In this document: positions 1 to 64,000 of the stretch, piece by piece
Layout of the letters: each line of letters begins with the position of its first letter
Position numbering within the stretch: position 1 is the stretch's first letter
NCBI GenBank assembly: GCA_017470425.1
Contig: JAFUYT010000024.1
Coordinates: forward strand, 62,001-126,000
From: Bacteroidaceae bacterium
Lineage (GTDB): Bacteria > Bacteroidota > Bacteroidia > Bacteroidales > Bacteroidaceae
Reading direction: 5' to 3'
Length of the DNA stretch: 64,000 nucleotides
Made by a program: the position numbers and the translations under genes
The notes under the pieces: generated by a model
Database searches by the model: none
Seen by the model: only the letters and a program-made list of their open reading frames with translations
Told to the model about the DNA's origin: nothing

Positions 1-21
1 ATAGCTCTTATGGAAAGATCA

Positions 22-768
22 ATGAACAGATTACTATTCCTTTGTACGTTCTTCGCCGCGCTGCTCGGCACGCCTGCCGTGGCGCAGGGAATCATGGAGT
101 CGGCAGACAGCGTGGACGGTGCAGGGCATCGTGTGGAGCTGATGGCAGGCATGGACATTGTGAGCCAGTATGTGTGGCGTGGCATGAATATGGGCAGCGC
201 TTCTTTTCAGCCCACGCTGGGTATCGGTTGGCGGGGACTGAGCTTGTCGGCATGGGGAAGCGTGGGGTTTGCCCGCTGGGATGATGCCAAGGAAATCGAC
301 CTCACGTTGTCCTATACACACGGCGGCTTTACCGTGGGACTCACTGACTACTGGTGCGATGATCCCGAGCCTCGCTATTTTGCATACAAGAATGGCCATA
401 CGAGCCATGTCTTTGAGGGCATGGTGTGCTACGACTTCGGCTTCCTGCATGCCTCCTGGCAGACCTTTTTTGCGGGTAACGACGGCGTGAACGGCAGTGG
501 AGCTCGTGCCTATTCATCGTACTTCGAGCTGGCGGCGCCATTCCGGTGGCTGACGTGCGACTGGGAGGCCGCAGTGGGCATCGTTCCTTACGCCACGGAC
601 TACTATGAGGCCGAGGGCTTCAGATGTACGAATGTCAGCCTGCATGTGGCGCGGGAAATCCCTGTCTCACGGCGCTTCAGCATACCTCTGTTCGTGCAGC
701 TCACTGCCAACCCGAACACCCGGCACTTGTTTCTTGTGGCGGGCGTGACGCTGGCGATTAAGAATTGA
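22..768 (+). CDS. Outer-membrane beta-barrel-like protein, unknown function
   Basis: Predicted exported protein of about 248 residues. A signal peptide (hydrophobic LLFLCTFFAALL, cleavage near AVAQG) is followed by alternating hydrophobic/aromatic strands and the segment SQYVWRGMNMG, which resembles the SxYxWRG start of small Bacteroidota barrel proteins (TIGR02001-like). It ends in a hydrophobic strand, as expected for an outer-membrane barrel. The ATG at 22 is preferred to the in-frame ATG at 10 because GGAAAG sits just upstream and the signal peptide is then more compact. It lies 31 bp upstream of the PSD-like lipoprotein gene and is probably cotranscribed. Ligand unknown; the barrel call is inference from composition. 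Confidence 0.6.
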   Translation: MNRLLFLCTFFAALLGTPAVAQGIMESADSVDGAGHRVELMAGMDIVSQYVWRGMNMGSASFQPTLGIGWRGLSLSAWGSVGFARWDDAKEIDLTLSYTHGGFTVGLTDYWCDDPEPRYFAYKNGHTSHVFEGMVCYDFGFLHASWQTFFAGNDGVNGSGARAYSSYFELAAPFRWLTCDWEAAVGIVPYATDYYEAEGFRCTNVSLHVAREIPVSRRFSIPLFVQLTANPNTRHLFLVAGVTLAIKN

Positions 769-799
769 ACATTGACGAAAACATCATTTTTCATATATT

Positions 800-2086
800 A
801 TGAGTGTAAGGTATATATATAAGAAGGTGGGGTTGGCACTGATAGCGCTGACGCTCACGGTCGCGTCCTGTCGCGACGATGATGACACGCTCATCGACAC
901 ACCAGAGCAACAAGACGACCGCCACACGGATGCCACCCGGGCTCTGATACAGATTTGCGAGACCAATGCCGAGGTGAAGGCACTGCTCAGTCATGCCATC
1001 GCGCAGGCGGCAGAAATCAATCCCGACCGTGACTACAACCCGGCACAGACGCTCACGGAGTTTTATGATTTCGTGGATTGGAACGTGCGACAGTTGCCTT
1101 GGGACGTAATGATTCATCCGGCACCCAACGACTACGGCCGCTCGCTCTATGGTCGCACGGACCAGGGCATCGGCTACTTCTGGTTTGTGGTGGACCAGCC
1201 GTTGGACGAGCTGCGCGACCGCGGATTCTTCTACCCTACGGTAGAGTTCGTGGAGCCTTTCGCCTCATGGCTATCTACGTACAGCAACTCGTGGGGCGAG
1301 TGGCTGAACACGGAAGCGAGCTGGAACGACACATATTATAATATGGTGAAGAACGACCCCGACTGGGGGCTCCTGGAGGGATGGTACGGCGAGGGCAACC
1401 AGTGGCGCACCTTCAACGAGTTCTTCGCCCGCAGTCTGGCTTCGCCCGATATGCGCCCGATCGGCTCCACGGAGGTGGTGGCACCCGCCGACTCATGGCC
1501 CAAGCAGACGTGGGAGATCGATGACAACAACCAGCTTGTCTATACCGACGAGGAGCAGCTGCAGATCAAGACGGCACGCATCTCGGACATCGCGCAGCTC
1601 ATCGGCAGCGACTCACGCTACAAGGATGCCTTTGCCGGCGGCACGCTGACGCATACTTTCCTCGACGTGAACTGCTACCACCGCTACCACGCGCCCGTGG
1701 CTGGCACGCTGCGCGAACTGCGTCGCGTGCCTGGTGTCTCGGCTGGCGGCGGCTACACGATGTGGGACAATGAGCAGAAGCTCTACTACTATCAGAACGA
1801 CATCGGTTTCCAGATGGTGGAGACACGCGCATGTGCCATCATAGAGACCGACGAATATGGTCTGGTGGCGATGATGCCTGTGGGAATGTCGCAGATCTGT
1901 AGCGTCAATTGGGTGCCGGAGCTGTGTGTGGGTCAACGATTGCAGCGGGGCGATGAGATGGGCTTCTTCCAGTTTGGAGGGTCGGACATCGTGATGCTTT
2001 TCCAGCGCGGTGTGGAGGTGGAAATCGTTCACGATGGCGAACTGACGCTCATGGGTGAACCGTATGCGATACTGCATCAACGATAA
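800..2086 (+). CDS. Phosphatidylserine decarboxylase-like lipoprotein
   Basis: The 428-residue product starts with a lipoprotein signal (hydrophobic stretch then VASC, lipidated Cys24), so it should be membrane-anchored outside the cytoplasm. The remainder matches the phosphatidylserine decarboxylase family (PF02666): FNEFFARSL near 205, a YHRYHAP segment near 293-299 equivalent to the conserved His region, and a C-terminal FQFGGSD motif with Ser395 where the family has its LGST/GGS self-cleavage site that makes the pyruvoyl group. Classic Psd enzymes are cytoplasmic-face membrane proteins without a lipobox, so location and substrate are uncertain. Gly-Gly-Ser is retained but Thr is replaced by Asp. 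Self-processing is plausible, not shown. Confidence 0.7.
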   Translation: MSVRYIYKKVGLALIALTLTVASCRDDDDTLIDTPEQQDDRHTDATRALIQICETNAEVKALLSHAIAQAAEINPDRDYNPAQTLTEFYDFVDWNVRQLPWDVMIHPAPNDYGRSLYGRTDQGIGYFWFVVDQPLDELRDRGFFYPTVEFVEPFASWLSTYSNSWGEWLNTEASWNDTYYNMVKNDPDWGLLEGWYGEGNQWRTFNEFFARSLASPDMRPIGSTEVVAPADSWPKQTWEIDDNNQLVYTDEEQLQIKTARISDIAQLIGSDSRYKDAFAGGTLTHTFLDVNCYHRYHAPVAGTLRELRRVPGVSAGGGYTMWDNEQKLYYYQNDIGFQMVETRACAIIETDEYGLVAMMPVGMSQICSVNWVPELCVGQRLQRGDEMGFFQFGGSDIVMLFQRGVEVEIVHDGELTLMGEPYAILHQR

Positions 2087-2117
2087 CAGAAAATGATCAC
2101 GAAATCACGATAGTACA

Positions 2118-4523
2118 ATGAATCTGCTACAACTTGCAAGCCGCTCTGTGGCTCTGCGTACAACACTGTATGTGTTTCTGCTGACGGCACTCATCATGAC
2201 CGGGATGAACTACATAGAGAGCAGCCGGGTCTATGATGCCGTGGCCAGCGAGATGTTGCGTCAGGCGGGGCGCGCGATGGACGGCGTGGTGGCCGACATT
2301 GACAGCCGTGTCTCCAACGTGGAGACGGCCGTGGAGACGGCTGCCGCCTTTGCCGACCGCACCTCGCGCCATGAGACGCAGTGCTACGAGATGCTTTACC
2401 GTCTTATTTCCAAGAACTACGACATCGCCGCCGTCACGCTCCTCTATCGCGAGAACTTCTTCCCGCAGATGGGGCGCTACTATGCGCCCACCGTCGTCCG
2501 AAACCCCATCAGCGGCGAACTGGAGCCTGATGAGATCGGCGGTCCTGTGGCTGACTTCTGCTACCTCGAGACAGACAGCAACTGGATCTACACCAATTTA
2601 TTGCGCGATGGCTACTGGTGCCTTCCCTACTCTGACTCCATCTCTACGAAGCGCGCAATGGTCACTTACTCCGTGCCGCTCTTCGATGACGCCGACAGCA
2701 TCTACGCCGTACTCTGTGCCGACGTGGCACTGGACTGGGTGCGCGATGTCGTGGAGGACGCGAAGCCCTATGACTTCTCGCACGTGGTCGTCATCAGCCG
2801 CGACTCGCAGTATGTCTGCCACCCCAACCCCGCATGGATCCAGACCCTCAACGTTGTTCAGCACGCTGAACAGTCAAAGGATACCAGTATGATGAACGTT
2901 ACAGATCGTATGCTATCCTGGCAGAAGGGCATGGACACATTGGCACAGGACTTCACCACCTATAACTCCACAAGACCCGAGGAGAAGGAGCGCACCATCG
3001 TATTCTACGCTCCCGTTCCCCGTGTGCAGTGGTCTGTGAGCTTCACTCTCCCCGAGTCCCGCATCATGGAAGGCCCCCGTGCGCTCAGCCGCTCGATGAC
3101 GGTGATGTTCTTCCTGATGCTCCTGCTGACATCCGTCTCGTTATTCATGGCCATTCACCATCAGCTGAAACCACTGAAGGACTTGGTTGTGGCGGTTCGC
3201 TATGTCTCGAAGGGACATTTCGACCATGAGCTACCGAAGATCAAGACCAACGATGAGATCCGCCACCTGCGCGATGCCTTCGTTGAGATGCAGACATCGC
3301 TGAGCACATACATAGACGAGCTGCAGACGACAACGGCTTCGAAGGCTCAGATCGAAAACGAGCTCCGGGTGGCCAGCGCCATACAGATGGCCATGCTCCC
3401 GAAGATCTTCCCGCCCTACCCTGAACGCGACGACATCAACATCTTCGGAGCGCTCACGCCCGCCAAGGCCGTCGGCGGTGATCTCTATGACTTCTATATC
3501 CGCGACGAGAAGCTGTTCTTCTGCATAGGCGATGTCAGCGGAAAGGGAATCCCGGCATCGCTGGTGATGGCAGTCACCCGTGCGCTCTTCCGCACCATCT
3601 CCAACCATGAGGCCAGACCCGACTACATTGCAGCACAGATCAATAATGCGCTCAGCGAAGAGAACGACTCGAATATGTTCGTGACCCTTTTCATCGGCGT
3701 GCTGGATCTGCCCAGCGGACGCCTGCGCTACTGCAACGCAGGGCATGACGCACCGATGCTGCTGAGCGACCATACCGAGATGCTGCCGTGCGACTCCAAC
3801 GTGCCAGCGGGCGTCATGCCAGGATGGAAGTTCCAGACGCAGGAGACTACCATCGCTCCGCCTACGACCCTCTTCCTCTACACCGATGGCCTCACAGAGG
3901 CGGAGAACGCCGCCCACCAGCTTTTCGGCGAAAGACGTATGCGCGCTGTCGGCGAGCAGGCAGTCGTGAGCACGGCAATTGCACCCGACCCCCTCATCGA
4001 GCTGATGACCGATGCCGTACACGCCTTCGTGGGCGATGCCGAGCAGAGCGATGACCTGACGATGCTGGCTATACAATACACGAAGGCGCAGCGCGACGAG
4101 AAGCAGGATGTGAGCATCACGCTGCCCAACGACATACAGGCAGTGCCGCAGCTGGCAGAGTTCGTCGAGCAGGTGTGCGAGACCGCAGGCTTCGACATGG
4201 CCACAACGATGCAGCTGAACCTGGCAATCGAGGAGGCGGTCGTCAACGTGATGAACTACGCCTATCCCGCTGGTGCCAAGGGTGAGATTCTCGTGCAAGC
4301 TAAGTCCAACGACGTGCGTCTGAAGTTCACAATTACTGACAGCGGTGCGCCCTTCGACCCGACGGCCAGGAAGGAAGTCGATACGACCCTCTCGGCTGAG
4401 GAACGTTCCATCGGAGGACTGGGAATCCATCTGATGCGGCAGATCATGGATTCCATCAACTACGAACGCCTCAACGGGCAGAATGTGCTCACGCTGAGGA
4501 AGAAGTTGACAGTTGACAGTTGA
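2118..4523 (+). CDS. Sensor PP2C phosphatase (SpoIIE/RsbU type) fused to RsbW-type kinase
   Basis: An 801-residue integral membrane signalling protein. TM1 is at about 14-32, followed by an extracytoplasmic Cache-like sensor region to about 325, TM2 near 327-347 and a HAMP linker (ends near 400). A SpoIIE-type PP2C phosphatase follows, with GGDLYDFY near 452, GDVSGKGIPASL near 470, YTDGLTEAEN near 588 and DDLTML near 645. The C-terminal third is a GHKL anti-sigma-factor-kinase domain with N-box LAIEEAVVNVMNYAY near 700 and GGLGIHLMR near 768. Having phosphatase and kinase on one chain, next to a STAS gene, indicates partner switching in which both activities act on the same antagonist. The last codons and stop are supplied by a 7-bp repeat array. 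Confidence 0.88.
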   Translation: MNLLQLASRSVALRTTLYVFLLTALIMTGMNYIESSRVYDAVASEMLRQAGRAMDGVVADIDSRVSNVETAVETAAAFADRTSRHETQCYEMLYRLISKNYDIAAVTLLYRENFFPQMGRYYAPTVVRNPISGELEPDEIGGPVADFCYLETDSNWIYTNLLRDGYWCLPYSDSISTKRAMVTYSVPLFDDADSIYAVLCADVALDWVRDVVEDAKPYDFSHVVVISRDSQYVCHPNPAWIQTLNVVQHAEQSKDTSMMNVTDRMLSWQKGMDTLAQDFTTYNSTRPEEKERTIVFYAPVPRVQWSVSFTLPESRIMEGPRALSRSMTVMFFLMLLLTSVSLFMAIHHQLKPLKDLVVAVRYVSKGHFDHELPKIKTNDEIRHLRDAFVEMQTSLSTYIDELQTTTASKAQIENELRVASAIQMAMLPKIFPPYPERDDINIFGALTPAKAVGGDLYDFYIRDEKLFFCIGDVSGKGIPASLVMAVTRALFRTISNHEARPDYIAAQINNALSEENDSNMFVTLFIGVLDLPSGRLRYCNAGHDAPMLLSDHTEMLPCDSNVPAGVMPGWKFQTQETTIAPPTTLFLYTDGLTEAENAAHQLFGERRMRAVGEQAVVSTAIAPDPLIELMTDAVHAFVGDAEQSDDLTMLAIQYTKAQRDEKQDVSITLPNDIQAVPQLAEFVEQVCETAGFDMATTMQLNLAIEEAVVNVMNYAYPAGAKGEILVQAKSNDVRLKFTITDSGAPFDPTARKEVDTTLSAEERSIGGLGIHLMRQIMDSINYERLNGQNVLTLRKKLTVDS

Positions 4524-4573
4524 TAGTTGACAGTTGATAGTTGATAGTTGACAGTTGATAGTTGACAGTTGAA
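4504..4573. repeat. 7-bp tandem repeat array (AGTTGAY)
   Basis: Ten consecutive heptamers of AGTTGAC/AGTTGAT/AGTTGAA. The array begins inside the last codons of the phosphatase/kinase gene, supplies its stop codon and ends 19 bp before the STAS start codon. Similar 7-bp-period arrays occur at 11356, 17613, 20391, 42131 and 63311. Confidence 0.95.
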
Positions 4574-4592
4574 ACAACATATTTACATTACA

Positions 4593-4895
4593 ATGAAAAC
4601 AACAATTGAAGAACGCGACGGCCAGCTTGTAGCCGTCCTTGAAGGTCGCCTCGATACTGCGGCGGCACCACAGACAGAAAAAGAAATGGCTCCCCTGCTG
4701 GAAGCCAACGGACAGGACATCATCCTTGACTGCACTGCGCTGGAGTACATCTCATCCAGCGGCTTGCGCCTCTTCCTGGGTGTGCTCAAGAGCGCCAAAC
4801 CCAAGGGGAGTCACGTCTATATCACCGGCATGAATGCAGACATCCGCAGTGTGTTCACGATGACTGGCTTCGTGAATCTCTTCGAGTTCAAGTAA
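4593..4895 (+). CDS. STAS-domain anti-sigma factor antagonist
   Basis: A roughly 100-residue SpoIIAA/RsbV-like STAS protein. The segment LDCTALEYISSSGLRLF holds the conserved serine cluster in which the phosphorylatable Ser of the DxSxxxxSSGL motif lies. It is expected to be phosphorylated by the kinase domain and dephosphorylated by the PP2C domain of the upstream protein. The ATG at 4593 gives a canonical N-terminus (MKTTIEERDG); an upstream TTG would extend it into the heptamer repeat and is rejected. The output partner is not encoded nearby. A strong hairpin terminator follows the stop. Confidence 0.87.
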   Translation: MKTTIEERDGQLVAVLEGRLDTAAAPQTEKEMAPLLEANGQDIILDCTALEYISSSGLRLFLGVLKSAKPKGSHVYITGMNADIRSVFTMTGFVNLFEFK

Positions 4896-4908
4896 AGTCA
4901 GGCAGGTA

Positions 4909-4951
4909 ACGACAAAGGCCCCGGACATGCTGCCCGGGGCCTTTGTCGTTA
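4909..4951. terminator. Bidirectional hairpin terminator
   Basis: Perfect 17-bp arms (4909-4925 and 4935-4951) with a 9-nt loop, AAAGGCCCCGG pairing with CCGGGGCCTTT. It lies between the converging STAS gene and lipoprotein gene. Each arm carries an AAA/TTT stretch, so it can act in both directions. Confidence 0.85.
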
Positions 4952-4966
4952 TAGAAGTTTGCTGCA

Positions 4967-5770
4967 TTATTCCATGACCAGTGCCGTGCGTGCTTCCTCA
5001 ATCTGTGGAGCCGCCTCAGCCAGCTGAGCCTTGAGTTCTTCTACGGTCACTGCGTTGATGACGGAGAGGGGATCAAAGGCTTCGGCCAAGGTGATCAGTT
5101 CGGGGTCGTAGTTGGTGAGGCGGTTGAGTGCATCCTGAATGAGTATGATGCGCAAGGACAGGTTGGAGGCGGCGTCATCGTCGAAAGCAGCCAAGAACTT
5201 GTCCGTGTTGTGGGAGATGACGTACATCTGCTCTACGAGGGCGGTGGTGACAATCTGCCAGTAGAAGTTGATGCGTCCGTTCTGCTCCATCGCGTTGTAG
5301 AGATCCTGCGAAGCCTCATAGATGCCGTCGGACTCCTTGAGAACCTTGAAGGAGGGGTCGTTGATGTCGGCAATCAGCTTGGCAATCTCGTTGTCATACT
5401 CCTTTGTGCTCATGCCGTAGAGGTCAGCCACTTCGCGATCTACCTGCATGGCGCTCAGCACGCGGTACTTCTCGGAGAGTATCGTAGTGTTCTCGGCGAC
5501 GGCGGCTTCCATGAGGTAGTCTGGTTTCACCTGCCGTTCCTCCTCGGTGAGGACGATCATGCCATTCTTCTGGGCAATGGGGAGCTGCTTGAGCTGTGCA
5601 ATGACGGAGGCGAGGCTATCGACGTTCATCTTGATGGAAGCTTCAATCTGCTCCTGCTCGAAGGTCTTGTCGGATTCGGGTTCGTCGGTGGGTTGAGCAC
5701 TCTTGTTCCCTCCGCAGGCTGCGAAGAGAAGGGCTGCAAATGTTACAGCAAAGAAAGAGATTTTTTTCAT
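4967..5770 (-). CDS. Helical lipoprotein, unknown function
   Basis: A 267-residue protein with an N-terminal lipoprotein signal (LLFAACGG, lipid-modified Cys about residue 19), then a low-complexity acidic linker and an almost entirely helical body. No catalytic motif is recognised. It starts 51 bp downstream of the ABC transporter gene on the same strand with no TAnnTTTG box in between, so the two may be cotranscribed. It could be an accessory to that transporter, but this rests on position only. The ATG at 5770 gives a textbook signal (MKKISFFAVTFAALLFAAC). Confidence 0.6.
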   Translation of the reverse strand: MKKISFFAVTFAALLFAACGGNKSAQPTDEPESDKTFEQEQIEASIKMNVDSLASVIAQLKQLPIAQKNGMIVLTEEERQVKPDYLMEAAVAENTTILSEKYRVLSAMQVDREVADLYGMSTKEYDNEIAKLIADINDPSFKVLKESDGIYEASQDLYNAMEQNGRINFYWQIVTTALVEQMYVISHNTDKFLAAFDDDAASNLSLRIILIQDALNRLTNYDPELITLAEAFDPLSVINAVTVEELKAQLAEAAPQIEEARTALVME

Positions 5771-5820
5771 GTAGTTAAAAGTGTTAAGTTATGAATAGAT
5801 ATTGTTTGTTGTTTTGATGG

Positions 5821-8781
5821 TTAGGAATCCTTGCGGAGGTAGCGTCCGGGGCAGTCGGTCAACAGCAGTGCAACGACGATGAGACACATCATCAGTAGCA
5901 CGCCGATGTTGAACGCCGTCGTCGGGATCTGCCGCGAGCCCAGGAGCTTGGCACTGCTGTAGAAAGGAGCGCGGCCGAAGGGGTTGCGGGGTGTGAGGAA
6001 GATGAGGCTCATGCGTGGCACGGCGTGTCCATCGACGATGTCCAGCAGGCGACCCTGGTCGGCGCCCATGACAAATTCCTCCAGCTTGAGGTTATAGTTC
6101 TCGCGCTTCAACGTCTGCATCGCCTCCTTTCCGTGCTCGCGAATCAACGCGCCCATGAGGCGGTCGCGTCGGAGCGTGGCTTCGTTGCTGCGTTGGGCGA
6201 GAATCTCCTCCGCTTTTTTCAGATAGGCGTGCAGCGAGGCGTAGCTGCCGTCGCCCTCGTAGGCTTCCATGTCGCAGTAGCCGGCAAGCCAGGGCAGGTT
6301 TGTGCGGATGATGCGCTCGTGCTCTGGGTTGACGGGCAGGGCGCGACGTTCTTCGTCGTGCCAGGTCTCCAACTGCGATTGCAACTCGTCCAGGAGTCCG
6401 GCATGGTAGAACTGGTTCTCGAACTTCGCCTTATCCAGCGCGAAGAACGGCTGCTCGTAGGGGTTGTCGGCAAAGGAGCTCACTGCCAGTGCCTCGTATG
6501 CCCAGCGCGAGGGGATGATGTCGCCGATGAGAGGCGTGTTGCCGGTCGTGCTCTTCGGGGTCAGGTCGGAGAAGCTCACCACCAGTCCGCACAGCAGAAT
6601 CTGGGGAATCAGCAGCAGCGGGATACTGATGTAGATGGCCACCACGGAGCTCAGACACTGCGAGAGCAGCAGCCCCACGAGATTCGACAGGAAGGCTGTC
6701 ACGAACAGAATCAGCCACCACGTCCAGAAGAGCCCGTGCAGTCCCATGATGGCATTGCCGACGAGGATGAACAGCAGTGTCTGCACGAGCGACACGCCCG
6801 CCATGAATACGATCTTCGACCAGATATAGCTGCCGTAGGACAGGTGGAGGAACTTCTCGCGCTTGAGCAGTGCGCGATCCTTGATGATTTCCTCAGCCGA
6901 GCCACTCATGCCGATGAACGTGGCCACGATGATGGCCATGAAGAAGTAGCTCACCAGGTTCTTGTTCTCCATCACGCTGTAGCCCGTGGGCGGTGCAAAG
7001 CGCGTCAGATAGGCACAGACGAGTGCCAGCAGCGGTGCTTCCAGGAGCGTGATGCAAAGGTATTGCAGGTTGGTAGCCTTTGTGCGGATGTTGCGGCTCA
7101 GGAAGATGACGAACTGCTTCAGCAAGCCCGGTTTCCGTTGCTGCGAGGCTGGCACGGCACTAATGGCCGGTGTCGCCAGCTGCGGGCGGTGCTGCAGGTA
7201 GAGCTCGTGCCACTCGCGGGGCGTCATCTTGCGTTCGTCGGTGAGTTCGCCGCTGCTTGAGAGCCTTTTCTCGTCGATGATGTTCAGAACGATTTCGGGA
7301 TTCACATTGCCGCAGGTGGGGCAGGCGCTGGTCTCGGCGTCGGCGTAGTTGGCGGCAGTCTTGAAATAGGTGATGGCGTCGATGGGGTTGCCGTCGAACA
7401 CGGGGTAGCCGCCCTTGTCGAGCAGCCACAGGCGGTCGAAGAGCTTATAGACATCGCTCGATGGCTGATGGATGTTCACCACGATGAGCTTGCCCTTGAG
7501 CGTCTGCTCCTTCAGCAGGTTGATGACTTTTTCTGTGTCGGCAGACGAGAGCCCCGACGTGGGCTCGTCGAGGAACAGCACCGCTGGTTCGCGGATCAGC
7601 TCCAGCGCGATGTTAAGGCGCTTGCGCTGTCCGCCGGAGATGTATTTGTTGATGGGTGACCCTACCTTCAGGTCCTTTGCCGCGTCGAGACCGAGGTCTT
7701 TCAGTGTCTTCATGACGCGGTGGTGCAGCTCGTCGGCAGCAATTCCCGCAAAGCAGAGGCGTGCCGTATAGTAGAGATTCTCATAGACGGTCAGCTCTTC
7801 GATGAGCAGGTCGTCCTGGGGCACGAAGCCGATGAGCGCCTTCGCCGCCGGTTCCGTGATGGCGTGGCCATTGATGGTGATAGAGCCCTGCTGCGGCGTC
7901 AGCGTGCCGTTGAGGATGCTCAGCAAGGTGGATTTCCCTGTGCCGGAGCCGCCCATGATGGCCAGCAGCTCGCCGCTGTGGAGGGTGAAGCTCAGGTCAT
8001 GCATACCGTTCTCGCTGAGGCCACGGCTCCGTCCGAGAGGACTGCTCACGGGGAAACGGAAATTGATGTCGCGACCGCAGAACTCCACCGCCGGTGCCTC
8101 CTCGGAGGTGTCTGCTGCGGTGTGCTCGTGGGCGCGCAGGATGGTGGAGTAATAGACCGGGCGTCCGTCGTGCCCCTTGAGGACACTGCTCTGGAGCCAT
8201 ATCTGGTAGGAGCCGGAGAGCACCGGCACATCGTTCAGCAGTACGGTGTCTGCGCCCGTGTAGGTGAACACCAGCTGTCCCGTCGAAGCGTTGAACAGTG
8301 TCTTCAGCTCCCCGTCGAAGCCTTCGAGGCGGTGCAGACGGACGTGCTCCGAAGGTCTCCCTTCCACGAAGTCTCGGAAGTCGTGTACCTCCTCCTCGGG
8401 CACGCCGAAGGAGTCTGCCATAGCGCGGAACATCGGGTGCAGGTCTGCTGACTGTGGAGCCGCCGTCGCAGTCTCGGTCGCTTCCGGCTGCACGAATTCC
8501 ATCAGTCGCAGTAGCAGCAGCGATGCCTCGGCGGAGCGGATCTGCCCGCGCAGGTTCGAGCAGATGGATGCCACGACCTCCTCCACGTTCAGCCCGTCGG
8601 TCATCTCGTAAGCTCCGCGCATATCGCTATAGAGGTCGAGATAGCTGTCGATGTTACGGATGCCGAAGTGGTGACGTAAATAGCTGACGAGCATAGTCTT
8701 TGCCCTCGCTTCATCCACTTGTTCCTCCTTGCCGAAAAGGGCAAACAGGCTCAGGAAACTGGAGAGTATGATGTCTGTCAT
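5821..8781 (-). CDS. ABC transporter, ATP-binding and permease fusion (ABCG-like)
   Basis: About 986 residues. The N-terminal region is helical. A beta-rich FHA-like segment follows (roughly residues 130-250). The ATPase domain has Walker A GGSGTGKSTLL, signature ISGGQRKRLNIAL and Walker B VLFLDEPTSGL. A CPTCGN cysteine pair comes next, then an ABC2-type permease with several membrane segments and a final hydrophobic helix at the C-terminus. The ATPase-before-permease order matches eukaryotic ABCG half-transporters and their Bacteroidota homologues. The ATG at 8781 is preferred over a start at 8853 because a -7 box at 8821-8828 would place the transcript start between them. Substrate unknown. 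Confidence 0.85.
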   Translation of the reverse strand: MTDIILSSFLSLFALFGKEEQVDEARAKTMLVSYLRHHFGIRNIDSYLDLYSDMRGAYEMTDGLNVEEVVASICSNLRGQIRSAEASLLLLRLMEFVQPEATETATAAPQSADLHPMFRAMADSFGVPEEEVHDFRDFVEGRPSEHVRLHRLEGFDGELKTLFNASTGQLVFTYTGADTVLLNDVPVLSGSYQIWLQSSVLKGHDGRPVYYSTILRAHEHTAADTSEEAPAVEFCGRDINFRFPVSSPLGRSRGLSENGMHDLSFTLHSGELLAIMGGSGTGKSTLLSILNGTLTPQQGSITINGHAITEPAAKALIGFVPQDDLLIEELTVYENLYYTARLCFAGIAADELHHRVMKTLKDLGLDAAKDLKVGSPINKYISGGQRKRLNIALELIREPAVLFLDEPTSGLSSADTEKVINLLKEQTLKGKLIVVNIHQPSSDVYKLFDRLWLLDKGGYPVFDGNPIDAITYFKTAANYADAETSACPTCGNVNPEIVLNIIDEKRLSSSGELTDERKMTPREWHELYLQHRPQLATPAISAVPASQQRKPGLLKQFVIFLSRNIRTKATNLQYLCITLLEAPLLALVCAYLTRFAPPTGYSVMENKNLVSYFFMAIIVATFIGMSGSAEEIIKDRALLKREKFLHLSYGSYIWSKIVFMAGVSLVQTLLFILVGNAIMGLHGLFWTWWLILFVTAFLSNLVGLLLSQCLSSVVAIYISIPLLLIPQILLCGLVVSFSDLTPKSTTGNTPLIGDIIPSRWAYEALAVSSFADNPYEQPFFALDKAKFENQFYHAGLLDELQSQLETWHDEERRALPVNPEHERIIRTNLPWLAGYCDMEAYEGDGSYASLHAYLKKAEEILAQRSNEATLRRDRLMGALIREHGKEAMQTLKRENYNLKLEEFVMGADQGRLLDIVDGHAVPRMSLIFLTPRNPFGRAPFYSSAKLLGSRQIPTTAFNIGVLLMMCLIVVALLLTDCPGRYLRKDS

Positions 8782-8820
8782 CTGCTGCTTGTGTGGTGTC
8801 GTTAGTGCACAATTTCGCGG

Positions 8821-8828
8821 CAAATTTA
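8821..8828 (-). promoter_or_regulatory. Bacteroidota -7 box for the ABCG-like transporter
   Basis: Reads TAAATTTG on the minus strand, a match to TAnnTTTG, about 40 bp before the ATG at 8781. No clear -33 TTG was found. Confidence 0.55.
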
Positions 8829-8931
8829 ATGAATAGTTCTGACTCTCTCCCACGCGCTAGAGTTAAATAAGTTAAAAATGTCTATTTCGTGCGTTTTCTT
8901 TGTGTTTTGTGGTCACATGGAATACTTTTGC

Positions 8932-8939
8932 TATCTTTG
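8932..8939 (+). promoter_or_regulatory. Bacteroidota promoter for the GH89 gene
   Basis: TATCTTTG matches TAnnTTTG exactly. A TTTG at 8906-8909 lies 22 bp upstream as a possible -33 element. The ATG at 8978 is 38 bp downstream of the box. Confidence 0.7.
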
Positions 8940-8977
8940 CTGCCAGTTTAATTACATTTGATGAAAAAAGACATGAC

Positions 8978-11344
8978 ATGAAAGGATTCCGTAGCAGCCA
9001 AGGACTGAGATACATCCTGTTGAAAATCTGTATGATGGGCGCATTGGCTTTATTGCCTGCCGTGGCGCTGGCCGACCCCGTAGCTGACCTGTTGCGGCGA
9101 GTACTCCCGCACGGTGGCGATGCGCGCCGCTTCGAGTGGCGCGTGGAGCCGGTGGGGGAGAATGGTGCTGCGGCGGGGCAGGGGAGTGCGGAGACGTTCA
9201 CGCTCAGCTGCGACGGGCGGCGCGTGCACGTCAGCGGCACCACGACGCTCGCCGTTACCACCGGCATCAACTGGTATCTCCAGCACTATGCCGGCATCGA
9301 CATCTCGTGGAACAGCCCTACGGCTGTGCTGCCCGACAGCCTGCCGCCGTGTGCCGCCGAGAGGCACACCGCGAGCGTCCCGTGGCGCTACTATCTGAAC
9401 TTCTGCACCCACAGCTATTCGATGGCCTTCTGGGGCTGGGAGCGCTGGCAGCAGGAACTCGACTGGATGGCGCTCCACGGCGTGAATATGCCGTTGGCCA
9501 TCGTGGGGATGGAGAGCGTCTGGCGGGAGGTGCTCATGCACGACTACGGCTACCGTAGCCTCGATGCCGTCAACCGCTTCGTCGCCGGTAGCGCCTACTA
9601 CGGCTGGTTCTTCATGAATAACCTCACCGCCTGGGGCGGTCCGCAGCCCCGCAGCTGGTATCGGCAGCGCGAGGCACTGGCGCGCCGCATCTTCCGCCGT
9701 ATGAAGGCGTTCGGGATGGAGCCCGTCGTGCCGGGATATGTGGGCATGGTGCCCAGGGGCTTCCTCGCCGAGGCTTCGCCCGCGAAGGTCGCCGCATGGA
9801 AGCCGGAGGACATCGTGGATGGCGGCGTCTGGTGCTCGTTCACGCGCCCTGCGTTCGTGGACAATACCGCCCGCCTCCAGGAGTTCGCCGCCCGCTACTA
9901 TGCCGCCTTCGAGCGCCTCTACGGCGATGTCTGCGACACCCGCTTCTATGCCATCGACCCGTTCCACGAGGGCGGCGTGCCCGCCGGTGTCAGCGATGCG
10001 CAGGCTTCTGTCCGTGCGATGTGGCAGGCGCTCACCGCCTACGACTCTGCCGCCGTATGGGTGGCGCAGCACTGGCAGGATAATCCTAAGCCGCTGCTCA
10101 CACACACCATTCCCCGCGGTCGCCTCATCATCCTGGACCTTCATGGCGACCAATATGCAGATGTGGAGTGTAGTGGTCACCACACGAGCGATAGCGAGGC
10201 TCTCCCCCGCACGGGGGAGCGGGGAGAGGGGGCTCCCCATGACTGGGTGTGGGGGCAGGTGTCGAACTTCGGTGGCAACGTGGGACTCTTTGGGCGCATG
10301 GAGCGCCTGATCCAGTGCTTCTATGCCGCCCGCGACGGCGCTGCCGTGAACCATCTTGTGGGCATCGGTGCCCTGCCGGAGGGTATCGAGAACAATCCCG
10401 TCCTCTACGACCTCCTCTTCGCCCTCCCGTGGACCACGACCGACTACACGCAGACAACCTGGCTCCGCGACTACGTCGGGATGCGCTATGGTCTCCGCCC
10501 CGATGGCTCCGATGCCGCACGGCGCCGTGCCTACGAAAAGCTGCTCTCTGCCTGGGGGCGCCTCGCCGCCACCGTCTATAACTGCCCCAACGACCAGCAA
10601 CAGGGCACCACGGAGAGCGTGCTGCTGATGCGCCCGTCGCTCACGCCCGGCACGGTCAGCAGCTGGGCATCCTCCACCTGGTACTGGGACTTCGGCGAGC
10701 TGCGCGCTGCGCTCCGTGAGTTCCTGTCCGTGGCGGAGGTCATGACGATGAGCAACGGCGGTCGCCGCTCTGCGGCAGAGGACAACTACCGCTACGACCT
10801 CGTGGAACTGACGCGCCAGGTGCTGGCAGATTATGGCAAACAACTCCTCGAAGAGATTGCAGCCGCGAAAGGCGGGAGCGCATCTGATGTTGCGAGCGTG
10901 GCATCCCCGGAGACGCTTTCCGCTCAGGAACTTACGGAACGTTTCCTCGACCTCATCCTCGACCAGGACCGCCTCCTCGGCACGCGCGCCGAGCTGCGTC
11001 TGGGACGCTGGACGGCGATGGCGCGGGCGCTCGGACGCACCACTGTCGAGCGTGACCTCTACGAGCGCAACGCCCGGATGATCCTCACCACGTGGGGCGA
11101 CCGTGCGCAGTGCGAGGACGGTGGTCTCCACGACTATGCCAACCGCGAGTGGCAGGGGCTCCTCCGCGCCTACTACTACCCCCGCTGGCGCGCCTTCTTC
11201 GAGGCGGGCTGCACGCCGCAGCCGTGGTTCGACCGCTTCGAGTGGCCCTTCGCCACCGACCTCCGCGAGACCTTCAGCCCCGAACCCGTCGGCGATGAAG
11301 TCTCCATCGCCCGCGAGCTCTATCATAAGTATATTGAACGATAA
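8978..11344 (+). CDS. Alpha-N-acetylglucosaminidase (GH89, NAGLU family)
   Basis: A 788-residue exported glycosidase expected to remove terminal alpha-linked GlcNAc from glycans such as mucin or heparan-type chains. A signal peptide (MMGALALLPAVALA) is followed by the NAGLU N-terminal, catalytic and C-terminal domains. Both catalytic-type acids are visible: Glu331 in DPFHEGG and Glu468 in LPEGIENNP, which match the two family motifs. The ATG at 8978 is chosen because the promoter lies at 8932-8939; an upstream TTG start would overlap it. The segment SEALPRTGERGEGAP at about 406-420 is encoded by a GC-rich palindromic element and looks like an in-frame insertion just before the conserved NFGGN motif. 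Confidence 0.92.
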   Translation: MKGFRSSQGLRYILLKICMMGALALLPAVALADPVADLLRRVLPHGGDARRFEWRVEPVGENGAAAGQGSAETFTLSCDGRRVHVSGTTTLAVTTGINWYLQHYAGIDISWNSPTAVLPDSLPPCAAERHTASVPWRYYLNFCTHSYSMAFWGWERWQQELDWMALHGVNMPLAIVGMESVWREVLMHDYGYRSLDAVNRFVAGSAYYGWFFMNNLTAWGGPQPRSWYRQREALARRIFRRMKAFGMEPVVPGYVGMVPRGFLAEASPAKVAAWKPEDIVDGGVWCSFTRPAFVDNTARLQEFAARYYAAFERLYGDVCDTRFYAIDPFHEGGVPAGVSDAQASVRAMWQALTAYDSAAVWVAQHWQDNPKPLLTHTIPRGRLIILDLHGDQYADVECSGHHTSDSEALPRTGERGEGAPHDWVWGQVSNFGGNVGLFGRMERLIQCFYAARDGAAVNHLVGIGALPEGIENNPVLYDLLFALPWTTTDYTQTTWLRDYVGMRYGLRPDGSDAARRRAYEKLLSAWGRLAATVYNCPNDQQQGTTESVLLMRPSLTPGTVSSWASSTWYWDFGELRAALREFLSVAEVMTMSNGGRRSAAEDNYRYDLVELTRQVLADYGKQLLEEIAAAKGGSASDVASVASPETLSAQELTERFLDLILDQDRLLGTRAELRLGRWTAMARALGRTTVERDLYERNARMILTTWGDRAQCEDGGLHDYANREWQGLLRAYYYPRWRAFFEAGCTPQPWFDRFEWPFATDLRETFSPEPVGDEVSIARELYHKYIER
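10198..10238. repeat. GC-rich palindromic element inside the GH89 gene
   Basis: A palindrome (CTCCCCCG, 2-nt spacer, CGGGGGAG at 10202-10219) followed by GGGGAGAGGGGG. The style and words resemble the elements at 16729-16874 and 40599-40768. It stays in frame and adds residues to the glycosidase. Confidence 0.65.
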
Positions 11345-11355
11345 GCAGCTCCTCC

Positions 11356-11404
11356 ATTATCCATTGTCAATTTTCCATTGTCCATTTTCAATTCTCAATT
11401 TCCC
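11356..11404. repeat. 7-bp tandem repeats (ATTNTCM)
   Basis: Seven degenerate heptamers (ATTATCC, ATTGTCA, ATTTTCC, ATTGTCC, ATTTTCA, ATTCTCA, ATTTCCC) fill the gap between the GH89 stop and the DUF389 ATG at 11407. Confidence 0.85.
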
Positions 11405-11406
11405 CC

Positions 11407-12771
11407 ATGTCCTCTGATTTCTTCCGCCGCTACTTCGACCTCCGTCTTGACAAAGTACCCGAGGCCGACACCATCGCCCGCATCAAAGCCGATGCTTCCT
11501 TCCGGGGTGCGAACCTCTGGGTGCTCATCTTCGCCATCTTCGTGGCTTCGCTGGGATTGAATGTCAACAGCACTGCCGTCATCATCGGCGCGATGCTCAT
11601 CTCCCCGCTGATGGGACCCATCGTGGGCATGGGTCTCGCGGTGGGCATCAATGACCTCGACCTGTTGAAGTCCTCAGCCAAGAACTTCGGCGTGGCCACC
11701 GCCGTGAGCGTCCTCACCGCCACCCTCTACTTCCTCCTCTCCCCCTACAAGGAGTTGCAGTCGGAGCTGCTGGCGCGCACGTCGCCCACGCTCTACGACG
11801 TCCTCATCGCCTTCTTCGGTGGCGCTGCCGGCATCATCGCCATCGGCACTGGCGGCAAGGGTAACGTCATCCCCGGCGTGGCCATCGCCACAGCCCTCAT
11901 GCCCCCTCTCTGCACCGCTGGCTACGGTCTTGCCACGGGGCAGTGGCTGTTCTTCCTGGGCGCCTTCTACCTCTTCTTCATCAACACCGTCTTCATCTCG
12001 CTGGCCACTTTCCTGGGCGTGCGTCTGCTGCAGTTCCGCCCCTTGGAGACCGTGACGCGCGAGCGGGCTCACAAGGCGCGGCGCATCATGACGTGGCTCG
12101 TCGTGCTGACGATGGTGCCCGCCGGCATTATCACGCTGAACCTCGTGCGCAAGAGCCTGTTCAATCAGAATGTCGCTAAGTTCGTGGATCAGGAGCTTGC
12201 GTGGACGGGCACACAGCTCATCTCGCAGCACGTAGATCGCGATGCCAAGACCTTGCGCGTAGCGGTCATCGGGCGCGAGGTGGAGGAGGCGGAGGTCGCC
12301 CTCGCCCAGCAGCGCCTCGCCGACTACAGCCTCGACGGCTACCGTCTCGCCGTCATCCAGGGCACACAGAGCGACAGCCTCCTGCATCTCGTAGGCCAGC
12401 TGGAGACTTCCAAGAGCGACTACAAGCAGACCGTCCTACAGCAGAACCGGCAGATCCACGACCTCGAGACCGCACTGAACAGCTACACCAGCCTTGAGAC
12501 CCTCACCGCCGACCTCACGCCCGAACTGCGCGTCCTCTACCCGCAAATCCTCACCTTCTCCCTCGCCCGCACCGTAGAAGTGCGTACCGACGCGGACACC
12601 ACCTCCACCTCTTCGCTCGCAAAGGGCGCCTCGCCATCTGCCGTCACCCTTGCCCTCGTGGGTCTCGCGCCCCGCCAGCAGCTCTCGGGCGAGCAGCGCT
12701 CCAAGCTGGAAGCCTGGCTCCGCGCGCGTACTGCCGCTGACACGCTCGCCCTCGTCGTCCGCGAACCTTGA
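11407..12771 (+). CDS. DUF389 family integral membrane protein
   Basis: A 454-residue protein matching the DUF389 (TIGR00341-like) family. The membrane half (about 30-240) has repeated hydrophobic segments and the family pattern STAVIIGAMLISPLMGPI, then GVAIATALMPPLCTAGYG. The C-terminal half (about 260-454) is soluble. The biochemical role of the family is not established; transport has been suggested for relatives. It begins 62 bp after the GH89 stop behind a heptamer array, with no separate promoter box seen, so readthrough from GH89 is likely. It converges on the ABC exporter gene with only 6 bp between stops. Confidence 0.85.
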   Translation: MSSDFFRRYFDLRLDKVPEADTIARIKADASFRGANLWVLIFAIFVASLGLNVNSTAVIIGAMLISPLMGPIVGMGLAVGINDLDLLKSSAKNFGVATAVSVLTATLYFLLSPYKELQSELLARTSPTLYDVLIAFFGGAAGIIAIGTGGKGNVIPGVAIATALMPPLCTAGYGLATGQWLFFLGAFYLFFINTVFISLATFLGVRLLQFRPLETVTRERAHKARRIMTWLVVLTMVPAGIITLNLVRKSLFNQNVAKFVDQELAWTGTQLISQHVDRDAKTLRVAVIGREVEEAEVALAQQRLADYSLDGYRLAVIQGTQSDSLLHLVGQLETSKSDYKQTVLQQNRQIHDLETALNSYTSLETLTADLTPELRVLYPQILTFSLARTVEVRTDADTTSTSSLAKGASPSAVTLALVGLAPRQQLSGEQRSKLEAWLRARTAADTLALVVREP

Positions 12772-12777
12772 TTCATC

Positions 12778-14616
12778 TTACGCCATCGTGCTGGCGATCT
12801 TATCCACGTTCATGCTGCGGGCGCTGGCGTCGAAGATGTCCTTGTAGAGGCCGCCCTGGCGATAGACGTCCGTGGGCGTGCCGCTCTGCACGACGCGACC
12901 CTGCTGCAACACGTAGAGCTGGTCGGCGTCGATGATCTGACCGATGTTGTGGGAGATGATGATGACGGTGCGCCCCGCCTTGATGGCGTCGATGCTGGCC
13001 TTGATCTGTTCGGTGGCAATGGCGTCGAGGCTTGCGGTGGGCTCGTCGAGGAAGATGATGGGCGGGTTCTTGATGAACATACGGGCTATGGCTACGCGCT
13101 GCTGCTGTCCGCCGCTGAGCTGCAGGGCGCTGGTGGCGAAACCGCCGGGCAGCTGCATGACCTGGTCGTAGAGGTAGGCCTGGCGGGCGGCACGGACGAC
13201 GTCGTCGTGCGTAGCCTCGGGACAGCCGTACTTGATGTTCTCCTCGATGGTGCCGTCGAAGATGTGGTTCTTCTGCAGGACGAGCCCCACGTGGTCGCGC
13301 AGCCACTGCGTGTCCCAGTCGGCCAGATCGACGCCGTCCAGCCGTATCTGTCCGCGTTGCGGATGATAGAATTTGTCCAGGAGGTTCACGACGGTGCTCT
13401 TGCCTGCACCGCTGAGCCCCACGAGCGCCGTGATCTTGCCCGCCGGAATGTGCATCGACACGTCGAAGAGTGCCTGCGTGCCGTTGCTATAGGTGAAATC
13501 CACGCCGCTGAGCTCGAAGTCGCCACGCACCTCGGCAGGGCGGTACTTGCCCGTCTCCTCCACCTGGTCGTCGGCGTGCAGGATGCCGAAGAAGCCCTCG
13601 GCATAGATGAGTGCGTCGTTCATGTCGTCGTAGATGCGGTGCAGCTGGCGGATGGGCGCGCTGACGTTGGCGAAGAGCATCACGTGGTACATGATCTTGC
13701 CGATGGACATACCCGGGTAGTCGATGAGGACAAGGTAGGCCGTCAGGATGATGATGAGCACGGTGCCTATCTGCTCGAGGAAGCTCTTCAGGCCGTTGAA
13801 CATATAGCTCTGTTTGCGGGTGTTCAGCTGTAGGTCGGTCATCGACGCCTGGAGCGCGGCCTGCCGCTGGGCTTCGATCTGCTCGCGGTTGAACGACTTG
13901 ATGACGGTGATGCTCTCGATGATGTTCAGGATGCCCTGGCTGACGGCCTGGTGTCCGCCGAAGATGCTGCGCCGTCCGCCCTTCATGCGGTCGGCCTGTA
14001 TGGACGTGACCCAGAAGTAGATCGGCACGATACACAGCGCCACCAGCCCCACATAGACATTCGCCATGAACATCAGCGCGAGGGCCAGCACGGCACTGGT
14101 GAACAGCGGAAGGATCTCGATGAAGAAGTTGTTGACCGTGTTCGAGAGGCTCATGATGCCGCGGTCGATGCGCGACTGCAGCTTGCCCGTCTCGTTGCCC
14201 TCGGCGGTGAAGAACGCCATGCGCAGCGAGAGCATCCGCTCCACCACGCGCAGCGAGAGGTCGCGGCTCACGAGGATGCGCATCCGCTCGCCGTAGTAGC
14301 GCTGGCAGAACGTCACCAGCGCCCCGATGACCTCCTTGCCCAGGAGGATGACGCTGATGACCGTGAGAATCCTCACGGCACTGCCCCACGAGAATCCGCC
14401 AGGCTGCTGGATGAGGGCGTTGATGGCATCCACGGCACGGTCGAGCACCACGGCGTTCACCTGTGCCATGAGCGAGCCCACGAGCGTCAGCACCAGTGTC
14501 ACGCCGATAAGCCAGCGGTAGGGCAGCACGAAGGGCAGGATGTTACGCAGTAGGTTCCAGATCGTCATCCGTCCCCCTGCTGCGCCCTGTCCCTCGCGGA
14601 ATGTGTCTGTCTTCAT
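12778..14616 (-). CDS. ABC exporter, fused membrane and ATPase domains (MdlB-like)
   Basis: A 612-residue half-transporter. An N-terminal exporter-type transmembrane domain spans about residues 20-330. The ATPase domain has Walker A GLSGAGKSTVV, Q-loop LVLQKNHIF, signature LSGGQQQRVAIAR, Walker B IIFLDEPTASLD and a H-loop in IIISHN. All catalytic motifs are intact, so it should work as a homodimer exporting a lipid, peptide or drug; the substrate cannot be read from the sequence. The ATG at 14616 is preferred to a TTG three codons upstream. Three TTCAAGTGAT-like 10-bp repeats (14621-14650) lie between the promoter box and the start. Confidence 0.88.
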   Translation of the reverse strand: MKTDTFREGQGAAGGRMTIWNLLRNILPFVLPYRWLIGVTLVLTLVGSLMAQVNAVVLDRAVDAINALIQQPGGFSWGSAVRILTVISVILLGKEVIGALVTFCQRYYGERMRILVSRDLSLRVVERMLSLRMAFFTAEGNETGKLQSRIDRGIMSLSNTVNNFFIEILPLFTSAVLALALMFMANVYVGLVALCIVPIYFWVTSIQADRMKGGRRSIFGGHQAVSQGILNIIESITVIKSFNREQIEAQRQAALQASMTDLQLNTRKQSYMFNGLKSFLEQIGTVLIIILTAYLVLIDYPGMSIGKIMYHVMLFANVSAPIRQLHRIYDDMNDALIYAEGFFGILHADDQVEETGKYRPAEVRGDFELSGVDFTYSNGTQALFDVSMHIPAGKITALVGLSGAGKSTVVNLLDKFYHPQRGQIRLDGVDLADWDTQWLRDHVGLVLQKNHIFDGTIEENIKYGCPEATHDDVVRAARQAYLYDQVMQLPGGFATSALQLSGGQQQRVAIARMFIKNPPIIFLDEPTASLDAIATEQIKASIDAIKAGRTVIIISHNIGQIIDADQLYVLQQGRVVQSGTPTDVYRQGGLYKDIFDASARSMNVDKIASTMA

Positions 14617-14620
14617 ATCG

Positions 14621-14650
14621 TTCAAGTGATTTCAAGTGATTTCAAGTTGT
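14621..14650. repeat. Three 10-bp direct repeats in the ABC exporter leader
   Basis: TTCAAGTGAT twice, then TTCAAGTTGT. They lie in the 5' leader between the -7 box (14666-14673) and the ATG (14616) of the exporter gene. They could be an operator or simple slippage; nothing distinguishes these. Confidence 0.7.
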
Positions 14651-14665
14651 TATATTTTAGCGCCA

Positions 14666-14673
14666 CAAAAGTA
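14666..14673 (-). promoter_or_regulatory. -7 box for the ABC exporter gene
   Basis: Reads TACTTTTG on the minus strand, matching TAnnTTTG, 50 bp before the ATG at 14616. No clear -33 element. Confidence 0.55.
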
Positions 14674-14679
14674 CAACAT

Positions 14680-14727
14680 TTTTCCCTTTCCCCGCACCCT
14701 TTCCCCGATTTTTCCTTGTTTCTGTGC
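14680..14727. repeat. Dispersed repeat, copy 1
   Basis: A purine/pyrimidine-skewed stretch containing CCCTTTCCCCGCACCCTTTC and GATTTTTC. A diverged second copy with the same order of words lies at 15777-15822. Both lie next to a TACTTTTG promoter box. Confidence 0.65.
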
Positions 14728-14760
14728 CAGAAATCTTTCAGAATCCCGCGTCCCTCATCA

Positions 14761-14892
14761 CGCAGTGCGCTGCATGAGTCGATGCAGCGCGCTGCGGTGC
14801 GTGAGGCGATGCAGCCTGGTGCATGAGTCGATGCAGCGCGCTGCGTTGGCCTTTGCAGCGCGCTGCGTTGGCCTTTGCAGCGCGGTGCGTTG
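14761..14892. repeat. GCAGCGCGCTGC palindrome array
   Basis: The perfect 12-bp palindrome GCAGCGCGCTGC occurs at 14784-14795, 14833-14844 and 14855-14866, with a one-mismatch copy at 14877-14888. The last three sit in 22-bp tandem units separated by GTTGGCCTTT. Related words (GCAGTGCGCTGC, GCAGCCTGGTGC) flank them. There is no open reading frame of note. A minus-strand promoter box at 14905-14912 would transcribe the array. Confidence 0.85.
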
Positions 14893-14904
14893 ATTTTGAT
14901 GCCG

Positions 14905-14912
14905 CAAAGGTA
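14905..14912 (-). promoter_or_regulatory. -7 box reading into the palindrome array
   Basis: TACCTTTG on the minus strand matches TAnnTTTG exactly. Transcription would run leftward through the palindrome array toward the ABC exporter. No coding start follows closely, so it may drive a non-coding RNA or a long leader. No -33 found. Confidence 0.4.
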
Positions 14913-14971
14913 TGCCGCGCGCGTTGCGGTTTTCGAATACTCGAAGGACAAAGTTTCCTGCCACCCCATCT

Positions 14972-15146
14972 TGGTCAAAAGCGGTCAAAGCGGTCAAGTG
15001 GTCATTTGGTCATTTGGTCAAAATCGTTTTCGGGTTGTCAAAATCCGCCACTATAATATAAATATATTTTATATTTATTATATAGTGAGCAAATGACCGA
15101 ATGTGAAAATGAAAATGACCAAATGACCAAATGACCAAATGACCAC
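14972..15146. repeat. GGTCA repeats with a 23-bp inverted repeat
   Basis: The left block (14972-15020) holds six GGTCA words at 8-10-bp spacing. The right block (15116-15146) holds four TGACC words at 8-bp spacing. 14998-15020 is a perfect inverted match to 15124-15146. The 103 bp between is AT-rich and itself palindromic in parts (15051-15085). Nothing coding is seen. Confidence 0.85.
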
Positions 15147-15343
15147 GCCGCATGATTTTATTCAAAAACGCACGAAAGCACTGCGGTAACTCACCCAAAA
15201 AACAGGTTATTGTAGTAAAATAACCTCATTTTCTTCTTCGTTTCGAATAAATTACCTGAGGCTTTGTCGGATAATTTTTTTCTTCCGCGAGGCTGTGGAA
15301 AATAATTTTGGCCGGGTTTTGCTTGACGTAATGAAATATTCGC

Positions 15344-15351
15344 TATCTTTG
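15344..15351 (+). promoter_or_regulatory. Bacteroidota promoter upstream of a small ORF
   Basis: TATCTTTG is an exact -7 match, with a TTG at 15323-15325 placed 18 bp upstream. It points to a 57-codon ORF starting at 15369. Confidence 0.55.
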
Positions 15352-15368
15352 CAAGCGGAAAAAAGAAA

Positions 15369-15542
15369 ATGACATCGCGAACATTGAATTCGCACAATGC
15401 AACTTACCTTTGCTGCAAAAATCTGAATTATGCTACAAACAAGAACGCACTCATTCGAAATAAGCATCAGGAAAGTTTTCTCTCTGACCGGCATCATTAT
15501 TATGACATGAAAGATCTGAAAGAGAAGGTGAATAACATATAA
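15369..15542 (+). CDS. Possible small protein, 57 aa
   Basis: An ATG-initiated frame lies 17 bp after a good promoter box. It encodes a 57-residue basic, Asn/His/Tyr-rich product (ends DMKDLKEKVNNI) with no signal peptide or membrane segment. No family is recognised. The surrounding region is otherwise non-coding and repeat-rich, so this could be a chance ORF in a regulatory spacer or a degraded gene. The promoter position is the main support. Confidence 0.3.
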   Translation: MTSRTLNSHNATYLCCKNLNYATNKNALIRNKHQESFLSDRHHYYDMKDLKEKVNNI

Positions 15543-15565
15543 ATTGATCAACGACTCATTATAGG

Positions 15566-15862
15566 TCACTTAGACGGAACATATCGCCGCACTGGCTTTC
15601 CTTTCTGGCGGATGGTGAGGGTGTCGTGCGTACTGTTGACAGTGGCGTAGCGTGTTGTCGCAGGCACCTTCTGTATGCGGTTGGCATCGTCATAAATCAC
15701 CTCGTCAATCTGCAATGTATCATGATGCAGCTCGTAGGAGTATAGCTTCTGGGCTTTTACGTCCAGGTTGGAACAGATCTTCCCTTTCCCCGCACTCTTT
15801 CCCTGATTTTTCATTATTTCGCACCGAACTTGCACTTGCTGGTTGGCTCTATAGGAAATCAT
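15566..15862 (-). CDS. Small hypothetical protein, possibly a gene remnant
   Basis: About 98 residues if started at the ATG at 15862, only about 10 bp after a TACTTTTG box (15873-15880), giving a very short leader; an internal ATG lies at 15814. The N-terminal third is encoded by a dispersed repeat (GKSAGKGK). The C-terminal 60 residues look protein-like (YSYELHHDTLQIDEVIYDD, then RYATVNSTHDTLTIRQ). It may be the tail of a larger lost gene joined to repeat sequence. Function unknown. Confidence 0.4.
   Translation of the reverse strand: MISYRANQQVQVRCEIMKNQGKSAGKGKICSNLDVKAQKLYSYELHHDTLQIDEVIYDDANRIQKVPATTRYATVNSTHDTLTIRQKGKPVRRYVPSK
15777..15822. repeat. Dispersed repeat, copy 2
   Basis: Diverged copy of 14680-14727, sharing CCCTTTCCCCGCAC, CTTTCCC and GATTTTTC in the same order. 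Here it is read as codons of a small minus-strand ORF. Confidence 0.65.
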
Positions 15863-15872
15863 AAATGTGTGA

Positions 15873-15880
15873 CAAAAGTA
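15873..15880 (-). promoter_or_regulatory. -7 box for the small minus-strand ORF
   Basis: TACTTTTG on the minus strand matches TAnnTTTG, 10 bp before the ATG at 15862. Confidence 0.4.
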
Positions 15881-15923
15881 CAACTTTTTTGAGACTTCTG
15901 CGACAAGTCTGCAAATTTATTGC

Positions 15924-15931
15924 TACATTTG
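15924..15931 (+). promoter_or_regulatory. -7 box for the nitrilase gene
   Basis: TACATTTG matches TAnnTTTG, 44 bp before the ATG at 15976. No clear -33. Confidence 0.5.
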
Positions 15932-15975
15932 CCGCCAAAATGTAACACAATGTTTTTTCAGGTAACGCACAAAGG

Positions 15976-16749
15976 ATGAAAGTAACAATTTTACAGCACG
16001 ACATTGAATGGTGCCGGGTCGATCAGAACCTAAGCCACTTGGATGCGCTGACAGCGACGCTGCCGCGCACGGATTTATTGCTGCTGCCCGAGATGTTCGC
16101 CACCGGGTTGAACAATGCAGCTATCGACATCGTGGATGCCCAGCCGCGCATCCTGGCGTGGATGCAGGCGAAGGCGAAGGCGCTGGACGCCGCGGTCGTG
16201 GGCAGCATCGCCACGGAGGACAACGGCAAGTGCTACAACCGTTTGCACTTCGTGCGCCCCGACGGCACGGTGACCTGTTACGACAAACGCCACCTCTTCG
16301 CCTATGGCGGCGAGGCGGATAACTATACGGCTGGCCACAAGCGCGTCGTCGTGGAATGGCGCGGCGTGCGCTTCCTGTTGCAGGTGTGCTACGACCTGCG
16401 CTACCCGCTGTGGTCGCGCAACCGCGGCGACTACGACTGCATCCTCTACAGCGCCAACTTCCCCATCAGCCGCGACATGGCGTGGCGCACGCTCATCCGT
16501 GCTCGTGCCATCGAGAACCAGTGCTATGTGGCGGCCTGCAACCGCATCGGCACGGATCAGCAATGTGAGTACTACGGACGCTCTGCCGTCATCCACCCCT
16601 ACGGCGAGACCATCATGGACTGCCCGGATAAGACGGAGTGGGCGGCGTCAATGGACATCGACCTGGAGTTCCTGCGCCATTATGAGCACAAGTTCCCCGT
16701 GCTGGAGGATGCGGACGCGTTTGAGATTCTCCCCCCGCCCTCCCTATGA
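15976..16749 (+). CDS. Omega-amidase-like nitrilase family hydrolase (YafV/Nit2 type)
   Basis: A 257-residue cytosolic carbon-nitrogen hydrolase. The catalytic triad is visible: Glu in LLLPEMF, Lys in YDKRHLF and Cys in QVCYDLRYP. Family members of this length hydrolyse alpha-ketoglutaramate and related omega-amides left by glutamine transaminases. That fits its position upstream of IorAB and an aminotransferase. The last residues (LPPPSL) and the stop codon come from a GC-rich palindromic element (16729-16758), so the natural C-terminus has been replaced. Confidence 0.88.
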   Translation: MKVTILQHDIEWCRVDQNLSHLDALTATLPRTDLLLLPEMFATGLNNAAIDIVDAQPRILAWMQAKAKALDAAVVGSIATEDNGKCYNRLHFVRPDGTVTCYDKRHLFAYGGEADNYTAGHKRVVVEWRGVRFLLQVCYDLRYPLWSRNRGDYDCILYSANFPISRDMAWRTLIRARAIENQCYVAACNRIGTDQQCEYYGRSAVIHPYGETIMDCPDKTEWAASMDIDLEFLRHYEHKFPVLEDADAFEILPPPSL

Positions 16750-16874
16750 GGGAGGGAGCGGTCACCTTTCAAGGAGAGTATTGTATTGAATAGACTAATA
16801 ATATTTTAAGGATATGAGTACAATTGACAAGAGTAATAACTCCCTCCCTAACAGGGAGGGCGGGGGGAGAGTCC
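16729..16874. repeat. MITE-like element, 30-bp inverted ends, copy A
   Basis: 16729-16758 and 16840-16869 are inverted copies built on CTCCCCCCGCCCTCCCT, followed by a palindromic GGGAGGGAG. They flank 81 bp holding the start codon of iorA. The left end encodes the nitrilase C-terminus and the right end encodes part of the IorA N-terminus. A second pair with the same ends is at 40599-40768. Confidence 0.8.
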
Positions 16875-18460
16875 TCCTGTTGGGCGACGAGGCGATAGCG
16901 CTGGGTGCCATCCACGCAGGGCTGTCAGGCGTCTATGCCTATCCGGGCACACCCTCGACGGAGATCACGGAGTTCATTCAGGGCAATGCGCTTGCCAAGG
17001 AACGCGGCATCCACAGCCGCTGGTGTACCAACGAGAAGACAGCGATGGAGGCCGCTCTCGGTATGTCGTATGCCGGCAAGAGAGCTCTGGTGTGCATGAA
17101 GCATGTGGGCATGAATGTCTGTGCCGATGCGTTCGTCAACAGCGCCATCACGGGCGTGAAGGGCGGTCTGATCGTGCTGGCAGCTGACGACCCCTCGATG
17201 CACTCCTCGCAGAACGAGCAGGACTCCCGCTTCTATGCCAAGTTCGCCCTTGTGCCGTGCTTAGAGCCCTCCAATCAGCAGGAGGCCTACGACATGATGG
17301 CCTACGGCTTCGACCTCTCGGAGCGTCTGGGAGAACCCATCGTCATGCGCATCGTGACGCGCCTGGCTCACTCCCGTGCCGCTGTAGAGGTTTCCGAACC
17401 CAAGGCGGAGAAACCTCTTTCACCCGCTACCGATGCCTGGGTACTCCTGCCTGGCATCGCCCGGAGGAAGTATGTAGCCCTGTTAGAGAAGCAGGCAACG
17501 ATGTTGCAGGCATCGGAGGAGAGCGTATATAATCAGGTGGAGACCTCTTCGTCCAAGACGGGCATCGTGGCCTGCGGTATCGCTTACAACTATGTGAAGG
17601 AAGCGATGGCTGACTGTCAACAGTCATCTGTCAACTGTCAACTCCTTAAAGTGTCCCAGTATCCGTTGCCCGAGGCAAAGATCAAGGCGCTGGCAGCGCA
17701 GTGCGATGAGCTGCTCGTGATTGAGGACGGTCAGCCCGTCGTGGAGGAACTGGTGAAAGGCTTGCTCGGTGCCGGCTATCCCGTCAAGGGACGCCTGACA
17801 GGCGACCTGCCCCGCACGGGAGAACTCACGCCTGACAGCGTGGCCAAGGCACTTGGGAAACCCGTTGGCGCGGTGTTCGCTCCGGCCAAGAACATGGCGG
17901 CACGTCCTCCCCAGCTCTGTCAGGGCTGTGGCCACCGCGATGTCTATGCTGCCCTGAATCAGGTGCTGGCCGACTATCCCGACCATCGCGTCTTCGGTGA
18001 CATCGGCTGCTACACGCTCGGCGCCCTGCCTCCCTTCCAGAGCCTCTCGTCGTGTGTGGATATGGGTGCCAGCATCACCATGGCCAAGGGTGCTGCCGAT
18101 GCAGGACTCTTCCCGGCGGTGGCCGTCATCGGCGACTCCACATTCACGCACTCTGGCATGACAGGTCTCTTAGATGCCGTGAACGACAAGGCCAACATCA
18201 CCGTCGTCATCTCCGACAATCTGACGACGGGCATGACCGGTGGTCAGGATTCTGCCGGTACCAATAAGTTCGAGGCCATCTGCCTCGGCTTGGGTGTGGA
18301 GCCTGAGCACGTTCGCGTCGTGGTACCTCTGCCCAAGAACATGCCCGAGATCACTCGCGTCATCAAGGAAGAGATTGAGTACAAGGGCGTTTCCGTTATC
18401 ATTCCGAGGCGAGAGTGCATCCAGACATTCGCCCGTCACGCAAAAGCAAATAAAAAATGA
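16814..18460 (+). CDS. iorA: Indolepyruvate:ferredoxin oxidoreductase alpha subunit
   Basis: A 548-residue thiamine-diphosphate subunit that decarboxylates aryl-pyruvates to aryl-acetyl-CoA and reduces ferredoxin. The N-terminal pyrimidine domain starts LLLGDEAIALGAIHAGLSG. QLCQGCGHRDVY and GDSTFTHSGMTGLLDAVND mark the TPP domain. It stops without the C-terminal 2x[4Fe-4S] ferredoxin domain found in archaeal and many bacterial IorA. Residues 1-20 derive from a GC-rich inverted-repeat element, and about 266-276 (DCQQSSVNCQL) are encoded by 7-bp repeats, so two repeat insertions are tolerated in frame. iorB follows with an ATGA overlap. Confidence 0.92.
   Translation: MSTIDKSNNSLPNREGGGRVLLLGDEAIALGAIHAGLSGVYAYPGTPSTEITEFIQGNALAKERGIHSRWCTNEKTAMEAALGMSYAGKRALVCMKHVGMNVCADAFVNSAITGVKGGLIVLAADDPSMHSSQNEQDSRFYAKFALVPCLEPSNQQEAYDMMAYGFDLSERLGEPIVMRIVTRLAHSRAAVEVSEPKAEKPLSPATDAWVLLPGIARRKYVALLEKQATMLQASEESVYNQVETSSSKTGIVACGIAYNYVKEAMADCQQSSVNCQLLKVSQYPLPEAKIKALAAQCDELLVIEDGQPVVEELVKGLLGAGYPVKGRLTGDLPRTGELTPDSVAKALGKPVGAVFAPAKNMAARPPQLCQGCGHRDVYAALNQVLADYPDHRVFGDIGCYTLGALPPFQSLSSCVDMGASITMAKGAADAGLFPAVAVIGDSTFTHSGMTGLLDAVNDKANITVVISDNLTTGMTGGQDSAGTNKFEAICLGLGVEPEHVRVVVPLPKNMPEITRVIKEEIEYKGVSVIIPRRECIQTFARHAKANKK
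17613..17640. repeat. 7-bp repeats inside iorA
   Basis: Four heptamers (ACTGTCA, ACAGTCA, TCTGTCA, ACTGTCA) are read in frame in iorA. They are the complement type of the AGTTGAC array at 4504. Confidence 0.8.
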
Positions 18461-19035
18461 AGAAAGATATCATCCTTTGCGGTGTGGGCGGACAAGGCAT
18501 CCTCTCTATCGCAACCATCATTGGCGAAGCTGCTACGAAGGCAGGACTCTACCTCAAGCAGGCTGAGGTGCACGGCATGAGCCAGCGCGGCGGTGACGTG
18601 CAGTCCAACCTCCGCCTCTCGACGGAACCCATCTGGAGCGACCTCATCTCCGAAGCCGGTGCCGACCTCATCATCTCCATGGAGCCGATGGAGGCTATGC
18701 GCTATCTGGCGTATCTGAGCAGAGACGGTAAGATCGTGACCAGCTCGAAGCCTTTCGTCAACATCCCCAATTACCCCGACGAGGAGGCCATGCAGCAGGA
18801 ACTCGACGCGCTGCCCAGCGTGAAGATCGACATTGAATCGGTGGCCAAGGACTGCGGCAATCCCCGGGGTGCCAACATGGTGCTGCTCGGCATGGCGGCC
18901 CCCTATATCGGCATCCTCTCCGTAGAAAGCCTTCGCGAAGCCATCGCCACCGTCTTTGCCCGTAAGGGAGAGCAGGTCGTCGAGGCCAACTTGAAAGCCT
19001 TTGATGCAGGCGTGGCAGCGAATAGCAAGTCATGA
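18457..19035 (+). CDS. iorB: Indolepyruvate:ferredoxin oxidoreductase beta subunit
   Basis: A 192-residue gamma-type subunit of the 2-oxoacid:ferredoxin oxidoreductase family. It opens with GVGGQGILSIATIIGEAA and contains VHGMSQRGGDVQSNLR, both diagnostic. Its start overlaps the iorA stop by 4 bp (ATGA), indicating translational coupling and 1:1 assembly. Length is normal for IorB. Confidence 0.93.
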   Translation: MKKDIILCGVGGQGILSIATIIGEAATKAGLYLKQAEVHGMSQRGGDVQSNLRLSTEPIWSDLISEAGADLIISMEPMEAMRYLAYLSRDGKIVTSSKPFVNIPNYPDEEAMQQELDALPSVKIDIESVAKDCGNPRGANMVLLGMAAPYIGILSVESLREAIATVFARKGEQVVEANLKAFDAGVAANSKS

Positions 19036-19064
19036 GAATAACCTACAACAGATAGAAAGGACTT

Positions 19065-20399
19065 ATGTTAGAATCCCCAAAAGCAAAAGAGATTACTCCC
19101 ATCCCTAAATCCCTTGTTGACTCCCTCATTGCCCAGCTCGGCATCCAGGACTTTGCCAAGGCTACCATCCGCGAGGTGAAGCAGGTGGCGGCGATGGCAG
19201 AGAAGGAGAGTGGGGTAGAGTTCATCAAGATGGAGATGGGCATCCCCGGACTGCCTGCCGCTCAGGTGGGCGTGGATGCACAGGTCAAGGCGCTGCAGAA
19301 TGGCATCGCCCATTCCTACCCCGACATCCAGGGCTACCCCGAACTCAAGAAGGAAGCTTCTCGCTTTGTGAAGGCCTTCATCGGCGTTGATGTCGCTGCC
19401 GAGGGTTGTGTGCCTGTGAGCGGTTCTATGCAGGGCACCTTCGCCTCCTTCCTCACCTGTTCGCAGGCCAACACGGCGAAGGACACCGTGCTGTTCATCG
19501 ACCCCGGCTTCCCCGTGCAGAAGATGCAACTGCAGGTGATGGGCGTGAAGTACGAGACCTTCGATGTCTATGACTTCCGCGGCGAGAAGTTGCGCGCGAA
19601 GCTGGAGAGCTACCTCACGAAAGGAAACATCTGCGCTATCGTCTATAGCAACCCCAACAACCCGTCGTGGGTATGCCTCACCGAGAGCGAGCTGCAGACC
19701 ATCGGCGAGCTGGCCACGCAGTACGATGCCATCGTCATGGAGGACCTCGCCTACTTCGCCATGGATTTCCGTCAGGACCTGAGCGTGCCGTTCCAGCCGC
19801 CCTATCAGCCCACCGTGGCCCGCTATACCGACAACTACATGCTCCTCATCAGCGGCTCCAAAGCATTCTCCTACGCTGGCGAGCGCATTGGCGTGGTGTG
19901 CATCAGCGACAAGCTCTTCCATCGCCATTTCCCCGACCTCAGCGCCCGCTACGAAGGGCTCCCCTTCGGGCTCGTCTTCTCCACCCGTATGCTCTACGCC
20001 CTCAGCAGCGGCACCAGCCATTCCGCGCAGTATGCCCTGGCCGCGATGTTCCGTGCTGCAAGCGACGGGGAGTATCGTTTCCGCGACGAGGTGAAGGTCT
20101 ATGGCGACCGCGCCCGCAAGCTGAAGGAAATCTTCCTGCGTCATGGCTTCCATGTCGTCTATGACCGCGACCTCGACCAGCCTGTGGCCGACGGCTTCTA
20201 CTTCACCATCGGCTACAAGGGCATGACCAGCGGCGAGCTCGCGCGCGAACTAATGTATTATGGCGTGTCCGCCATCTGCCTCATCACCACCGGCTCCCAT
20301 CAGGAAGGCCTCCGCGTCTGCACCTCCTTCATCGAGGACCACCAGTACGCGCAGCTGGACGAGCGCATGGCCATCTTTGAAAGAATGCATAATTCATAA
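19065..20399 (+). CDS. Class I/II PLP-dependent aminotransferase
   Basis: A 444-residue fold-type I aminotransferase. SNPNNPSWVCL, MEDLAYF and the PLP-lysine segment SGSKAFSYAGERIGV are present. It lies 29 bp after iorB and should be cotranscribed. The likely role is making aryl- or branched 2-oxoacids for IorAB, and glutamine-type donors would link it to the omega-amidase upstream. The exact substrate is not readable. The final codons (HNS, stop) lie at the edge of a 7-bp repeat array. Confidence 0.88.
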   Translation: MLESPKAKEITPIPKSLVDSLIAQLGIQDFAKATIREVKQVAAMAEKESGVEFIKMEMGIPGLPAAQVGVDAQVKALQNGIAHSYPDIQGYPELKKEASRFVKAFIGVDVAAEGCVPVSGSMQGTFASFLTCSQANTAKDTVLFIDPGFPVQKMQLQVMGVKYETFDVYDFRGEKLRAKLESYLTKGNICAIVYSNPNNPSWVCLTESELQTIGELATQYDAIVMEDLAYFAMDFRQDLSVPFQPPYQPTVARYTDNYMLLISGSKAFSYAGERIGVVCISDKLFHRHFPDLSARYEGLPFGLVFSTRMLYALSSGTSHSAQYALAAMFRAASDGEYRFRDEVKVYGDRARKLKEIFLRHGFHVVYDRDLDQPVADGFYFTIGYKGMTSGELARELMYYGVSAICLITTGSHQEGLRVCTSFIEDHQYAQLDERMAIFERMHNS

Positions 20400-20523
20400 T
20401 TCACAATTCATAATTCACAATTCATAATTCACAATTCATAATTCACAATTCATAATTCACAATTCATAATTCACAATTCATAATTCACAATTCATAATTC
20501 ACAATGCACAATTCTCAATTTAC
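20391..20523. repeat. Long 7-bp tandem repeat array (AATTCAY)
   Basis: Nineteen heptamers, sixteen of them AATTCAT or AATTCAC in alternation (20391-20502), followed by AATGCAC, AATTCTC and AATTTAC. The array supplies the aminotransferase stop codon and fills the gap to the porin gene. Confidence 0.95.
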
Positions 20524-20530
20524 TAAACAC

Positions 20531-21682
20531 ATGAGACCGCTGCTGGCCGTATTCTTGGCCATCTTCAGCAGCACAGCGGCCATGGGTCAACAAGCCGCAG
20601 CAACGGAGGAGGTGCCAACGGCAGCCACAGGCACCACCGCAGTAGAAGAACCTCAGAGCCCGCAGACGTCCCCGACGCTTCTGCGCCAGGCGGTAGGCGA
20701 AAAGGCTCCCGACTGGCTCAAGGATGTTGCCGACCGCATCCAGCTCCATGGCTACGCACAAGGCGGCTACAACTACACCCACAAGGGTGGCGACAACACA
20801 AACACGTTCGAGATCAAACGCGTTCTCTTCTGGGCCAACGCCCGCATCACCGACCGCTGGTCGTTTCTCTTCATGCACGACTTCTCGAGTGTCGTACAGG
20901 AATTTTATACAGACTATCGCATCACACGGAACAAGGCACTGACCGTCCGCCTTGGGCAGTTCAAGAATGGTCTGTCTCTCGAGAACCCCCTTTCCCCCAC
21001 CGCCATGGAAGCCATCGATGTCTATTCCGAGGGCGTCACCTTCCTGACAGGTTGCGGCAGCGACCCGCTCTTCGGCGTTCAGTATGGCCGTGACCTCGGA
21101 CTCTCCTTCTTCGGCGAGACCAACAACGGCAAGTTGCGCTACGAGCTCGATGTCATGAACGGACAGGGCATCAACCGCAAGGACGGCAACAACTTCAAGG
21201 ACTTCATCGCCCGTATCGAGTACCGCCCCGTCAAGGGGCTGAACATCGTGGCCACGGGGCAGATTGGCCGTGGTCATGCCATCGCCACCTCGCTCTATCA
21301 CCCCGACATCAAGGCGGGCGACGACTACAAGCGCAACCGCTGGACGGTGGGCGCCGACTACAAATCGCAGTACTTCAACCTCCACGGCGAGTACCTCGAG
21401 GGCTACGACGGCAGCTCCGTCAGCCGCGGTGCCTACGTCACCGGCTCCGTGCCCCTCGGCACGCCGAAGGTGGAGCTGGTCGCTTCCTATGATTTCTTCA
21501 ACTTCAACACCTCCCTCGACATGGATCAGCACAAGGCCATCCTCGGTCTCCAGTACTGGTTCTTCAAGAAATGCCGTGCGCAGGTGCAGTATGTCTATAA
21601 GAGTGCCTATACAGCAGGCGGTCAGTTCATCCACGGCGCCAATCATGCCGTGATGTGCCAGCTGCAGGTGAGGTTTAATTAG
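20531..21682 (+). CDS. Porin, phosphate-selective OprP/OprO-like
   Basis: About 383 residues. A clear signal peptide (MRPLLAVFLAIFSSTAAMGQ), then an alternating-strand beta-barrel with IQLHGYAQGGYNYTH, FEIKRVLFWANARITDRWS and LRLGQFKNG-like features typical of the OprP/porin O family, and a C-terminal QLQVRFN ending in an aromatic plus Asn. An in-frame ATG at 20504 lies in the heptamer array and is rejected. The symporter starts 7 bp after the stop, so the two likely work as an outer/inner membrane uptake pair. Substrate unknown. Confidence 0.82.
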   Translation: MRPLLAVFLAIFSSTAAMGQQAAATEEVPTAATGTTAVEEPQSPQTSPTLLRQAVGEKAPDWLKDVADRIQLHGYAQGGYNYTHKGGDNTNTFEIKRVLFWANARITDRWSFLFMHDFSSVVQEFYTDYRITRNKALTVRLGQFKNGLSLENPLSPTAMEAIDVYSEGVTFLTGCGSDPLFGVQYGRDLGLSFFGETNNGKLRYELDVMNGQGINRKDGNNFKDFIARIEYRPVKGLNIVATGQIGRGHAIATSLYHPDIKAGDDYKRNRWTVGADYKSQYFNLHGEYLEGYDGSSVSRGAYVTGSVPLGTPKVELVASYDFFNFNTSLDMDQHKAILGLQYWFFKKCRAQVQYVYKSAYTAGGQFIHGANHAVMCQLQVRFN

Positions 21683-21689
21683 TAAAATT

Positions 21690-23213
21690 ATGTTGATCAA
21701 AGTTCTCCTGACCATCATCTTCCTGGTCGTGATGGTAGGCGTGGGAATCTATTCCCGCAAGCAGGCCAGTAGTGTTGACGGCTTCGTGCTCGGTGGCCGT
21801 TCGGTAGGTCCTTGGCTCACCGCTTTTGCATACGGCACCTCCTATTTCTCCGCCGTCGTCTTCGTCGGTTATGCCGGACAGTTCGGCTGGAAGTACGGTT
21901 TGGCCTCCACGTGGATTGGCGTGGGCAATGCCGTCATCGGCTCCCTCTTGGCATGGCTCGTCCTCGGACGTCGTACCAAGCTCATGACACAGCACCTCGA
22001 AAGCCGCACGATGCCTGACTTCTTCGGCACCCGCTACAGCAGTCAGAGCCTGCGCGTCGTGGCTTCCGTCATCGCCTTCGTGTTCCTGATACCCTACACC
22101 GCTGGCGTTTATAAAGGCATCTCCACGCTCTTTGAGATGGGTTTCGGCATCCCGTATGAGTACTGTGTCATCGCGATGGCCGCCTTCACCGCCATCTATG
22201 TCATCTTCGGCGGCTACAAAGCCACCGCCATGAACGACTTCATCCAGGGCATCATCATGCTCTTCGGCATCGTCACCGTCATCGCCGCCGTCCTTGCCTC
22301 GCAGGGCGGACTCACGGAGGCTGTTTCGAAGATGGCTGCCCTGCCAGCCGACGATAACCCCGCCGTCAATGGCGGCTTCGCCTCGTGGCTTGGTCCCGAC
22401 CCGTGGGGATTGCTCGGCGTGGTCGTCCTCACCTCCCTCGGCACGTGGGGCCTGCCTCAGATGGTCGGTAAGTTCTACAGCATCACCGACGAGAGCGCCA
22501 TCCGCCGTGGCACCATCATCTCCACCCTCTTCGCCTTCATCGTGGCTGGCGGTTGCTACTTCCTCGGCGGCTTCGGACGTCTGTTCGGGATGCCCCCCGT
22601 GCTGCCCAACGGCCGTCTGGACTTCGACGCCATCGTGCCCTCGATGCTCGTGACGCTGCCCGACGTCCTCATTGCCCTCGTCGTGCTCCTCGTCCTCTCC
22701 GCCTCCATGTCCACGCTGGCATCCCTTGTGCTGACGTCCAGCTCCACGATGACCCTCGACCTCATCTACCGCGACAAGAAAGCGCTGCCCGGCGAGGTGG
22801 AGGAGGGTAGCATCGATGACACCGTCTCTGAGCGCATCGAGCGTCGCAAGGTCGTGGTGATGCGTGTCCTTATCGTCTTCTTCATCGTCATCTCCCTGAT
22901 GATTGCCCTGAACCCGCCCACCTTCATCGCCCAGCTCATGGGCATCTCGTGGGGCGCACTGGCCGGTGCCTTCCTGGCGCCCTTCATGCTCGGCCTCTAC
23001 TGGCGCGGTGTCACTCCCGCTGCTGTCTGGGCTTGCTTCGCGTGGGGCGTCGGCATCACCGTCATCAACATGCTTCTGGGCAACCCCATCAACCCCATCA
23101 ACTGCGGTGCCATCGCCATGGTTGGCGGTTTCCCCGTCGTATGGCTCGTCAGCCTCTTCTCTCCGAAGCTCCCGCATACCGACGTGGATAAGATGTTTGC
23201 CTGCTACCAATAA
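21690..23213 (+). CDS. Sodium:solute symporter (SSS family)
   Basis: A 507-residue inner-membrane transporter with about 13 hydrophobic helices. The SSS signature region GFVLGGRSVGPWLTAFAYG, followed by YFSAVVFVGYAG, is clear, as is FGGYKATAMNDFIQGIIM. It belongs to the PutP/PanF-like branch and should take up a small organic solute with sodium. It is immediately downstream of the porin gene. The neighbours suggest amino acids or organic acids, but this is not provable. Confidence 0.88.
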   Translation: MLIKVLLTIIFLVVMVGVGIYSRKQASSVDGFVLGGRSVGPWLTAFAYGTSYFSAVVFVGYAGQFGWKYGLASTWIGVGNAVIGSLLAWLVLGRRTKLMTQHLESRTMPDFFGTRYSSQSLRVVASVIAFVFLIPYTAGVYKGISTLFEMGFGIPYEYCVIAMAAFTAIYVIFGGYKATAMNDFIQGIIMLFGIVTVIAAVLASQGGLTEAVSKMAALPADDNPAVNGGFASWLGPDPWGLLGVVVLTSLGTWGLPQMVGKFYSITDESAIRRGTIISTLFAFIVAGGCYFLGGFGRLFGMPPVLPNGRLDFDAIVPSMLVTLPDVLIALVVLLVLSASMSTLASLVLTSSSTMTLDLIYRDKKALPGEVEEGSIDDTVSERIERRKVVVMRVLIVFFIVISLMIALNPPTFIAQLMGISWGALAGAFLAPFMLGLYWRGVTPAAVWACFAWGVGITVINMLLGNPINPINCGAIAMVGGFPVVWLVSLFSPKLPHTDVDKMFACYQ

Positions 23214-23248
23214 GCTCATCATACAGCCAAACATAGCGAATAAGCCCG

Positions 23249-23276
23249 CCCCGCAACTCTTCCGTGAGTTGCGGGG
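23249..23276. terminator. Hairpin terminator between converging genes
   Basis: 11-bp perfect arms (CCCCGCAACTC and GAGTTGCGGGG) with a 6-nt loop, followed by CAGTTTCAT. It separates the symporter from the converging Cthe_2159-like gene. The T-tract is short. Confidence 0.65.
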
Positions 23277-23314
23277 CAGTTTCATATCGGGTGGACGATA
23301 GTAGTTTATAGCCC

Positions 23315-25417
23315 TTAGTGGCGTCCTCCTCCGGGGCCACCTCCCATCTGTCCTCCTCCTCCCGGCTGTCCGCCGCCCATGCCTTCTCCCACGCAGGCCG
23401 CTGCGGTGGCGGTGCCGAGTGAGGAGCCGCCGCTGACGGTGCCGGTGGCGTTGATGCCGCACCAGGTGATGCCTCCGCTGACGGTGGCGCCGCTGGTGAG
23501 GGTGTAGCTGCTGCCGGCCGTCATGCCGTAGGCGGTCGTGTAGCAGGCCGTGCAGGAGGTGGAGGGCACGCTGACGTAGAGCATCCCGCTGCCCGTGCTG
23601 TCGAAGAGTCCAAGCTGCTGGCCGCTGGCGCTGACGCTATAGGCGATGCTCGCCTGCTGGCTGCCGCTGGCGGTCTCTGCGGTAGAGCCGCCGATGCCGA
23701 ACACCCATCCGCCATTGATGTAGATGCTGTAACCCTCGGCTGCGTCGAGCGCGTTCTCAGGCTGTGCTCCGCCTGAGGCGAGGACGACGCCGCCGTTGAT
23801 GACGAGGTTGCGGTTGGCGTCGATGGCGTCGTTGCTGGTGCCTTGGGCGTAGAGGTAGCCGCCGTTGACGGTGAGGTCGCTCTTGCTGTTGATGGCATCG
23901 TCGTAGCTCGATGCGGCGATGTAGCCGTCGTTGACGGTGATGGCGTCCTTGCTCTCGATGGCCTCGGTGCCGTCGCCGCTGCCTGTGAGGCGTGCCACGA
24001 CGGTACCGCCGTTGAAGGTCATCTTGCCTGTGCTCTTGATGCCCTTCGGCGAGCTGTGCAGGGAGCTGCTGTAGGAGTAGCGGTTGCCCTGTGTGAGCAC
24101 ACGCACGGTGCAGCCGTCGTTGAACGTCAGCGTGCCATCGGCTTTGATGCCCTTGCCGCCGCTGCCACTGCTCTTGCAGAGGAGGGTGCCGCCGCTGATG
24201 GTGATGTCGCCTTCTGCGGCGAGTCCGGCGCAGGCTTTCGTGTCGCGGTCGTCGCTGTCGTAGGTGCCGCTGCCGCTGGTGAGGAGCGTCTGCTTGCCGC
24301 CCGTGACGGTGATGTTGCCGTCGGCGTTCACGCCTTTGGCGGCTGCGTCGCTCACGCTCACCTGCAGGGCGCCGCCATAGAGCAGGGCGCCGCCTGCCGT
24401 CTTCACGCCGTGGCTGCGGTCGGTATTGCTGCTGGAGGCTGTGATGCGCACGAAGCCGCCCTTCTGCACGTAGTTGCCAGTGGCCTCATCCACCTGGATG
24501 CCGTCGCCGTAGGAGGTGATATATGTCTTGCCGCCCGTGACCACTACGCTGTCGTTGGCGTGGATGCCGTCCTTGCCCTGGCTGATCAGGTTGAGCGTGG
24601 GGCCGCTGTGGATCCAGACGTAGTCGTCCGATGCCACCGCGTGCATCGCGGCGCTGCTGACGTTGAGTGTGCCGCTGCCGCTGATGAGCAGCTTCCCTTC
24701 GCTGAAGATGCAGCCTTTCTGCTGCTCCTCGTCGCTCGTGAAGGTGCCCGTGTTGGAGAGCGTGTTGCTGCCCTCCACCTGCAGGTAGCAGCGCTTCGAG
24801 GGCTGTATGTTGATGGCAGCGCCGCCGGCTTTCGCCAGCGTCAGGTCTTGCAGGATGAGGCCGAACTTCTTGTCGTCCTCGCCGTCCACCATCTTGAAGG
24901 AGCCGTCGGAGCAGGAGCCCGTGAGTACGTAGGTCACGCCCTTCGTCTCGCTCGTCACCGCTACGTCGGCGCCGTTGATGTCGATGGCTACCTCGCCGAC
25001 GTCGCCCGTGGCCGTGGCACTGCCGTCGGCGTAGGTGATGGTGATGCGGCGCCGCTCGGTGAAGTTCTCGGCGTAGTCCTCGTAGTCGGCATCGCTCTCG
25101 TCGGTCGGTGCCGTCTCGGTGGCACTGCCGTAGGTGGCGGCGTCGCTGTCGTCGAAGACCACGCTGAAGGAGAGCACGTCGCCCGTGAGGGTGGGAGAGA
25201 AACTGCTGGTGAAGTTCCCGGCGTTGCCGTTCCAGTCGCCCGTGTAGGCGGTCGTGTAGCTGTTGCTGCCGCTGCTGGTGGCGTCAAGGAGATCGAGGGC
25301 GTCATCTTCGGATGAGCAGCCAGTGGCTGCGATGGTGAAGGCCGCCACCAGGAGGATCTGGAGCGCTGCGGTGCTGCCCGGCACCGTCTGGCGGTTGTAG
25401 AGAGCTTGATTCTTCAT
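23315..25417 (-). CDS. Carbohydrate-binding Cthe_2159-type beta-helix lipoprotein
   Basis: A 700-residue lipoprotein (TIAATGCSSED, lipid Cys near residue 34). The body is a long series of beta-helix turns with repeated GxLxxSG, ITVTGGK, DGIQVDEATGN and KGIKADGTLTF motifs, matching the DUF4353/Cthe_2159 family (PF14262) that binds polygalacturonate-like carbohydrate with calcium in Clostridium. The C-terminus is a Gly/Gln/Met-rich tail (GGGQPGGGGQMGGG). Probably surface-exposed. No promoter box was found upstream. Confidence 0.8.
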   Translation of the reverse strand: MKNQALYNRQTVPGSTAALQILLVAAFTIAATGCSSEDDALDLLDATSSGSNSYTTAYTGDWNGNAGNFTSSFSPTLTGDVLSFSVVFDDSDAATYGSATETAPTDESDADYEDYAENFTERRRITITYADGSATATGDVGEVAIDINGADVAVTSETKGVTYVLTGSCSDGSFKMVDGEDDKKFGLILQDLTLAKAGGAAINIQPSKRCYLQVEGSNTLSNTGTFTSDEEQQKGCIFSEGKLLISGSGTLNVSSAAMHAVASDDYVWIHSGPTLNLISQGKDGIHANDSVVVTGGKTYITSYGDGIQVDEATGNYVQKGGFVRITASSSNTDRSHGVKTAGGALLYGGALQVSVSDAAAKGVNADGNITVTGGKQTLLTSGSGTYDSDDRDTKACAGLAAEGDITISGGTLLCKSSGSGGKGIKADGTLTFNDGCTVRVLTQGNRYSYSSSLHSSPKGIKSTGKMTFNGGTVVARLTGSGDGTEAIESKDAITVNDGYIAASSYDDAINSKSDLTVNGGYLYAQGTSNDAIDANRNLVINGGVVLASGGAQPENALDAAEGYSIYINGGWVFGIGGSTAETASGSQQASIAYSVSASGQQLGLFDSTGSGMLYVSVPSTSCTACYTTAYGMTAGSSYTLTSGATVSGGITWCGINATGTVSGGSSLGTATAAACVGEGMGGGQPGGGGQMGGGPGGGRH

Positions 25418-25563
25418 GTCGTATATGTGTGAGAAGTTCAGTCTTTATGATGATAACGCCTTCGCCCCCCTTTTATTTTCCCCCGCCCGTCCCTTCTCAA
25501 CGAACACCCCCTTCTTCATCACCAATCTTCCGTAAAACTGGGCATTGACCCTGAAACGGTACG

Positions 25564-25977
25564 TCAGATGATGACATAACAACAACGCTGGCTGTCCTCA
25601 TTCAACTTGAACATATCATAAAGATATATTCCGAGGGCGAGGATGACGAGGGTGTTATGAAGAAACTCTATCTTGATGAGGTCAATCCCCACTAATGCCA
25701 TAAACATGAACACATAGTCATAGCCAATCTTTCTCAAACGCCCAGGGTGTTTCACAAAGATGAAATACTCGACTTCACTCCAATCCAGTGACCTAAACAT
25801 CAAGAACATCCCCAGGATGAGCAGGAAACTTCCCACATCATCCAGCCTTGACTGTTCTACAAGCGAATATCCAAAAGCGTAATTCGAAACGCTCATCACC
25901 ATCCACCCAGCGATGGCAATCCACCCAATCCAAAACATGATTGGGTACCCACATTTCATTGTCTCAATCCTTTTCAT
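25564..25977 (-). CDS. Small membrane protein, unknown
   Basis: A 137-residue protein with about four hydrophobic segments (about 13-33, 47-62, 85-102, 105-122) and short polar loops. No family is recognised. It is the first gene of the AT-richer region. It follows the 158-aa lipoprotein gene on the same strand with a 32-bp gap, so they may be cotranscribed. Confidence 0.6.
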   Translation of the reverse strand: MKRIETMKCGYPIMFWIGWIAIAGWMVMSVSNYAFGYSLVEQSRLDDVGSFLLILGMFLMFRSLDWSEVEYFIFVKHPGRLRKIGYDYVFMFMALVGIDLIKIEFLHNTLVILALGIYLYDMFKLNEDSQRCCYVII

Positions 25978-26009
25978 TGTTAACTCCTTTTAAAAGGTTT
26001 ATATTCCTT

Positions 26010-26486
26010 TCACTTGGCAATTTGCGTCATGAGAGCTATAAAGCCAGCCAATCCACCAATTATTCCACACACGAGCCCTACAGTTTTACCCTTACTGAAG
26101 GTCTTTGTCTCATGTGTGTCATACTCGTTGCTCTTCACATTGTAACATTTGTCGTTCTCGTCGAAATAGAACTCCCGAAAGAGCCTTCGCTTCTTGGATA
26201 CGGCGAGCCCCTCAACGGCCAACCCAACCGTATTGAATTGCTCATATACCAGAACCTCAGAAGTGCTACCAAAAGAGAACGTTCTGTCCGGTGCTCCGAA
26301 TCTATTCATCACCTCTCTCTTTGTCCAATTCCGATACATCCTGTTGTATTCCGGTTCCAGCGGAGTAGTATAGGTTTCGTAAGTATAGCAGGAGGTAAAG
26401 GTAACAAGGCTGAGCGCCATCATCAGACAGCACATCGCTCTCCTAAATAATTTTCTCTTTTCCATAATTCTTCTAAACTTATTCAT
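26010..26486 (-). CDS. Lipoprotein with a BamE/SmpA-like segment
   Basis: A 158-residue protein with a lipoprotein signal (MMALSLVTFTSC). The central segment WTKREVMNRFGAPDRTFSFG recalls the BamE/SmpA fold (helix, then GxP before a strand, then a strand ending in EVLVYEQF). The C-terminus has a Gly-rich hydrophobic helix (GLVCGIIGGLAGFIALM). An alternative ATG at 26465 also keeps the signal. Function unknown; the BamE similarity is weak. Confidence 0.6.
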   Translation of the reverse strand: MNKFRRIMEKRKLFRRAMCCLMMALSLVTFTSCYTYETYTTPLEPEYNRMYRNWTKREVMNRFGAPDRTFSFGSTSEVLVYEQFNTVGLAVEGLAVSKKRRLFREFYFDENDKCYNVKSNEYDTHETKTFSKGKTVGLVCGIIGGLAGFIALMTQIAK

Positions 26487-26508
26487 TAAGTGTTATCGCA
26501 AGGGTAAA

Positions 26509-27387
26509 TTAGAATGGTAAATCGTCGTCGTCATATACACTCCTTTGCCATATCTCCGGTGTCCTCATCTCCTCTATTGATAGTTCCTCAAATATCTTGT
26601 ATTTATCACTAAGATGTATGTATGAAGTGGCAAGGCACATGCCAGCTGCTTTAACTCTATAGCTATGCTCATCTATGTCTTCATTACAAAGAGCACGGTA
26701 TTCATTGCTCGCTCTTATTTCTCTAATAATTTTCCTATTCCAATCATCAAAAGTATCCATAACATCTTTGAATCCTAGAGCAGTTAAATATCCTTTGATC
26801 TTCATTATTTCCGGAAAGTTCATCATACTTATGACATCAATATGTTCATCTTCCGGTATGACATGCTGTGCTCCGAGATTTTTACAAACCTCTTCTACCT
26901 CCCAATATAATATGTCAAGAGCCAGTTTATTATTTACAAACATGTCATATTTGCCCAGTTGTCTGTGACAGTCAATCTCTGAATAACCGACAAAGTCTAA
27001 ACTTTGCATCTTTCTCCTCAATAATTTGCACGTGTAATAATTACTGTGTCCGCTGGTTAGCGATTCTTTATTCCTTCTCAGGTCTACCTCTGAGAAATTG
27101 CGCAAGATGATGAAGCCGAGCTTATCCTCTTGATATTTATCCCAGAGTTCCTGAATAATCTCCTTATAATCATCATTCCAATTCCTGCTCATCCAAGACA
27201 TTGCCCAATTCCTAAACAAATCACCATATTTTAATAATATTAATAGATAATCCCTTCTCTGTTTTTCCGTTAAGTTTACTAAATTATGTAGTATAGCTTC
27301 GCACATTGATTGCAACTGAGAACCCGTTTTAATTTTTAAGCCTCGATTCAGCGAAGTCAGTTTCTTCTTGATTGTCCTTTTTTTCAT
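26509..27387 (-). CDS. Unknown protein ending in an SSB-like acidic tip
   Basis: A 292-residue soluble protein, basic at the N-terminus and helical throughout, with no recognised domain. Its last residues are DDDDLPF, nearly identical to the conserved C-terminal tip by which bacterial SSB recruits repair and replication proteins. It is not an SSB (no OB-fold pattern, wrong length). Base composition is AT-rich compared with the flanks, indicating acquisition. It could bind SSB-partner proteins such as RecQ, RecO or PriA, or it may be a coincidence of a short motif. The 22-bp gap to the lipoprotein gene suggests a small operon. Confidence 0.6.
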   Translation of the reverse strand: MKKRTIKKKLTSLNRGLKIKTGSQLQSMCEAILHNLVNLTEKQRRDYLLILLKYGDLFRNWAMSWMSRNWNDDYKEIIQELWDKYQEDKLGFIILRNFSEVDLRRNKESLTSGHSNYYTCKLLRRKMQSLDFVGYSEIDCHRQLGKYDMFVNNKLALDILYWEVEEVCKNLGAQHVIPEDEHIDVISMMNFPEIMKIKGYLTALGFKDVMDTFDDWNRKIIREIRASNEYRALCNEDIDEHSYRVKAAGMCLATSYIHLSDKYKIFEELSIEEMRTPEIWQRSVYDDDDLPF

Positions 27388-27624
27388 TATATGTATCTTT
27401 AAATATGATTAACGACTATGCCCGACTCTGGAAGTTCTTGGATGCACTGAGAGTAACGAGTGTGATAAAGCAAACATTACTTCAGCAAACCCTAGATAGA
27501 ACCTATAATATTGCCAACTAATGCGCCTAATATCTTCATCTTTTTATTTCTTCTATTTGTAATATGTTGATTATTATATTGTTTACTTCTTCTATAAATC
27601 AAAGATGCTGGGTGGATTCGCATA

Positions 27625-28050
27625 TCACATCTTCTGCCATTTCTCACGCACCTCACCCCACTTCACATCCGTCTTCGTGTTTCCCTTCAAGAAGTAGCGG
27701 ACGATGAGCATTTGCGTTTCGTGGTCAACACGCTGATAACGCTCCTTCAGTTCCTGCCGCGCGAGTTTCACGTAGTTCCCTTTCTTCTCTATGAGCATCT
27801 CTCCCAGCTCTTCGATGGAAGCCTCTCGAATCTTCGCCTCACGCCGCTCCATGTCCTCTTTGAACAACATCTCGAAGATGGCCTGTCGCAGTTCATCCTT
27901 CTTGTCCAACCAACGCGATGTAAACAGCCTGACCAGTTCCTCCCTGGTCAAACCCTTCAGTTTCCCAACGCACGCCTCTACAGCCTCCGGCGTCCAGTGC
28001 TGATAATGTGCTTTCTTGCACTCAATAAGAATGTATTCGTAGTTTGTCAT
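27625..28050 (-). CDS. Small helical protein, unknown
   Basis: About 141 residues starting MTNYEYILIECKKAHY. It is charged and helical, with repeats of the type LTREELVRLF and ASIEELGEMLIEK, and no membrane segment. The ATG at 28050 fits the promoter box at 28078-28085; the longer frame from 28080 would start inside that box. It lies downstream of the seven-gene operon on the same strand but has its own promoter. No family recognised. Confidence 0.6.
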   Translation of the reverse strand: MTNYEYILIECKKAHYQHWTPEAVEACVGKLKGLTREELVRLFTSRWLDKKDELRQAIFEMLFKEDMERREAKIREASIEELGEMLIEKKGNYVKLARQELKERYQRVDHETQMLIVRYFLKGNTKTDVKWGEVREKWQKM

Positions 28051-28077
28051 ACCGATTATAATGTTTAGAATCGGCGG

Positions 28078-28085
28078 CAAAGTTA
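28078..28085 (-). promoter_or_regulatory. Bacteroidota promoter for the 141-aa gene
   Basis: Reads TAACTTTG on the minus strand (TAnnTTTG), with a TTG (plus-strand 28106-28108) 20 bp upstream. Confidence 0.65.
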
Positions 28086-28139
28086 CGAATACAAAACCTA
28101 TCGAACAAGCAATTTCAAATCACAAGCCTTGTGAAACTA

Positions 28140-29243
28140 TCACTCTTCCCAAATGACCATATCCGCCGGTAGAGCGACCCTCTTGGGGAATCCCCTCTGA
28201 CCATCTACGCAATAGTGTCGAGCCAGATGATCGTTGAATTTCTCTGTAAAAGTGTTCCTGATTCTGGTGCACTTCTCGTTGATGGAATTACTCATTGGGT
28301 CGGTTACATCCTCAATGCTCTTCTTCACCCGCTCTGTCAATCCGTAGGGTCTTAACCTTATATATATTGTTGCCAGTTCCTCTCTATAGTCTGGAAGTTC
28401 TTTGAAGACGATACCTTCGGGGTGCCTGAGGAACAGCATATAAACAGCCTTCACCAGCGGTTCCATCTTGATTTCCATGTTGTCATAGTCAGGGAGGAAG
28501 ATGCGGTTGTCCTTTTTGATAACGAGCCTGCTCAGTTGGTCATTCTCATGAAGGATATTCTCCAACAACTCCATCGGGACACCGCATTTCTGAAGCTCAT
28601 CAATCTGTTTTCTGAACAGCATCAACTTAGCCTGCGTCTTCTCGCAAAACGAAGGGAACTTGGACTCCGTGCCGTCTCCCGACTGCATTTTAAACAGTGC
28701 GGCCCCATGTCCCAGTCGGCTTGGCTCTGGCTCTTCATCGTCCTTCTTGAAATATTCATGAGATTCCAGTATGTTCGAGATCCCATAGCCAAACATGAAA
28801 AGATTGGATATATCCTCATCCAACGGGTAGTATTCGAACACCGTTAACCCGTTTCCTTTCTCCTTTTTGAAGAACAGGAAACCGGCTTTCAGGAATCTCA
28901 CGTCATCGGGATCCTCTAGATAGTCCAACAAATCCGTAGTGTTAATGTCCGGTATCCTTCTAAGCTGCTCGTCCGACATAAAAGGAAACAGGTAGCGGAC
29001 ATACGAACGTTTCTTCAGTTTCTTGGACAGACTCGGGATATAGGTGAGTTCGGGCCACCCGTACTTATATCGGTTGAAGAACACTTTCCACAGCAACCAA
29101 CCCCACCATCTCAGATAGCGGTTGAACTTCTTATGATATGCATTCTCAATATAGATAGAACCCCTCAGATTGATGTCTGGGAGATCCTTGAAGTTCACCA
29201 GACAGTGACCTCCTGAATTTTTCAGATCTGCGTAATCAATCAT
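28140..29243 (-). CDS. Unknown protein, operon gene 7
   Basis: A 367-residue protein without a recognised fold. The N-terminal part has a Trp-rich hydrophobic stretch (RYLRWWGWLLWKVFF, about 43-57) that could be a membrane-associated helix. The C-terminal 120 residues form a second unit beginning near VKAVYMLFLRHPEGIVF, with the look of a conserved regulatory or helical domain seen in other Bacteroidota hypotheticals (recollection, not verified). It starts 4 bp after the LRR gene stop, the last gene of the tight operon. Confidence 0.6.
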   Translation of the reverse strand: MIDYADLKNSGGHCLVNFKDLPDINLRGSIYIENAYHKKFNRYLRWWGWLLWKVFFNRYKYGWPELTYIPSLSKKLKKRSYVRYLFPFMSDEQLRRIPDINTTDLLDYLEDPDDVRFLKAGFLFFKKEKGNGLTVFEYYPLDEDISNLFMFGYGISNILESHEYFKKDDEEPEPSRLGHGAALFKMQSGDGTESKFPSFCEKTQAKLMLFRKQIDELQKCGVPMELLENILHENDQLSRLVIKKDNRIFLPDYDNMEIKMEPLVKAVYMLFLRHPEGIVFKELPDYREELATIYIRLRPYGLTERVKKSIEDVTDPMSNSINEKCTRIRNTFTEKFNDHLARHYCVDGQRGFPKRVALPADMVIWEE

Positions 29244-29247
29244 AACC

Positions 29248-30639
29248 CTATGCCATTAGTCCGATTTTATACCCCGAATCTTTCAGCGATTCATCAAAGA
29301 TGACATTCTCAATCTGTGGCCAGTTCTCATATATCAAGCCGTGGGTGACTTTATAGGTCTCCCAGGCACAGTCCCCATCTTTGATGTTCGGCCCTAAACG
29401 CAAAGTCCGCAAGTTCAGGCAAGTTACAAACGCCTCGCGTTTGATGTTGGTCACGAAGCTCGGAATGGTGAAGTCTGCGTCCTTCGTGAAGCAAAACACA
29501 AGACATACACTCGTGAGACGCGGGATTCCGAAGTACAATGTGTCGCCCATCGTCCAAAACTTGCTTTCAGGCAGCGGATTCTCTGACTTCGTGATATCTA
29601 CTTCATCGCCATATCTCTCCCAGTCATCCTTAAAGTAGTTCTCTTCTTCCTCGGTCATGTGCGTCATGGTGATGCTGTTGAGGTTCCAACACTCATGACA
29701 GCAGCTGCCGCCAAAGTCCTTGGCCAGTTGCGACAAATGAATATGTTGTAAAGCGTGGCAGCCATTGAGGAAGCCCTTTTGGAAAATCTCCACAGAATCT
29801 GGCATGATAAATTCCTTTAGCGCCCTACAATCCTCGAAGGCCCTCTCCATAATCACTTTGAGTTCATCATTTAGACCGATCCTCTCCAAAGAGTAGCATC
29901 TGCGGAACCCCTCTTTGCCGATGGACTTCACATGGGCAGGCAAGTCCAATTCACGCAGGCTGCGGCATTGGCAAAACATCCTGTTAGGAATCGCTGTGAT
30001 GTGGGAAGGTATAACGACCTTCGTCAGCGAGTTGCAGTTCATCAACATATCTTCATCTATGATTGTCACCGATTCCGGGATGACCAGTTCTTGGAGAGCG
30101 ACACAACTGTAGAAGGCCTTCTTTCCAATGCGTTGGAGTGTTGAAGGCAGGCTCACTCGCTTCATCACGTCGCAGTTCATGAAGCATCGGTGGTATATGT
30201 TCACCACGCCCTCTGGTACATCGAACTCTTCAACTCTGTCATGCACATAAAGCAGTGTGCGGCCTTCGTTAGCATAGATGGCCACATCATCCACGACATA
30301 AGCATCGGGCCATACCTTCTTATCTTTGAATTCTCTATATTTCCCTGCTGGGAGCAGAGGAGCATTCATCCTTTCCCACTCCTCGTCTCTTTTTTCCCAC
30401 TCTTCATGTTCGTACTCCTCTGGATAGAAATGTTTCCTATATGCCGTCTTCCACCCCAGTCCCTTCGCATCCATCAACACGCGTATTCCTCTGTATGCTG
30501 GTCGCAGTACGAAGAAGTACAAGAGGATAATTGGAGTGATAATCAAGAGCACAACACTCATTGCGATGAAGCTCTTGACGCCACCGCACAGGTCTATTAA
30601 ATCCTGAATGTATACTTTTATTTTGGTGAGTAGATTCAT
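29248..30639 (-). CDS. Membrane-anchored BspA-type leucine-rich-repeat protein, operon gene 6
   Basis: 463 residues. One hydrophobic segment near the N-terminus (about 23-45, IAMSVVLLIITPIILLYFFV) is followed by a charged linker and then BspA/LRR_5 repeats from about 125 to 340 (for example LPSTLQRIGKKAFYSCVAL, IPESVTIIDEDMLMNCNSL). A final repeat (FVTNIKREAFVTCLNLRTL) lies near 420. BspA repeats serve as binding surfaces, often for host or cell-surface ligands. With the N-terminal anchor the repeats may lie on either side of the membrane. Placed 2 bp after DUF1848, an unusual partner for nucleic-acid enzymes. Confidence 0.8.
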   Translation of the reverse strand: MNLLTKIKVYIQDLIDLCGGVKSFIAMSVVLLIITPIILLYFFVLRPAYRGIRVLMDAKGLGWKTAYRKHFYPEEYEHEEWEKRDEEWERMNAPLLPAGKYREFKDKKVWPDAYVVDDVAIYANEGRTLLYVHDRVEEFDVPEGVVNIYHRCFMNCDVMKRVSLPSTLQRIGKKAFYSCVALQELVIPESVTIIDEDMLMNCNSLTKVVIPSHITAIPNRMFCQCRSLRELDLPAHVKSIGKEGFRRCYSLERIGLNDELKVIMERAFEDCRALKEFIMPDSVEIFQKGFLNGCHALQHIHLSQLAKDFGGSCCHECWNLNSITMTHMTEEEENYFKDDWERYGDEVDITKSENPLPESKFWTMGDTLYFGIPRLTSVCLVFCFTKDADFTIPSFVTNIKREAFVTCLNLRTLRLGPNIKDGDCAWETYKVTHGLIYENWPQIENVIFDESLKDSGYKIGLMA

Positions 30640-30641
30640 TG

Positions 30642-31694
30642 CTATCCGATAATACTTTCACTCTCGTCGTTGTGCTTATCTTTATTCTTCAGCACAGCCT
30701 CTTTGCTGGTGTTTGCGTAGCAATAAACACAAAAATGACGACAGGTGTTATACATACCGATGTCCTTACTTACCATACACCCGCAAATCTTTCGCTGACC
30801 AGTATCTTTTACGCTCTTAGGTTTCTGTGGAATTGGTGGTATCTCACCAAACATATCTTTCTCTGGCCACTTCAAGGTGTGAAGGTAGTAAACTAATTCC
30901 TTATCATCTGCAAAGATGCGCTTCATCAACTCACCATCGATGCAGCGGTTGTGCTGAATGCCATAGGCTTCGAGGTCAATATCTTCTGCACATGTTGCCA
31001 TCTCAACATCCCACCCATCGTTATGCCAAGCTTCACGGATTTTCTTTAGCCCTTCAACAATTTCGATACGTTGAACATAATTCGCCTCCGCATTTTCAAC
31101 ATCTTCTTTAGTGAAAAGCATAGTTTCTTTGACAAGGTTGTTCTGCACCTTACGATATGCCTTTACGTCAACGAAACTAAATACCAACTTGTCTGTGTAA
31201 CCTTTCAGCTTATTTCCAATATGCCAAATTCTTGTAAGCAATTCTATTGGCCCAATATTAGGCGTAATGATTAGAGGGTCGAATCGCCAAATCACTTTCT
31301 CTTTACCGATTAGGTTTGACAACTTCTTGAAAGTTTCTACACGCTTATCTACAGAAGGAACATTCGGTTCGAATCCTTCTTTCTCATAATCATTCAGCGT
31401 TACTTGAAAGTAGTAATGTATACCTCTTTTATCAAGTTCAGGCAAATAAGGAATAATGGGTGCTGGATTCTTTGTCCAAAACACAACAACCCGACATCTC
31501 TCAAAAGAGATATACATCTTTTGCTGGTTAAACGGGTTATACCAAGTACAATAGCCTTTAGTCAAGCGGTTGAAGAACCACTTGGCATAAAAAGCTGGGA
31601 TGTCCGTAGAACGGCTGGCTGATATGACAACAGGTGCAGTCGCCTCTACCTGTTTGCCATCGTCGGTTGTGATATACGTTTTATCAGCTGACAT
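30642..31694 (-). CDS. DUF1848 family protein with CX3CX2C cysteine motif, operon gene 5
   Basis: A 350-residue protein matching DUF1848 (PF08902). Conserved-looking blocks are VVISASRSTDIPAFYAKWF, YNPFNQQ, VVFWTKNPAPII and FSFVDVKAYRKV. The C-terminus has KICGCMVSKDIGMYNTC followed by CRHFCVYCYAN: a CxC pair plus a CX3CX2C motif identical in spacing to radical SAM enzymes but placed at the end of the chain. Such cysteines could hold a [4Fe-4S] cluster. Enzymatic function is not known. Gap to the 732-aa gene is 6 bp. Confidence 0.82.
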   Translation of the reverse strand: MSADKTYITTDDGKQVEATAPVVISASRSTDIPAFYAKWFFNRLTKGYCTWYNPFNQQKMYISFERCRVVVFWTKNPAPIIPYLPELDKRGIHYYFQVTLNDYEKEGFEPNVPSVDKRVETFKKLSNLIGKEKVIWRFDPLIITPNIGPIELLTRIWHIGNKLKGYTDKLVFSFVDVKAYRKVQNNLVKETMLFTKEDVENAEANYVQRIEIVEGLKKIREAWHNDGWDVEMATCAEDIDLEAYGIQHNRCIDGELMKRIFADDKELVYYLHTLKWPEKDMFGEIPPIPQKPKSVKDTGQRKICGCMVSKDIGMYNTCRHFCVYCYANTSKEAVLKNKDKHNDESESIIG

Positions 31695-31700
31695 GAATAC

Positions 31701-33899
31701 TTATAAACAACGTGTTTCCAGAGATTTTATTATTGCATCAATATCAAGAACTTGATACAATTTATTTTTCCACGACAAATCATAGCCTTTCGAACTTGTA
31801 TGCTGATTTTTCCCAACAAGCAATTGTTCACGGAATTTAGCAATGAGATCACGTTGACTCATACGTTCAGAATATTTCGGATCTAGAACCCAGAGTAAAT
31901 CTTTGCGAAGCGATTCCAGCACTTTCTTCTCATAACCGAATTCCATTGATAATACCAAAATGATTCTTTCTACGTTATTATACTCAAAGGATATTTTTTC
32001 CATCTTGTCATCAGGCTTCTTTTCAAACAATGACCCAATAGTTCCAGAATTATTATCAGTAGAATTGGAGAATAATGACTGTTGCTTAGCAGGCTTGCTT
32101 TTGGAAACCGCTTCACGTTTCCCTATCGCTTTGTAATTGGGATGGAGTTCCTTTTGTAAATGTGGGAAGATTCCTTTTGTGAGGCTATCCATTTCATTGC
32201 CAATCATGTTAATGAATGCAATGCCATCGTCCTGAGCTTTACTAATGGCCAAATCAATTGTCTGCCTGTCTTTGGAAGATATTTTGATTCTTGGATGGGA
32301 AGCAATTATGTCCTCTACTTTTTTTCTTAAATCGATTACGCCAATGCTTGATGAATATACAGAAAATTCATTTCCATTTGCACTAGGCGTTTCGTTGGCA
32401 ACAGAAGAAGGATAACTCTCAGTAATAGTTACAGTGCCATACGTTGGATCAACACCATGCAATTGCCCATAGATTTCTTTGTAAACTTCTGCTATATACT
32501 TTCGATTGTCATGTAAACCAAACAAGTTATCTGTAAAGTCCCTTGTCAGGTTTGCAAAGCCATTCAACTCTCCATATAGAGCGAAAGCCATTCGATAATC
32601 TGATATTAGCTTGCTCTGCATAAAGCTGCGTAGTTGCTCCCAGTCACCGCCTTTTGCCAATACTGCTGCAATAGCAGAAAAAATATCATCTTGCCAATTT
32701 ATTGTAGATTCTTGTGCACGGACATACCGACGCATTTGGTTCAGCTCTATCTTTGCACGGCTTTCATCCCAACTGTCAGCATACACTTCTTTAGCTTTCC
32801 TTGTAACAACATCCGATAATGTTTCTGCGAAGGTGGTAATCTTTCCGCTATACTCTGATGAAGAAAGTACATCGTTTACCCATGCCTTCATCAAACGCTG
32901 TTCCATATCGTCAGTTAGATGAGAGTTTGCAATCTTTGACAAAGCATTATCAGCCAATATGATTTCTTCTGACGAAGTTGCCAAATATTTCCGTTCCGCA
33001 ATCTCCTCTTTTCTGAGACTGTCTTTTTCTCTCTTCAGCCATTCGTAAGCAGGATTGTAATCTTCTGTTGCATATTGTAATGAATCGATGATTCGCTCCC
33101 CATCGAATGTGGACGGGAACACAACTCCAAATTTGGAAAGGCCGGCAATGATGTCTTCTACCTTGAAGTTCTCTTTTGCAATCTTTTGAAGATAGTCGAC
33201 AATGGGGTCGAGCTTCTTCAGGTTGGCAAAACAGGCATTCAATTTCTCATGCTGAAGAACTGTTGGCGAATGTGACTCAGAAGACAATATAGAAGAGAAT
33301 ATATTCTGTATCTCTTGTAGCGTGTTTGCCTTGTCTGTCAGTTCAGGAGTGCTTGATAACAATGCACCAATGTAGTAACCATAGAGTAAGCCCTTCATTT
33401 TATTTACACGCACATCATGGCCAATTGCCTCTTTGTTCAAGGGAATAGTGCCAGTATAGGCAGGTTGCTCTTTTCTCTGATAAGTCTCAACATATAACTG
33501 ACGATGGTACAGTCCAATCATTTTTGTTTCAAGGCTACTGTCAGATATAGACAACGCTACGCGACGGTCTTGCTCTGTGAAGAAGATGAAACGTGTTCTC
33601 CAAGGGGAAAGATAGATGCTTTCGTCGCTATAATACACACCATTTGCTATAGAAGGATACTCTTTGTCGGTTGTTATTTCTACAAGCATAGGATGATCTT
33701 CCACATCACTTGCAGGGCGGACAAACTCGAAAGGCTCTTCATATAACAAGATTGCATTCTCTTGGTTGTTCTCCGCCACTTCCTGCCAACGAGAATAACC
33801 GAACCCTCTTATGGCATAGAATGCTTTGGGAGAAATACTTTCACTCGACAGGATGTTATTGAAATTCAGCGTCGAGGTCGGAATATATAACTTCTTCAT
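31701..33899 (-). CDS. Large unknown protein, operon gene 4
   Basis: A 732-residue soluble protein. The N-terminal 150 residues (starting KLYIPTSTLNFNNILSSESI) look compact and beta-rich. The rest is mostly helical, with charged stretches near 290-420. A low-complexity Ser/Asn linker at about 600-640 (KPAKQQSLFSNSTDNNSG) joins a C-terminal helical module. No catalytic motif or known domain is recognised. The start lies 1 bp from the helicase stop, implying translational coupling and probably a physical or functional partnership. It could be the effector or scaffold of the system. Confidence 0.65.
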   Translation of the reverse strand: MKKLYIPTSTLNFNNILSSESISPKAFYAIRGFGYSRWQEVAENNQENAILLYEEPFEFVRPASDVEDHPMLVEITTDKEYPSIANGVYYSDESIYLSPWRTRFIFFTEQDRRVALSISDSSLETKMIGLYHRQLYVETYQRKEQPAYTGTIPLNKEAIGHDVRVNKMKGLLYGYYIGALLSSTPELTDKANTLQEIQNIFSSILSSESHSPTVLQHEKLNACFANLKKLDPIVDYLQKIAKENFKVEDIIAGLSKFGVVFPSTFDGERIIDSLQYATEDYNPAYEWLKREKDSLRKEEIAERKYLATSSEEIILADNALSKIANSHLTDDMEQRLMKAWVNDVLSSSEYSGKITTFAETLSDVVTRKAKEVYADSWDESRAKIELNQMRRYVRAQESTINWQDDIFSAIAAVLAKGGDWEQLRSFMQSKLISDYRMAFALYGELNGFANLTRDFTDNLFGLHDNRKYIAEVYKEIYGQLHGVDPTYGTVTITESYPSSVANETPSANGNEFSVYSSSIGVIDLRKKVEDIIASHPRIKISSKDRQTIDLAISKAQDDGIAFINMIGNEMDSLTKGIFPHLQKELHPNYKAIGKREAVSKSKPAKQQSLFSNSTDNNSGTIGSLFEKKPDDKMEKISFEYNNVERIILVLSMEFGYEKKVLESLRKDLLWVLDPKYSERMSQRDLIAKFREQLLVGKNQHTSSKGYDLSWKNKLYQVLDIDAIIKSLETRCL

Positions 33900-33900
33900 A

Positions 33901-35034
33901 TTAAATGTCTTCTACTTCTTCTGTTTCTGTTGTTTTATACAAATTAGCAGGAATGTCACTTAAGGGTTTTGGTAACTGTCCGCTATACATAATGTAAAGA
34001 TAGCGGTAGGTACGAGACATTGCAACATAAAGAGCTTTGCTGTCATCACCTCTGTCATCCACAAAACTATCTATGTATGGAAGGAATATTGCTTCAAATT
34101 GCAAGCCCTTGGCACTATGATATGTCATAACCTTAGGGTTTGTCGTTTCAAAGTTCAAATTGTTTTTGCTGTTTCTAAAATCTTCCTTGTCATCATACTT
34201 CATTTCTACATTTAGTCCTAAGGATATTAATGCCTCTCCAATTTGCCTTACGAGTTCTCCAGAGGGTACTAAAATGGCAACATCCGTAAAATCATGATCT
34301 TCCTTGATCTTCTTAATAGCTGAGATTTGAGATTCCGCTTCAGAATACTTCAAGACACAAGGAACAGTTCTTTCTGGGCTTTTGTATATACTTTCGTCAA
34401 ATGGGGGCAAATCAACACCAACGCTTTGAATATACCTTGCAACAGGCAATGGAAGACGATAGTTTCTATATAGTTCCCAATCTTTGCTTTCTATTCCTGA
34501 TTGATAAAGCATGTGCCCGATGTTCTGAACAGGCATTGTCCTTTTCAGTCTTCCATAAATTGATTGTGCTGTATCGCCAAAGAAAAAGAAGTTTTTCTTT
34601 GTGGCCCGTACAAATTCCATTATCTCTTGTTGCTCAAAATCTTGTATTTCATCTACTATTACATAGTCTGACTTTGGCATATTAGGAATTTTGTTACCAT
34701 TATCATCTCGTTCATATACCCAAAAGCTTTGCCCATTTCTATAATGTTTCAGGTATTTCTTCCATCTCCACTCTTCATGATACATGAACTCATTAACAAG
34801 TCCCAATTCTTTGCGTCCAGAATTCATATATCCACAAAGTGCTTTAGTAAAGACGATTATCTGGTAGCTGTTCCCCCTTTCCTTTTGTAATCGTTGAGCT
34901 TTTATAAGGGCAAGAACAGACTTCCCACTACCAGCACAGCCAGATACAATACAGGATTTGTCAAGCGTCGCTTTAAACACTTTAAGTTGATCGTCGTCCA
35001 GTTCGGACTCTTTTATCATCCAGTCTTTTTTCAT
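33901..35034 (-). CDS. Compact superfamily 1 helicase-like ATPase, operon gene 3
   Basis: A 377-residue UvrD/Rep-like protein with the core motifs in order: Q-motif region DDDQLKVF, Walker A GCAGSGKSV near 32-40, motif II VIVDEIQDF (usual DExQD) near 126, motif III FFGDTAQSIYG near 152, motif IV NYRLP, motif V TYHSAKGLQFEAIF near 308, motif VI YVAMSRTYRYLYI. At this length it lacks the 1B/2B insertions of full UvrD helicases, so it may be a translocase or ATP switch acting on DNA or RNA rather than an independent helicase. C-terminus acidic (ETEEVEDI). Confidence 0.85.
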   Translation of the reverse strand: MKKDWMIKESELDDDQLKVFKATLDKSCIVSGCAGSGKSVLALIKAQRLQKERGNSYQIIVFTKALCGYMNSGRKELGLVNEFMYHEEWRWKKYLKHYRNGQSFWVYERDDNGNKIPNMPKSDYVIVDEIQDFEQQEIMEFVRATKKNFFFFGDTAQSIYGRLKRTMPVQNIGHMLYQSGIESKDWELYRNYRLPLPVARYIQSVGVDLPPFDESIYKSPERTVPCVLKYSEAESQISAIKKIKEDHDFTDVAILVPSGELVRQIGEALISLGLNVEMKYDDKEDFRNSKNNLNFETTNPKVMTYHSAKGLQFEAIFLPYIDSFVDDRGDDSKALYVAMSRTYRYLYIMYSGQLPKPLSDIPANLYKTTETEEVEDI

Positions 35035-35038
35035 ATAT

Positions 35039-35842
35039 TTATAGTTTTTGAATTATTCTCCAAGCAATTTTACTAATGTCATTTGCCCGTTTTTGATGCC
35101 TAACGGTAAATGTTTGATTATATCCTTCATTCCTAAGAAGTACGCGGCTTTGGCTCTGTGCAATTCCTTCATCCATCACCATTGGCAGCCATTCTTGCGA
35201 TACATTGTTATATGTAGATACATCTGCCAACACCATGATTCCATCTCCCTTGATGCGAGGAAGAAATGTTTTGGCAATGTGCGCGTATGCGTTCTGCTGT
35301 TCAAAACGTTCTTTTGTAACAAATTCACAAATAGCCTTGAAAGACATGAATATATCAAAGTCTCCCGATAGAACAGAGTTCATTACGTGTAAATCATAGA
35401 AGTCATCAATAGTCAAGGGGATTATCCTATGACTAACACGCAATCGAGTTCTTGTTGTATATTCAGCGATTACGCTTTCAAACAATCTCAATGAGTGGTG
35501 ATTGCCATCCATTGCGGCAACATGAACGTTGTTGATTTGCGGCAGACGCTCTGAAATTGCACTCAGCAATCCAATAATCTCACCACCTGTACCGCACCCA
35601 AAGTCAAACACCGTCAACTCTGTTTTTTCCGTATATCTATCTGCACCAGTTCTGAAAAACTCTGTAAAGATGCAATATGCTTCTGCATAGCTCCGAGGGA
35701 AATATGTTCCCAGGTAGTTGAGAACGTCTTTCTTGTCCCAGTCAATGACCGTCATGTCGGCATTAGAACGTTGATATTTTGCCCCTAACTGCTCAAATAT
35801 TAGGTGGTCTAACCATTGTGGTAATGTTACTCTATCTTGCAT
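35039..35842 (-). CDS. Class I SAM-dependent methyltransferase, operon gene 2
   Basis: A 267-residue Rossmann-fold methyltransferase. Motif I is VFDFGCGTGGEIIGLL (about 75-90), then an acidic strand end VAAMDGN and a later FDIFMSFKAICEF. The preceding YFPRSYAEAYCIF resembles the entry helix of RNA/protein methyltransferases of the Rsm22 type (weak resemblance). No DPPY/NPPY DNA-amino-methylase motif is seen, so a DNA N6/N4 methylase is unlikely. Coupled to the helicase by a 4-bp gap. Substrate unknown. Confidence 0.8.
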   Translation of the reverse strand: MQDRVTLPQWLDHLIFEQLGAKYQRSNADMTVIDWDKKDVLNYLGTYFPRSYAEAYCIFTEFFRTGADRYTEKTELTVFDFGCGTGGEIIGLLSAISERLPQINNVHVAAMDGNHHSLRLFESVIAEYTTRTRLRVSHRIIPLTIDDFYDLHVMNSVLSGDFDIFMSFKAICEFVTKERFEQQNAYAHIAKTFLPRIKGDGIMVLADVSTYNNVSQEWLPMVMDEGIAQSQSRVLLRNEGYNQTFTVRHQKRANDISKIAWRIIQKL

Positions 35843-35861
35843 ATCCTTCCTCTGATATAGT

Positions 35862-36080
35862 TTATAACCCCATTAGCGGCTTCAAAGCATTCAGTAACAA
35901 TTCCCGTCGATGTATTTCTGCATCCTTTTCTTCTTGTGAAGCGAAAGGACAACTCTCAATATTGTGTTTTGTTCCTGCTAACATATAATCTACCATATCG
36001 CGAGTCTGTTCCTCGGTAACGAATCTGCCACCAAATAGAGCGTCCAGATATTGCGCAGCACCAGCTGCATGTTCTGCCAT
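35862..36080 (-). CDS. Small acidic protein, operon gene 1
   Basis: A 72-residue protein (MAEHAAGAAQYLDALFGGRF start), predicted helical, with a charged centre (ASQEEKDAEIHRRELLLNAL). No homologue recognised. First gene of the operon, 19 bp before the methyltransferase start. About 90 bp upstream is a -7 box (36170-36177). It could be a regulator or a partner subunit. Confidence 0.55.
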   Translation of the reverse strand: MAEHAAGAAQYLDALFGGRFVTEEQTRDMVDYMLAGTKHNIESCPFASQEEKDAEIHRRELLLNALKPLMGL

Positions 36081-36169
36081 CTATAGATTATGTTGCATTA
36101 CTTTCTGTTCGTCAACCATATAACTAACGTTTTAGGTGTCTCTATTCAGATTTGCCACTTTTTGCGCCA

Positions 36170-36177
36170 CAAAGATA
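36170..36177 (-). promoter_or_regulatory. -7 box for the seven-gene operon
   Basis: TATCTTTG on the minus strand matches TAnnTTTG exactly. It leaves about 85-90 nt of leader before the 72-aa gene at 36080. No strong -33 element seen. Confidence 0.6.
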
Positions 36178-36332
36178 CGACAAAGATTCCAAAGTCATAT
36201 CATAAATCGCCCAAAATTCTATTCCACAAGCCTTGCAAAAGAATGATTTTTGCAAAAAAAAACTACGAGCCATCCCACCGAGGACGCTGGCAGTCAATTC
36301 TGAGGGGTAAATCAACAACCAGTGAACGGCTA

Positions 36333-37133
36333 TCACCGCCTCTCAACGAGGGCCATGAAGTCATCATTGATTTCCCGCAAGTCGTCTGTCAGGATATTGT
36401 TGCACTTCTCGGCTATCTCATCTGGTATCTCATAGCAGCAGGCGGCAATAGCACCAGCCATACAAGCGATGGTGTCAGAGTCGCCGCCAAGAGAGATGGC
36501 CAGTCGAATGACCTCCTCGAAAGAGTTACCCTCCAAGAATGAGATGATGGCCTCAGGCACACTACCCTGACAGGACACATCAAAGCGATACCCGGGACGT
36601 ATCTCTGCTATCTTCCGGTTCAGATCATAAAAGAAAGTCTGTTCGACGTACTCTTTGATTTCCTGCTTCGACGCCCCCTCCTTGCAAAGGAACACGCTTG
36701 CCGCTATCGCCTGTGCCCCTTTCACGCCCTCGGGGTGGTTATGGCTCACTGAGGCAGTGATGGCAGCAAGTGTCAACGCTTCATCGAGTGTCTTGGCAAA
36801 CAACCCGACCGGACTCACTCGCATACCTGAGCCATTGCCCCAGCTGTTGTATGGTTGTGGGTCATACTCACCCAGCCAACTGCGGAACCTGCCGCCGTAT
36901 CCTGCATTCGGGTACCGGTTGCCCAACTCCTGCATACAACAGATCAGATCATGTATGGTATGCGCTGGGTCTTCCAGCAGCCATTTTGCCACGGCCAACG
37001 TCATCACGGAATCATCCGTGAACGTTGTCCACGGCGTGAACAAGTCAAACTCTGTTGACTTCGTGTTCTGAAACTCGTAGACGGAGCCGATGATATCACC
37101 CACCACAGCTCCTAACATCTTGACATGTGCCAT
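36333..37133 (-). CDS. ADP-ribosylglycohydrolase family protein
   Basis: A 266-residue DraG/ARH-type hydrolase, which removes ADP-ribose from proteins or nucleic acids using two Mg ions. GAVVGDIIGSVYEF, TFTDDSVMTLAVA (metal-binding TDDS) and GGDSDTIACMAGAIA are all intact, so it should be active. Length is normal. It lies about 250 bp upstream of the seven-gene operon on the same strand, separated by the operon promoter. In this setting it could reverse ADP-ribosylation by a toxin or phage enzyme, but housekeeping use is equally possible. Confidence 0.88.
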   Translation of the reverse strand: MAHVKMLGAVVGDIIGSVYEFQNTKSTEFDLFTPWTTFTDDSVMTLAVAKWLLEDPAHTIHDLICCMQELGNRYPNAGYGGRFRSWLGEYDPQPYNSWGNGSGMRVSPVGLFAKTLDEALTLAAITASVSHNHPEGVKGAQAIAASVFLCKEGASKQEIKEYVEQTFFYDLNRKIAEIRPGYRFDVSCQGSVPEAIISFLEGNSFEEVIRLAISLGGDSDTIACMAGAIAACCYEIPDEIAEKCNNILTDDLREINDDFMALVERR

Positions 37134-37157
37134 ATATTATTATGTTACTTGCCTTTA

Positions 37158-37340
37158 TCATTTACTCTTAGCTTCTTCTACAGCCCTTAGTTTTGTCATT
37201 TCACCTTTGAGATACTGATGGGCGTTAAAGAACTCGTTCAGCTCTGTACTAAGATATTCTTTGGGATTGGGAATGTTGCCTCCTATCTGTGAGAAAAGGC
37301 ACTCCGCCGTACTGTTTCTTATTTCTCTACGTTTTGCCAT
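37158..37340 (-). CDS. Small protein, possibly a gene remnant
   Basis: 60 residues. The first residues (MAKRREIRNSTAE) resemble the start of RhuM-like proteins (IRNSTAEFL), and the rest (LNEFFNAHQYLKGEMTKLRA) is a charged helix. It may be a remnant joined to another tail or a genuine small gene. It is 24 bp upstream of the ADP-ribosylglycohydrolase gene. Confidence 0.4.
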   Translation of the reverse strand: MAKRREIRNSTAECLFSQIGGNIPNPKEYLSTELNEFFNAHQYLKGEMTKLRAVEEAKSK

Positions 37341-37383
37341 GCTTACATAACGTTACTTCATTGTCCTATCGCTTATATAAGGT

Positions 37384-37837
37384 CTATTTGCCCTTCTGCT
37401 TCGCCTTCTTCTCAATCATCTTGATCGACTCTAAGTAAGCCTGCTCTACTGGCGACAAAGTCTTATTCAGCCAGCCGTTCCGTGGCCCACTGGCGGAAGC
37501 GTGTACCCACAATGGACTTCACTCGATAGCCGACGCTGATGATGACATCCAAGTTGTAGAGCGTTACCTCTTGGTTCTGTGTTTTTCCCTCTAAAGCGCC
37601 ATGTTGAGTGGTGTGTCGGAATTTCCGACATACCTTTTCCTTCTCTAGTTCACCTTCTTTAAAGATGTTCGATATATGCTCCGTTATCGTTGATCTTCCT
37701 TTACCATATAATGTCGCAATTTGCTCTTGCGTCAGCCAGACCGTTTTGTTTTCCAGTCTGACATCCAGCCTAATCTTCCCATCTTCCGACTGGTAGATGA
37801 TAATCTCACCATTGTTTTTCTCTATCTCGTTTGCCAT
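37384..37837 (-). pseudogene. RhuM-family gene with internal deletion
   Basis: The first about 122 codons (37837 to 37463) are a clear RhuM (PF13310) N-terminal half: VWLTQEQIATLYGKGRSTI, EHISNIFKEGELE, CRKFRHT, YNLDVIISVGYRV, RFRQWATERL. The frame then hits a stop, whereas RhuM proteins are about 330 residues. In another frame directly downstream (37479-37384) lies a short tail SPVEQAYLESIKMIEKK, which looks like the RhuM C-terminus. The simplest reading is a large internal deletion with a frameshift. RhuM genes are common in defence and plasmid islands. Confidence 0.75.
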
Positions 37838-37858
37838 TGTATATTCAATTATAATTTA

Positions 37859-37866
37859 TATCTTTG
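37859..37866 (+). promoter_or_regulatory. Isolated -7 box match
   Basis: TATCTTTG on the plus strand between the RhuM remnant and the restriction-enzyme remnant. It points to a short open frame (LVNNIKEVEQGRLSIRH) with no start codon of note. Probably a leftover promoter of a lost gene. Confidence 0.35.
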
Positions 37867-37935
37867 CACTCGTTAACAACATCAAGGAAGTGGAACAAGG
37901 CCGATTATCCATTCGTCATAAGACGGTGATATATG

Positions 37936-38190
37936 TCATGCCCCCATCACTATCTTCCGTTCCTCGTCCGTCAGACCGTAGAGGTCGAACACCTTAGTGT
38001 CTATCTCAGCATCGGTGGCGGCTATCTGGGCCGTGAGCTGCTGGCACTCTGCTACGCTGGCGTTGAAGAACTCCTCCCATTCGTTTTGCTGCATCAGCGG
38101 GATGCGAATCTTCTGTATCACCTGCGCATGTTCACCATTCCTTGGCGGCTGCTTCAGGAACAGGACGATGTGTACGATATGGCTTTTCTG
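37936..38190 (-). pseudogene. C-terminal remnant of a DNA methylase/restriction enzyme
   Basis: The minus-strand frame reads VLFLKQPP, then IRIPLMQQNEWEEFF, QIAATDAEIDTKVFDLYGL and TDEERKIVMGA. This pattern (helix, then EIDxxVxxLYGLTxEExxIV at the very end) is typical of the C-terminus of type IIG/Eco57I-like restriction-methylases. Everything upstream of it is missing and replaced by a fragment of an ATPase gene, so only the tail survives. Family assignment is from memory of the motif. Confidence 0.5.
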
Positions 38191-38192
38191 GT

Positions 38193-38270
38193 GACAACGA
38201 ACTGTGGATTCTTGCGGCCAAAGGCTTCGTTCAGCCGCTCTATGTCTGCCTTTCTGTCTAAGAAATTCAT
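38193..38270 (-). pseudogene. N-terminal remnant of an AAA ATPase gene
   Basis: From an ATG at 38270, just after a strong promoter, the frame reads MNFLDRKADIERLNEAFG and then NPQFVV. It matches the N-terminus of the DUF234-type AAA ATPases, which continue with YGRRRxGKST. Here the match stops at VV and the frame soon ends, abutting the restriction-enzyme tail. A deletion apparently fused the two. Confidence 0.5.
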
Positions 38271-38292
38271 GCCGATTATTAATTATCTGCGA

Positions 38293-38324
38293 CAAAGATA
38301 ATCCTTTTCAAAGATATTTCCAAA
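38293..38324 (-). promoter_or_regulatory. Strong Bacteroidota promoter in front of gene remnants
   Basis: -7 TATCTTTG (plus-strand 38293-38300) and -33 TTTG (38321-38324) with an ideal 20-bp spacer, reading leftward. The ATG at 38270 follows 22 bp after the box. A good promoter is retained on a dead gene. Confidence 0.7.
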
Positions 38325-38545
38325 TATTTTGCACGCTTTTTCTCTTCCGGGCTATTTCCTAAGCACCAACCACGGAATAATCCCCTTCCACTTCTTATGC
38401 GGATAATCAGCGGGATTACCGATGTCATGGCGGATGGCGCCTTTGTCACGATAGAAGCAATAGTCGCAGCCGACGGCTGTGGATGACGGCATTGTGGCCG
38501 CTTATGAGCTCTCACCGTTGGACTCGCGGGGCGGAAGGGCATAGG
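38301..38545. other. Gap with a possible unrecognised gene fragment
   Basis: No intact gene. On the minus strand one frame reads CDYCFYRDKGAIRHD, then IGNPADYPHKKWKGIIPWL, ending in a stop near 38357, which looks like the tail of a protein. No family could be assigned and no start is seen. Confidence 0.35.
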
Positions 38546-38551
38546 GTGTTG

Positions 38552-38642
38552 GGTGGATCACCGTGGTGATCCACCTGATGGGACGCGCGGTGTAGCGCAG
38601 AAGGATGCATGGTGTCGGGTGGATCACCAAGGTGATCCACCC
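38552..38642. repeat. Two copies of a GGTGGATCACC palindrome
   Basis: 38552-38575: GGTGGATCACC, GT, GGTGATCCACC. 38617-38642: GGGTGGATCACC, AA, GGTGATCCACCC. The palindromes are perfect apart from the 2-nt centres, about 66 bp apart and in GC-rich context. They contain GATC. They sit at the junction between the scrap-gene area and an extremely AT-rich stretch. Confidence 0.85.
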
Positions 38643-38739
38643 GGTGCGTCGTGGGGTGTGGTGGCGCAGGGCTCGATGTGTGTCCCGACGGGGCATGGGG
38701 TTGTTGTCCAAAGGTTGCAGCGCTCAGGTCGTCTCCTGC

Positions 38740-39240
38740 AGATGTATTTTATATAATGATGTTATGATGTTCTTTTCACTAAATATGCTATAAGCTGTTT
38801 ATTTACAGTAGAGTAATTGAGTGAAAAATAGCAATTAAATGCGAAAAATAGGGCTTTTTTAGGGTTAAATAAGGAGAATTTGGGCATAAAATGCTTGAAA
38901 ATTGCTTCTAAATGATGAAATTTTTGCATTATTTACTTCATTTATTTACAAATTTCGTCAAATTTATGCCTATTTTAGCGGTAAAATTACCCTAAAAACA
39001 ACATTATTTCGGCTCTAATTGCACATTTTATCCTATTAAATACGCTATTATCACTAATTATTTACTATTTAATTTAGCGATAATCAAAAGAGATACAATT
39101 AAATAGGCCATATTTAGTGAAAATGCCTAATTATATAAATCATTTTTTTTATTCCGACGATAAACCGACGATAAACCGACGATAAAAATCATGCTGGGAT
39201 ACAATTTTTTCTTTCTTTTTGTTAGGGAATACAGAAAATG
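38740..39240. other. Very AT-rich non-coding region
   Basis: About 500 bp with no ORF of note, far more AT-rich than both flanks. Recurrent words are GAAAAATAG (38822 and 38842 areas), TATTTAGTG, TTTAGCG (twice) and an inverted pair TTTTTAGGGT (38856-38865) / ACCCTAAAAA (38989-38998). It ends with an 11-bp triple repeat at 39154. It immediately precedes the paaK promoter. Confidence 0.8.
39154..39186. repeat. Triple 11-bp direct repeat CCGACGATAAA
   Basis: Three exact head-to-tail copies (39154-39164, 39165-39175, 39176-39186), one helical turn apart, about 60-90 bp upstream of the paaK -7 box. The spacing is suited to a DNA-binding protein. Confidence 0.9.
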
Positions 39241-39243
39241 TTG

Positions 39244-39251
39244 TACCTTTG
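39244..39251 (+). promoter_or_regulatory. Bacteroidota promoter for the first PaaK gene
   Basis: TACCTTTG at -7 with TTTG at 39218-39221 (22-bp spacer). The ATG at 39287 follows 35 bp later. Confidence 0.7.
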
Positions 39252-39286
39252 TGCGGGATTAACCATTTAATCAACACAAAAACGTC

Positions 39287-40594
39287 ATGATTTGGAATCC
39301 TAACAAGGAATGTATGAGCCGCGACGAGATGAGCGCGCTCCAGGGAAAACGCCTCCACAAGATGGTGGAGTACGTCTATCACAATGTGCCCTTCTATCGC
39401 AACAAGTTGCAGGAGATGGACATCCGCCCCGATGACATTCAGACCATCGAGGACATCAGGAAGCTGCCCTTCACGACGAAGAAGGATCTGCGCGACAACT
39501 ATCCCTTCGGCTTGCAGGCGGCGCCGCAGAGCGAGATCATCCGCGTGCACGCCTCCAGCGGCACGACGGGTAACCCGACGATCGTGGGCTATACGCGTAA
39601 AGATATAGGTGTATGGAGCGAGTGCATGGCGCGCTGTCTGACGGCTTACGGTGTCACGCGCGACGACATCTTCTCCGTCTCTTACGGCTACGGTCTGTTC
39701 ACGGGCGGTCTGGGTGCGCACTACGGCGTGGAGCACATCGGCGCGAGCGTCATCCCGGCAGGCACGGGCAACACGGAGAAGCACCTGAAGCTTATCCGCG
39801 ACCTCGGCATCACGGGCATCGCCTGCACACCGAGCTACGCCCTCTACCTGGCTGAGACGATGGACAAGCTGGGCATCCGCAAGGAGGACATCAAGCTGCG
39901 CGTGGGAGCCTTCGGCGCTGAACCCTGGACGGAGAACATGCGTCAGGAGATTCAGGAGCGCCTCGGGCTGAAGGGCTACAACCTCTACGGCCTCTCCGAG
40001 GTGATGGGGCCGAGCGTGAGCTACGAATGTCAGATGCAGCACGGCTCGCACATCTGCGAGGACCATTTCTACCCCGAAATCATAGATCCCAATACGCTCG
40101 AACCGTTGCCTGCCGGGCAGACGGGTGAGCTCGTGTTCACGACGCTGACCAAGGAGGGTATGCCCGTACTGCGCTATCGCACGCGCGATCTTTGTTCACT
40201 GCTTCCTGGTACGTGCGACTGCGGTCGCACCAGCGTGCGCATGGGCCGCATCGAAGGGCGCTCGGACGATATGCTCATCATCCGCGGTATCAACGTGTTC
40301 CCGTCGCAGGTGGAGAGCGTCGTGCTGTCGATGCCCGAGTTCGCGCCGCGCTATATGCTCATCGTGGATCGCGTCAACAACCTCGATACCTTGCAGGTGC
40401 AGGTGGAGATCCGTCAGGAGTTCTTCACGGGTGTCTTCGACACGCCTGCCGCCGTGGATCAGCTCGAGAAGAAGCTGGCCGCGAAGCTCAAGAGCGTCCT
40501 CAGCATCGCCGCCAAGGTGCAGCTCAAGGCTCCGAACACCATCGAGCGCAGCCAGGGAAAGAGTGCGCATGTAATCGATAAACGCAAGCTATAA
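39287..40594 (+). CDS. paaK: Phenylacetate-CoA ligase family, copy 1
   Basis: A 435-residue AMP-forming ligase. It shows the P-loop-like HASSGTTGNPTIVGYT, YGLSEVMGPSVSYEC and a C-terminal domain with RGINVFPSQVES, all PaaK features. It joins aryl-acetate and CoA with ATP, or in reverse makes ATP from aryl-acetyl-CoA. With IorAB in the same genome segment, the reverse, energy-conserving direction is plausible. A promoter precedes it, and a second paralogue and an ACT gene follow in the same direction. Confidence 0.9.
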   Translation: MIWNPNKECMSRDEMSALQGKRLHKMVEYVYHNVPFYRNKLQEMDIRPDDIQTIEDIRKLPFTTKKDLRDNYPFGLQAAPQSEIIRVHASSGTTGNPTIVGYTRKDIGVWSECMARCLTAYGVTRDDIFSVSYGYGLFTGGLGAHYGVEHIGASVIPAGTGNTEKHLKLIRDLGITGIACTPSYALYLAETMDKLGIRKEDIKLRVGAFGAEPWTENMRQEIQERLGLKGYNLYGLSEVMGPSVSYECQMQHGSHICEDHFYPEIIDPNTLEPLPAGQTGELVFTTLTKEGMPVLRYRTRDLCSLLPGTCDCGRTSVRMGRIEGRSDDMLIIRGINVFPSQVESVVLSMPEFAPRYMLIVDRVNNLDTLQVQVEIRQEFFTGVFDTPAAVDQLEKKLAAKLKSVLSIAAKVQLKAPNTIERSQGKSAHVIDKRKL

Positions 40595-40598
40595 GGGG

Positions 40599-40768
40599 GA
40601 CTCTCCCCCCGCCCTCCCTATCAGGGAGGGGGCGATTACCTTTAAAAAAGGACAACAAGGATATATTGTTAATATATAGTATAACTTGAATTTAATGAGC
40701 AAAGAAACAAATCCATCCTCTCAAATACATTCTGCTCCCTCCCTGATAGGGAGGGCGGGGGGAGAGTC
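40599..40768. repeat. MITE-like element, perfect 32-bp inverted ends, copy B
   Basis: 40599-40630 is perfectly inverted at 40737-40768 (outer end GACTCTCCCCCCGCCCTCCC, then a TATCAGGGAGGG inner part). The 106-bp interior is AT-rich and contains the start codon of the second paaK. Ends match copy A at 16729-16874, and both interiors begin with an ACCTTT...AAGGA motif. Confidence 0.9.
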
Positions 40769-42071
40769 TTCTTCTTTCTTCAACCCTGAATTTGAGACAC
40801 TGACACGCGAGCAACTGGAGGCGCTGCAGCTGGAGCGCCTCAAGAAGACGGTGGAGCACTGTCTGACGAACGAGTTCTACCAGAAGAAGTTTGCTGAGGC
40901 AGGCATCACGCCCGATGACATACAGACATTGGCCGACGTGCGGAAACTGCCGTTCACCACGAAACAGGACCTGCGCGACACGTATCCTTTCGGGATGGCG
41001 TGTGTGCCCCTGCGCGACTGCGTGCGTCTGCACTCCAGCAGCGGCACCACGGGGAATCCCACCGTCATCCTGCACACGCAGAAGGATCTCGACGAATGGG
41101 CCAATCAGGTGGCACGCAACCTGTGGATGGTAGGCCTGCGCCCCGACGACGTCTTCCAGAACTCCTCCGGCTACGGTATGTTCACGGGCGGCCTAGGCTT
41201 CCAGTATGGTGCTGAGCGTCTGGGGATGCTCACCGTGCCGGCTGCCGCCGGTAACTCGCTGCGCCAGATTAAGTTCATCAAGGACTTCGGCACCACGGCC
41301 ATCCACGCTGTACCCTCCTACGTCACTCGTCTGTACGAGGTGATGCAGGAAGAGGGCGTTGATCCGCGCCGCGACACGAAACTCCGCGTGCTCGCCATCG
41401 GCGCCGAGCCCCACAGCGAGGAACAGCGCCAGCGCATCGAGCAGATGATGGGCGTGAAGGCTTATAACTCGTTCGGCATGAGTGAGATGTGCGGCCCCGG
41501 CGTCGGCTTTGAATGTCCCGAGCAGAACGGCCTCCACTTCTGGGAGGACTACTATATCGTGGAAATCGTCGATCCCGAGACGCTGGAGCCTGTGCCCGAT
41601 GGCGAGATTGGCGAGCTGGTGCTCACGACGCTCTGCCGCGAGGCCATGCCGCTGCTGCGCTACCGCACCCGTGACCTCACCCGTGTGCTGGGTCGCTCCT
41701 GCCCCTGTGGCCGCAACCATGTGCGCCTCGACCGTATGCGCGGCCGCTCCGACGATATGATGGTGCTGCGCGGTGTCAACATCTTCCCCATCCAGATCGA
41801 GAAGATCCTGATGCAGTTCCCCGAACTCGCCAGCAACTATCTGATCACCCTCACCACCGACGAGAACAACGACAACATGACCGTGGAGGTGGAGCTGGCG
41901 CAGCCCACCGACGACTACAAGCGGCTGCAGAACCTCGAGCGTGAGATCAAGCGGCGCCTGAAGGACGAGATCCTGCTCACGCCCTTCGTGAAGCTCGTGG
42001 CCAAAGGCACGCTGCCCGTCAGCGAGGGCAAGGCTGTGCGCGTGGTCGATAAGCGCAAGGTCTATCAGTAA
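40695..42071 (+). CDS. paaK: Phenylacetate-CoA ligase family, copy 2
   Basis: A roughly 458-residue paralogue with the same motifs (HSSSGTTGNPTVILHTQ, SFGMSEMCGPGVGFEC, RGVNIFPIQIE). The body begins FFNPEFETLTREQLEALQ, the usual PaaK start. The first about 25 residues (MSKETNPSS to SLIGRAGGES) lie in a MITE-like inverted-repeat element, so the native N-terminus was replaced. The ATG at 40695 is preferred to a TTG at 40686. Two PaaK types with different aryl preferences are common in Bacteroidales. Confidence 0.9.
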   Translation: MSKETNPSSQIHSAPSLIGRAGGESSSFFNPEFETLTREQLEALQLERLKKTVEHCLTNEFYQKKFAEAGITPDDIQTLADVRKLPFTTKQDLRDTYPFGMACVPLRDCVRLHSSSGTTGNPTVILHTQKDLDEWANQVARNLWMVGLRPDDVFQNSSGYGMFTGGLGFQYGAERLGMLTVPAAAGNSLRQIKFIKDFGTTAIHAVPSYVTRLYEVMQEEGVDPRRDTKLRVLAIGAEPHSEEQRQRIEQMMGVKAYNSFGMSEMCGPGVGFECPEQNGLHFWEDYYIVEIVDPETLEPVPDGEIGELVLTTLCREAMPLLRYRTRDLTRVLGRSCPCGRNHVRLDRMRGRSDDMMVLRGVNIFPIQIEKILMQFPELASNYLITLTTDENNDNMTVEVELAQPTDDYKRLQNLEREIKRRLKDEILLTPFVKLVAKGTLPVSEGKAVRVVDKRKVYQ

Positions 42072-42094
42072 AGACTCTTGCGGCCCACCCCTAA

Positions 42095-42113
42095 CCCCTC
42101 CCCAAGGGAGGGG
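42095..42113. repeat. GC-rich palindrome CCCCTCCC/GGGAGGGG
   Basis: 8-bp perfect arms with a 3-nt loop, in the paaK-ACT gap. It shares the GGGAGGG core of the elements at 16729 and 40599. It could act as a weak terminator, but a T-tract is missing. Confidence 0.6.
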
Positions 42114-42130
42114 GAAAGAGGGATACTTGA

Positions 42131-42158
42131 ACCATTAACCCTTAACCCTTAACCATTA
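42131..42158. repeat. 7-bp repeats ending at the ACT gene start
   Basis: Four heptamers ACCATTA, ACCCTTA, ACCCTTA, ACCATTA. The last A is the A of the ATG at 42158. Confidence 0.85.
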
Positions 42159-42586
42159 TGACTGTCCATCAACTATCCATCTTCATCGAGAACCGCTCGG
42201 GTACGCTCATCAAGGTTCTCGACGCCCTGAAAGAGGCCGGCATCCAGATTATTGCCTCCACCATCGCCGACACCGCCGAGTACGGCATCTACCGCCTCAT
42301 CTGCAGCGAGCCCATGCGCGCCTGCGAGGAGTTGAAGAAGGCCAACGTGGCCGTGGCCTTGAGCGATGTCTTCGCCATCGAGATCGACGACCAGCCCGGT
42401 CGCGCCGCCGACGCCGTGAAGACCTTCAGCGAGGCTGGCATCAGCATCGCTTATATGTACAGCTTCCTGCTGCGCGGTAAGGGCATCCTCATCTTCCGTA
42501 CCGACGACAACGAGAAGGCCGTCCGCGTGATTGCCGACAACCACCTGAAGAGCATCAGCGAAGCCGACCTCTCGGCGCTGGCATAA
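42158..42586 (+). CDS. Tandem ACT-domain amino-acid-binding protein
   Basis: 142 residues containing two ACT units (QLSIFIENRSGTLIKVLDAL at the start and a second from IEIDDQPGRAADAVKTFSEAG). Stand-alone ACT proteins bind amino acids and often sit beside PaaK in Bacteroidota. It probably senses an aromatic amino acid in this pathway. It is 86 bp after paaK copy 2, probably in the same transcript. Confidence 0.88.
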   Translation: MTVHQLSIFIENRSGTLIKVLDALKEAGIQIIASTIADTAEYGIYRLICSEPMRACEELKKANVAVALSDVFAIEIDDQPGRAADAVKTFSEAGISIAYMYSFLLRGKGILIFRTDDNEKAVRVIADNHLKSISEADLSALA

Positions 42587-42603
42587 GCTCATAGCCCACA
42601 GGG

Positions 42604-43608
42604 ATGCGCCGCAGCATGGTTCTTCTCTGCTTGCTGCACTTGTTGTGCGCGATGGTCGCACAGCCAGTGCAGCATCCGTTGCGGCTCCTCTCGTGGAATC
42701 TGGAAAACCTCTTCGACACGGTGCACGACGAGGGCTTCCGCGACGAGGAGTTCCTGCCGCAGGGCGAGCGCCGCTGGACATCGTACCGCTACCGCCAGAA
42801 GCTGAAGGAGGTGGCGCGCGTCGTGGCGGCGGTTGCCGACGATGGCGGTGTGCCCGCCCTCATCGGGCTCTGCGAGGTCGAAAATGACTCGGTGCTGACG
42901 CAGCTGGTGCGGCGCAGCCCTCTGCGGGCGCTGGGCTACAGCTATGTGATGTCGTGCAGCGAGGATGCGCGCGGCATCGACGTGGCGCTGCTCTACCAGC
43001 CTTCGGACTTCCGGCTGCTGGAGAGCCGCAGCCTGCGGGTGCCCAGCCGCGAGCAAGGCTTACGGCCGACGCGCGATATCCTGTATGCTAAAGGTCTGGT
43101 GCTGAGAGGCGAGGGCACCGACACGCTCCACGTCTTCGTCGTTCACCTGCCCAGCCGCGTCGGTGGCCATGCAGGCGACCGGAACCGCAAACTGGCGGCC
43201 CGGACCTTGTGGGCGGCGGTCGATTCCGTCAGGGCGTGCTCCGCCTCGTCATCCGCGGAGGCTTCATCGATGCCAACGCCCTCGCCCTCGGAGCCCGCAA
43301 TCGTGGTCATGGGCGATTTCAATGCCACGCGCCGCGACCGTATCTTCCGGAAGGCGCCCCTGCGCTGCACCGACGATCCCTCGGCCGACGGCACCTATTG
43401 CTATCAGGGCTTCTGGCAGTGGATCGATCATATCCTTGTTTCCGGCTCGGTGCCGACAGGCGGCTACGCACGCCCTGTCCGGCTGCCGTGGCTTCTGGAA
43501 GAGAACAGGACATACGGCGGCGCGATGCCCCGCCGCACTTTTCGCGGCCCCGTCTATCACGGCGGCGTCAGCGATCATTTACCCCTTGTGTTAGATGTGA
43601 GTTTCTGA
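42604..43608 (+). CDS. Endonuclease/exonuclease/phosphatase family protein, exported
   Basis: 334 residues with an N-terminal signal sequence (MVLLCLLHLLCAMVAQ). EEP fold motifs: LLSWNLENLFDT, GLCEVEND (metal Glu), VVHLPSR, VMGDFNATRRD and the final SDHLPLVLDV (catalytic Asp-His). The fold covers DNases, phosphodiesterases and sphingomyelinases; the target is unknown, and export argues for extracellular nucleic acid or phosphoester substrates. 17 bp after the ACT gene. Confidence 0.85.
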   Translation: MRRSMVLLCLLHLLCAMVAQPVQHPLRLLSWNLENLFDTVHDEGFRDEEFLPQGERRWTSYRYRQKLKEVARVVAAVADDGGVPALIGLCEVENDSVLTQLVRRSPLRALGYSYVMSCSEDARGIDVALLYQPSDFRLLESRSLRVPSREQGLRPTRDILYAKGLVLRGEGTDTLHVFVVHLPSRVGGHAGDRNRKLAARTLWAAVDSVRACSASSSAEASSMPTPSPSEPAIVVMGDFNATRRDRIFRKAPLRCTDDPSADGTYCYQGFWQWIDHILVSGSVPTGGYARPVRLPWLLEENRTYGGAMPRRTFRGPVYHGGVSDHLPLVLDVSF

Positions 43609-43637
43609 ACCCTCGGCGAGGGTAGGGGAGCGGCGGC

Positions 43638-44045
43638 TCAGAACGGCAGCTGCACGCCCTCCTTGCGGTAGCCGCTGGCGCTGAAGAGGGCCAGCAGATT
43701 GCCGTCGGCATCGGTGATGCGGACTTCGCAGAAGGGCAGGCGCCGGTGGTTCACTGTCTCGCGAGCCTCGGCGATGATGACGCCCCCGGTGGCGCCGTGC
43801 ACGAAGGTGATGTTGGCGGAGGTTGTGACGGTGAGCGTGCCGTGGCTGTTCGTGGCGGCGGCAAAAGCCAGGTCCGCCAGCGTGAACAGCACACCGCCCT
43901 GCACGCCGCCGCCAGCGTTCAGGTGGCGCGGCTCGATGATTACCTCTGTGCGGGCGTAGCCCTCGCTGACATCCGTGAGGCGGATGCCGTTCTGGTGTGC
44001 AAATTCGTCGTGAATGAAGAATGCTTTGATCTTATCTGTGTTCAT
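43638..44045 (-). CDS. PaaI-family hotdog thioesterase
   Basis: A 135-residue hotdog-fold acyl-CoA thioesterase. HQNGIRLTDVSEGYART, RHLNAGGGVQGGVLFTLAD and FCEVRITDADGNLLALF match the PaaI/YdiI type. It would hydrolyse aryl-acetyl-CoA or other acyl-CoA, consistent with the PaaK genes nearby. Its ATG overlaps the stop of the upstream radical SAM gene by 4 bp. Confidence 0.88.
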   Translation of the reverse strand: MNTDKIKAFFIHDEFAHQNGIRLTDVSEGYARTEVIIEPRHLNAGGGVQGGVLFTLADLAFAAATNSHGTLTVTTSANITFVHGATGGVIIAEARETVNHRRLPFCEVRITDADGNLLALFSASGYRKEGVQLPF

Positions 44046-45301
44046 GATGATGGATGAATAGATGACGTGTGTAGGTTGTCCTGTGTCCTAGCCCATTCCA
44101 TGACGTTCGCGGGCGGCCGCTCGTGGAGCAGTTCCTCGCGCATGAAATCCATGTAGGGTGTCATGTGGTGGAAGATGGTCTGGTATGCCTCGCAGAGGTA
44201 GTTGAGGCCCTCTTCGCCATCGCGACTCGTGCAGAAGCGGTCCTTGGGGCAGCCGCCGTTGCAGGCGAACCGCCACTCACATTCCCGGCACTGGCGGGGC
44301 AGGCTGTCCCGCTTGGCGAGGCCGAAGGCGCGCTGGCGCTGGCTGTACATCATGGCGGTGATGCTCTCGTCGCAGAGGTTGCCCAGACGGTATTCGGGGA
44401 AGACGAAATGGTCACAGCTATAGACATCGCCGTTGTGCTCGATGACGGCGGCGTGGCCGCAAGTCTCGGCCATTGAGCAGACGCCGGGTGCCTCGTCCAT
44501 CCAGCGGGCCAGCGTAGAGTCGAAGAGCTGCACGAAGACCTCGCCGACATCGTGTCGCACCCATTCATCGAAGATAGTGCAGACGAAGCGGGCATACTGG
44601 GCGGGCGAGACCGAGAAGTCGGCCAGCGTGCCCCGCTGGCCGTCGGCCAGAGAGGCCAGACGGCTGCGGGCGGAAGGGCTGGAGGGGATGAGGCGCTCCA
44701 CGATGGGCGTGAACTGGATAAAGCGGCCGCCAATGCCCTTGTAGAAGTGATAGACGTCGAGCGGGTAGTCGGCGTTGAAGTCGTTGACGACGCCCATCAC
44801 GTTCCACTCCACCTGGTGCTTGTCGAGCAGTGCGATGCCCCGCATGACCTTCTGGAACGACGGCTGCCCTCCGCGTGCCCGGCGGTATTCATCGTGCAGG
44901 TCCTGTGGCCCGTCGATGGAGATCCCGATGAGCCACTGCTGCTCGTGGAAGAAGCGGCACCAGTCGTCGGTCAGCAGAGTCCCGTTGGTCTGCAGGCAGT
45001 TGTCGATGATGCGGCCACCGGCGTAGCGGCGCTGCAGCTCCACGACTTTCCGGTAGAAGCTGAGCGGTCGCATGAGCGGCTCGCCGCCGTGCCACGTGAA
45101 GAGCACCTGCGGCTGTGTCTGTGCCTCGATGTACTGTCGGATGAAGGTCTCCAGCGTGGCATCGGACATGAGGTTTTGTGGCGACTGAGCCAGCAGATCC
45201 TTTTTCTCCAGATAGTAGCAGTAGCTGCACGCCAGATTGCAGAGGCTGCCGGCGGGCTTGGCCATCACGTAGAGCGGGCTGGAGAAGGGAGAGAGCGTCA
45301 T
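44042..45301 (-). CDS. Anaerobic sulfatase-maturating enzyme-like radical SAM protein
   Basis: A 419-residue SPASM-type radical SAM enzyme. The N-terminal CNLACSYCYY gives CX3CX2C. The auxiliary cluster cysteines are visible as TCGHAAVIEHNGDVYSC and CRECEWRFACNGGCPKDRFC. The family oxidises an active-site Cys or Ser of sulfatases to formylglycine. No sulfatase is encoded in this window, so the target is elsewhere. Starts 22 bp from the Spy-like gene end on the same strand. Confidence 0.88.
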   Translation of the reverse strand: MTLSPFSSPLYVMAKPAGSLCNLACSYCYYLEKKDLLAQSPQNLMSDATLETFIRQYIEAQTQPQVLFTWHGGEPLMRPLSFYRKVVELQRRYAGGRIIDNCLQTNGTLLTDDWCRFFHEQQWLIGISIDGPQDLHDEYRRARGGQPSFQKVMRGIALLDKHQVEWNVMGVVNDFNADYPLDVYHFYKGIGGRFIQFTPIVERLIPSSPSARSRLASLADGQRGTLADFSVSPAQYARFVCTIFDEWVRHDVGEVFVQLFDSTLARWMDEAPGVCSMAETCGHAAVIEHNGDVYSCDHFVFPEYRLGNLCDESITAMMYSQRQRAFGLAKRDSLPRQCRECEWRFACNGGCPKDRFCTSRDGEEGLNYLCEAYQTIFHHMTPYMDFMREELLHERPPANVMEWARTQDNLHTSSIHPSS

Positions 45302-45323
45302 GAAAGGGTGGGGTGCGGCGTCT

Positions 45324-45743
45324 TTAGTCCTTGCCTTCGATCTTGGAGAGTTTCTCGCTGGCGTAGTCGAAGGCGTACCAAATCTTCTTGGGCTTGAGTA
45401 CTTTCTTGAACTCTACGTAGTACTTCTTCTTGACTTCCAGCTCCTTGGCGTCGGCTTCCATCTTGGCTTCGAGGAGCTGGGTGGCCTGGCTGTCGGTGAG
45501 GGTGCCGGCTTTCTCGGCGGCTTTGTACTTGTCCTTGAGGTTGTCATACGGATCGTTTGCGGCCTTTTTCTCGGTGAGGTAGGCACGGAGGACGGGTGCG
45601 AACTTCGCCTCGGTAGCTTTGTCGAGCTTCAGCATCTTGAGCGTGTAGTCGTAGCGCTTCTCAAGTTTGCTGCCGGCTTGCAGGGTGGCGGGGACGCTGA
45701 GCAGGAAGAGGGCTGTCAGCAGGGAAATCAAGATCTTTTTCAT
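45324..45743 (-). CDS. Small exported helical protein, Spy-like
   Basis: 139 residues. A signal peptide (LISLLTALFLLSVPATLQAG) is followed by a helical, Lys/Ala-rich chain with the LTDSQATQLLEAKMEADAK region, reminiscent of LTxxQ periplasmic chaperones (Spy/CpxP). The longer upstream frame is rejected in favour of the ATG at 45743. Function in the envelope is inferred. Confidence 0.7.
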   Translation of the reverse strand: MKKILISLLTALFLLSVPATLQAGSKLEKRYDYTLKMLKLDKATEAKFAPVLRAYLTEKKAANDPYDNLKDKYKAAEKAGTLTDSQATQLLEAKMEADAKELEVKKKYYVEFKKVLKPKKIWYAFDYASEKLSKIEGKD

Positions 45744-45795
45744 GTTGTTTCTTATTTTATTGTTATTATTTCGATATTTCGATATTTCGAAAGCG

Positions 45796-47682
45796 TTATT
45801 TCCTGGGCTTCTTTTTGACAGGTTGGGAGCGGTTTGGTTTATTGGAGGGAGCGGGTTTGTGGGCTGTTTTCTCTTCCTTGTACCAGAAGAAATAGCGGTT
45901 CTGCGCTTCCTTCTCGGCGGGTGTGCGGGCCACGAAGACGGGCTGGAGCGTGTCGGGGTCGTAGCCGGTGGCATACATCGTAGTGGCGGTGGTCATCGGC
46001 GTGGGCGTGAAGTCCTGCACCTGCTCCAGGCGGAAGCCGAGGTGGCGTGTCTCGTCGGCCAGCGCGGCCATGTCTTCGGCATGGCAACCGGGGTGGGAGC
46101 TGATGAAGTAGGGGATGATCTGCTGGCGCAGGCCGCACTCGCGGTTGATCTGGTCGAACTGCCGCTTGAAGTCGTAGAAGAGGCGGAAGGAGGGCTTGCG
46201 CATAAAATGCAGGACGCGGTCGGAGGTGTGCTCGGGAGCCACCTTCAGGCGTCCGCTGACATGGTGCTGAATCAGCTCGCGGGTGTAGTCGCGGGCGGTG
46301 CGGTTGAGGGTGTCGTCCTTCCAGTCGTGGAGCAGAAGGTCGTAGCGCACGCCGCTGCCGATGAAGCTGCGCTTGACGCCGGGCAGGGCATCGACGGCGC
46401 GGTAGATGTCCAGCAGCGGACGATGGTCACCGTTCAGGTTCGGGCAGATGGCGGGGTGGATGCACGAGGGGCGGCGGCACTTGCGGCAGGCCGCGAAGTT
46501 CTTGCCCCGCATCGCATACATATTTGCCGAGGGACCTCCCAGGTCGGAGAGGTTGCCCCGGAAGTCGGGCATCCGGGTGATGGCCTCCACCTCGCGGAGG
46601 ATGCTCGCCTTGGAGCGCGTGACGACGAACTTCCCCTGGTGGGCAGAGATGGTGCAGAAGGCACAGCCGCCGAAGCAGCCGCGGTGCATGTTCACCGAGA
46701 AGCGGATCATCTCGTAGGCGGGGATTCGCTTGCCCGCGTATTTAGGATGCGGTACGCGCGTGTAGGGGAGATCGAAGGAGTGGTCGAGCTCTTCGGTGGT
46801 CATCGGCGGGTAAGGCGGGTTGACGACGACCCACTGCGAGCCCGTCTGCTCGATGAGGCGCTGTGCCTCGTAGCGGTTGCTCTCCTCCTCGATGTGGTGG
46901 AAGTTCTCGGCGTGGAGGCGTGGTTCGCGCAAGCACTCCTCGAAGGGGTGCAGGACGATGTCATCCTCGCAGATGCCGCCGGGGATGGCCGCTGCGGAGG
47001 GGTAGGCGACGACGGACTGGGGCAGCCCGTTGAGTGCTTCGCGGAAGGCGGCGGAGGTGAGGAGGGCGTTGCCCTGCTCGTCGTAGGCGAGGGCGGGGTG
47101 GAAGCTGTCGAGAAGGTCGAGGGCGCGATGTGCGAGCTCGATGGTGGGCTGCTCTCCCATTCCATAGAGGATGGTGTCGGCGCCGCTGTCGAGGAGGATG
47201 GAGGGGCGGATGCGGTCCTGCCAGTAGTCGTAGTGGGCGAGGCGCCGGAGGGAGGCTTCGATGCCGCCGAGGACGACGGGGCAGTCGGGGAAGAGCTCCT
47301 TGACGATGCGCGTATAGACCACCGTAGGGTATTCGGGGCGCAGGTCGTGGCGGCCGTCGGGGCTGTAGGCATCCTCGCTGCGGAGGCGTCGTGCGGCGGT
47401 ATATTTGTTGACCATCGAATCCATGCATCCCGGTGCTACACCGAACCAGAGGCGCGGGCGCCCCAGCTTCTTGAAGTCGCGGTAGTCGCCGTGCCAGTCC
47501 GGCTGCGGGATGATGGCCACGCGCAGCCCCTCGGCTTCCAGCAGCCGCCCGATGACGGCAGCGCCGAAGGAGGGATGATCCACGTAGGCGTCGGCCGAGA
47601 GCAGGATGACATCAGCCTGTTCCCAGCCGCGCAGCTGCATCTCCTTGCGGGTTGTGGGCAGAAAGTCCGAGAGCTGGGGCAT
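45796..47682 (-). CDS. YgiQ family radical SAM protein
   Basis: 628 residues. An N-terminal region (LPTTRKEMQLRGW, ADAYVDHPSFG) typical of YgiQ, a radical SAM core with GCFGGCAFCTISAHQGK (CX3CX2C) and a C-terminal part with VAPEHTSDRVLHFMRKPS. A further Cys-rich loop (CRKCRRPSCIHPAICPN) follows the core. Function unknown in detail. The C-terminal tail is Lys/Pro-rich. Adjoins the lipid kinase gene by 5 bp. Confidence 0.92.
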   Translation of the reverse strand: MPQLSDFLPTTRKEMQLRGWEQADVILLSADAYVDHPSFGAAVIGRLLEAEGLRVAIIPQPDWHGDYRDFKKLGRPRLWFGVAPGCMDSMVNKYTAARRLRSEDAYSPDGRHDLRPEYPTVVYTRIVKELFPDCPVVLGGIEASLRRLAHYDYWQDRIRPSILLDSGADTILYGMGEQPTIELAHRALDLLDSFHPALAYDEQGNALLTSAAFREALNGLPQSVVAYPSAAAIPGGICEDDIVLHPFEECLREPRLHAENFHHIEEESNRYEAQRLIEQTGSQWVVVNPPYPPMTTEELDHSFDLPYTRVPHPKYAGKRIPAYEMIRFSVNMHRGCFGGCAFCTISAHQGKFVVTRSKASILREVEAITRMPDFRGNLSDLGGPSANMYAMRGKNFAACRKCRRPSCIHPAICPNLNGDHRPLLDIYRAVDALPGVKRSFIGSGVRYDLLLHDWKDDTLNRTARDYTRELIQHHVSGRLKVAPEHTSDRVLHFMRKPSFRLFYDFKRQFDQINRECGLRQQIIPYFISSHPGCHAEDMAALADETRHLGFRLEQVQDFTPTPMTTATTMYATGYDPDTLQPVFVARTPAEKEAQNRYFFWYKEEKTAHKPAPSNKPNRSQPVKKKPRK

Positions 47683-47687
47683 ACCGT

Positions 47688-48701
47688 TTACCGACGAATC
47701 TTATCGAGGAGCGACTTGTTGATGGCCAGGAGCTTGCGCTGCTGTGACTTGATGTCGCCCGTGATCTGGTCGAAGATGTCCTGGATGTTGTGGATGATGG
47801 GCGCGGTGGATTTGTCGGCTTCCTCGTTGACGACCACGCGCAGTCCCTTGGGCACCAACCGCACTTCGATGTCTGTGCCCGCCTCGGCCGGTTCGCCGTC
47901 GTAGTGGATGACGCCGGACTGTGCGCGATGGATGCTGAGTGACTGGCACTGGAAGGTCTTCACGTGGGCATTGTTGTCGAGCGTCTTGTTCATCATTTGC
48001 ATCACCAGTTGCGGCGCATCGAGCACGTTGAGCGGTTCGATGATGGTGACGTCGAGCAGACCGTCGCTCATGGACGCCTGCGGGGCGATGTAGAAGTTGT
48101 TGCCGTACTGCGAGGCGTTGCCGCAGGCGATCAGGAAAGCCCGGTGGTGCTCTGTCTGTCCGTCGATGCAGACCTCATAGGTCTCAGGTTCGTAGGAGAG
48201 TCCGCCGCGCAGGACATTGTCGATGTAGGTCATCAGCCCGCGCTTGCCGCTGCCCGCGAACTTCTCGCTGATGAACGCGTCGAAGCCCACGCCGCAGGTG
48301 CAGAAGAAAGGTGTCTCGTTGATGAGGCCGTAGTCGAGGGCCTTGATGTCGCAGCGCGCCAGCACGCGCAGCGCGCCGTCGGGGTCAAGCGGTATCTGGA
48401 TATGCCGTGCGAGGCCGTTGCCGCTGCCCATAGGGATGATGGCGAGCGCCGTCTCGGTATGGCAGAGCGACCGTGCCACCTCGTTCACGGTCCCGTCGCC
48501 GCCGATGGCTACGCAGACATCGATGTCTGTGCGCGAGGCATTGGCCGCGAGCTCGGCGGCGTGACCGCGGTGGTCGGTCCACGCCACTTCCCACTCGAAG
48601 CGCTCGGTGGGGAGGAACTTGGGCAGGCTGTCAATGACGGGTTGCTTGTCATGTGTCCCGGAAATCGGGTTGGCGATAAACAGCAGTCTTGTCTTGCTCA
48701 T
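47688..48701 (-). CDS. Diacylglycerol/sphingoid lipid kinase family protein
   Basis: 337 residues with LFIANPISGTHDKQPVID, the nucleotide-binding AIGGDGTVNEVARSL and IPMGSGNGLARH, all YegS/BmrU/DGK catalytic-domain features. It phosphorylates a lipid with ATP. Divergent from serine palmitoyltransferase, it may act on sphingoid bases or ceramide. The ATG at 48701 is preferred because the -7 box at 48726-48733 would exclude the longer frame. Confidence 0.88.
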   Translation of the reverse strand: MSKTRLLFIANPISGTHDKQPVIDSLPKFLPTERFEWEVAWTDHRGHAAELAANASRTDIDVCVAIGGDGTVNEVARSLCHTETALAIIPMGSGNGLARHIQIPLDPDGALRVLARCDIKALDYGLINETPFFCTCGVGFDAFISEKFAGSGKRGLMTYIDNVLRGGLSYEPETYEVCIDGQTEHHRAFLIACGNASQYGNNFYIAPQASMSDGLLDVTIIEPLNVLDAPQLVMQMMNKTLDNNAHVKTFQCQSLSIHRAQSGVIHYDGEPAEAGTDIEVRLVPKGLRVVVNEEADKSTAPIIHNIQDIFDQITGDIKSQQRKLLAINKSLLDKIRR

Positions 48702-48725
48702 GATAGAGTCGGTTATAAGATGATG

Positions 48726-48733
48726 CAAAAGTA
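48726..48733 (-). promoter_or_regulatory. -7 box for the lipid kinase gene
   Basis: TACTTTTG on the minus strand matches TAnnTTTG, 25 bp from the ATG at 48701. Confidence 0.55.
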
Positions 48734-48828
48734 GCTAATTTTTATCTTTTATGCCTACTTTGGTGAGGAAAAGTTCTCCTTCTCACACATTTTCATGCAA
48801 AATGTGCAATAGATACAGAAAAAATGCT

Positions 48829-48836
48829 TACCTTTG
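48829..48836 (+). promoter_or_regulatory. -7 box for serine palmitoyltransferase
   Basis: TACCTTTG on the plus strand, 34 bp before the ATG at 48871. No clear -33. Confidence 0.6.
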
Positions 48837-48870
48837 CACCGCTTTTTAGAAATACACCTTATTATAATAT

Positions 48871-50061
48871 ATGGGACTCTTACAAGAAAGACTGGCTAAA
48901 TACGACCGCCCGCAGAAGTATAAGGCGCTGGGTATCTACCCCTATTTCCGTGAGATTGAAGGGAAACAGGGCACCGAAGTGATGATGGACGGACATCGCG
49001 TGCTGATGTTCGGCTCCAATGCCTATACGGGTCTGACGGGTGACGAGCGTGTGATACAGGCCGGTATCAAAGCGATGGAGCAGTACGGCAGTGGCTGTGC
49101 CGGCTCCCGCTTCCTCAACGGAACACTGGACCTTCATGTTCAACTCGAGAAAGAACTCGCCGCCTTCGTGGGCAAGGACGAGGCCATGTGCTTCGCTACT
49201 GGCTTCACGGTGAACAGCGGTGTGCTGGGCGTGCTCACAGACCGCCACGACTACATCATCTGCGACGACCGCGACCACGCCAGTATCGTGGATGGCGTCC
49301 GTAGCAGCTTCTCGCGTTGCCTGAAGTACAAGCACAATGACATGGAAGAGCTGGAGAAGCTGCTTCAGCGCTGCCCCGAGGATGTCGTGAAACTCATCGT
49401 CGTCGATGGCGTCTTCTCAATGGAAGGTGATCTGGCACCGCTGCCGAAGATCATTGAGCTGAAGAAGAAGTACCCCGGCACCGCCGTGATGGTCGATGAG
49501 GCTCACGGTCTCGGTGTCTTCGGCCGTCAGGGCCGCGGCGTCTGCGACCACTTCGGCGTGACGGATGACGTGGATCTCATCATGGGCACGTTCTCCAAGA
49601 GCCTGGCCAGCATCGGTGGCTTCATCGCCGCTGACAGCAGCATCATCAACTACCTGCGTCACCACACCCGCACCTACATCTTCTCTGCCAGCTGCACGCC
49701 CGCCGCTACGGCTGCTGCCCGTGAGGCGCTGCACATCATCCAGGAGGAGCCGGAGCGCATCCAGAAGCTGTGGGATGTCACGAACTACGCGCTGAAGCGC
49801 TTCCGCGATGCCGGCTTCGAGATTGGCGAGACGGAGAGCCCCATCATCCCGCTGTATGTGCGTGACGTGGATAAGACATTCGCTGTGACGAAGCTCGCTT
49901 TCGACGCCGGTGTCTTCATCAATCCTGTCATCCCGCCTGCCTGCGCTCCGCAAGACACGCTGGTGCGTGTAGCTCTCATGGCCACTCACACGAAGGAGCA
50001 GGTTGACGAGGCCGTAGAGGCGCTCACGGGCGTCTTCCGCCAGCTGGAGATTATCAAGTAA
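48871..50061 (+). CDS. spt: Serine palmitoyltransferase
   Basis: A 396-residue alpha-oxoamine synthase that condenses serine with palmitoyl-CoA, the first step of sphingolipid synthesis. MVDEAHGLGVFGRQGRG binds PLP and GTFSKSLASIGGF carries the PLP lysine. The N-terminal LGIYPYFREIEG and SNAYTGLTGD are as in Bacteroides Spt. Related 8-amino-7-oxononanoate synthases are similar, but this start and the neighbouring lipid kinase favour Spt. Preceded by its own promoter and followed by a tRNA pair. Confidence 0.88.
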   Translation: MGLLQERLAKYDRPQKYKALGIYPYFREIEGKQGTEVMMDGHRVLMFGSNAYTGLTGDERVIQAGIKAMEQYGSGCAGSRFLNGTLDLHVQLEKELAAFVGKDEAMCFATGFTVNSGVLGVLTDRHDYIICDDRDHASIVDGVRSSFSRCLKYKHNDMEELEKLLQRCPEDVVKLIVVDGVFSMEGDLAPLPKIIELKKKYPGTAVMVDEAHGLGVFGRQGRGVCDHFGVTDDVDLIMGTFSKSLASIGGFIAADSSIINYLRHHTRTYIFSASCTPAATAAAREALHIIQEEPERIQKLWDVTNYALKRFRDAGFEIGETESPIIPLYVRDVDKTFAVTKLAFDAGVFINPVIPPACAPQDTLVRVALMATHTKEQVDEAVEALTGVFRQLEIIK

Positions 50062-50115
50062 AAGATAAAAAGCGAAATTTCGGGCAAAAAGTTTGGCTGT
50101 TTCGCAAAAACGCCG

Positions 50116-50123
50116 TACCTTTG
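50116..50123 (+). promoter_or_regulatory. Bacteroidota promoter for the tRNA-Lys pair
   Basis: TACCTTTG with TTTG at 50092-50095, an ideal 20-bp spacer. The first tRNA begins 58 bp downstream. Confidence 0.75.
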
Positions 50124-50181
50124 CACCCGCAAAAGCCGAGGGAGCGAGCCTAAAGCCGCCCGGAGGCACTGCCGAAGATAT

Positions 50182-50254
50182 GCGTCCTTAGCTCAGTTGG
50201 TAGAGCAATTGACTCTTAATCAATGGGTCCAGGGTTCGAGCCCCTGAGGGCGTA
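50182..50254 (+). tRNA. tRNA-Lys(CTT), copy 1
   Basis: A 73-nt cloverleaf: acceptor GCGTCCT/AGGGCGT, D-arm GCTC/GAGC, anticodon arm ATTGA-CTCTTAA-TCAAT with anticodon CTT (Lys), T-arm CAGGG-TTCGAGC-CCCTG, discriminator A. The next bases are CCA (50255-50257), possibly encoded. Confidence 0.95.
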
Positions 50255-50276
50255 CCACGGCAGACATACAAAGGAT

Positions 50277-50349
50277 GCGTCCTTAGCTCAGTTGGTAGAG
50301 CAATTGACTCTTAATCAATGGGTCCAGGGTTCGAGCCCCTGAGGGCGTA
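50277..50349 (+). tRNA. tRNA-Lys(CTT), copy 2
   Basis: A copy of the first tRNA with identical arms and anticodon CTT, 22 bp downstream. Here the discriminator A is followed by CAG, so CCA is not encoded. Confidence 0.95.
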
Positions 50350-50649
50350 CAGAACGAGGCTATGTCGATGATCTGGCACAGCCTCTTTTCTGTTGCTCAC
50401 TCCACGAATGAAATGCGCTCGGTCGCACTTGGCCCAGAAGGGCGGTTCAGGCTTGTAGAAGTATGCCTGACACTTCGGGAAAGGGGAGAATTATTGTTAC
50501 AAAAGGTTCAAAGTCATGTCGAAAAGTATCTTTTTTGTACGTTTCCCTTGCGCGCGTGAAAGAAATGTTGTACCTTTGCGGCGCAATTCCGAAAGGGGTT
50601 GTTTGAATCATTTCATTCAATGAACATTAACTCAAAAGGTAAAAAGAAC
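50350..50649. other. Non-coding gap with one promoter
   Basis: 300 bp after the second tRNA. It holds a promoter (50548-50578) and no convincing gene; a 65-codon frame at 50362 lacks protein-like features. Confidence 0.5.
50571..50578 (+). promoter_or_regulatory. Bacteroidota promoter for the DUF2582 gene
   Basis: TACCTTTG at -7 with TTG at 50548-50550, 20-bp spacer. The ATG at 50650 is 71 bp downstream. Confidence 0.7.
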
Positions 50650-50850
50650 ATGTTTGAAAATGCAGGATTGCTCGCAGGTGCTGTCTGGACAGCCCTGAAC
50701 GAGAATGGCGCACAGAACGCCAAGGATCTGAAGAAGGCTGCCAAGGTGAAGACCGACAAGGAGCTTTATCTCGCTCTCGGTTGGTTGCTTCGCGAGGACA
50801 AACTCGCCGTGAGTGGCGACGAAAAGGAGCCTGTCTTTGGCCTCAAGTAA
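50650..50850 (+). CDS. DUF2582-type winged-helix protein
   Basis: 66 residues. ALNENGAQNAKDLKKAAKV and YLALGWLLREDKLAV give a winged-helix pattern as in DUF2582 (PF10771). Likely a small DNA-binding or regulatory protein. The upstream TTG of the longer frame (50599) is rejected because the ATG at 50650 gives the usual MFENAGLLAG start. A hairpin terminator follows directly. Confidence 0.8.
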   Translation: MFENAGLLAGAVWTALNENGAQNAKDLKKAAKVKTDKELYLALGWLLREDKLAVSGDEKEPVFGLK

Positions 50851-50876
50851 GAAAATTTGACCCTCACAAGACGATT

Positions 50877-50911
50877 TCCCATGCAAGGCGTGCCTTACAT
50901 GGGATTTTTTT
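50877..50911 (+). terminator. Rho-independent terminator after the DUF2582 gene
   Basis: TCCCATG-C-AAGG pairs with CCTT-A-CATGGGA (one mismatch, CGTG loop), followed by seven Ts. It occupies the position where the lepA -33 region would be. Confidence 0.85.
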
Positions 50912-50913
50912 AT

Positions 50914-50921
50914 TATCTTTG
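50914..50921 (+). promoter_or_regulatory. -7 box for lepA, nearly leaderless
   Basis: TATCTTTG ends 5 bp before the lepA ATG at 50927, so transcription would start at or within a few bases of the start codon. Confidence 0.65.
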
Positions 50922-50926
50922 CGCCC

Positions 50927-52711
50927 ATGAAACACATCCGCAACTTCTGCATCATCGCTCACATCGACCACGGCAAGAGCACGCTGGCCGACCGACTTCT
51001 TGAACGCACCAACACCATCAAGGTCACCGAAGGGCAGATGCTCGACGATATGGACCTCGAGCGGGAACGTGGCATCACCATCAAGAGCCACGCGATTCAG
51101 ATGGAGTATGTCCGCGACGGTGAGAAGTACACGCTCAACCTGATTGATACGCCGGGACACGTGGATTTCTCCTACGAAGTCTCGCGTTCCATTGCCGCCT
51201 GCGAGGGTGCACTGCTGGTGGTAGATGCCACCCAGGGCGTGCAGGCGCAGACCATCTCCAACCTGTATATGGCAATCGACCACGACCTGGAAATCATTCC
51301 CGTCGTGAACAAATGCGATATGCCGAACGCGATGCCCGAGGAGGTCGAGGATGAGATTATCGATTTGCTCGGCTGCAAGCGAGAGGAGATTATCCGCGCC
51401 AGCGGCAAGACGGGCGAGGGTGTCGATGACATCCTCAATGCGGTCGTCGATCGCATCCCGTGTCCGCAAGGCCACGAGACGGCTCCGCTGCAGGCCCTCA
51501 TCTTCGACTCGGTCTTCAATTCGTTCCGTGGCATCATCGCTTACTTCAAGATTGTCAATGGCAGCATCAAGAGCGGCGATGAAGTTGTGTTCATCAACAC
51601 CGGCAAGGAATACAAGGCCGACGAAATCGGCGTCTTGAAGATGGATATGGTCCCGCGCGGAGAGCTGCACTGTGGCGATGTAGGTTACATTGTCAGCGGT
51701 ATCAAGACAGCCACTGAGGTGAAGGTGGGCGACACCATCACGCATGTGGACACGCTCGGTCAGGCTGATGCCATCGCCGGCTTCGAGGAAGTGAAGCCTA
51801 TGGTCTTCGCCGGTGTCTATCCCATTGAGACGGAGGACTACGAGAACCTGCGCGCCTCGCTGGAGAAACTGCAGCTGAACGACGCCTCGCTGACGTTCCA
51901 ACCGGAATCATCGGTGGCTCTGGGCTTCGGCTTCCGTTGCGGTTTCCTCGGACTGCTTCACATGGAAATCGTGCAGGAGCGTCTCGACCGCGAGTTCAAT
52001 ATGGACGTCATCACGACGGTGCCCAACGTGTCGTATATGGTCTATGACAAGCAGGGCGGCGTGAAGGAAGTTCACAACCCCGCCGGAATGCCCGATCCGA
52101 CGGTCATCGAGCGCATCGAAGAGCCCTACATCCACGCTTCCGTCATCACGACCTCCAACTTCATCGGTCCCATTATGACGCTCTGCCTGGGCAAGCGCGG
52201 TGAGCTCATCCGCCAGGATTTCATCAGCGGCAACCGCGTAGAGATCCAGTTTGCGATGCCGCTCGGCGAAATCGTCATCGACTTTTACGACAAGCTCAAA
52301 AGCATCTCGAAGGGCTATGCGTCGTTCGACTACCACCAGGACGGTTTCCGCCCGTCGAAGCTCGTGAAGCTGGATATCCTGCTGAACGGCGAGCCTGTTG
52401 ATGCACTCTCTACGCTGACGCACGTCGATAACTCGGTCGATTTCGGTCGGCGGATGTGCGAGAAGCTCAAGGAACTGCTGCCGCGTCAGCAGTTTGACAT
52501 CGCCATCCAGGCAGCCATCGGTGCCAAGATCATCGCCCGCGAGACGGTCAAGCAGGTTCGCAAGGATGTGACGGCCAAGTGCTATGGCGGTGACATCAGC
52601 CGCAAGCGCAAGTTGCTGGAGAAACAGAAGAAAGGCAAGAAGCGCATGAAGCAAATCGGCAACGTTCAGGTGCCGCAGAAAGCCTTCCTTGCCGTCCTGA
52701 AACTGGATTAA
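50927..52711 (+). CDS. lepA: Elongation factor 4 (LepA)
   Basis: A 594-residue translational GTPase that acts on stalled or late ribosomal complexes. The G-domain has [15 protein letters not shown] (P-loop), DTPGHVDF and NKCDMPNA. The LepA-specific C-terminal [20 protein letters not shown] is complete. Length is standard. The promoter box lies only 5 bp upstream. Confidence 0.98.
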
Positions 52712-52785
52712 AGACAGGAACAGAAACTGGATTAAGAAAATATATACAATCAAACGCCCTCATACACCCAAACGCCCCAAGCCCT

Positions 52786-53367
52786 ATGGACAAACTCAGA
52801 GACATTGCCCGCGAGATAGCAAGAGGCTACTGCACCCTCTCCACGCAGGGCATTACCACGCTGGCCAGCATCCTTATCCCGTTCAAGATTCAGAAAGGCG
52901 AGAAGATGTTACAGGAAGGCGACGTGTGCAAATTCATGTACTACGTCGAGAAAGGAATGGTCCGCCAGTTCTACTACAAAGGCGGCCGCGACGTGACGGA
53001 GCATTTCTCCTATGAAGGTCGCATTGTCATCTGCATTGAGAGCTTCCTGAAGCAGAACCCCTCGCGGTTAATGGTGGAAGCCCTCGAGAACTCCTATCTC
53101 TACGGCATCCCTCACGACGCGTTCCTGGAGCTGGTGGAGAAGGACAAGGAGATGGCAAAGCTCTATCGCAATATCCTGGAGCACGCCCTCATCTCTTCGC
53201 AGGAACACGCAGACAGCCAGCGCTTCGAGAACGCTACGGAGCGCTATGTCCGCCTTCTGAAGAGCAAACCCGAAATCATTCTGCGCGCACCAATGGTGCA
53301 CGTAGCCTCGTTCTTACAGATGACGCCCGAGACGCTCAGCCGCGTCCGTTCCGCTCATGTTGACTAA
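52786..53367 (+). CDS. Crp/Fnr-family transcriptional regulator
   Basis: 193 residues: a cyclic-nucleotide-binding-like beta-roll (KGEKMLQEGDVCKFMYYVEK) and a C-terminal helix-turn-helix (HVASFLQMTPETLSRVR). No iron-sulfur cysteine set is seen, so not a classic FNR. Effector unknown. It overlaps the downstream methyltransferase gene by 11 bp. Confidence 0.85.
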   Translation: MDKLRDIAREIARGYCTLSTQGITTLASILIPFKIQKGEKMLQEGDVCKFMYYVEKGMVRQFYYKGGRDVTEHFSYEGRIVICIESFLKQNPSRLMVEALENSYLYGIPHDAFLELVEKDKEMAKLYRNILEHALISSQEHADSQRFENATERYVRLLKSKPEIILRAPMVHVASFLQMTPETLSRVRSAHVD

Positions 53368-54127
53368 GGCGACCCAGAAGCTCATCCGTTCGTTGGACAG
53401 CCGCAAAGGTCGTCGGAAGGAAGGTCTCTTCGTGGCCGAGGGTCCTAAGCTCGTCGGCGAGATGTGGGGACATTTCGAGTGTGTGCGTCTGGTGGCGACC
53501 GCCCTTCCTGCCGCGATGCTCGCCGAGGCGACCGCGACGCAGATTCCTGTAGATCTCGTCTCGGACGAGGAACTGCGGCAGGCGAGCTTGCTACAGACTC
53601 CGCAGCAGATGCTCGCCCTCTTCCGCATCCCGGAAGATGAAGGTGCGCTGGCCGACGTGGCTGCCGGCAGCTTGTGTCTGGCGCTGGACGGCGTACAGGA
53701 TCCCGGGAACCTGGGCACCATCGTGCGCGTGGCCGACTGGTTCGGCGTGCGTGACATCTGGTGTTCTGTGGGCACGGCGGACATATGGAATCCCAAGGCC
53801 GTGCAGGCAACGATGGGTGGTCTCTCTCGCGTGCGCGTACATTATATTAATTTAAGTGCATCGTTGCGTGCATTGCCGACTGACGTTCCCGTCTATGGAA
53901 CCTCCCTCAGTGGCGAGAGCCTATGGACGACGACATTGCAGCCGCGAGGCGTGGTTGTCATGGGCAATGAGGGCAATGGTGTGAGCGGCGAGGTTGATGC
54001 ACTGTGCTCGAAGCGCCTGCTCATTCCCAACTATCCTGCTGGGCAGCCGACAACCGAAAGCCTGAATGTGGCGATGGCAACCGGCATTGTGCTGGCCGAG
54101 TTCTGCCGTCAGCAGCTGATGATGTGA
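53357..54127 (+). CDS. TrmH/SpoU-family RNA 2'-O-methyltransferase
   Basis: 256 residues. SPOUT knotted-fold motifs: LALDGVQDPGNLGTIVRVA, GVVVMGNEGNGVSGE and LIPNYPAGQPTTESLNVAMA are diagnostic. It methylates ribose in rRNA or tRNA with SAM. An N-terminal substrate-binding segment (RSLDSRKGRRKEGLFVAEG) suits the rRNA branch. Translationally coupled to the upstream regulator. Confidence 0.92.
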   Translation: MLTKATQKLIRSLDSRKGRRKEGLFVAEGPKLVGEMWGHFECVRLVATALPAAMLAEATATQIPVDLVSDEELRQASLLQTPQQMLALFRIPEDEGALADVAAGSLCLALDGVQDPGNLGTIVRVADWFGVRDIWCSVGTADIWNPKAVQATMGGLSRVRVHYINLSASLRALPTDVPVYGTSLSGESLWTTTLQPRGVVVMGNEGNGVSGEVDALCSKRLLIPNYPAGQPTTESLNVAMATGIVLAEFCRQQLMM

Positions 54128-54149
54128 TGAGTCTCTAACGGATGATTCG

Positions 54150-56489
54150 ATGACTCTCTGTCTGCCATACTTCCGAAAGCCTCTGCGGGGTGCACTGCTG
54201 ACTGCAGTGGTGCTGTTGCAGTTGGTGGCCTGTGCTCCTACCCGCTTCATCCCCGAAAATGAATATATGCTGGAGCGCGTGGCCGTACGCGCCGACGGCG
54301 ACGTCTCCACAGCCGAACTCTCGGGCTATATCCGGCAGCACGCCAACTCCAAATGGTTCAGTCTGTTCAAGGTTCCGATGTCCGTCTATTGTATCAGCGG
54401 AACGGACAGCACTCGCCGCTTCAACCGTTTCATCCAGCGCATCGGCGAGGCACCGGTGGTGTATGACAGTGTGCTGGCGGAGCGGGGTAGGGCCGACATG
54501 GAGGCGGCCGTGCGCAACCTCGGTTATCTACAGGGCTCGGTGAGTCTGCAGGAAAAGCGCAAGAAGCGCCGCGCCGAAGTACGTTATCAGGTGCATACAG
54601 GCAAGCGCTACATCGTGGATGCCATCGGCTATCGGATCGATGACCCCGCTGTGGAGGAACTCGTGCTGCGCGATACACTGGAGTCGCTGCTATATCCCGG
54701 AATGCCGTTCGACGCGAATGTCCTGAACGAGGAGCGCTCGCGTCTGACGTCGCTGCTCCAGAACACCGGCTACTACCGTTTCACGAAAAGTCATGTTCGT
54801 TTCGAGGCCGACACGACGCTGGGCGACCAGAGGGTGGCTCTCACTCTCTGCATCCCCCTCTACCGCGCCACTGTGACCGACACGCTGCGACCGCATCAGC
54901 GGTACGCCATCGGCACCGTGAATTATCTGACCGACCTGGAGCCACAGACATTCAAGCAACAGCGCGCGCAGCTGGACAGTATGGTCGTGCGCTCGCTGCA
55001 CTTCTATCAGCACCGGGATATGCCGTTGCGCCCGCTGTTCCTGGTGAACAAGACCGACTTGCGCCCCGGCAGGCTCTTCCACGAATCGGACGTCCAATCC
55101 ACCTATAGCAATCTCTCTTCCCTCTCGGCGGTAATGGGCACGAGCGTGACACTGGAGCCCTCGGCGACGGCGCCTGATACGCTGGATGCTTACGTAAGTG
55201 TGCTGATGGGTAAGCGTCATGGAGTGTCGGCGGAGCTGGAGGGCACCAACTCCGCTGGAGACTTCGGTGCTGCCGTGAGCCTCGGCTATCAGAACCGCAA
55301 TCTCTTCCGCCGCTCGGCGCTGCTGTCACTGAAGCTACGCGGCGCCTTCGAGGCCATCAAGGGCCTGGAGGGCTACACCGACGAGAACTACATCGAATAC
55401 AGCGCAGAGGCGAACCTGAACTTCCCAGAGTTCATGCTGCCTTTCCTCTCGCGCCGCTTCCGCCGTGCAGTGAACGCCCAGAGCATTGCCTCGCTGATGT
55501 TCGACTCCCAGGACCGCCCCGAGTTCCACCGCCGAGTGCTCACCGCTGCGTGGCGCTACCGCTGGAACCGCTTTGACCTGAAGCGGCAGCACCGCGTGGA
55601 CCTCCTTGACCTGAACTACGTCTTTATGCCCTGGATCTCAGAGACGTTCCAGCGCGAGTATCTCTCCGATGCCGGAAGCCGCAATGCCATTTTGCGCTAC
55701 AACTACGAGAACCTGTTCATCATGAAGGCGGGCTATACGTTCCAATATACCAGTGTGCCGCCGAATATGCAGAACGCCACCTATGGCAAGAATGCGTTCA
55801 GCGTTCGTGCGAGCATCGAATCGGCGGGTAACCTGCTCTATGGCCTCTCGCACCTGCTGGACGGTCAGCACTCTGATCGTCTGGATGCCTATACTCTTTT
55901 CAATATCGCTTACGCGCAGTATGTGAAGGGCGACTTCGATTTCGTGAAGAGCTTCAGCTTCGACGACCGTAACTCACTGGCCGTGCACTTGGCTGTCGGC
56001 GTAGCCTATCCCTACGGCAACTCCACAGTCCTGCCCTACGAGAAGCGCTATTTTAGCGGCGGTGCCAACAGCGTTCGCGGATGGAGCGTTCGCGGCCTGG
56101 GGCCCGGCAGCTTCACGGGGAGCGATGGCAAGGTCGATTTCATCCGTCAGACAGGTGATATGCACTTGGACATGAGCGCGGAATACCGCACCCATCTCTT
56201 CTGGAAGATTGATGGCGCCGTGTTCGTGGATGCGGGTAATATCTGGACGCTGCGTGACTACGAGGAGCAGCCGGGCGGACAGTTCCGTTTCGACACGTTC
56301 TGGAAGCAGATTGCGGTGGCCTACGGCCTTGGCATCCGACTGAACTTCGGTTATTTCATCCTGCGCCTCGACGGCGGTATGAAAGCCGTGAATCCCGCCT
56401 ACGAAAGCGGCCGTGAACGCTATCCCATTATCCACCCCCGCTTTGGGCGTGATTTCCAATTACATTTCGCTGTGGGGCTGCCCTATTGA
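54150..56489 (+). CDS. TamL-like BamA-family outer-membrane lipoprotein
   Basis: 779 residues. A lipoprotein signal (LLQLVACAPTRF) precedes POTRA-like repeats (about 30-330) and a C-terminal Omp85 barrel with the family VRGWSVRGLGPGSF loop motif and final strand HFAVGLPY. Bacteroidota use such a lipidated BamA-like TamL in place of TamA, inserting proteins or assisting lipid transport to the outer membrane. No TamB gene lies here. 22 bp after the methyltransferase gene. Confidence 0.9.
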   Translation: MTLCLPYFRKPLRGALLTAVVLLQLVACAPTRFIPENEYMLERVAVRADGDVSTAELSGYIRQHANSKWFSLFKVPMSVYCISGTDSTRRFNRFIQRIGEAPVVYDSVLAERGRADMEAAVRNLGYLQGSVSLQEKRKKRRAEVRYQVHTGKRYIVDAIGYRIDDPAVEELVLRDTLESLLYPGMPFDANVLNEERSRLTSLLQNTGYYRFTKSHVRFEADTTLGDQRVALTLCIPLYRATVTDTLRPHQRYAIGTVNYLTDLEPQTFKQQRAQLDSMVVRSLHFYQHRDMPLRPLFLVNKTDLRPGRLFHESDVQSTYSNLSSLSAVMGTSVTLEPSATAPDTLDAYVSVLMGKRHGVSAELEGTNSAGDFGAAVSLGYQNRNLFRRSALLSLKLRGAFEAIKGLEGYTDENYIEYSAEANLNFPEFMLPFLSRRFRRAVNAQSIASLMFDSQDRPEFHRRVLTAAWRYRWNRFDLKRQHRVDLLDLNYVFMPWISETFQREYLSDAGSRNAILRYNYENLFIMKAGYTFQYTSVPPNMQNATYGKNAFSVRASIESAGNLLYGLSHLLDGQHSDRLDAYTLFNIAYAQYVKGDFDFVKSFSFDDRNSLAVHLAVGVAYPYGNSTVLPYEKRYFSGGANSVRGWSVRGLGPGSFTGSDGKVDFIRQTGDMHLDMSAEYRTHLFWKIDGAVFVDAGNIWTLRDYEEQPGGQFRFDTFWKQIAVAYGLGIRLNFGYFILRLDGGMKAVNPAYESGRERYPIIHPRFGRDFQLHFAVGLPY

Positions 56490-56553
56490 TATGGGCTTTT
56501 AGAAAAAAGACTAAAAAACGTTGAAAAGTAGTATAGATTGCATTTTTTTTACG

Positions 56554-56561
56554 TATCTTTG
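56554..56561 (+). promoter_or_regulatory. -7 box for the MBL hydrolase gene
   Basis: TATCTTTG, 20 bp before the ATG at 56582. No good -33. Confidence 0.55.
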
Positions 56562-56581
56562 CGCGCGAAAAATGAATCTAT

Positions 56582-57403
56582 ATGCTCAAGTTCTTGTGTT
56601 TGGGCAGTGGTAGCAGTGGAAACTGCTATTGCCTGTGGACGGAAAACGGCGGTGTCATCATCGATGCCGGCCTGGGTTTCCGTATGATGCGGCGCCACTT
56701 CGCCACCTTCGGTCTTGACATCCGCCGGTTCACTGCCGTGCTGGTGACGCACGACCATGCTGACCACATCAAGTCCGTCGGCAAGCTGGCGTCGGAGCTG
56801 GGGCTCCCCATTTATTCCACGCGGCTGGTGCACGAGGGAATCGCCCGCAACTACTGTGTCTCTCCGAAGCTGAAGGCCGAGCAGCAGTTCTTCCTGGAGA
56901 AGGATGTGCCGCTGCAGCTGGCCGACCTCACGATTACCGCTTTCCCTGTGCCGCATGACAGCAATGACTGCGTGGGCTACCGCATTGAGTCGGGGGGCGT
57001 GCGCTTCTGCCTGATCACCGACGTAGGTCACGTGACGGAGCGCATTAAGGAGGAAGTGTCGGAGGCGAACTACCTCGTGCTGGAGAGCAACCACGACCAC
57101 GAAATGCTCATGGCAGGTCCGTACCCCGCCTATCTGAAAGGTCGCATCTCGGGGGATACGGGTCACCTGAGCAACAAGGAGGCTGCCGAATTGCTGGCCA
57201 ACAGCTCCAGTCCGGCATTGCGCCATGTGTGGCTCTGCCACTTGAGCGAAGAAAATAACCACCCCGTGCTGGCCAGTAAGACGGTTGATAGTATCTTGCG
57301 GAGCTACGGTATCGTTCCTGGTGTGGATTTCGAGGTGGAAGTGCTAAAGCGGAAGGTTCCCAGTGCGGTCTATGAATTGGTCGCTGTGGAGGAGTCGCCA
57401 TGA
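56582..57403 (+). CDS. MBL-fold hydrolase, WalJ/YycJ type
   Basis: 273 residues with LGSGSSGNCYCLW and the metal motif THDHADHIK (HxHxDH), plus later HDSNDCVGY, LITDVGHVT and ESNHDHEML. The YycJ/WalJ subgroup is a 5'-3' exonuclease-like metallohydrolase linked to DNA repair and cell-wall signalling. Its 3' end overlaps the converging 99-aa gene by 34 bp. Confidence 0.9.
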   Translation: MLKFLCLGSGSSGNCYCLWTENGGVIIDAGLGFRMMRRHFATFGLDIRRFTAVLVTHDHADHIKSVGKLASELGLPIYSTRLVHEGIARNYCVSPKLKAEQQFFLEKDVPLQLADLTITAFPVPHDSNDCVGYRIESGGVRFCLITDVGHVTERIKEEVSEANYLVLESNHDHEMLMAGPYPAYLKGRISGDTGHLSNKEAAELLANSSSPALRHVWLCHLSEENNHPVLASKTVDSILRSYGIVPGVDFEVEVLKRKVPSAVYELVAVEESP

Positions 57404-57669
57404 AGCAGCTGCTGTTCCTGCTTTAGAAACTCGTCCAGCTCCTCTTTCGATGCCGGGTAGTGGTCGAAGTGGCGAATGGGAGTCTGTTCCTTCAGTAGAG
57501 GACTGAACAGCTTGCAGATCCGGCGCGCCTGTGCCACCTGTCGTTCGCCGTGGATACCGCAGAGGGCTACGATGGGATTCGCGGACCATTGGTAGAGCGC
57601 CTTAGCATTCTGGCAGCCGATGCAACTGACAAATTCGTTCTCAGAAGTACGTTTATTGGGAGAGGGCAT
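57370..57669 (-). CDS. Small cysteine-containing protein, unknown
   Basis: 99 residues: VSCIGCQNAKALYQWSAN and VALCGIHGERQVAQARRIC give a CxxC plus further Cys/His, suggesting a small metal-binding fold. Similar short proteins occur in Bacteroidota but have no known function. Converges with and overlaps the end of the MBL hydrolase gene by 34 bp. Confidence 0.65.
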   Translation of the reverse strand: MPSPNKRTSENEFVSCIGCQNAKALYQWSANPIVALCGIHGERQVAQARRICKLFSPLLKEQTPIRHFDHYPASKEELDEFLKQEQQLLHGDSSTATNS

Positions 57670-57831
57670 AGTGATTCCTTTCGATTTCAGCGGCGAAATT
57701 ACTCAAAAAGCCTGAAACGACCAACTTTTTCGCAAATAAACTTCTCAGATTGTTCGAGGAACCCGCAGAATGGGTTCAAGAATATATTTTCCATCAGATC
57801 AAAGACTATTCAGATATTCCTGTTATCCGCT

Positions 57832-58782
57832 ATGTTACAGAATCTTCTTTTTGTCATTATTGGTGCGGTGCTGGTGATTGTCGGCGCCGACAAACTGACG
57901 GACGGCGCCGTGGGCGTAGCCCGCCGTTTCCAGATTCCCGAGATGGTCATCGGCCTGACCATCGTAGGCTTCGGCACTTCGCTGCCGGAATTCATGGTGA
58001 GCCTGTTGTCAGGCGTGCAGGGTGCATCGGGCATGAGCATCGGTAACATCGTAGGCAGCAATCTGTTCAACGCGCTGGTCATCATAGGCGTCTCGGCGGC
58101 GCTCTATCCCATAGCGGTGACCCATACAGCGGCAACGCGGGATATTCCCCTGACCTTGGTTTCCAGTGTCGTGTTGACCGCCTTGTCGCTGGACATACTG
58201 TTGAGCGGCGGGTCGTCTGATGTGCTGTCGCGCGGCGACGGCATCGTGCTGTTGTGCTTCTTTGCAATCTTCATGGCCTATACGTATTCTATGGCGAAGT
58301 CGGGTACTCTGGAAGAGACCGTGGGAGGCGCTCCGATGTCGGGTCTGCGGATGACGCTGTATATCATTCTGGGTCTCGTCGCGCTCGTTGGCGGCGGTGA
58401 GCTTTTCGTAGAGGGCTCCTGTGGGATTGCGCGTTCCTTGGGCGTCAGCGAAGCTGTGATCGGTCTGACGCTCGCTGCCGGCGGCACATCGCTGCCGGAA
58501 CTGGCCGCGAGCGTGGTCGCAGCGCGTAAGGGTCGCAGTGCGATGGCCATCGGCAATATCGTAGGCAGTATCCTCTTCAACACCTTCTGGGTGCTTGGCG
58601 TGTGCGCCCTGATCCGTCCTCTTCCCGCCTCGGGCGTCCTGTGGACGGATTATGCGATGCTCGTCTTCGGCTCTTTCCTGTTTATGATCTTTGCCCGCAG
58701 CCGACACCGGTTGGGGCGGTGGGAAGGCGTCGTGATGGTGCTGAGTTATGTAGCCTATCTGGCGTGGCTCATCCTATTTTAG
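57832..58782 (+). CDS. Calcium/sodium antiporter (CaCA family, YrbG-like)
   Basis: 316 residues, about ten membrane helices in two inverted halves, each with the alpha-repeat: GFGTSLPEFMVSLLSG and AAGGTSLPELAASVVAARKG, both followed by GNIVGS. Exchanges Na+ or H+ for Ca2+. The ATG at 57832 is chosen; the longer frame upstream is antisense to the 99-aa gene and rejected. Confidence 0.93.
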   Translation: MLQNLLFVIIGAVLVIVGADKLTDGAVGVARRFQIPEMVIGLTIVGFGTSLPEFMVSLLSGVQGASGMSIGNIVGSNLFNALVIIGVSAALYPIAVTHTAATRDIPLTLVSSVVLTALSLDILLSGGSSDVLSRGDGIVLLCFFAIFMAYTYSMAKSGTLEETVGGAPMSGLRMTLYIILGLVALVGGGELFVEGSCGIARSLGVSEAVIGLTLAAGGTSLPELAASVVAARKGRSAMAIGNIVGSILFNTFWVLGVCALIRPLPASGVLWTDYAMLVFGSFLFMIFARSRHRLGRWEGVVMVLSYVAYLAWLILF

Positions 58783-58825
58783 GTCAAGATTCCGATGGAA
58801 AGGAATGGATTTTGCACTTAAAATG

Positions 58826-58856
58826 TTGGTAGGATAAGAAAAAAGATGTACTTTTG
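58826..58856 (+). promoter_or_regulatory. Bacteroidota promoter for the glycogen genes
   Basis: -7 TACTTTTG (58849-58856) and -33 TTG (58826-58828) with a 20-bp spacer, 42 bp before the glycogen synthase ATG. Confidence 0.7.
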
Positions 58857-58898
58857 CGCCCGATTTAAGAGAATGTTCAGGTAAAACCGTTTAGGTAA

Positions 58899-60632
58899 AT
58901 GAGTCAAGATAACCTTCTTCCCGACTATATCTTCGAGTCCAGCTGGGAAGTTTGTAATAAGGTCGGCGGTATTTATACCGTGTTGTCCACGCGTGCTAAG
59001 ACGCTGCAGGATGCCTTGCCCGACCGCGTCATATTCATCGGTCCTGATTTCTGGCAGGACAAGGCAAATCCCCTCTTCGTGGAAGACAAACGGCTGTGGG
59101 CCGACTGGCGCCGTGCGGCTGCGAAGGAAGCCCTCAGTATCCGTATCGGCCGTTGGCAGATTCCGGGCCACCCCGTGGTGGTGCTGGTGGATTTCCAACC
59201 TTTCTATGCACAGAAGAACGACATCTACGGTTCGCTGTGGAATGATTTCCAGGTGGATAGCCTGCACGCCTACGGCGACTACGACGAGGCCTCGATGTTC
59301 TCGTATGCTGCCGGTAGGGTAGTGGAGAGCTACTATCATCATTTTCTTGACGAAACCAAGCACGTGGTCTATCAGGCTCACGAGTGGATGACAGGCCTCG
59401 GCGCGTTGTATATCCACAAGCACGTCCCTGCCATCGCCACTATCTTTACGACCCACGCCACGACCATCGGCCGCAGCATTGCCGGTAACGGTAAGCCGCT
59501 CTACGACTATCTCTTTGCCTATAATGGCAACCAGATGGCCGACGAGCTCAACGTGCAGTCTAAGCATAGTATCGAACGCCAGACGGCGCACCACGTAGAT
59601 TGCTTCACGACGGTGAGCGATGTGACGGCGCGCGAGTGTCTGGAGCTTCTGGACAAGCAGCCCGATGTGGTGCTGCCCAACGGCTTCGAGATGGACTTCG
59701 TGCCGAAGGGCGTGACGTTTGTCAACCGTCGCCGTAAGGCCCGTCGCCGCATCCTTGATGTGGCCAATGCGCTGATGGGAGCATCGCTCGGCGACGAGAC
59801 GCTCATCATCTCCACCAGCGGGCGCTACGAATGGAAGAACAAGGGCATCGATGTCTATCTCGAGGCACTGGTCCGGACATTGCACGATGACCGTCTGCAG
59901 CGCCCCGTGCTCGCCCTCGTGGAGGTTCCTGCGTGGCAGGCCGGCCCACGGCGTGATCTACAGGAGAGAATCAAGAGTTCCTCTTTCAATACCCAGACAG
60001 CCCTTCCGAACCCCTTTATTACCCACGACCTGCACGAGCCCGGTAGCGATATGGTCACGCAGACACTGCTCCGCTGCGGTGTTACGAACCGCGAGAGCAG
60101 CCGCGTAAAGATCATGTTCGTGCCCTGTTATCTCGACGGCGCCGACGGGATCTTCAATCTCCACTACTACGACCTCCTGCTGGGGCTTGATCTGACGGTC
60201 TATCCCTCGTACTATGAGCCGTGGGGCTACACCCCGTTGGAGAGCGTGGCCTTCAAGGTGCCCTGTATCACGACGACGCTGGCGGGCTTCGGCCTGTGGG
60301 CCAACGAGACAAAGGCCGAGGCGGTCTCCAAGCACAAGCGTGGTGCCAAGACCGAGATGGCCGTGAACGGCCGCATCGAGGGCGGCACGCCCTGCTACCT
60401 CGACCGCGATGGTGTGGAGGTGATTCTACGTTCCGACTACAACTACGATGAGGTCGCCGACCGCATCCGCGACGAGATCATCGGCTTCTCCGAACTCTCC
60501 CCGAAAGAGGTGGAGGTGGCGCGCAAGGCCGCCGCGGCGATGGCCGAGAAAGCGCAGTGGAAGCATTTCATCAAGTACTATTACGAGGCTTACGACGTTG
60601 CCCTCCGTCGGGCGGCAGCGCGCAATCAATAG
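58899..60632 (+). CDS. Glycogen synthase (GT3-like glycosyltransferase)
   Basis: 577 residues. FESSWEVCNKVGGIYTVLST near the start and YYEPWGYTPLESVAFKVP near 445 match the GT3/eukaryotic-type glycogen synthases used by Bacteroidales rather than the GlgA GT5 type. Uses UDP- or ADP-glucose to extend alpha-1,4-glucan. 35 bp before the phosphorylase gene, one transcript. Confidence 0.9.
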   Translation: MSQDNLLPDYIFESSWEVCNKVGGIYTVLSTRAKTLQDALPDRVIFIGPDFWQDKANPLFVEDKRLWADWRRAAAKEALSIRIGRWQIPGHPVVVLVDFQPFYAQKNDIYGSLWNDFQVDSLHAYGDYDEASMFSYAAGRVVESYYHHFLDETKHVVYQAHEWMTGLGALYIHKHVPAIATIFTTHATTIGRSIAGNGKPLYDYLFAYNGNQMADELNVQSKHSIERQTAHHVDCFTTVSDVTARECLELLDKQPDVVLPNGFEMDFVPKGVTFVNRRRKARRRILDVANALMGASLGDETLIISTSGRYEWKNKGIDVYLEALVRTLHDDRLQRPVLALVEVPAWQAGPRRDLQERIKSSSFNTQTALPNPFITHDLHEPGSDMVTQTLLRCGVTNRESSRVKIMFVPCYLDGADGIFNLHYYDLLLGLDLTVYPSYYEPWGYTPLESVAFKVPCITTTLAGFGLWANETKAEAVSKHKRGAKTEMAVNGRIEGGTPCYLDRDGVEVILRSDYNYDEVADRIRDEIIGFSELSPKEVEVARKAAAAMAEKAQWKHFIKYYYEAYDVALRRAAARNQ

Positions 60633-60667
60633 ATTTATTTTTCACACTTTTCCAAAAATAACCATTT

Positions 60668-63232
60668 ATGAAAATCAAAGCAAGCAATGCCAACGAAGCT
60701 CAGTGGAAACCGGTGACCGTGAAGAGTAACATCCCCGAGGAACTGAACAAGTTGGAGGAACTCGCCCACAATATGTGGTGGGCGTGGAACCACAGTGCCC
60801 GCAGTCTCTTCTCCCGTCTGGATCCAGCGCTCTATGAGGAGTGCGGTCAGAACCCGGTGCTCCTGCTTGAGCGTCTCAGCTACGAGCGTCTCTCCGAGCT
60901 GGCCAAGGACAAAGACATCCTCAAGCGAATGAATGACACCTATAAGGAGTTCCGCGCATACATGGACGTGAAACCCCGCACGGACCGCCCCTCCGTAGCC
61001 TATCTTTGCATGGAGTACGGCTTGAACCAGGTCCTGAAGATCTATTCCGGTGGCCTCGGCATCTTGGCCGGTGACTACGTGAAGGAGGCTTCCGACTCCA
61101 ACGTGGATATGGTCGCCGTGGGTTTCCTCTATCGCTTCGGCTATTTCACGCAGACCCTCTCTATGGACGGTCAGCAGATTGCCAACTACGAGGCTCAGAA
61201 CTTCGGCAGCCTCCCCATTGAACAGCAGATGGACAAGGACGGCAATCCCCTCGTCATCGACGTTCCTTACATGAACTATCAGGTGCACGCTTATGTCTGG
61301 CGTGTCAACGTCGGCCGCGTGAAGCTCTATCTGCTTGATACCGACAATGAGATGAACTCTGAGTACGACCGTCCCATCACCCACGCCCTCTACGGCGGCG
61401 ACTGGGAGAACCGTCTGAAACAGGAGATCCTGCTCGGTATCGGCGGTGTGCTGCTGCTCAAGAAGCTCGGCATCAAGAAGGACGTCTATCACTGCAACGA
61501 AGGCCACGCAGCCCTCTGCAACGTGCAGCGCCTCGTGGATTACGTGCAGAGCGGCCTCACCTTCAACCAGGCCCTCGAACTCGTGCGCGCATCTTCTCTC
61601 TATACTGTGCACACTCCCGTTCCCGCAGGCCACGACTACTTCGATGAGGGCCTCTTCGGCAAGTATATGAGCGGCTATCCCCAGCTGCTCGGCATCTCCT
61701 GGGATGAGTTCATCGGCATGGGCCGCCAGAATCCCGACGATCACGGCGAGCGCTTCTGTATGAGCACCTTCGCCTGCAACACCTGTCAGGAGGTCAACGG
61801 CGTCAGCTGGCTTCACGGCGAGGTCTCGAAGAAGATGTTCCAGAATATCTGGAAGGGCTACTTCCCCGAGGAGAGCCACGTGGGCTACGTCACCAACGGC
61901 GTCCACTTTCCGACCTGGTGTGCTACCGAATGGCGCAAGCTCTATGCCAAGCACTTTGATGCCAACCATCTCGCCGACCAGTCCAACGAGGAAATCTGGC
62001 ACGGCATCTACGAGGTCAGCGACAAGGAAATCTGGGATACACGTATGGCGCTGAAGACCAAGCTCGTGGATTATATCCGTCAGCAGTTCCGCGACAGCTG
62101 GCTCAAGAACCAGGGCGACCCCAGCCGCGTCGTCAGCCTGATGGACAAGATCAACCCCAACGCGCTGCTCATCGGTTTTGGTCGCCGCTTCGCCACCTAC
62201 AAGCGTGCTCACCTGCTGTTCACCGATCTGGAGCGCCTGGAGAAGATTGTCAACAACCCCAACTACCCCGTGCAGTTCCTCTATACCGGTAAGGCACACC
62301 CCGCCGACGGTGCCGGTCAGGGTCTCATCAAGAAGATCTACGAGATCAGCCAGCGCCCCGAGTTCCTCGGTAAGATTATCTTCCTCGAGAACTATGATAT
62401 GCAACTGGCTCGCCGCCTGATCTCCGGCGTGGACATCTGGATGAACACCCCGACGCGTCCGCTCGAGGCCTCCGGCACCAGCGGTGAGAAGGCGCTGATG
62501 AACGGCGTCGTGAACCTCTCCGTGCTCGACGGCTGGTGGCTCGAAGGCTACCGTGAAGGCGCCGGCTGGGCTCTCACCGAGAATCGCACCTACGAGAATC
62601 AAGCCTATCAGGATCAGCTCGATGCTGCCACCATCTACAGCCTGCTCGAGAACGAGATCATGCCCACGTACTACGCTCGCAACGCCAAGGGCTACAGCCC
62701 CTCGTGGATCCAGGTCATCAAGAACTCCATCGCCCGCATCGCGCCTCACTACACGATGAAGCGTCAGCTCGACGACTACTACACGAAGTTCTATACCCCG
62801 CTTGCTGCCCGCTCCAAGAAGCTGCAGGCCAATGACAACCAGCTTGCCAAGGAGATCGCTCTCTGGAAGGAAGCTGTGGCTGAGCGCTGGGATAGCATTC
62901 GTGTCGTCAGCGCTGAGAAGGGTGAGCCCCTGCGCATCGGCCAGATTGAGGCCGGTACGAAGTACGACATCAACATCGTCCTCGATGAGGCTGGCCTCGA
63001 CAATGCCATCGGCATTGAGCTCGTCACGCTGACCACCGACAAGAAGGGCGAGGATCACATCTACAGCGTAGAACCCCTGGAGGTCGTCAAGCGCGAAGGT
63101 AATCTCTACACCTTCCACGTGACGCACACCATCAACAATGCAGGTTCCTTCAAGATCGCTTATCGTATCTTCCCGAAGAACGACCTGCTGCCTCACCGTC
63201 AGGACTTCTGCTACGTGAAGTGGTTCCTCTAA
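60668..63232 (+). CDS. glgP: Alpha-glucan (glycogen) phosphorylase
   Basis: 854 residues, GT35. [18 protein letters not shown] near 120, a [14 protein letters not shown] segment and the PLP-lysine region [18 protein letters not shown] near 600. The motif differs from the textbook GTGNMKFxxNG, consistent with the shorter phosphorylase branch. Produces glucose-1-phosphate from glycogen, the reverse partner of the synthase upstream. A hairpin terminator follows. Confidence 0.93.
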
Positions 63233-63255
63233 ACCATTCCAGATCCTAAGAATAG

Positions 63256-63298
63256 CGCCCCGGGATTCCCGCAAGAATCTCGGGGCGTTTCTTTTTCT
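63256..63298 (+). terminator. Rho-independent terminator after glgP
   Basis: 13-bp arms (CGCCCCGGGATTC and GAATCTCGGGGCG, one wobble pair), 6-nt loop and a T-rich tail TTTCTTTTTCT. Confidence 0.88.
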
Positions 63299-63310
63299 CT
63301 GCTAAACAGC

Positions 63311-63352
63311 ATTTTCCATTCTTCATTCTTCATTTTTCATTTTTAATTTTTC
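63311..63352. repeat. 7-bp tandem repeats (ATTYTTC)
   Basis: Six heptamers (ATTTTCC, ATTCTTC twice, ATTTTTC, ATTTTTA, ATTTTTC) between the terminator and the ABC-F promoter. Confidence 0.8.
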
Positions 63353-63372
63353 TTTTTTCATGATATTTGTCG

Positions 63373-63380
63373 TACCTTTG
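63373..63380 (+). promoter_or_regulatory. -7 box for the ABC-F gene
   Basis: TACCTTTG, 79 bp before the ATG at 63460. No clear -33. Confidence 0.55.
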
Positions 63381-63456
63381 CAGCCGCTTTAAAAGATTGA
63401 AAGATTGTAACACTGAAAGATGGAAGGATTCTTTCTATCGTCAAATTGTAAAATAA

Positions 63457-64000
<544 letters not shown>

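Follow-up and report, generated by a model that had tools for sequence, protein, structure and literature searches.

The window analyzed here, a 64,000-nucleotide stretch of a gut Bacteroidota genome, contains seven minus-strand open reading frames packed so tightly that successive gaps measure just 19, 4, 1, 6, 2 and 4 bp (Table 1). These spacings, taken from the ORF list, agree exactly with an earlier note on this DNA, which had described a compact seven-gene operon at 28140-36080 and proposed it as a candidate system for defense or nucleic acid processing. The -7 box that the note placed ahead of gene 1 is likewise there: the consensus match TATCTTTG, of the Bacteroidetes type, belongs to a pattern (TANNTTTG) that occurs 40 times in the window against the roughly 16 occurrences expected from shuffling. 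Upstream of the seven genes lie the ADP-ribosylglycohydrolase gene that had been reported as adjacent (profile match 3.1e-36) and a short RhuM-like ORF of 124 aa, seen at 37463-37837. For genes 1, 4 and 7, Pfam and NCBIfam gave nothing that passed a model's cut-off and PADLOC gave nothing at E<=0.5, and a search of 23000-39500 for RNA families returned two matches, both far under their gathering scores.

Table 1. Features of the locus, in window coordinates.
Feature	Position	Strand	Description
Inserted island carrying the cassette	23174..39242 (approximate ends)		blastn of 14 same-genus loci
Gene 8	27625..28080	-	151 aa, after gene 7; LRR-gene 7 cassette member (L033, L210, L217)
Gene 7	28140..29243	-	367 aa, common family, separable cassette
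Gene 6 (LRR)	29248..30639	-	membrane-anchored BspA-type LRR protein, separable cassette
Gene 5 (DUF1848)	30642..31694	-	350 aa, radical-SAM-like, core
Gene 4 (G4)	31701..33899	-	732 aa, no family match, core
Gene 3 (HEL)	33901..35034	-	377 aa, compact SF1 helicase, core
Gene 2 (MT)	35039..35842	-	267 aa, class I SAM methyltransferase-like, core
Gene 1	35862..36080	-	72 aa, leader gene, outside conserved core
Bacteroidetes-type -7 box TATCTTTG	36170..36177	-	consensus match, 89 bp upstream of gene 1

The operon does sit in an AT-richer block, as had been suggested, with a GC content of 0.38-0.47 over 28-36 kb (0.45-0.47 across 28-31 kb and 0.38-0.41 across 31-36 kb) against mostly 0.55-0.65 in the flanks. 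In eight of 14 same-genus loci compared by blastn, the sequences found in the window at about 23158-23214 and 39203-39287 are only about 20-155 bp apart. The window copy of the genes discussed below is therefore contained in a low-GC insertion of about 16 kb that is absent at the sites of these eight relatives.

Genes 2-5 are a mobile module of conserved order that is present in many other bacteria. We collected 79 loci by way of G4, counting the window and six near-duplicate pairs, so G4 is present in every locus by construction. All four genes lie on one strand in 55 of them; at least one of MT, HEL and DUF1848 is missing from the other 24, in some cases owing to contig ends. Taken singly, MT is found in 68 loci, HEL in 72 and DUF1848 in 62. 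HEL is no more than 50 bp upstream of G4 in all 72 loci that have it, and spacing within 50 bp is also the rule for MT-HEL (59/64) and G4-DUF1848 (50/62). The order MT-HEL-G4-DUF1848 is maintained across differing genomic contexts and phyla, with hosts that are mostly Bacteroidota and also include records titled Desulfovibrio, Helicobacteraceae, Planctomycetes, Geobacter and Clostridium. MT, HEL and G4 diverge jointly, and DUF1848 apart from them: among the 55 complete sets, pairwise distances are correlated for MT-HEL (r=0.53), MT-G4 (0.71) and HEL-G4 (0.80; 0/500 permutations each), and DUF1848 distances do not track the divergence of the other three. Mean identity among loci is 27% for G4 and 39% for MT. 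The module is sporadic, with G4 in 10 of 251 same-family genomes, and complete copies occur on a contig deposited as phage (L140) and on an IMG/VR contig (L097); copies in isolates include the Prevotella jejuni and Bacteroides mediterraneensis loci L035 and L084. Phage records gave a single match for G4, and a plasmid search at E<=0.01 matched neither MT nor G4. Because genes 2-5 recur in order across genomes and phyla, the conserved co-occurrence that the earlier note had envisaged for genes 1-5 holds with the exception of gene 1; it does not extend to gene 1, the LRR gene or gene 7.

Genes 1, 6, 7 and 8 are neighbors or optional accessories outside this core. Relatives of gene 1 were found in two of 121 genomes, its own included, and just three of the 79 loci (the window, L033 and L091) have gene 1 or a relative near the module; in the latter two a 993- or 996-aa gene comes between it and MT. 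Gene 6 does encode the membrane-anchored BspA-type LRR protein previously proposed (LRR_5, 1.7e-51, with a hydrophobic stretch from about residue 14). Of the 79 loci, just the window and L033 have this gene or a close relative adjoining the module; in L025 the gene that follows DUF1848 matches LRR weakly (4.6e-7), and L046 and L074 encode different LRR proteins at a greater distance from the module. Relatives of gene 7 are near the module in four of the 79 loci (the window, L025, L033 and L034), and the family occurs in 69 of 251 same-family genomes, with up to seven matches per genome, versus the 10 of 251 that have G4. L210 has LRR, gene 7 and gene 8 without the module. The last three genes are thus a recurrent but separable cassette, and the distributions of gene 1, the LRR gene and gene 7 do not support the view of the earlier note that the seven genes are conserved as one unit. 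A narrower version of that view, in which the seven genes form one system at least in this lineage and the LRR protein serves as a membrane anchor, seems very unlikely to us. It would account for the gaps of only 2 and 4 bp that join LRR and gene 7 to the core, and the neighborhood does recur, since L033 keeps the order gene 1, core, LRR, gene 7, gene 8, and L025 and L034 likewise have gene 7 relatives downstream of the module; other loci, moreover, have a different and partly membrane-anchored neighbor (the x825/x383 family). However, the G4 genes of L033 and L034 are near-duplicates, which leaves this recurrence resting on two lineages, and in L033 DUF1848 and LRR lie about 0.6 kb apart. The unequal GC content of the two operon halves, the single further locus with a close LRR relative, the far wider spread of gene 7 and the module-free cassette of L210 all argue in the same direction.

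Of the core proteins, HEL is the compact SF1/UvrD-like helicase that had been predicted (UvrD_C 4.9e-9), with the motor motifs GCAGSGKS, IVDEIQ, GDTAQSI, HSAKGLQ and YVAMSR, and a Walker A pattern is present in 69 of 72 HEL sequences. Among PADLOC models it resembles NERD+UvrD (C3a187, 2.6e-16), RTasHel (7.6e-14), GajB, AbiO and Nhi. Gene 2, proposed as a SAM methyltransferase, gave only weak matches to methyltransferase models, all of them under cut-off (best CheR, 0.0079), but has a CGTGGE motif; inspection by eye revealed neither a DPPY- nor a PC-type DNA methyltransferase motif. NERD-like N-terminal extensions are found on 10 of 68 MT proteins and PIN-like ones on four (near-duplicates included), with the NERD domain of the L021 protein supported by Pfam (1.7e-8). 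Window proteins had no NERD match, and the window MT carries no nuclease domain.

G4 remains without an assignable family, as the first reading had it. Alignments of relatives show that its N-terminal two thirds are better conserved and that its C-terminus is variable. Pfam, NCBIfam and PADLOC yielded no recognizable domain, 10 members run against PADLOC gave only weak single-member matches (best 0.014), and the alignment run against solved structures gave two weak, unrelated matches (0.28 and 0.66) and no relative. An N-terminal pattern, together with ADP-ribosylglycohydrolase genes near the module, suggested a DarT-like ADP-ribosyltransferase; we rejected this idea when the first 220 columns scored 14.1 in hhalign against nine DarT sequences, a value within the range of 40 shuffles (mean 13.4). 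An ADP-ribosylglycohydrolase gene stands directly before G4 in L049, and the window, L071 and L095 have such genes close to the module.

We somewhat favor the view that genes 2-5 are a mobile module directed against mobile elements, probably phages, and acting on nucleic acid. This reading of the sequences stems from the PADLOC-like components, the nuclease fusions and the patchy distribution, which make the defense role proposed at the outset a reasonable inference; the module's nearest neighbors showed no clear enrichment for defense genes. PADLOC matches at E<=1e-15 were not clearly more among the nearest neighbors (124/127 of those listed) than among 124 control genes. Neighbor families had at most three members versus one in controls, and numbered 50 versus 33, many being overlapping models of one kind. 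KwaB (9.4e-31) is the second gene downstream of the module in L016. Kept order, near-zero spacing, sporadic spread, the island, joint divergence and the nuclease-like fusions to MT all speak for such a module; the lack of a clear enrichment, the lack of a plasmid match, the single phage-record match, the domainless G4 and the nuclease-free window MT count against defense.

The gene 5 protein shows both the DUF1848 family match and the C-terminal Cys cluster noted before (9.9e-92; CRHFCVYC at residue 318), and CxxxCxxC is present in 58 of the 62 module copies. It matches PADLOC RTasDUF1848 (3.5e-41), and the unrearranged window protein matches rSAM_PA0069 (0.0029). The Cys-cluster region aligns to PA0069-type radical SAM proteins, a group related to spore photoproduct lyase, and the cluster alone scores 52.8 in hhalign. 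A first hhalign run, for which 23 of 25 PA0069 loci were used and the two motif-less ones dropped, gave 50 columns and a score of 59.9 in native order and 265 columns and 71.7 in permuted order; a cut scan gave a near-equal score at any cut point, and with the tail removed both orders score 60.0, a value that comes from the Cys cluster. The body without the cluster scores 22.9, versus a mean of 16.6 and a maximum of 26.6 for 60 shuffles. After rearrangement, five of six members match rSAM_PA0069 (best 5.6e-4). Native or permuted DUF1848 found no radical SAM structure among solved structures (best E 0.77 and 0.82, to an unrelated chain), nor was a DUF1848 relative found there. These comparisons are no more than suggestive of DUF1848 being a circular permutation of a PA0069-type radical SAM protein.

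The match of the cluster region to such proteins also fits a set of enzymes that serves the cell itself, and methyltransferase, helicase and radical SAM protein would make a plausible repair set. The genes could then be a stress-induced operon for nucleic acid repair or RNA modification (of tRNA or a DNA lesion, for example) that travels on mobile islands, with HEL exposing the lesion and MT and the radical-SAM-like enzyme modifying or reversing it. Neighbors without clear defense enrichment are in keeping with this idea, yet we consider it unlikely given that the sporadic spread (10/251 genomes), the fast divergence of G4 (27%) and MT (39%), the nuclease-like fusions, the island and the phage-labeled contigs fit defense better.

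DUF1848 genes are also common on their own in genomes and viral contigs, and their presence alone is therefore no argument for defense. Of 23 viral-contig loci with DUF1848, 22 show neither MT nor G4, one of these (L306) having a helicase match. The papers searched made no mention of DUF1848, PF08902 or RTasDUF1848, nor of DUF1848 paired with a reverse transcriptase. The viral occurrences, the presence of two candidate modifying enzymes within a single operon and the fusion of NERD and PIN to MT would all suit a modification system that shields mobile elements, in which MT and DUF1848 place marks on the DNA or RNA of the element itself and HEL-G4 reads marked or unmarked sites, in the manner of restriction-modification or anti-restriction. 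We regard this as decidedly unlikely: MT has no visible DPPY- or PC-type motif, and HEL-G4 occurs without MT in six loci that have room for it upstream (L074, L083, L086, L089, L098 and L099, with L098 a duplicate of L083), which suggests that an MT-made mark is not always required.

If genes 2-5 indeed act against invading elements, HEL and G4 may constitute a recognition-and-motor unit in which G4 would turn its variable C-terminus toward the target while HEL would move along the invading DNA or RNA. MT and DUF1848 might then chemically modify the engaged nucleic acid, and forms of MT fused to NERD or PIN would cut it. Where there is no fused nuclease, as in the window, the damage could come from the modification itself or from an activity hidden in G4. 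DUF1848 would be a recruited and exchangeable radical-SAM-like enzyme. In its most specific form, a possibility that we hold to be rather doubtful, this would be a new multi-phylum immune system whose HEL-G4 pair marks the invader by means of a circularly permuted radical SAM enzyme and of MT, the latter bearing swappable NERD or PIN domains, while the radical SAM component moves between systems on its own. Should the defense reading be correct, radical-SAM-type chemistry and a large unclassified family, G4, would enter bacterial immunity, and the DUF1848 genes of phage contigs and genomes would gain a testable role. The four-gene unit is compact enough for direct cloning, and its split from the LRR/gene 7 cassette shows which genes to test first.

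Several known systems share parts with the module. The window MT matches positions 20-156 of the RT_UG35 profile (5.6e-7; L063 MT, 3.7e-8), a short span only, and MT from L021, L134 and L140 has no such match; together with the RTasDUF1848 and RTasHel matches of gene 5 and HEL, this recalls the UG35-class reverse transcriptases and associated models of PADLOC. Reverse transcriptases, however, match RT_UG35 at about 310-660, outside the MT span, and 10 window proteins searched against Pfam, NCBIfam and PADLOC include no reverse transcriptase family, this MT match being the only one to any such model; the window G4 matches no PADLOC model. A genome survey with RT_UG35 (150/395 genomes matched) was unusable, with the generic reverse transcriptase region covered among the matches listed, and it yielded no bona fide UG35 locus for comparison. 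The PDC-M16 candidate system is approached through the L021 MT, whose N-terminal part matches PDC-M16A (2.9e-34), but only about the first 240 of its 688 residues match a profile of length 917, and no window protein does so among the matches listed. In PA0069 and spore-photoproduct-lyase-like radical SAM proteins the CxxxCxxC cluster that aligns with DUF1848 is located toward the N-terminus rather than the C-terminus. The defense systems that combine NERD with an SF1/UvrD helicase (AbiO, Nhi and C3a187) are likened to the module by the match of HEL to positions 195-541 of the 559 in C3a187 and by the NERD-like extensions of MT. They differ from it in that the module, most members of which lack NERD, as the window does, keeps nuclease and helicase on separate proteins, fuses NERD to a methyltransferase, and adds G4 and DUF1848.

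Calling open reading frames (ORFs) and scanning for domains in the window confirmed the seven closely spaced minus-strand genes that the earlier note had proposed as one operon, as well as the domain types it had assigned to gene 3 (HEL, an SF1 helicase), gene 5 (DUF1848) and gene 6 (LRR, a BspA-type LRR protein). Its reading of gene 2 (MT) as a methyltransferase stands in part, in that the match is of class I type but weak and below cut-offs. Genes 1, 4 (G4, 732 aa) and 7 have no Pfam or NCBIfam match above cut-off and no PADLOC model.

Coordinates of the features discussed, each numbered within its own locus
Feature	Locus	Coordinates	Remarks
Gene 8	window	27625-28080	151-aa ORF in the minus-strand block, after gene 7
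Genes 1-7	window	28140-36080	minus strand
ADP-ribosylglycohydrolase	window	36333-37133	upstream of the seven-gene block; domain match
ADP-ribosylglycohydrolase	L049	9123-9920	near G4
ADP-ribosylglycohydrolase	L071	11331-12125	near G4
ADP-ribosylglycohydrolase	L095	19672-20691 and 2466-3326	near G4
Inverted repeat	window	38551-38642	28-nt arms, 93% complementary
Presumed phenylacetate-CoA-ligase-like gene	window	39287-40594	
tRNA-Lys (ctt) genes	window	50182-50350	two in tandem
Coiled-coil protein	L033	5049-8030	993 aa, between gene 1 and MT
Coiled-coil protein	L091	4985-7975	996 aa, between gene 1 and MT
C-terminal-domain family	L044	12072-14549	near G4
C-terminal-domain family	L049	7060-8211	near G4
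C-terminal-domain family	L071	8181-10007	near G4
C-terminal-domain family	L036	9992-12892	fused to G4
C-terminal-domain family	L029	6784-7521	near G4
HEL-G4 with three genes before it	L083	4241-10648	the three genes (364/375/397 aa) stand in MT's place
MT-DUF1848 pair with neighbours	L134	1325-10408	HEL-G4 absent; retron-type RT nearby
MT-HEL-G4-DUF1848	L140	6698-12488	full set

What recurs elsewhere is a module of genes 2-5, MT-HEL-G4-DUF1848. Of 251 same-family genomes, 10 (the window's own among them) encode a G4 homologue, and an alignment scan gave 72 loci from the genome collection and 3 from viral contigs; together with the window, L023, L024 and the phage-record locus L140 these make 79 loci, which contain G4 by construction and include six pairs of near-duplicates in G4 (L033/L034, L054/L055, L070/L097, L072/L084, L075/L076 and L083/L098). 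Of these loci 72 contain HEL, 68 MT and 62 DUF1848, and 55 have the complete set; several of the 24 incomplete ones are truncated where the contig stops (L037, L052, L059, L066 and L069 among them). HEL and G4 lie within 50 bp of each other in all 72 loci with HEL, and because the two occur without MT despite upstream room in six loci (L074, L083, L086, L089, L098, L099), the HEL-G4 pair looks like the innermost core, to judge from gene content. G4 stands without HEL in 7 of the 79 (L024, L025, L036, L045, L049, L060, L088). The L140 set lies on an unannotated contig from human faeces deposited as Bacteriophage sp. (MT835661.1).

A single conserved seven-gene unit is not supported by the remaining genes. 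Gene 7 occurs in 69 of 251 genomes, with up to 7 matches in one, and among the 79 loci its relatives lie near the module only in the window, L025, L033 and L034, a close LRR relative only in the window and L033. One of 12 fetched gene 7 loci, L210, has an LRR relative adjoining gene 7; gene 8 is present there too, but the module is not. From these distributions we conclude that the module and an LRR-gene 7-gene 8 cassette are separable and have come together in two or more lineages. In L033 the core is preceded by gene 1 and then a 993-aa gene, and is followed by a 111-aa ORF and, in this order, LRR, gene 7 and gene 8; gene 1 itself was found in 2 of 121 genomes, its own included. The coiled-coil protein of L033 and L091 has a CoiA-like nuclease region by eye, and the L033 copy has no PADLOC match.

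Within the 55 complete sets, mean pairwise identity is 39% for MT, 46% for HEL, 27% for G4 and 65% for DUF1848. Distances correlate for MT-HEL (0.53), MT-G4 (0.71) and HEL-G4 (0.80), values reached in 0 of 500 permutations each. DUF1848 distances correlate barely or not at all with those of MT (0.17; 14/500), HEL (-0.02; 263/500) and G4 (0.07; 94/500), and DUF1848 thus appears to be swapped between systems. In G4 the N-terminal two thirds are better conserved than the C-terminus, and no Pfam match is consistent across 68 members (at most 6 share any one). DUF1848 is also found on its own: it has matches in 50 of 257 Bacteroidota genomes (E<=1e-10); nine of ten regions fetched showed it, none with MT, HEL or G4. 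MT and G4 were not found in 22 of 23 viral-contig DUF1848 loci (L300-L322), in several of which DUF1848 is a short 255-aa ORF.

Other partners accompany the module genes. The three genes preceding HEL-G4 in L083 recur in the same order in L086 (L098 is a copy of L083; the records are Planctomycetes and Geobacter); by eye one is sigma-factor-like, one anti-sigma-like and the third of no assigned type, which suggests another front end for the pair. A family with a common C-terminal domain also recurs near G4. Its L044 and L049 members have hydrophobic stretches at the N-terminus, the copy in L018 (L018 and L044 are one locus) matches Sel1 repeats weakly (0.015), and the L036 member is fused to G4; the L049 protein has matches in 8 of 151 same-family genomes, most without G4. 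By plain count, four loci (window, L049, L071, L095) have ADP-ribosylglycohydrolase genes near G4, and in L049 the gene directly precedes it. Neighbours of the L134 pair also include an AAA/OLD-type defence-model match and an RtcR-like regulator.

GC content in the window falls to 0.38-0.41 across most of genes 2-5 and to 0.45-0.47 across genes 6-7, against flanks that are mostly at 0.55-0.65. We compared the region upstream of a gene that we take to be phenylacetate-CoA-ligase-like with its counterpart in 14 same-genus genomes, drawn from 49 matched among 61. In eight (L269, L270, L271, L273-L277) only about 20-155 bp separates window positions ~23.17 kb and ~39.24 kb, and in L265 ~5.4 kb of other DNA lies between them; for five (L264, L266, L267, L268, L272) no left flank was found within the stretch fetched. 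By this comparison ~16 kb was inserted in the window, the whole seven-gene block included. The site, near 39250, is variable among L264-L277 and is a possible insertion hotspot; a tRNA search of the window found no tRNA gene there. The inverted repeat near the island's right end overlaps a 66-nt direct repeat.

As to function, the module most likely provides defence against mobile elements through a nucleic-acid-acting complex. Its composition, fusions, patchiness and mobility fit the defence role suggested in the earlier note, but a direct test showed no clear enrichment of known defence genes among its nearest neighbours, KwaB near L016 being the single strong case. A NERD-like N-terminal extension occurs on 10 of 68 MT proteins (backed by Pfam in L021) and a PIN-like C-terminal one, assigned by eye, on 4 of 68. 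YLGTYFPRS or a close variant is found in 67 of 68 MT, a Walker A pattern in 69 of 72 HEL and CxxxCxxC in 58 of 62 DUF1848; other patterns as written fit fewer copies (for example GDxxQS, 48 of 72 HEL).

DUF1848 was not mentioned in the literature searched, which left out most subscription papers, and the four-gene set may already be included in some later system list. PADLOC 2023 has no model matching the window's G4, and its models match three of the four module components. The Cys cluster at the C-terminus of DUF1848 can be aligned to the one that PA0069-type radical SAM proteins carry at the N-terminus (score 52.8 for the cluster alone). The rest of the protein may be a circularly permuted radical SAM barrel: the body alone scores 22.9, within the range of 60 shuffles (mean 16.6, maximum 26.6), although its aligned piece falls at the position predicted by circular permutation. 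Among known systems, HEL resembles the helicases of the PADLOC NERD+UvrD, RTasHel, GajB, AbiO and Nhi models, MT the N-terminal part of RT_UG35, and the DUF1848 protein RTasDUF1848.
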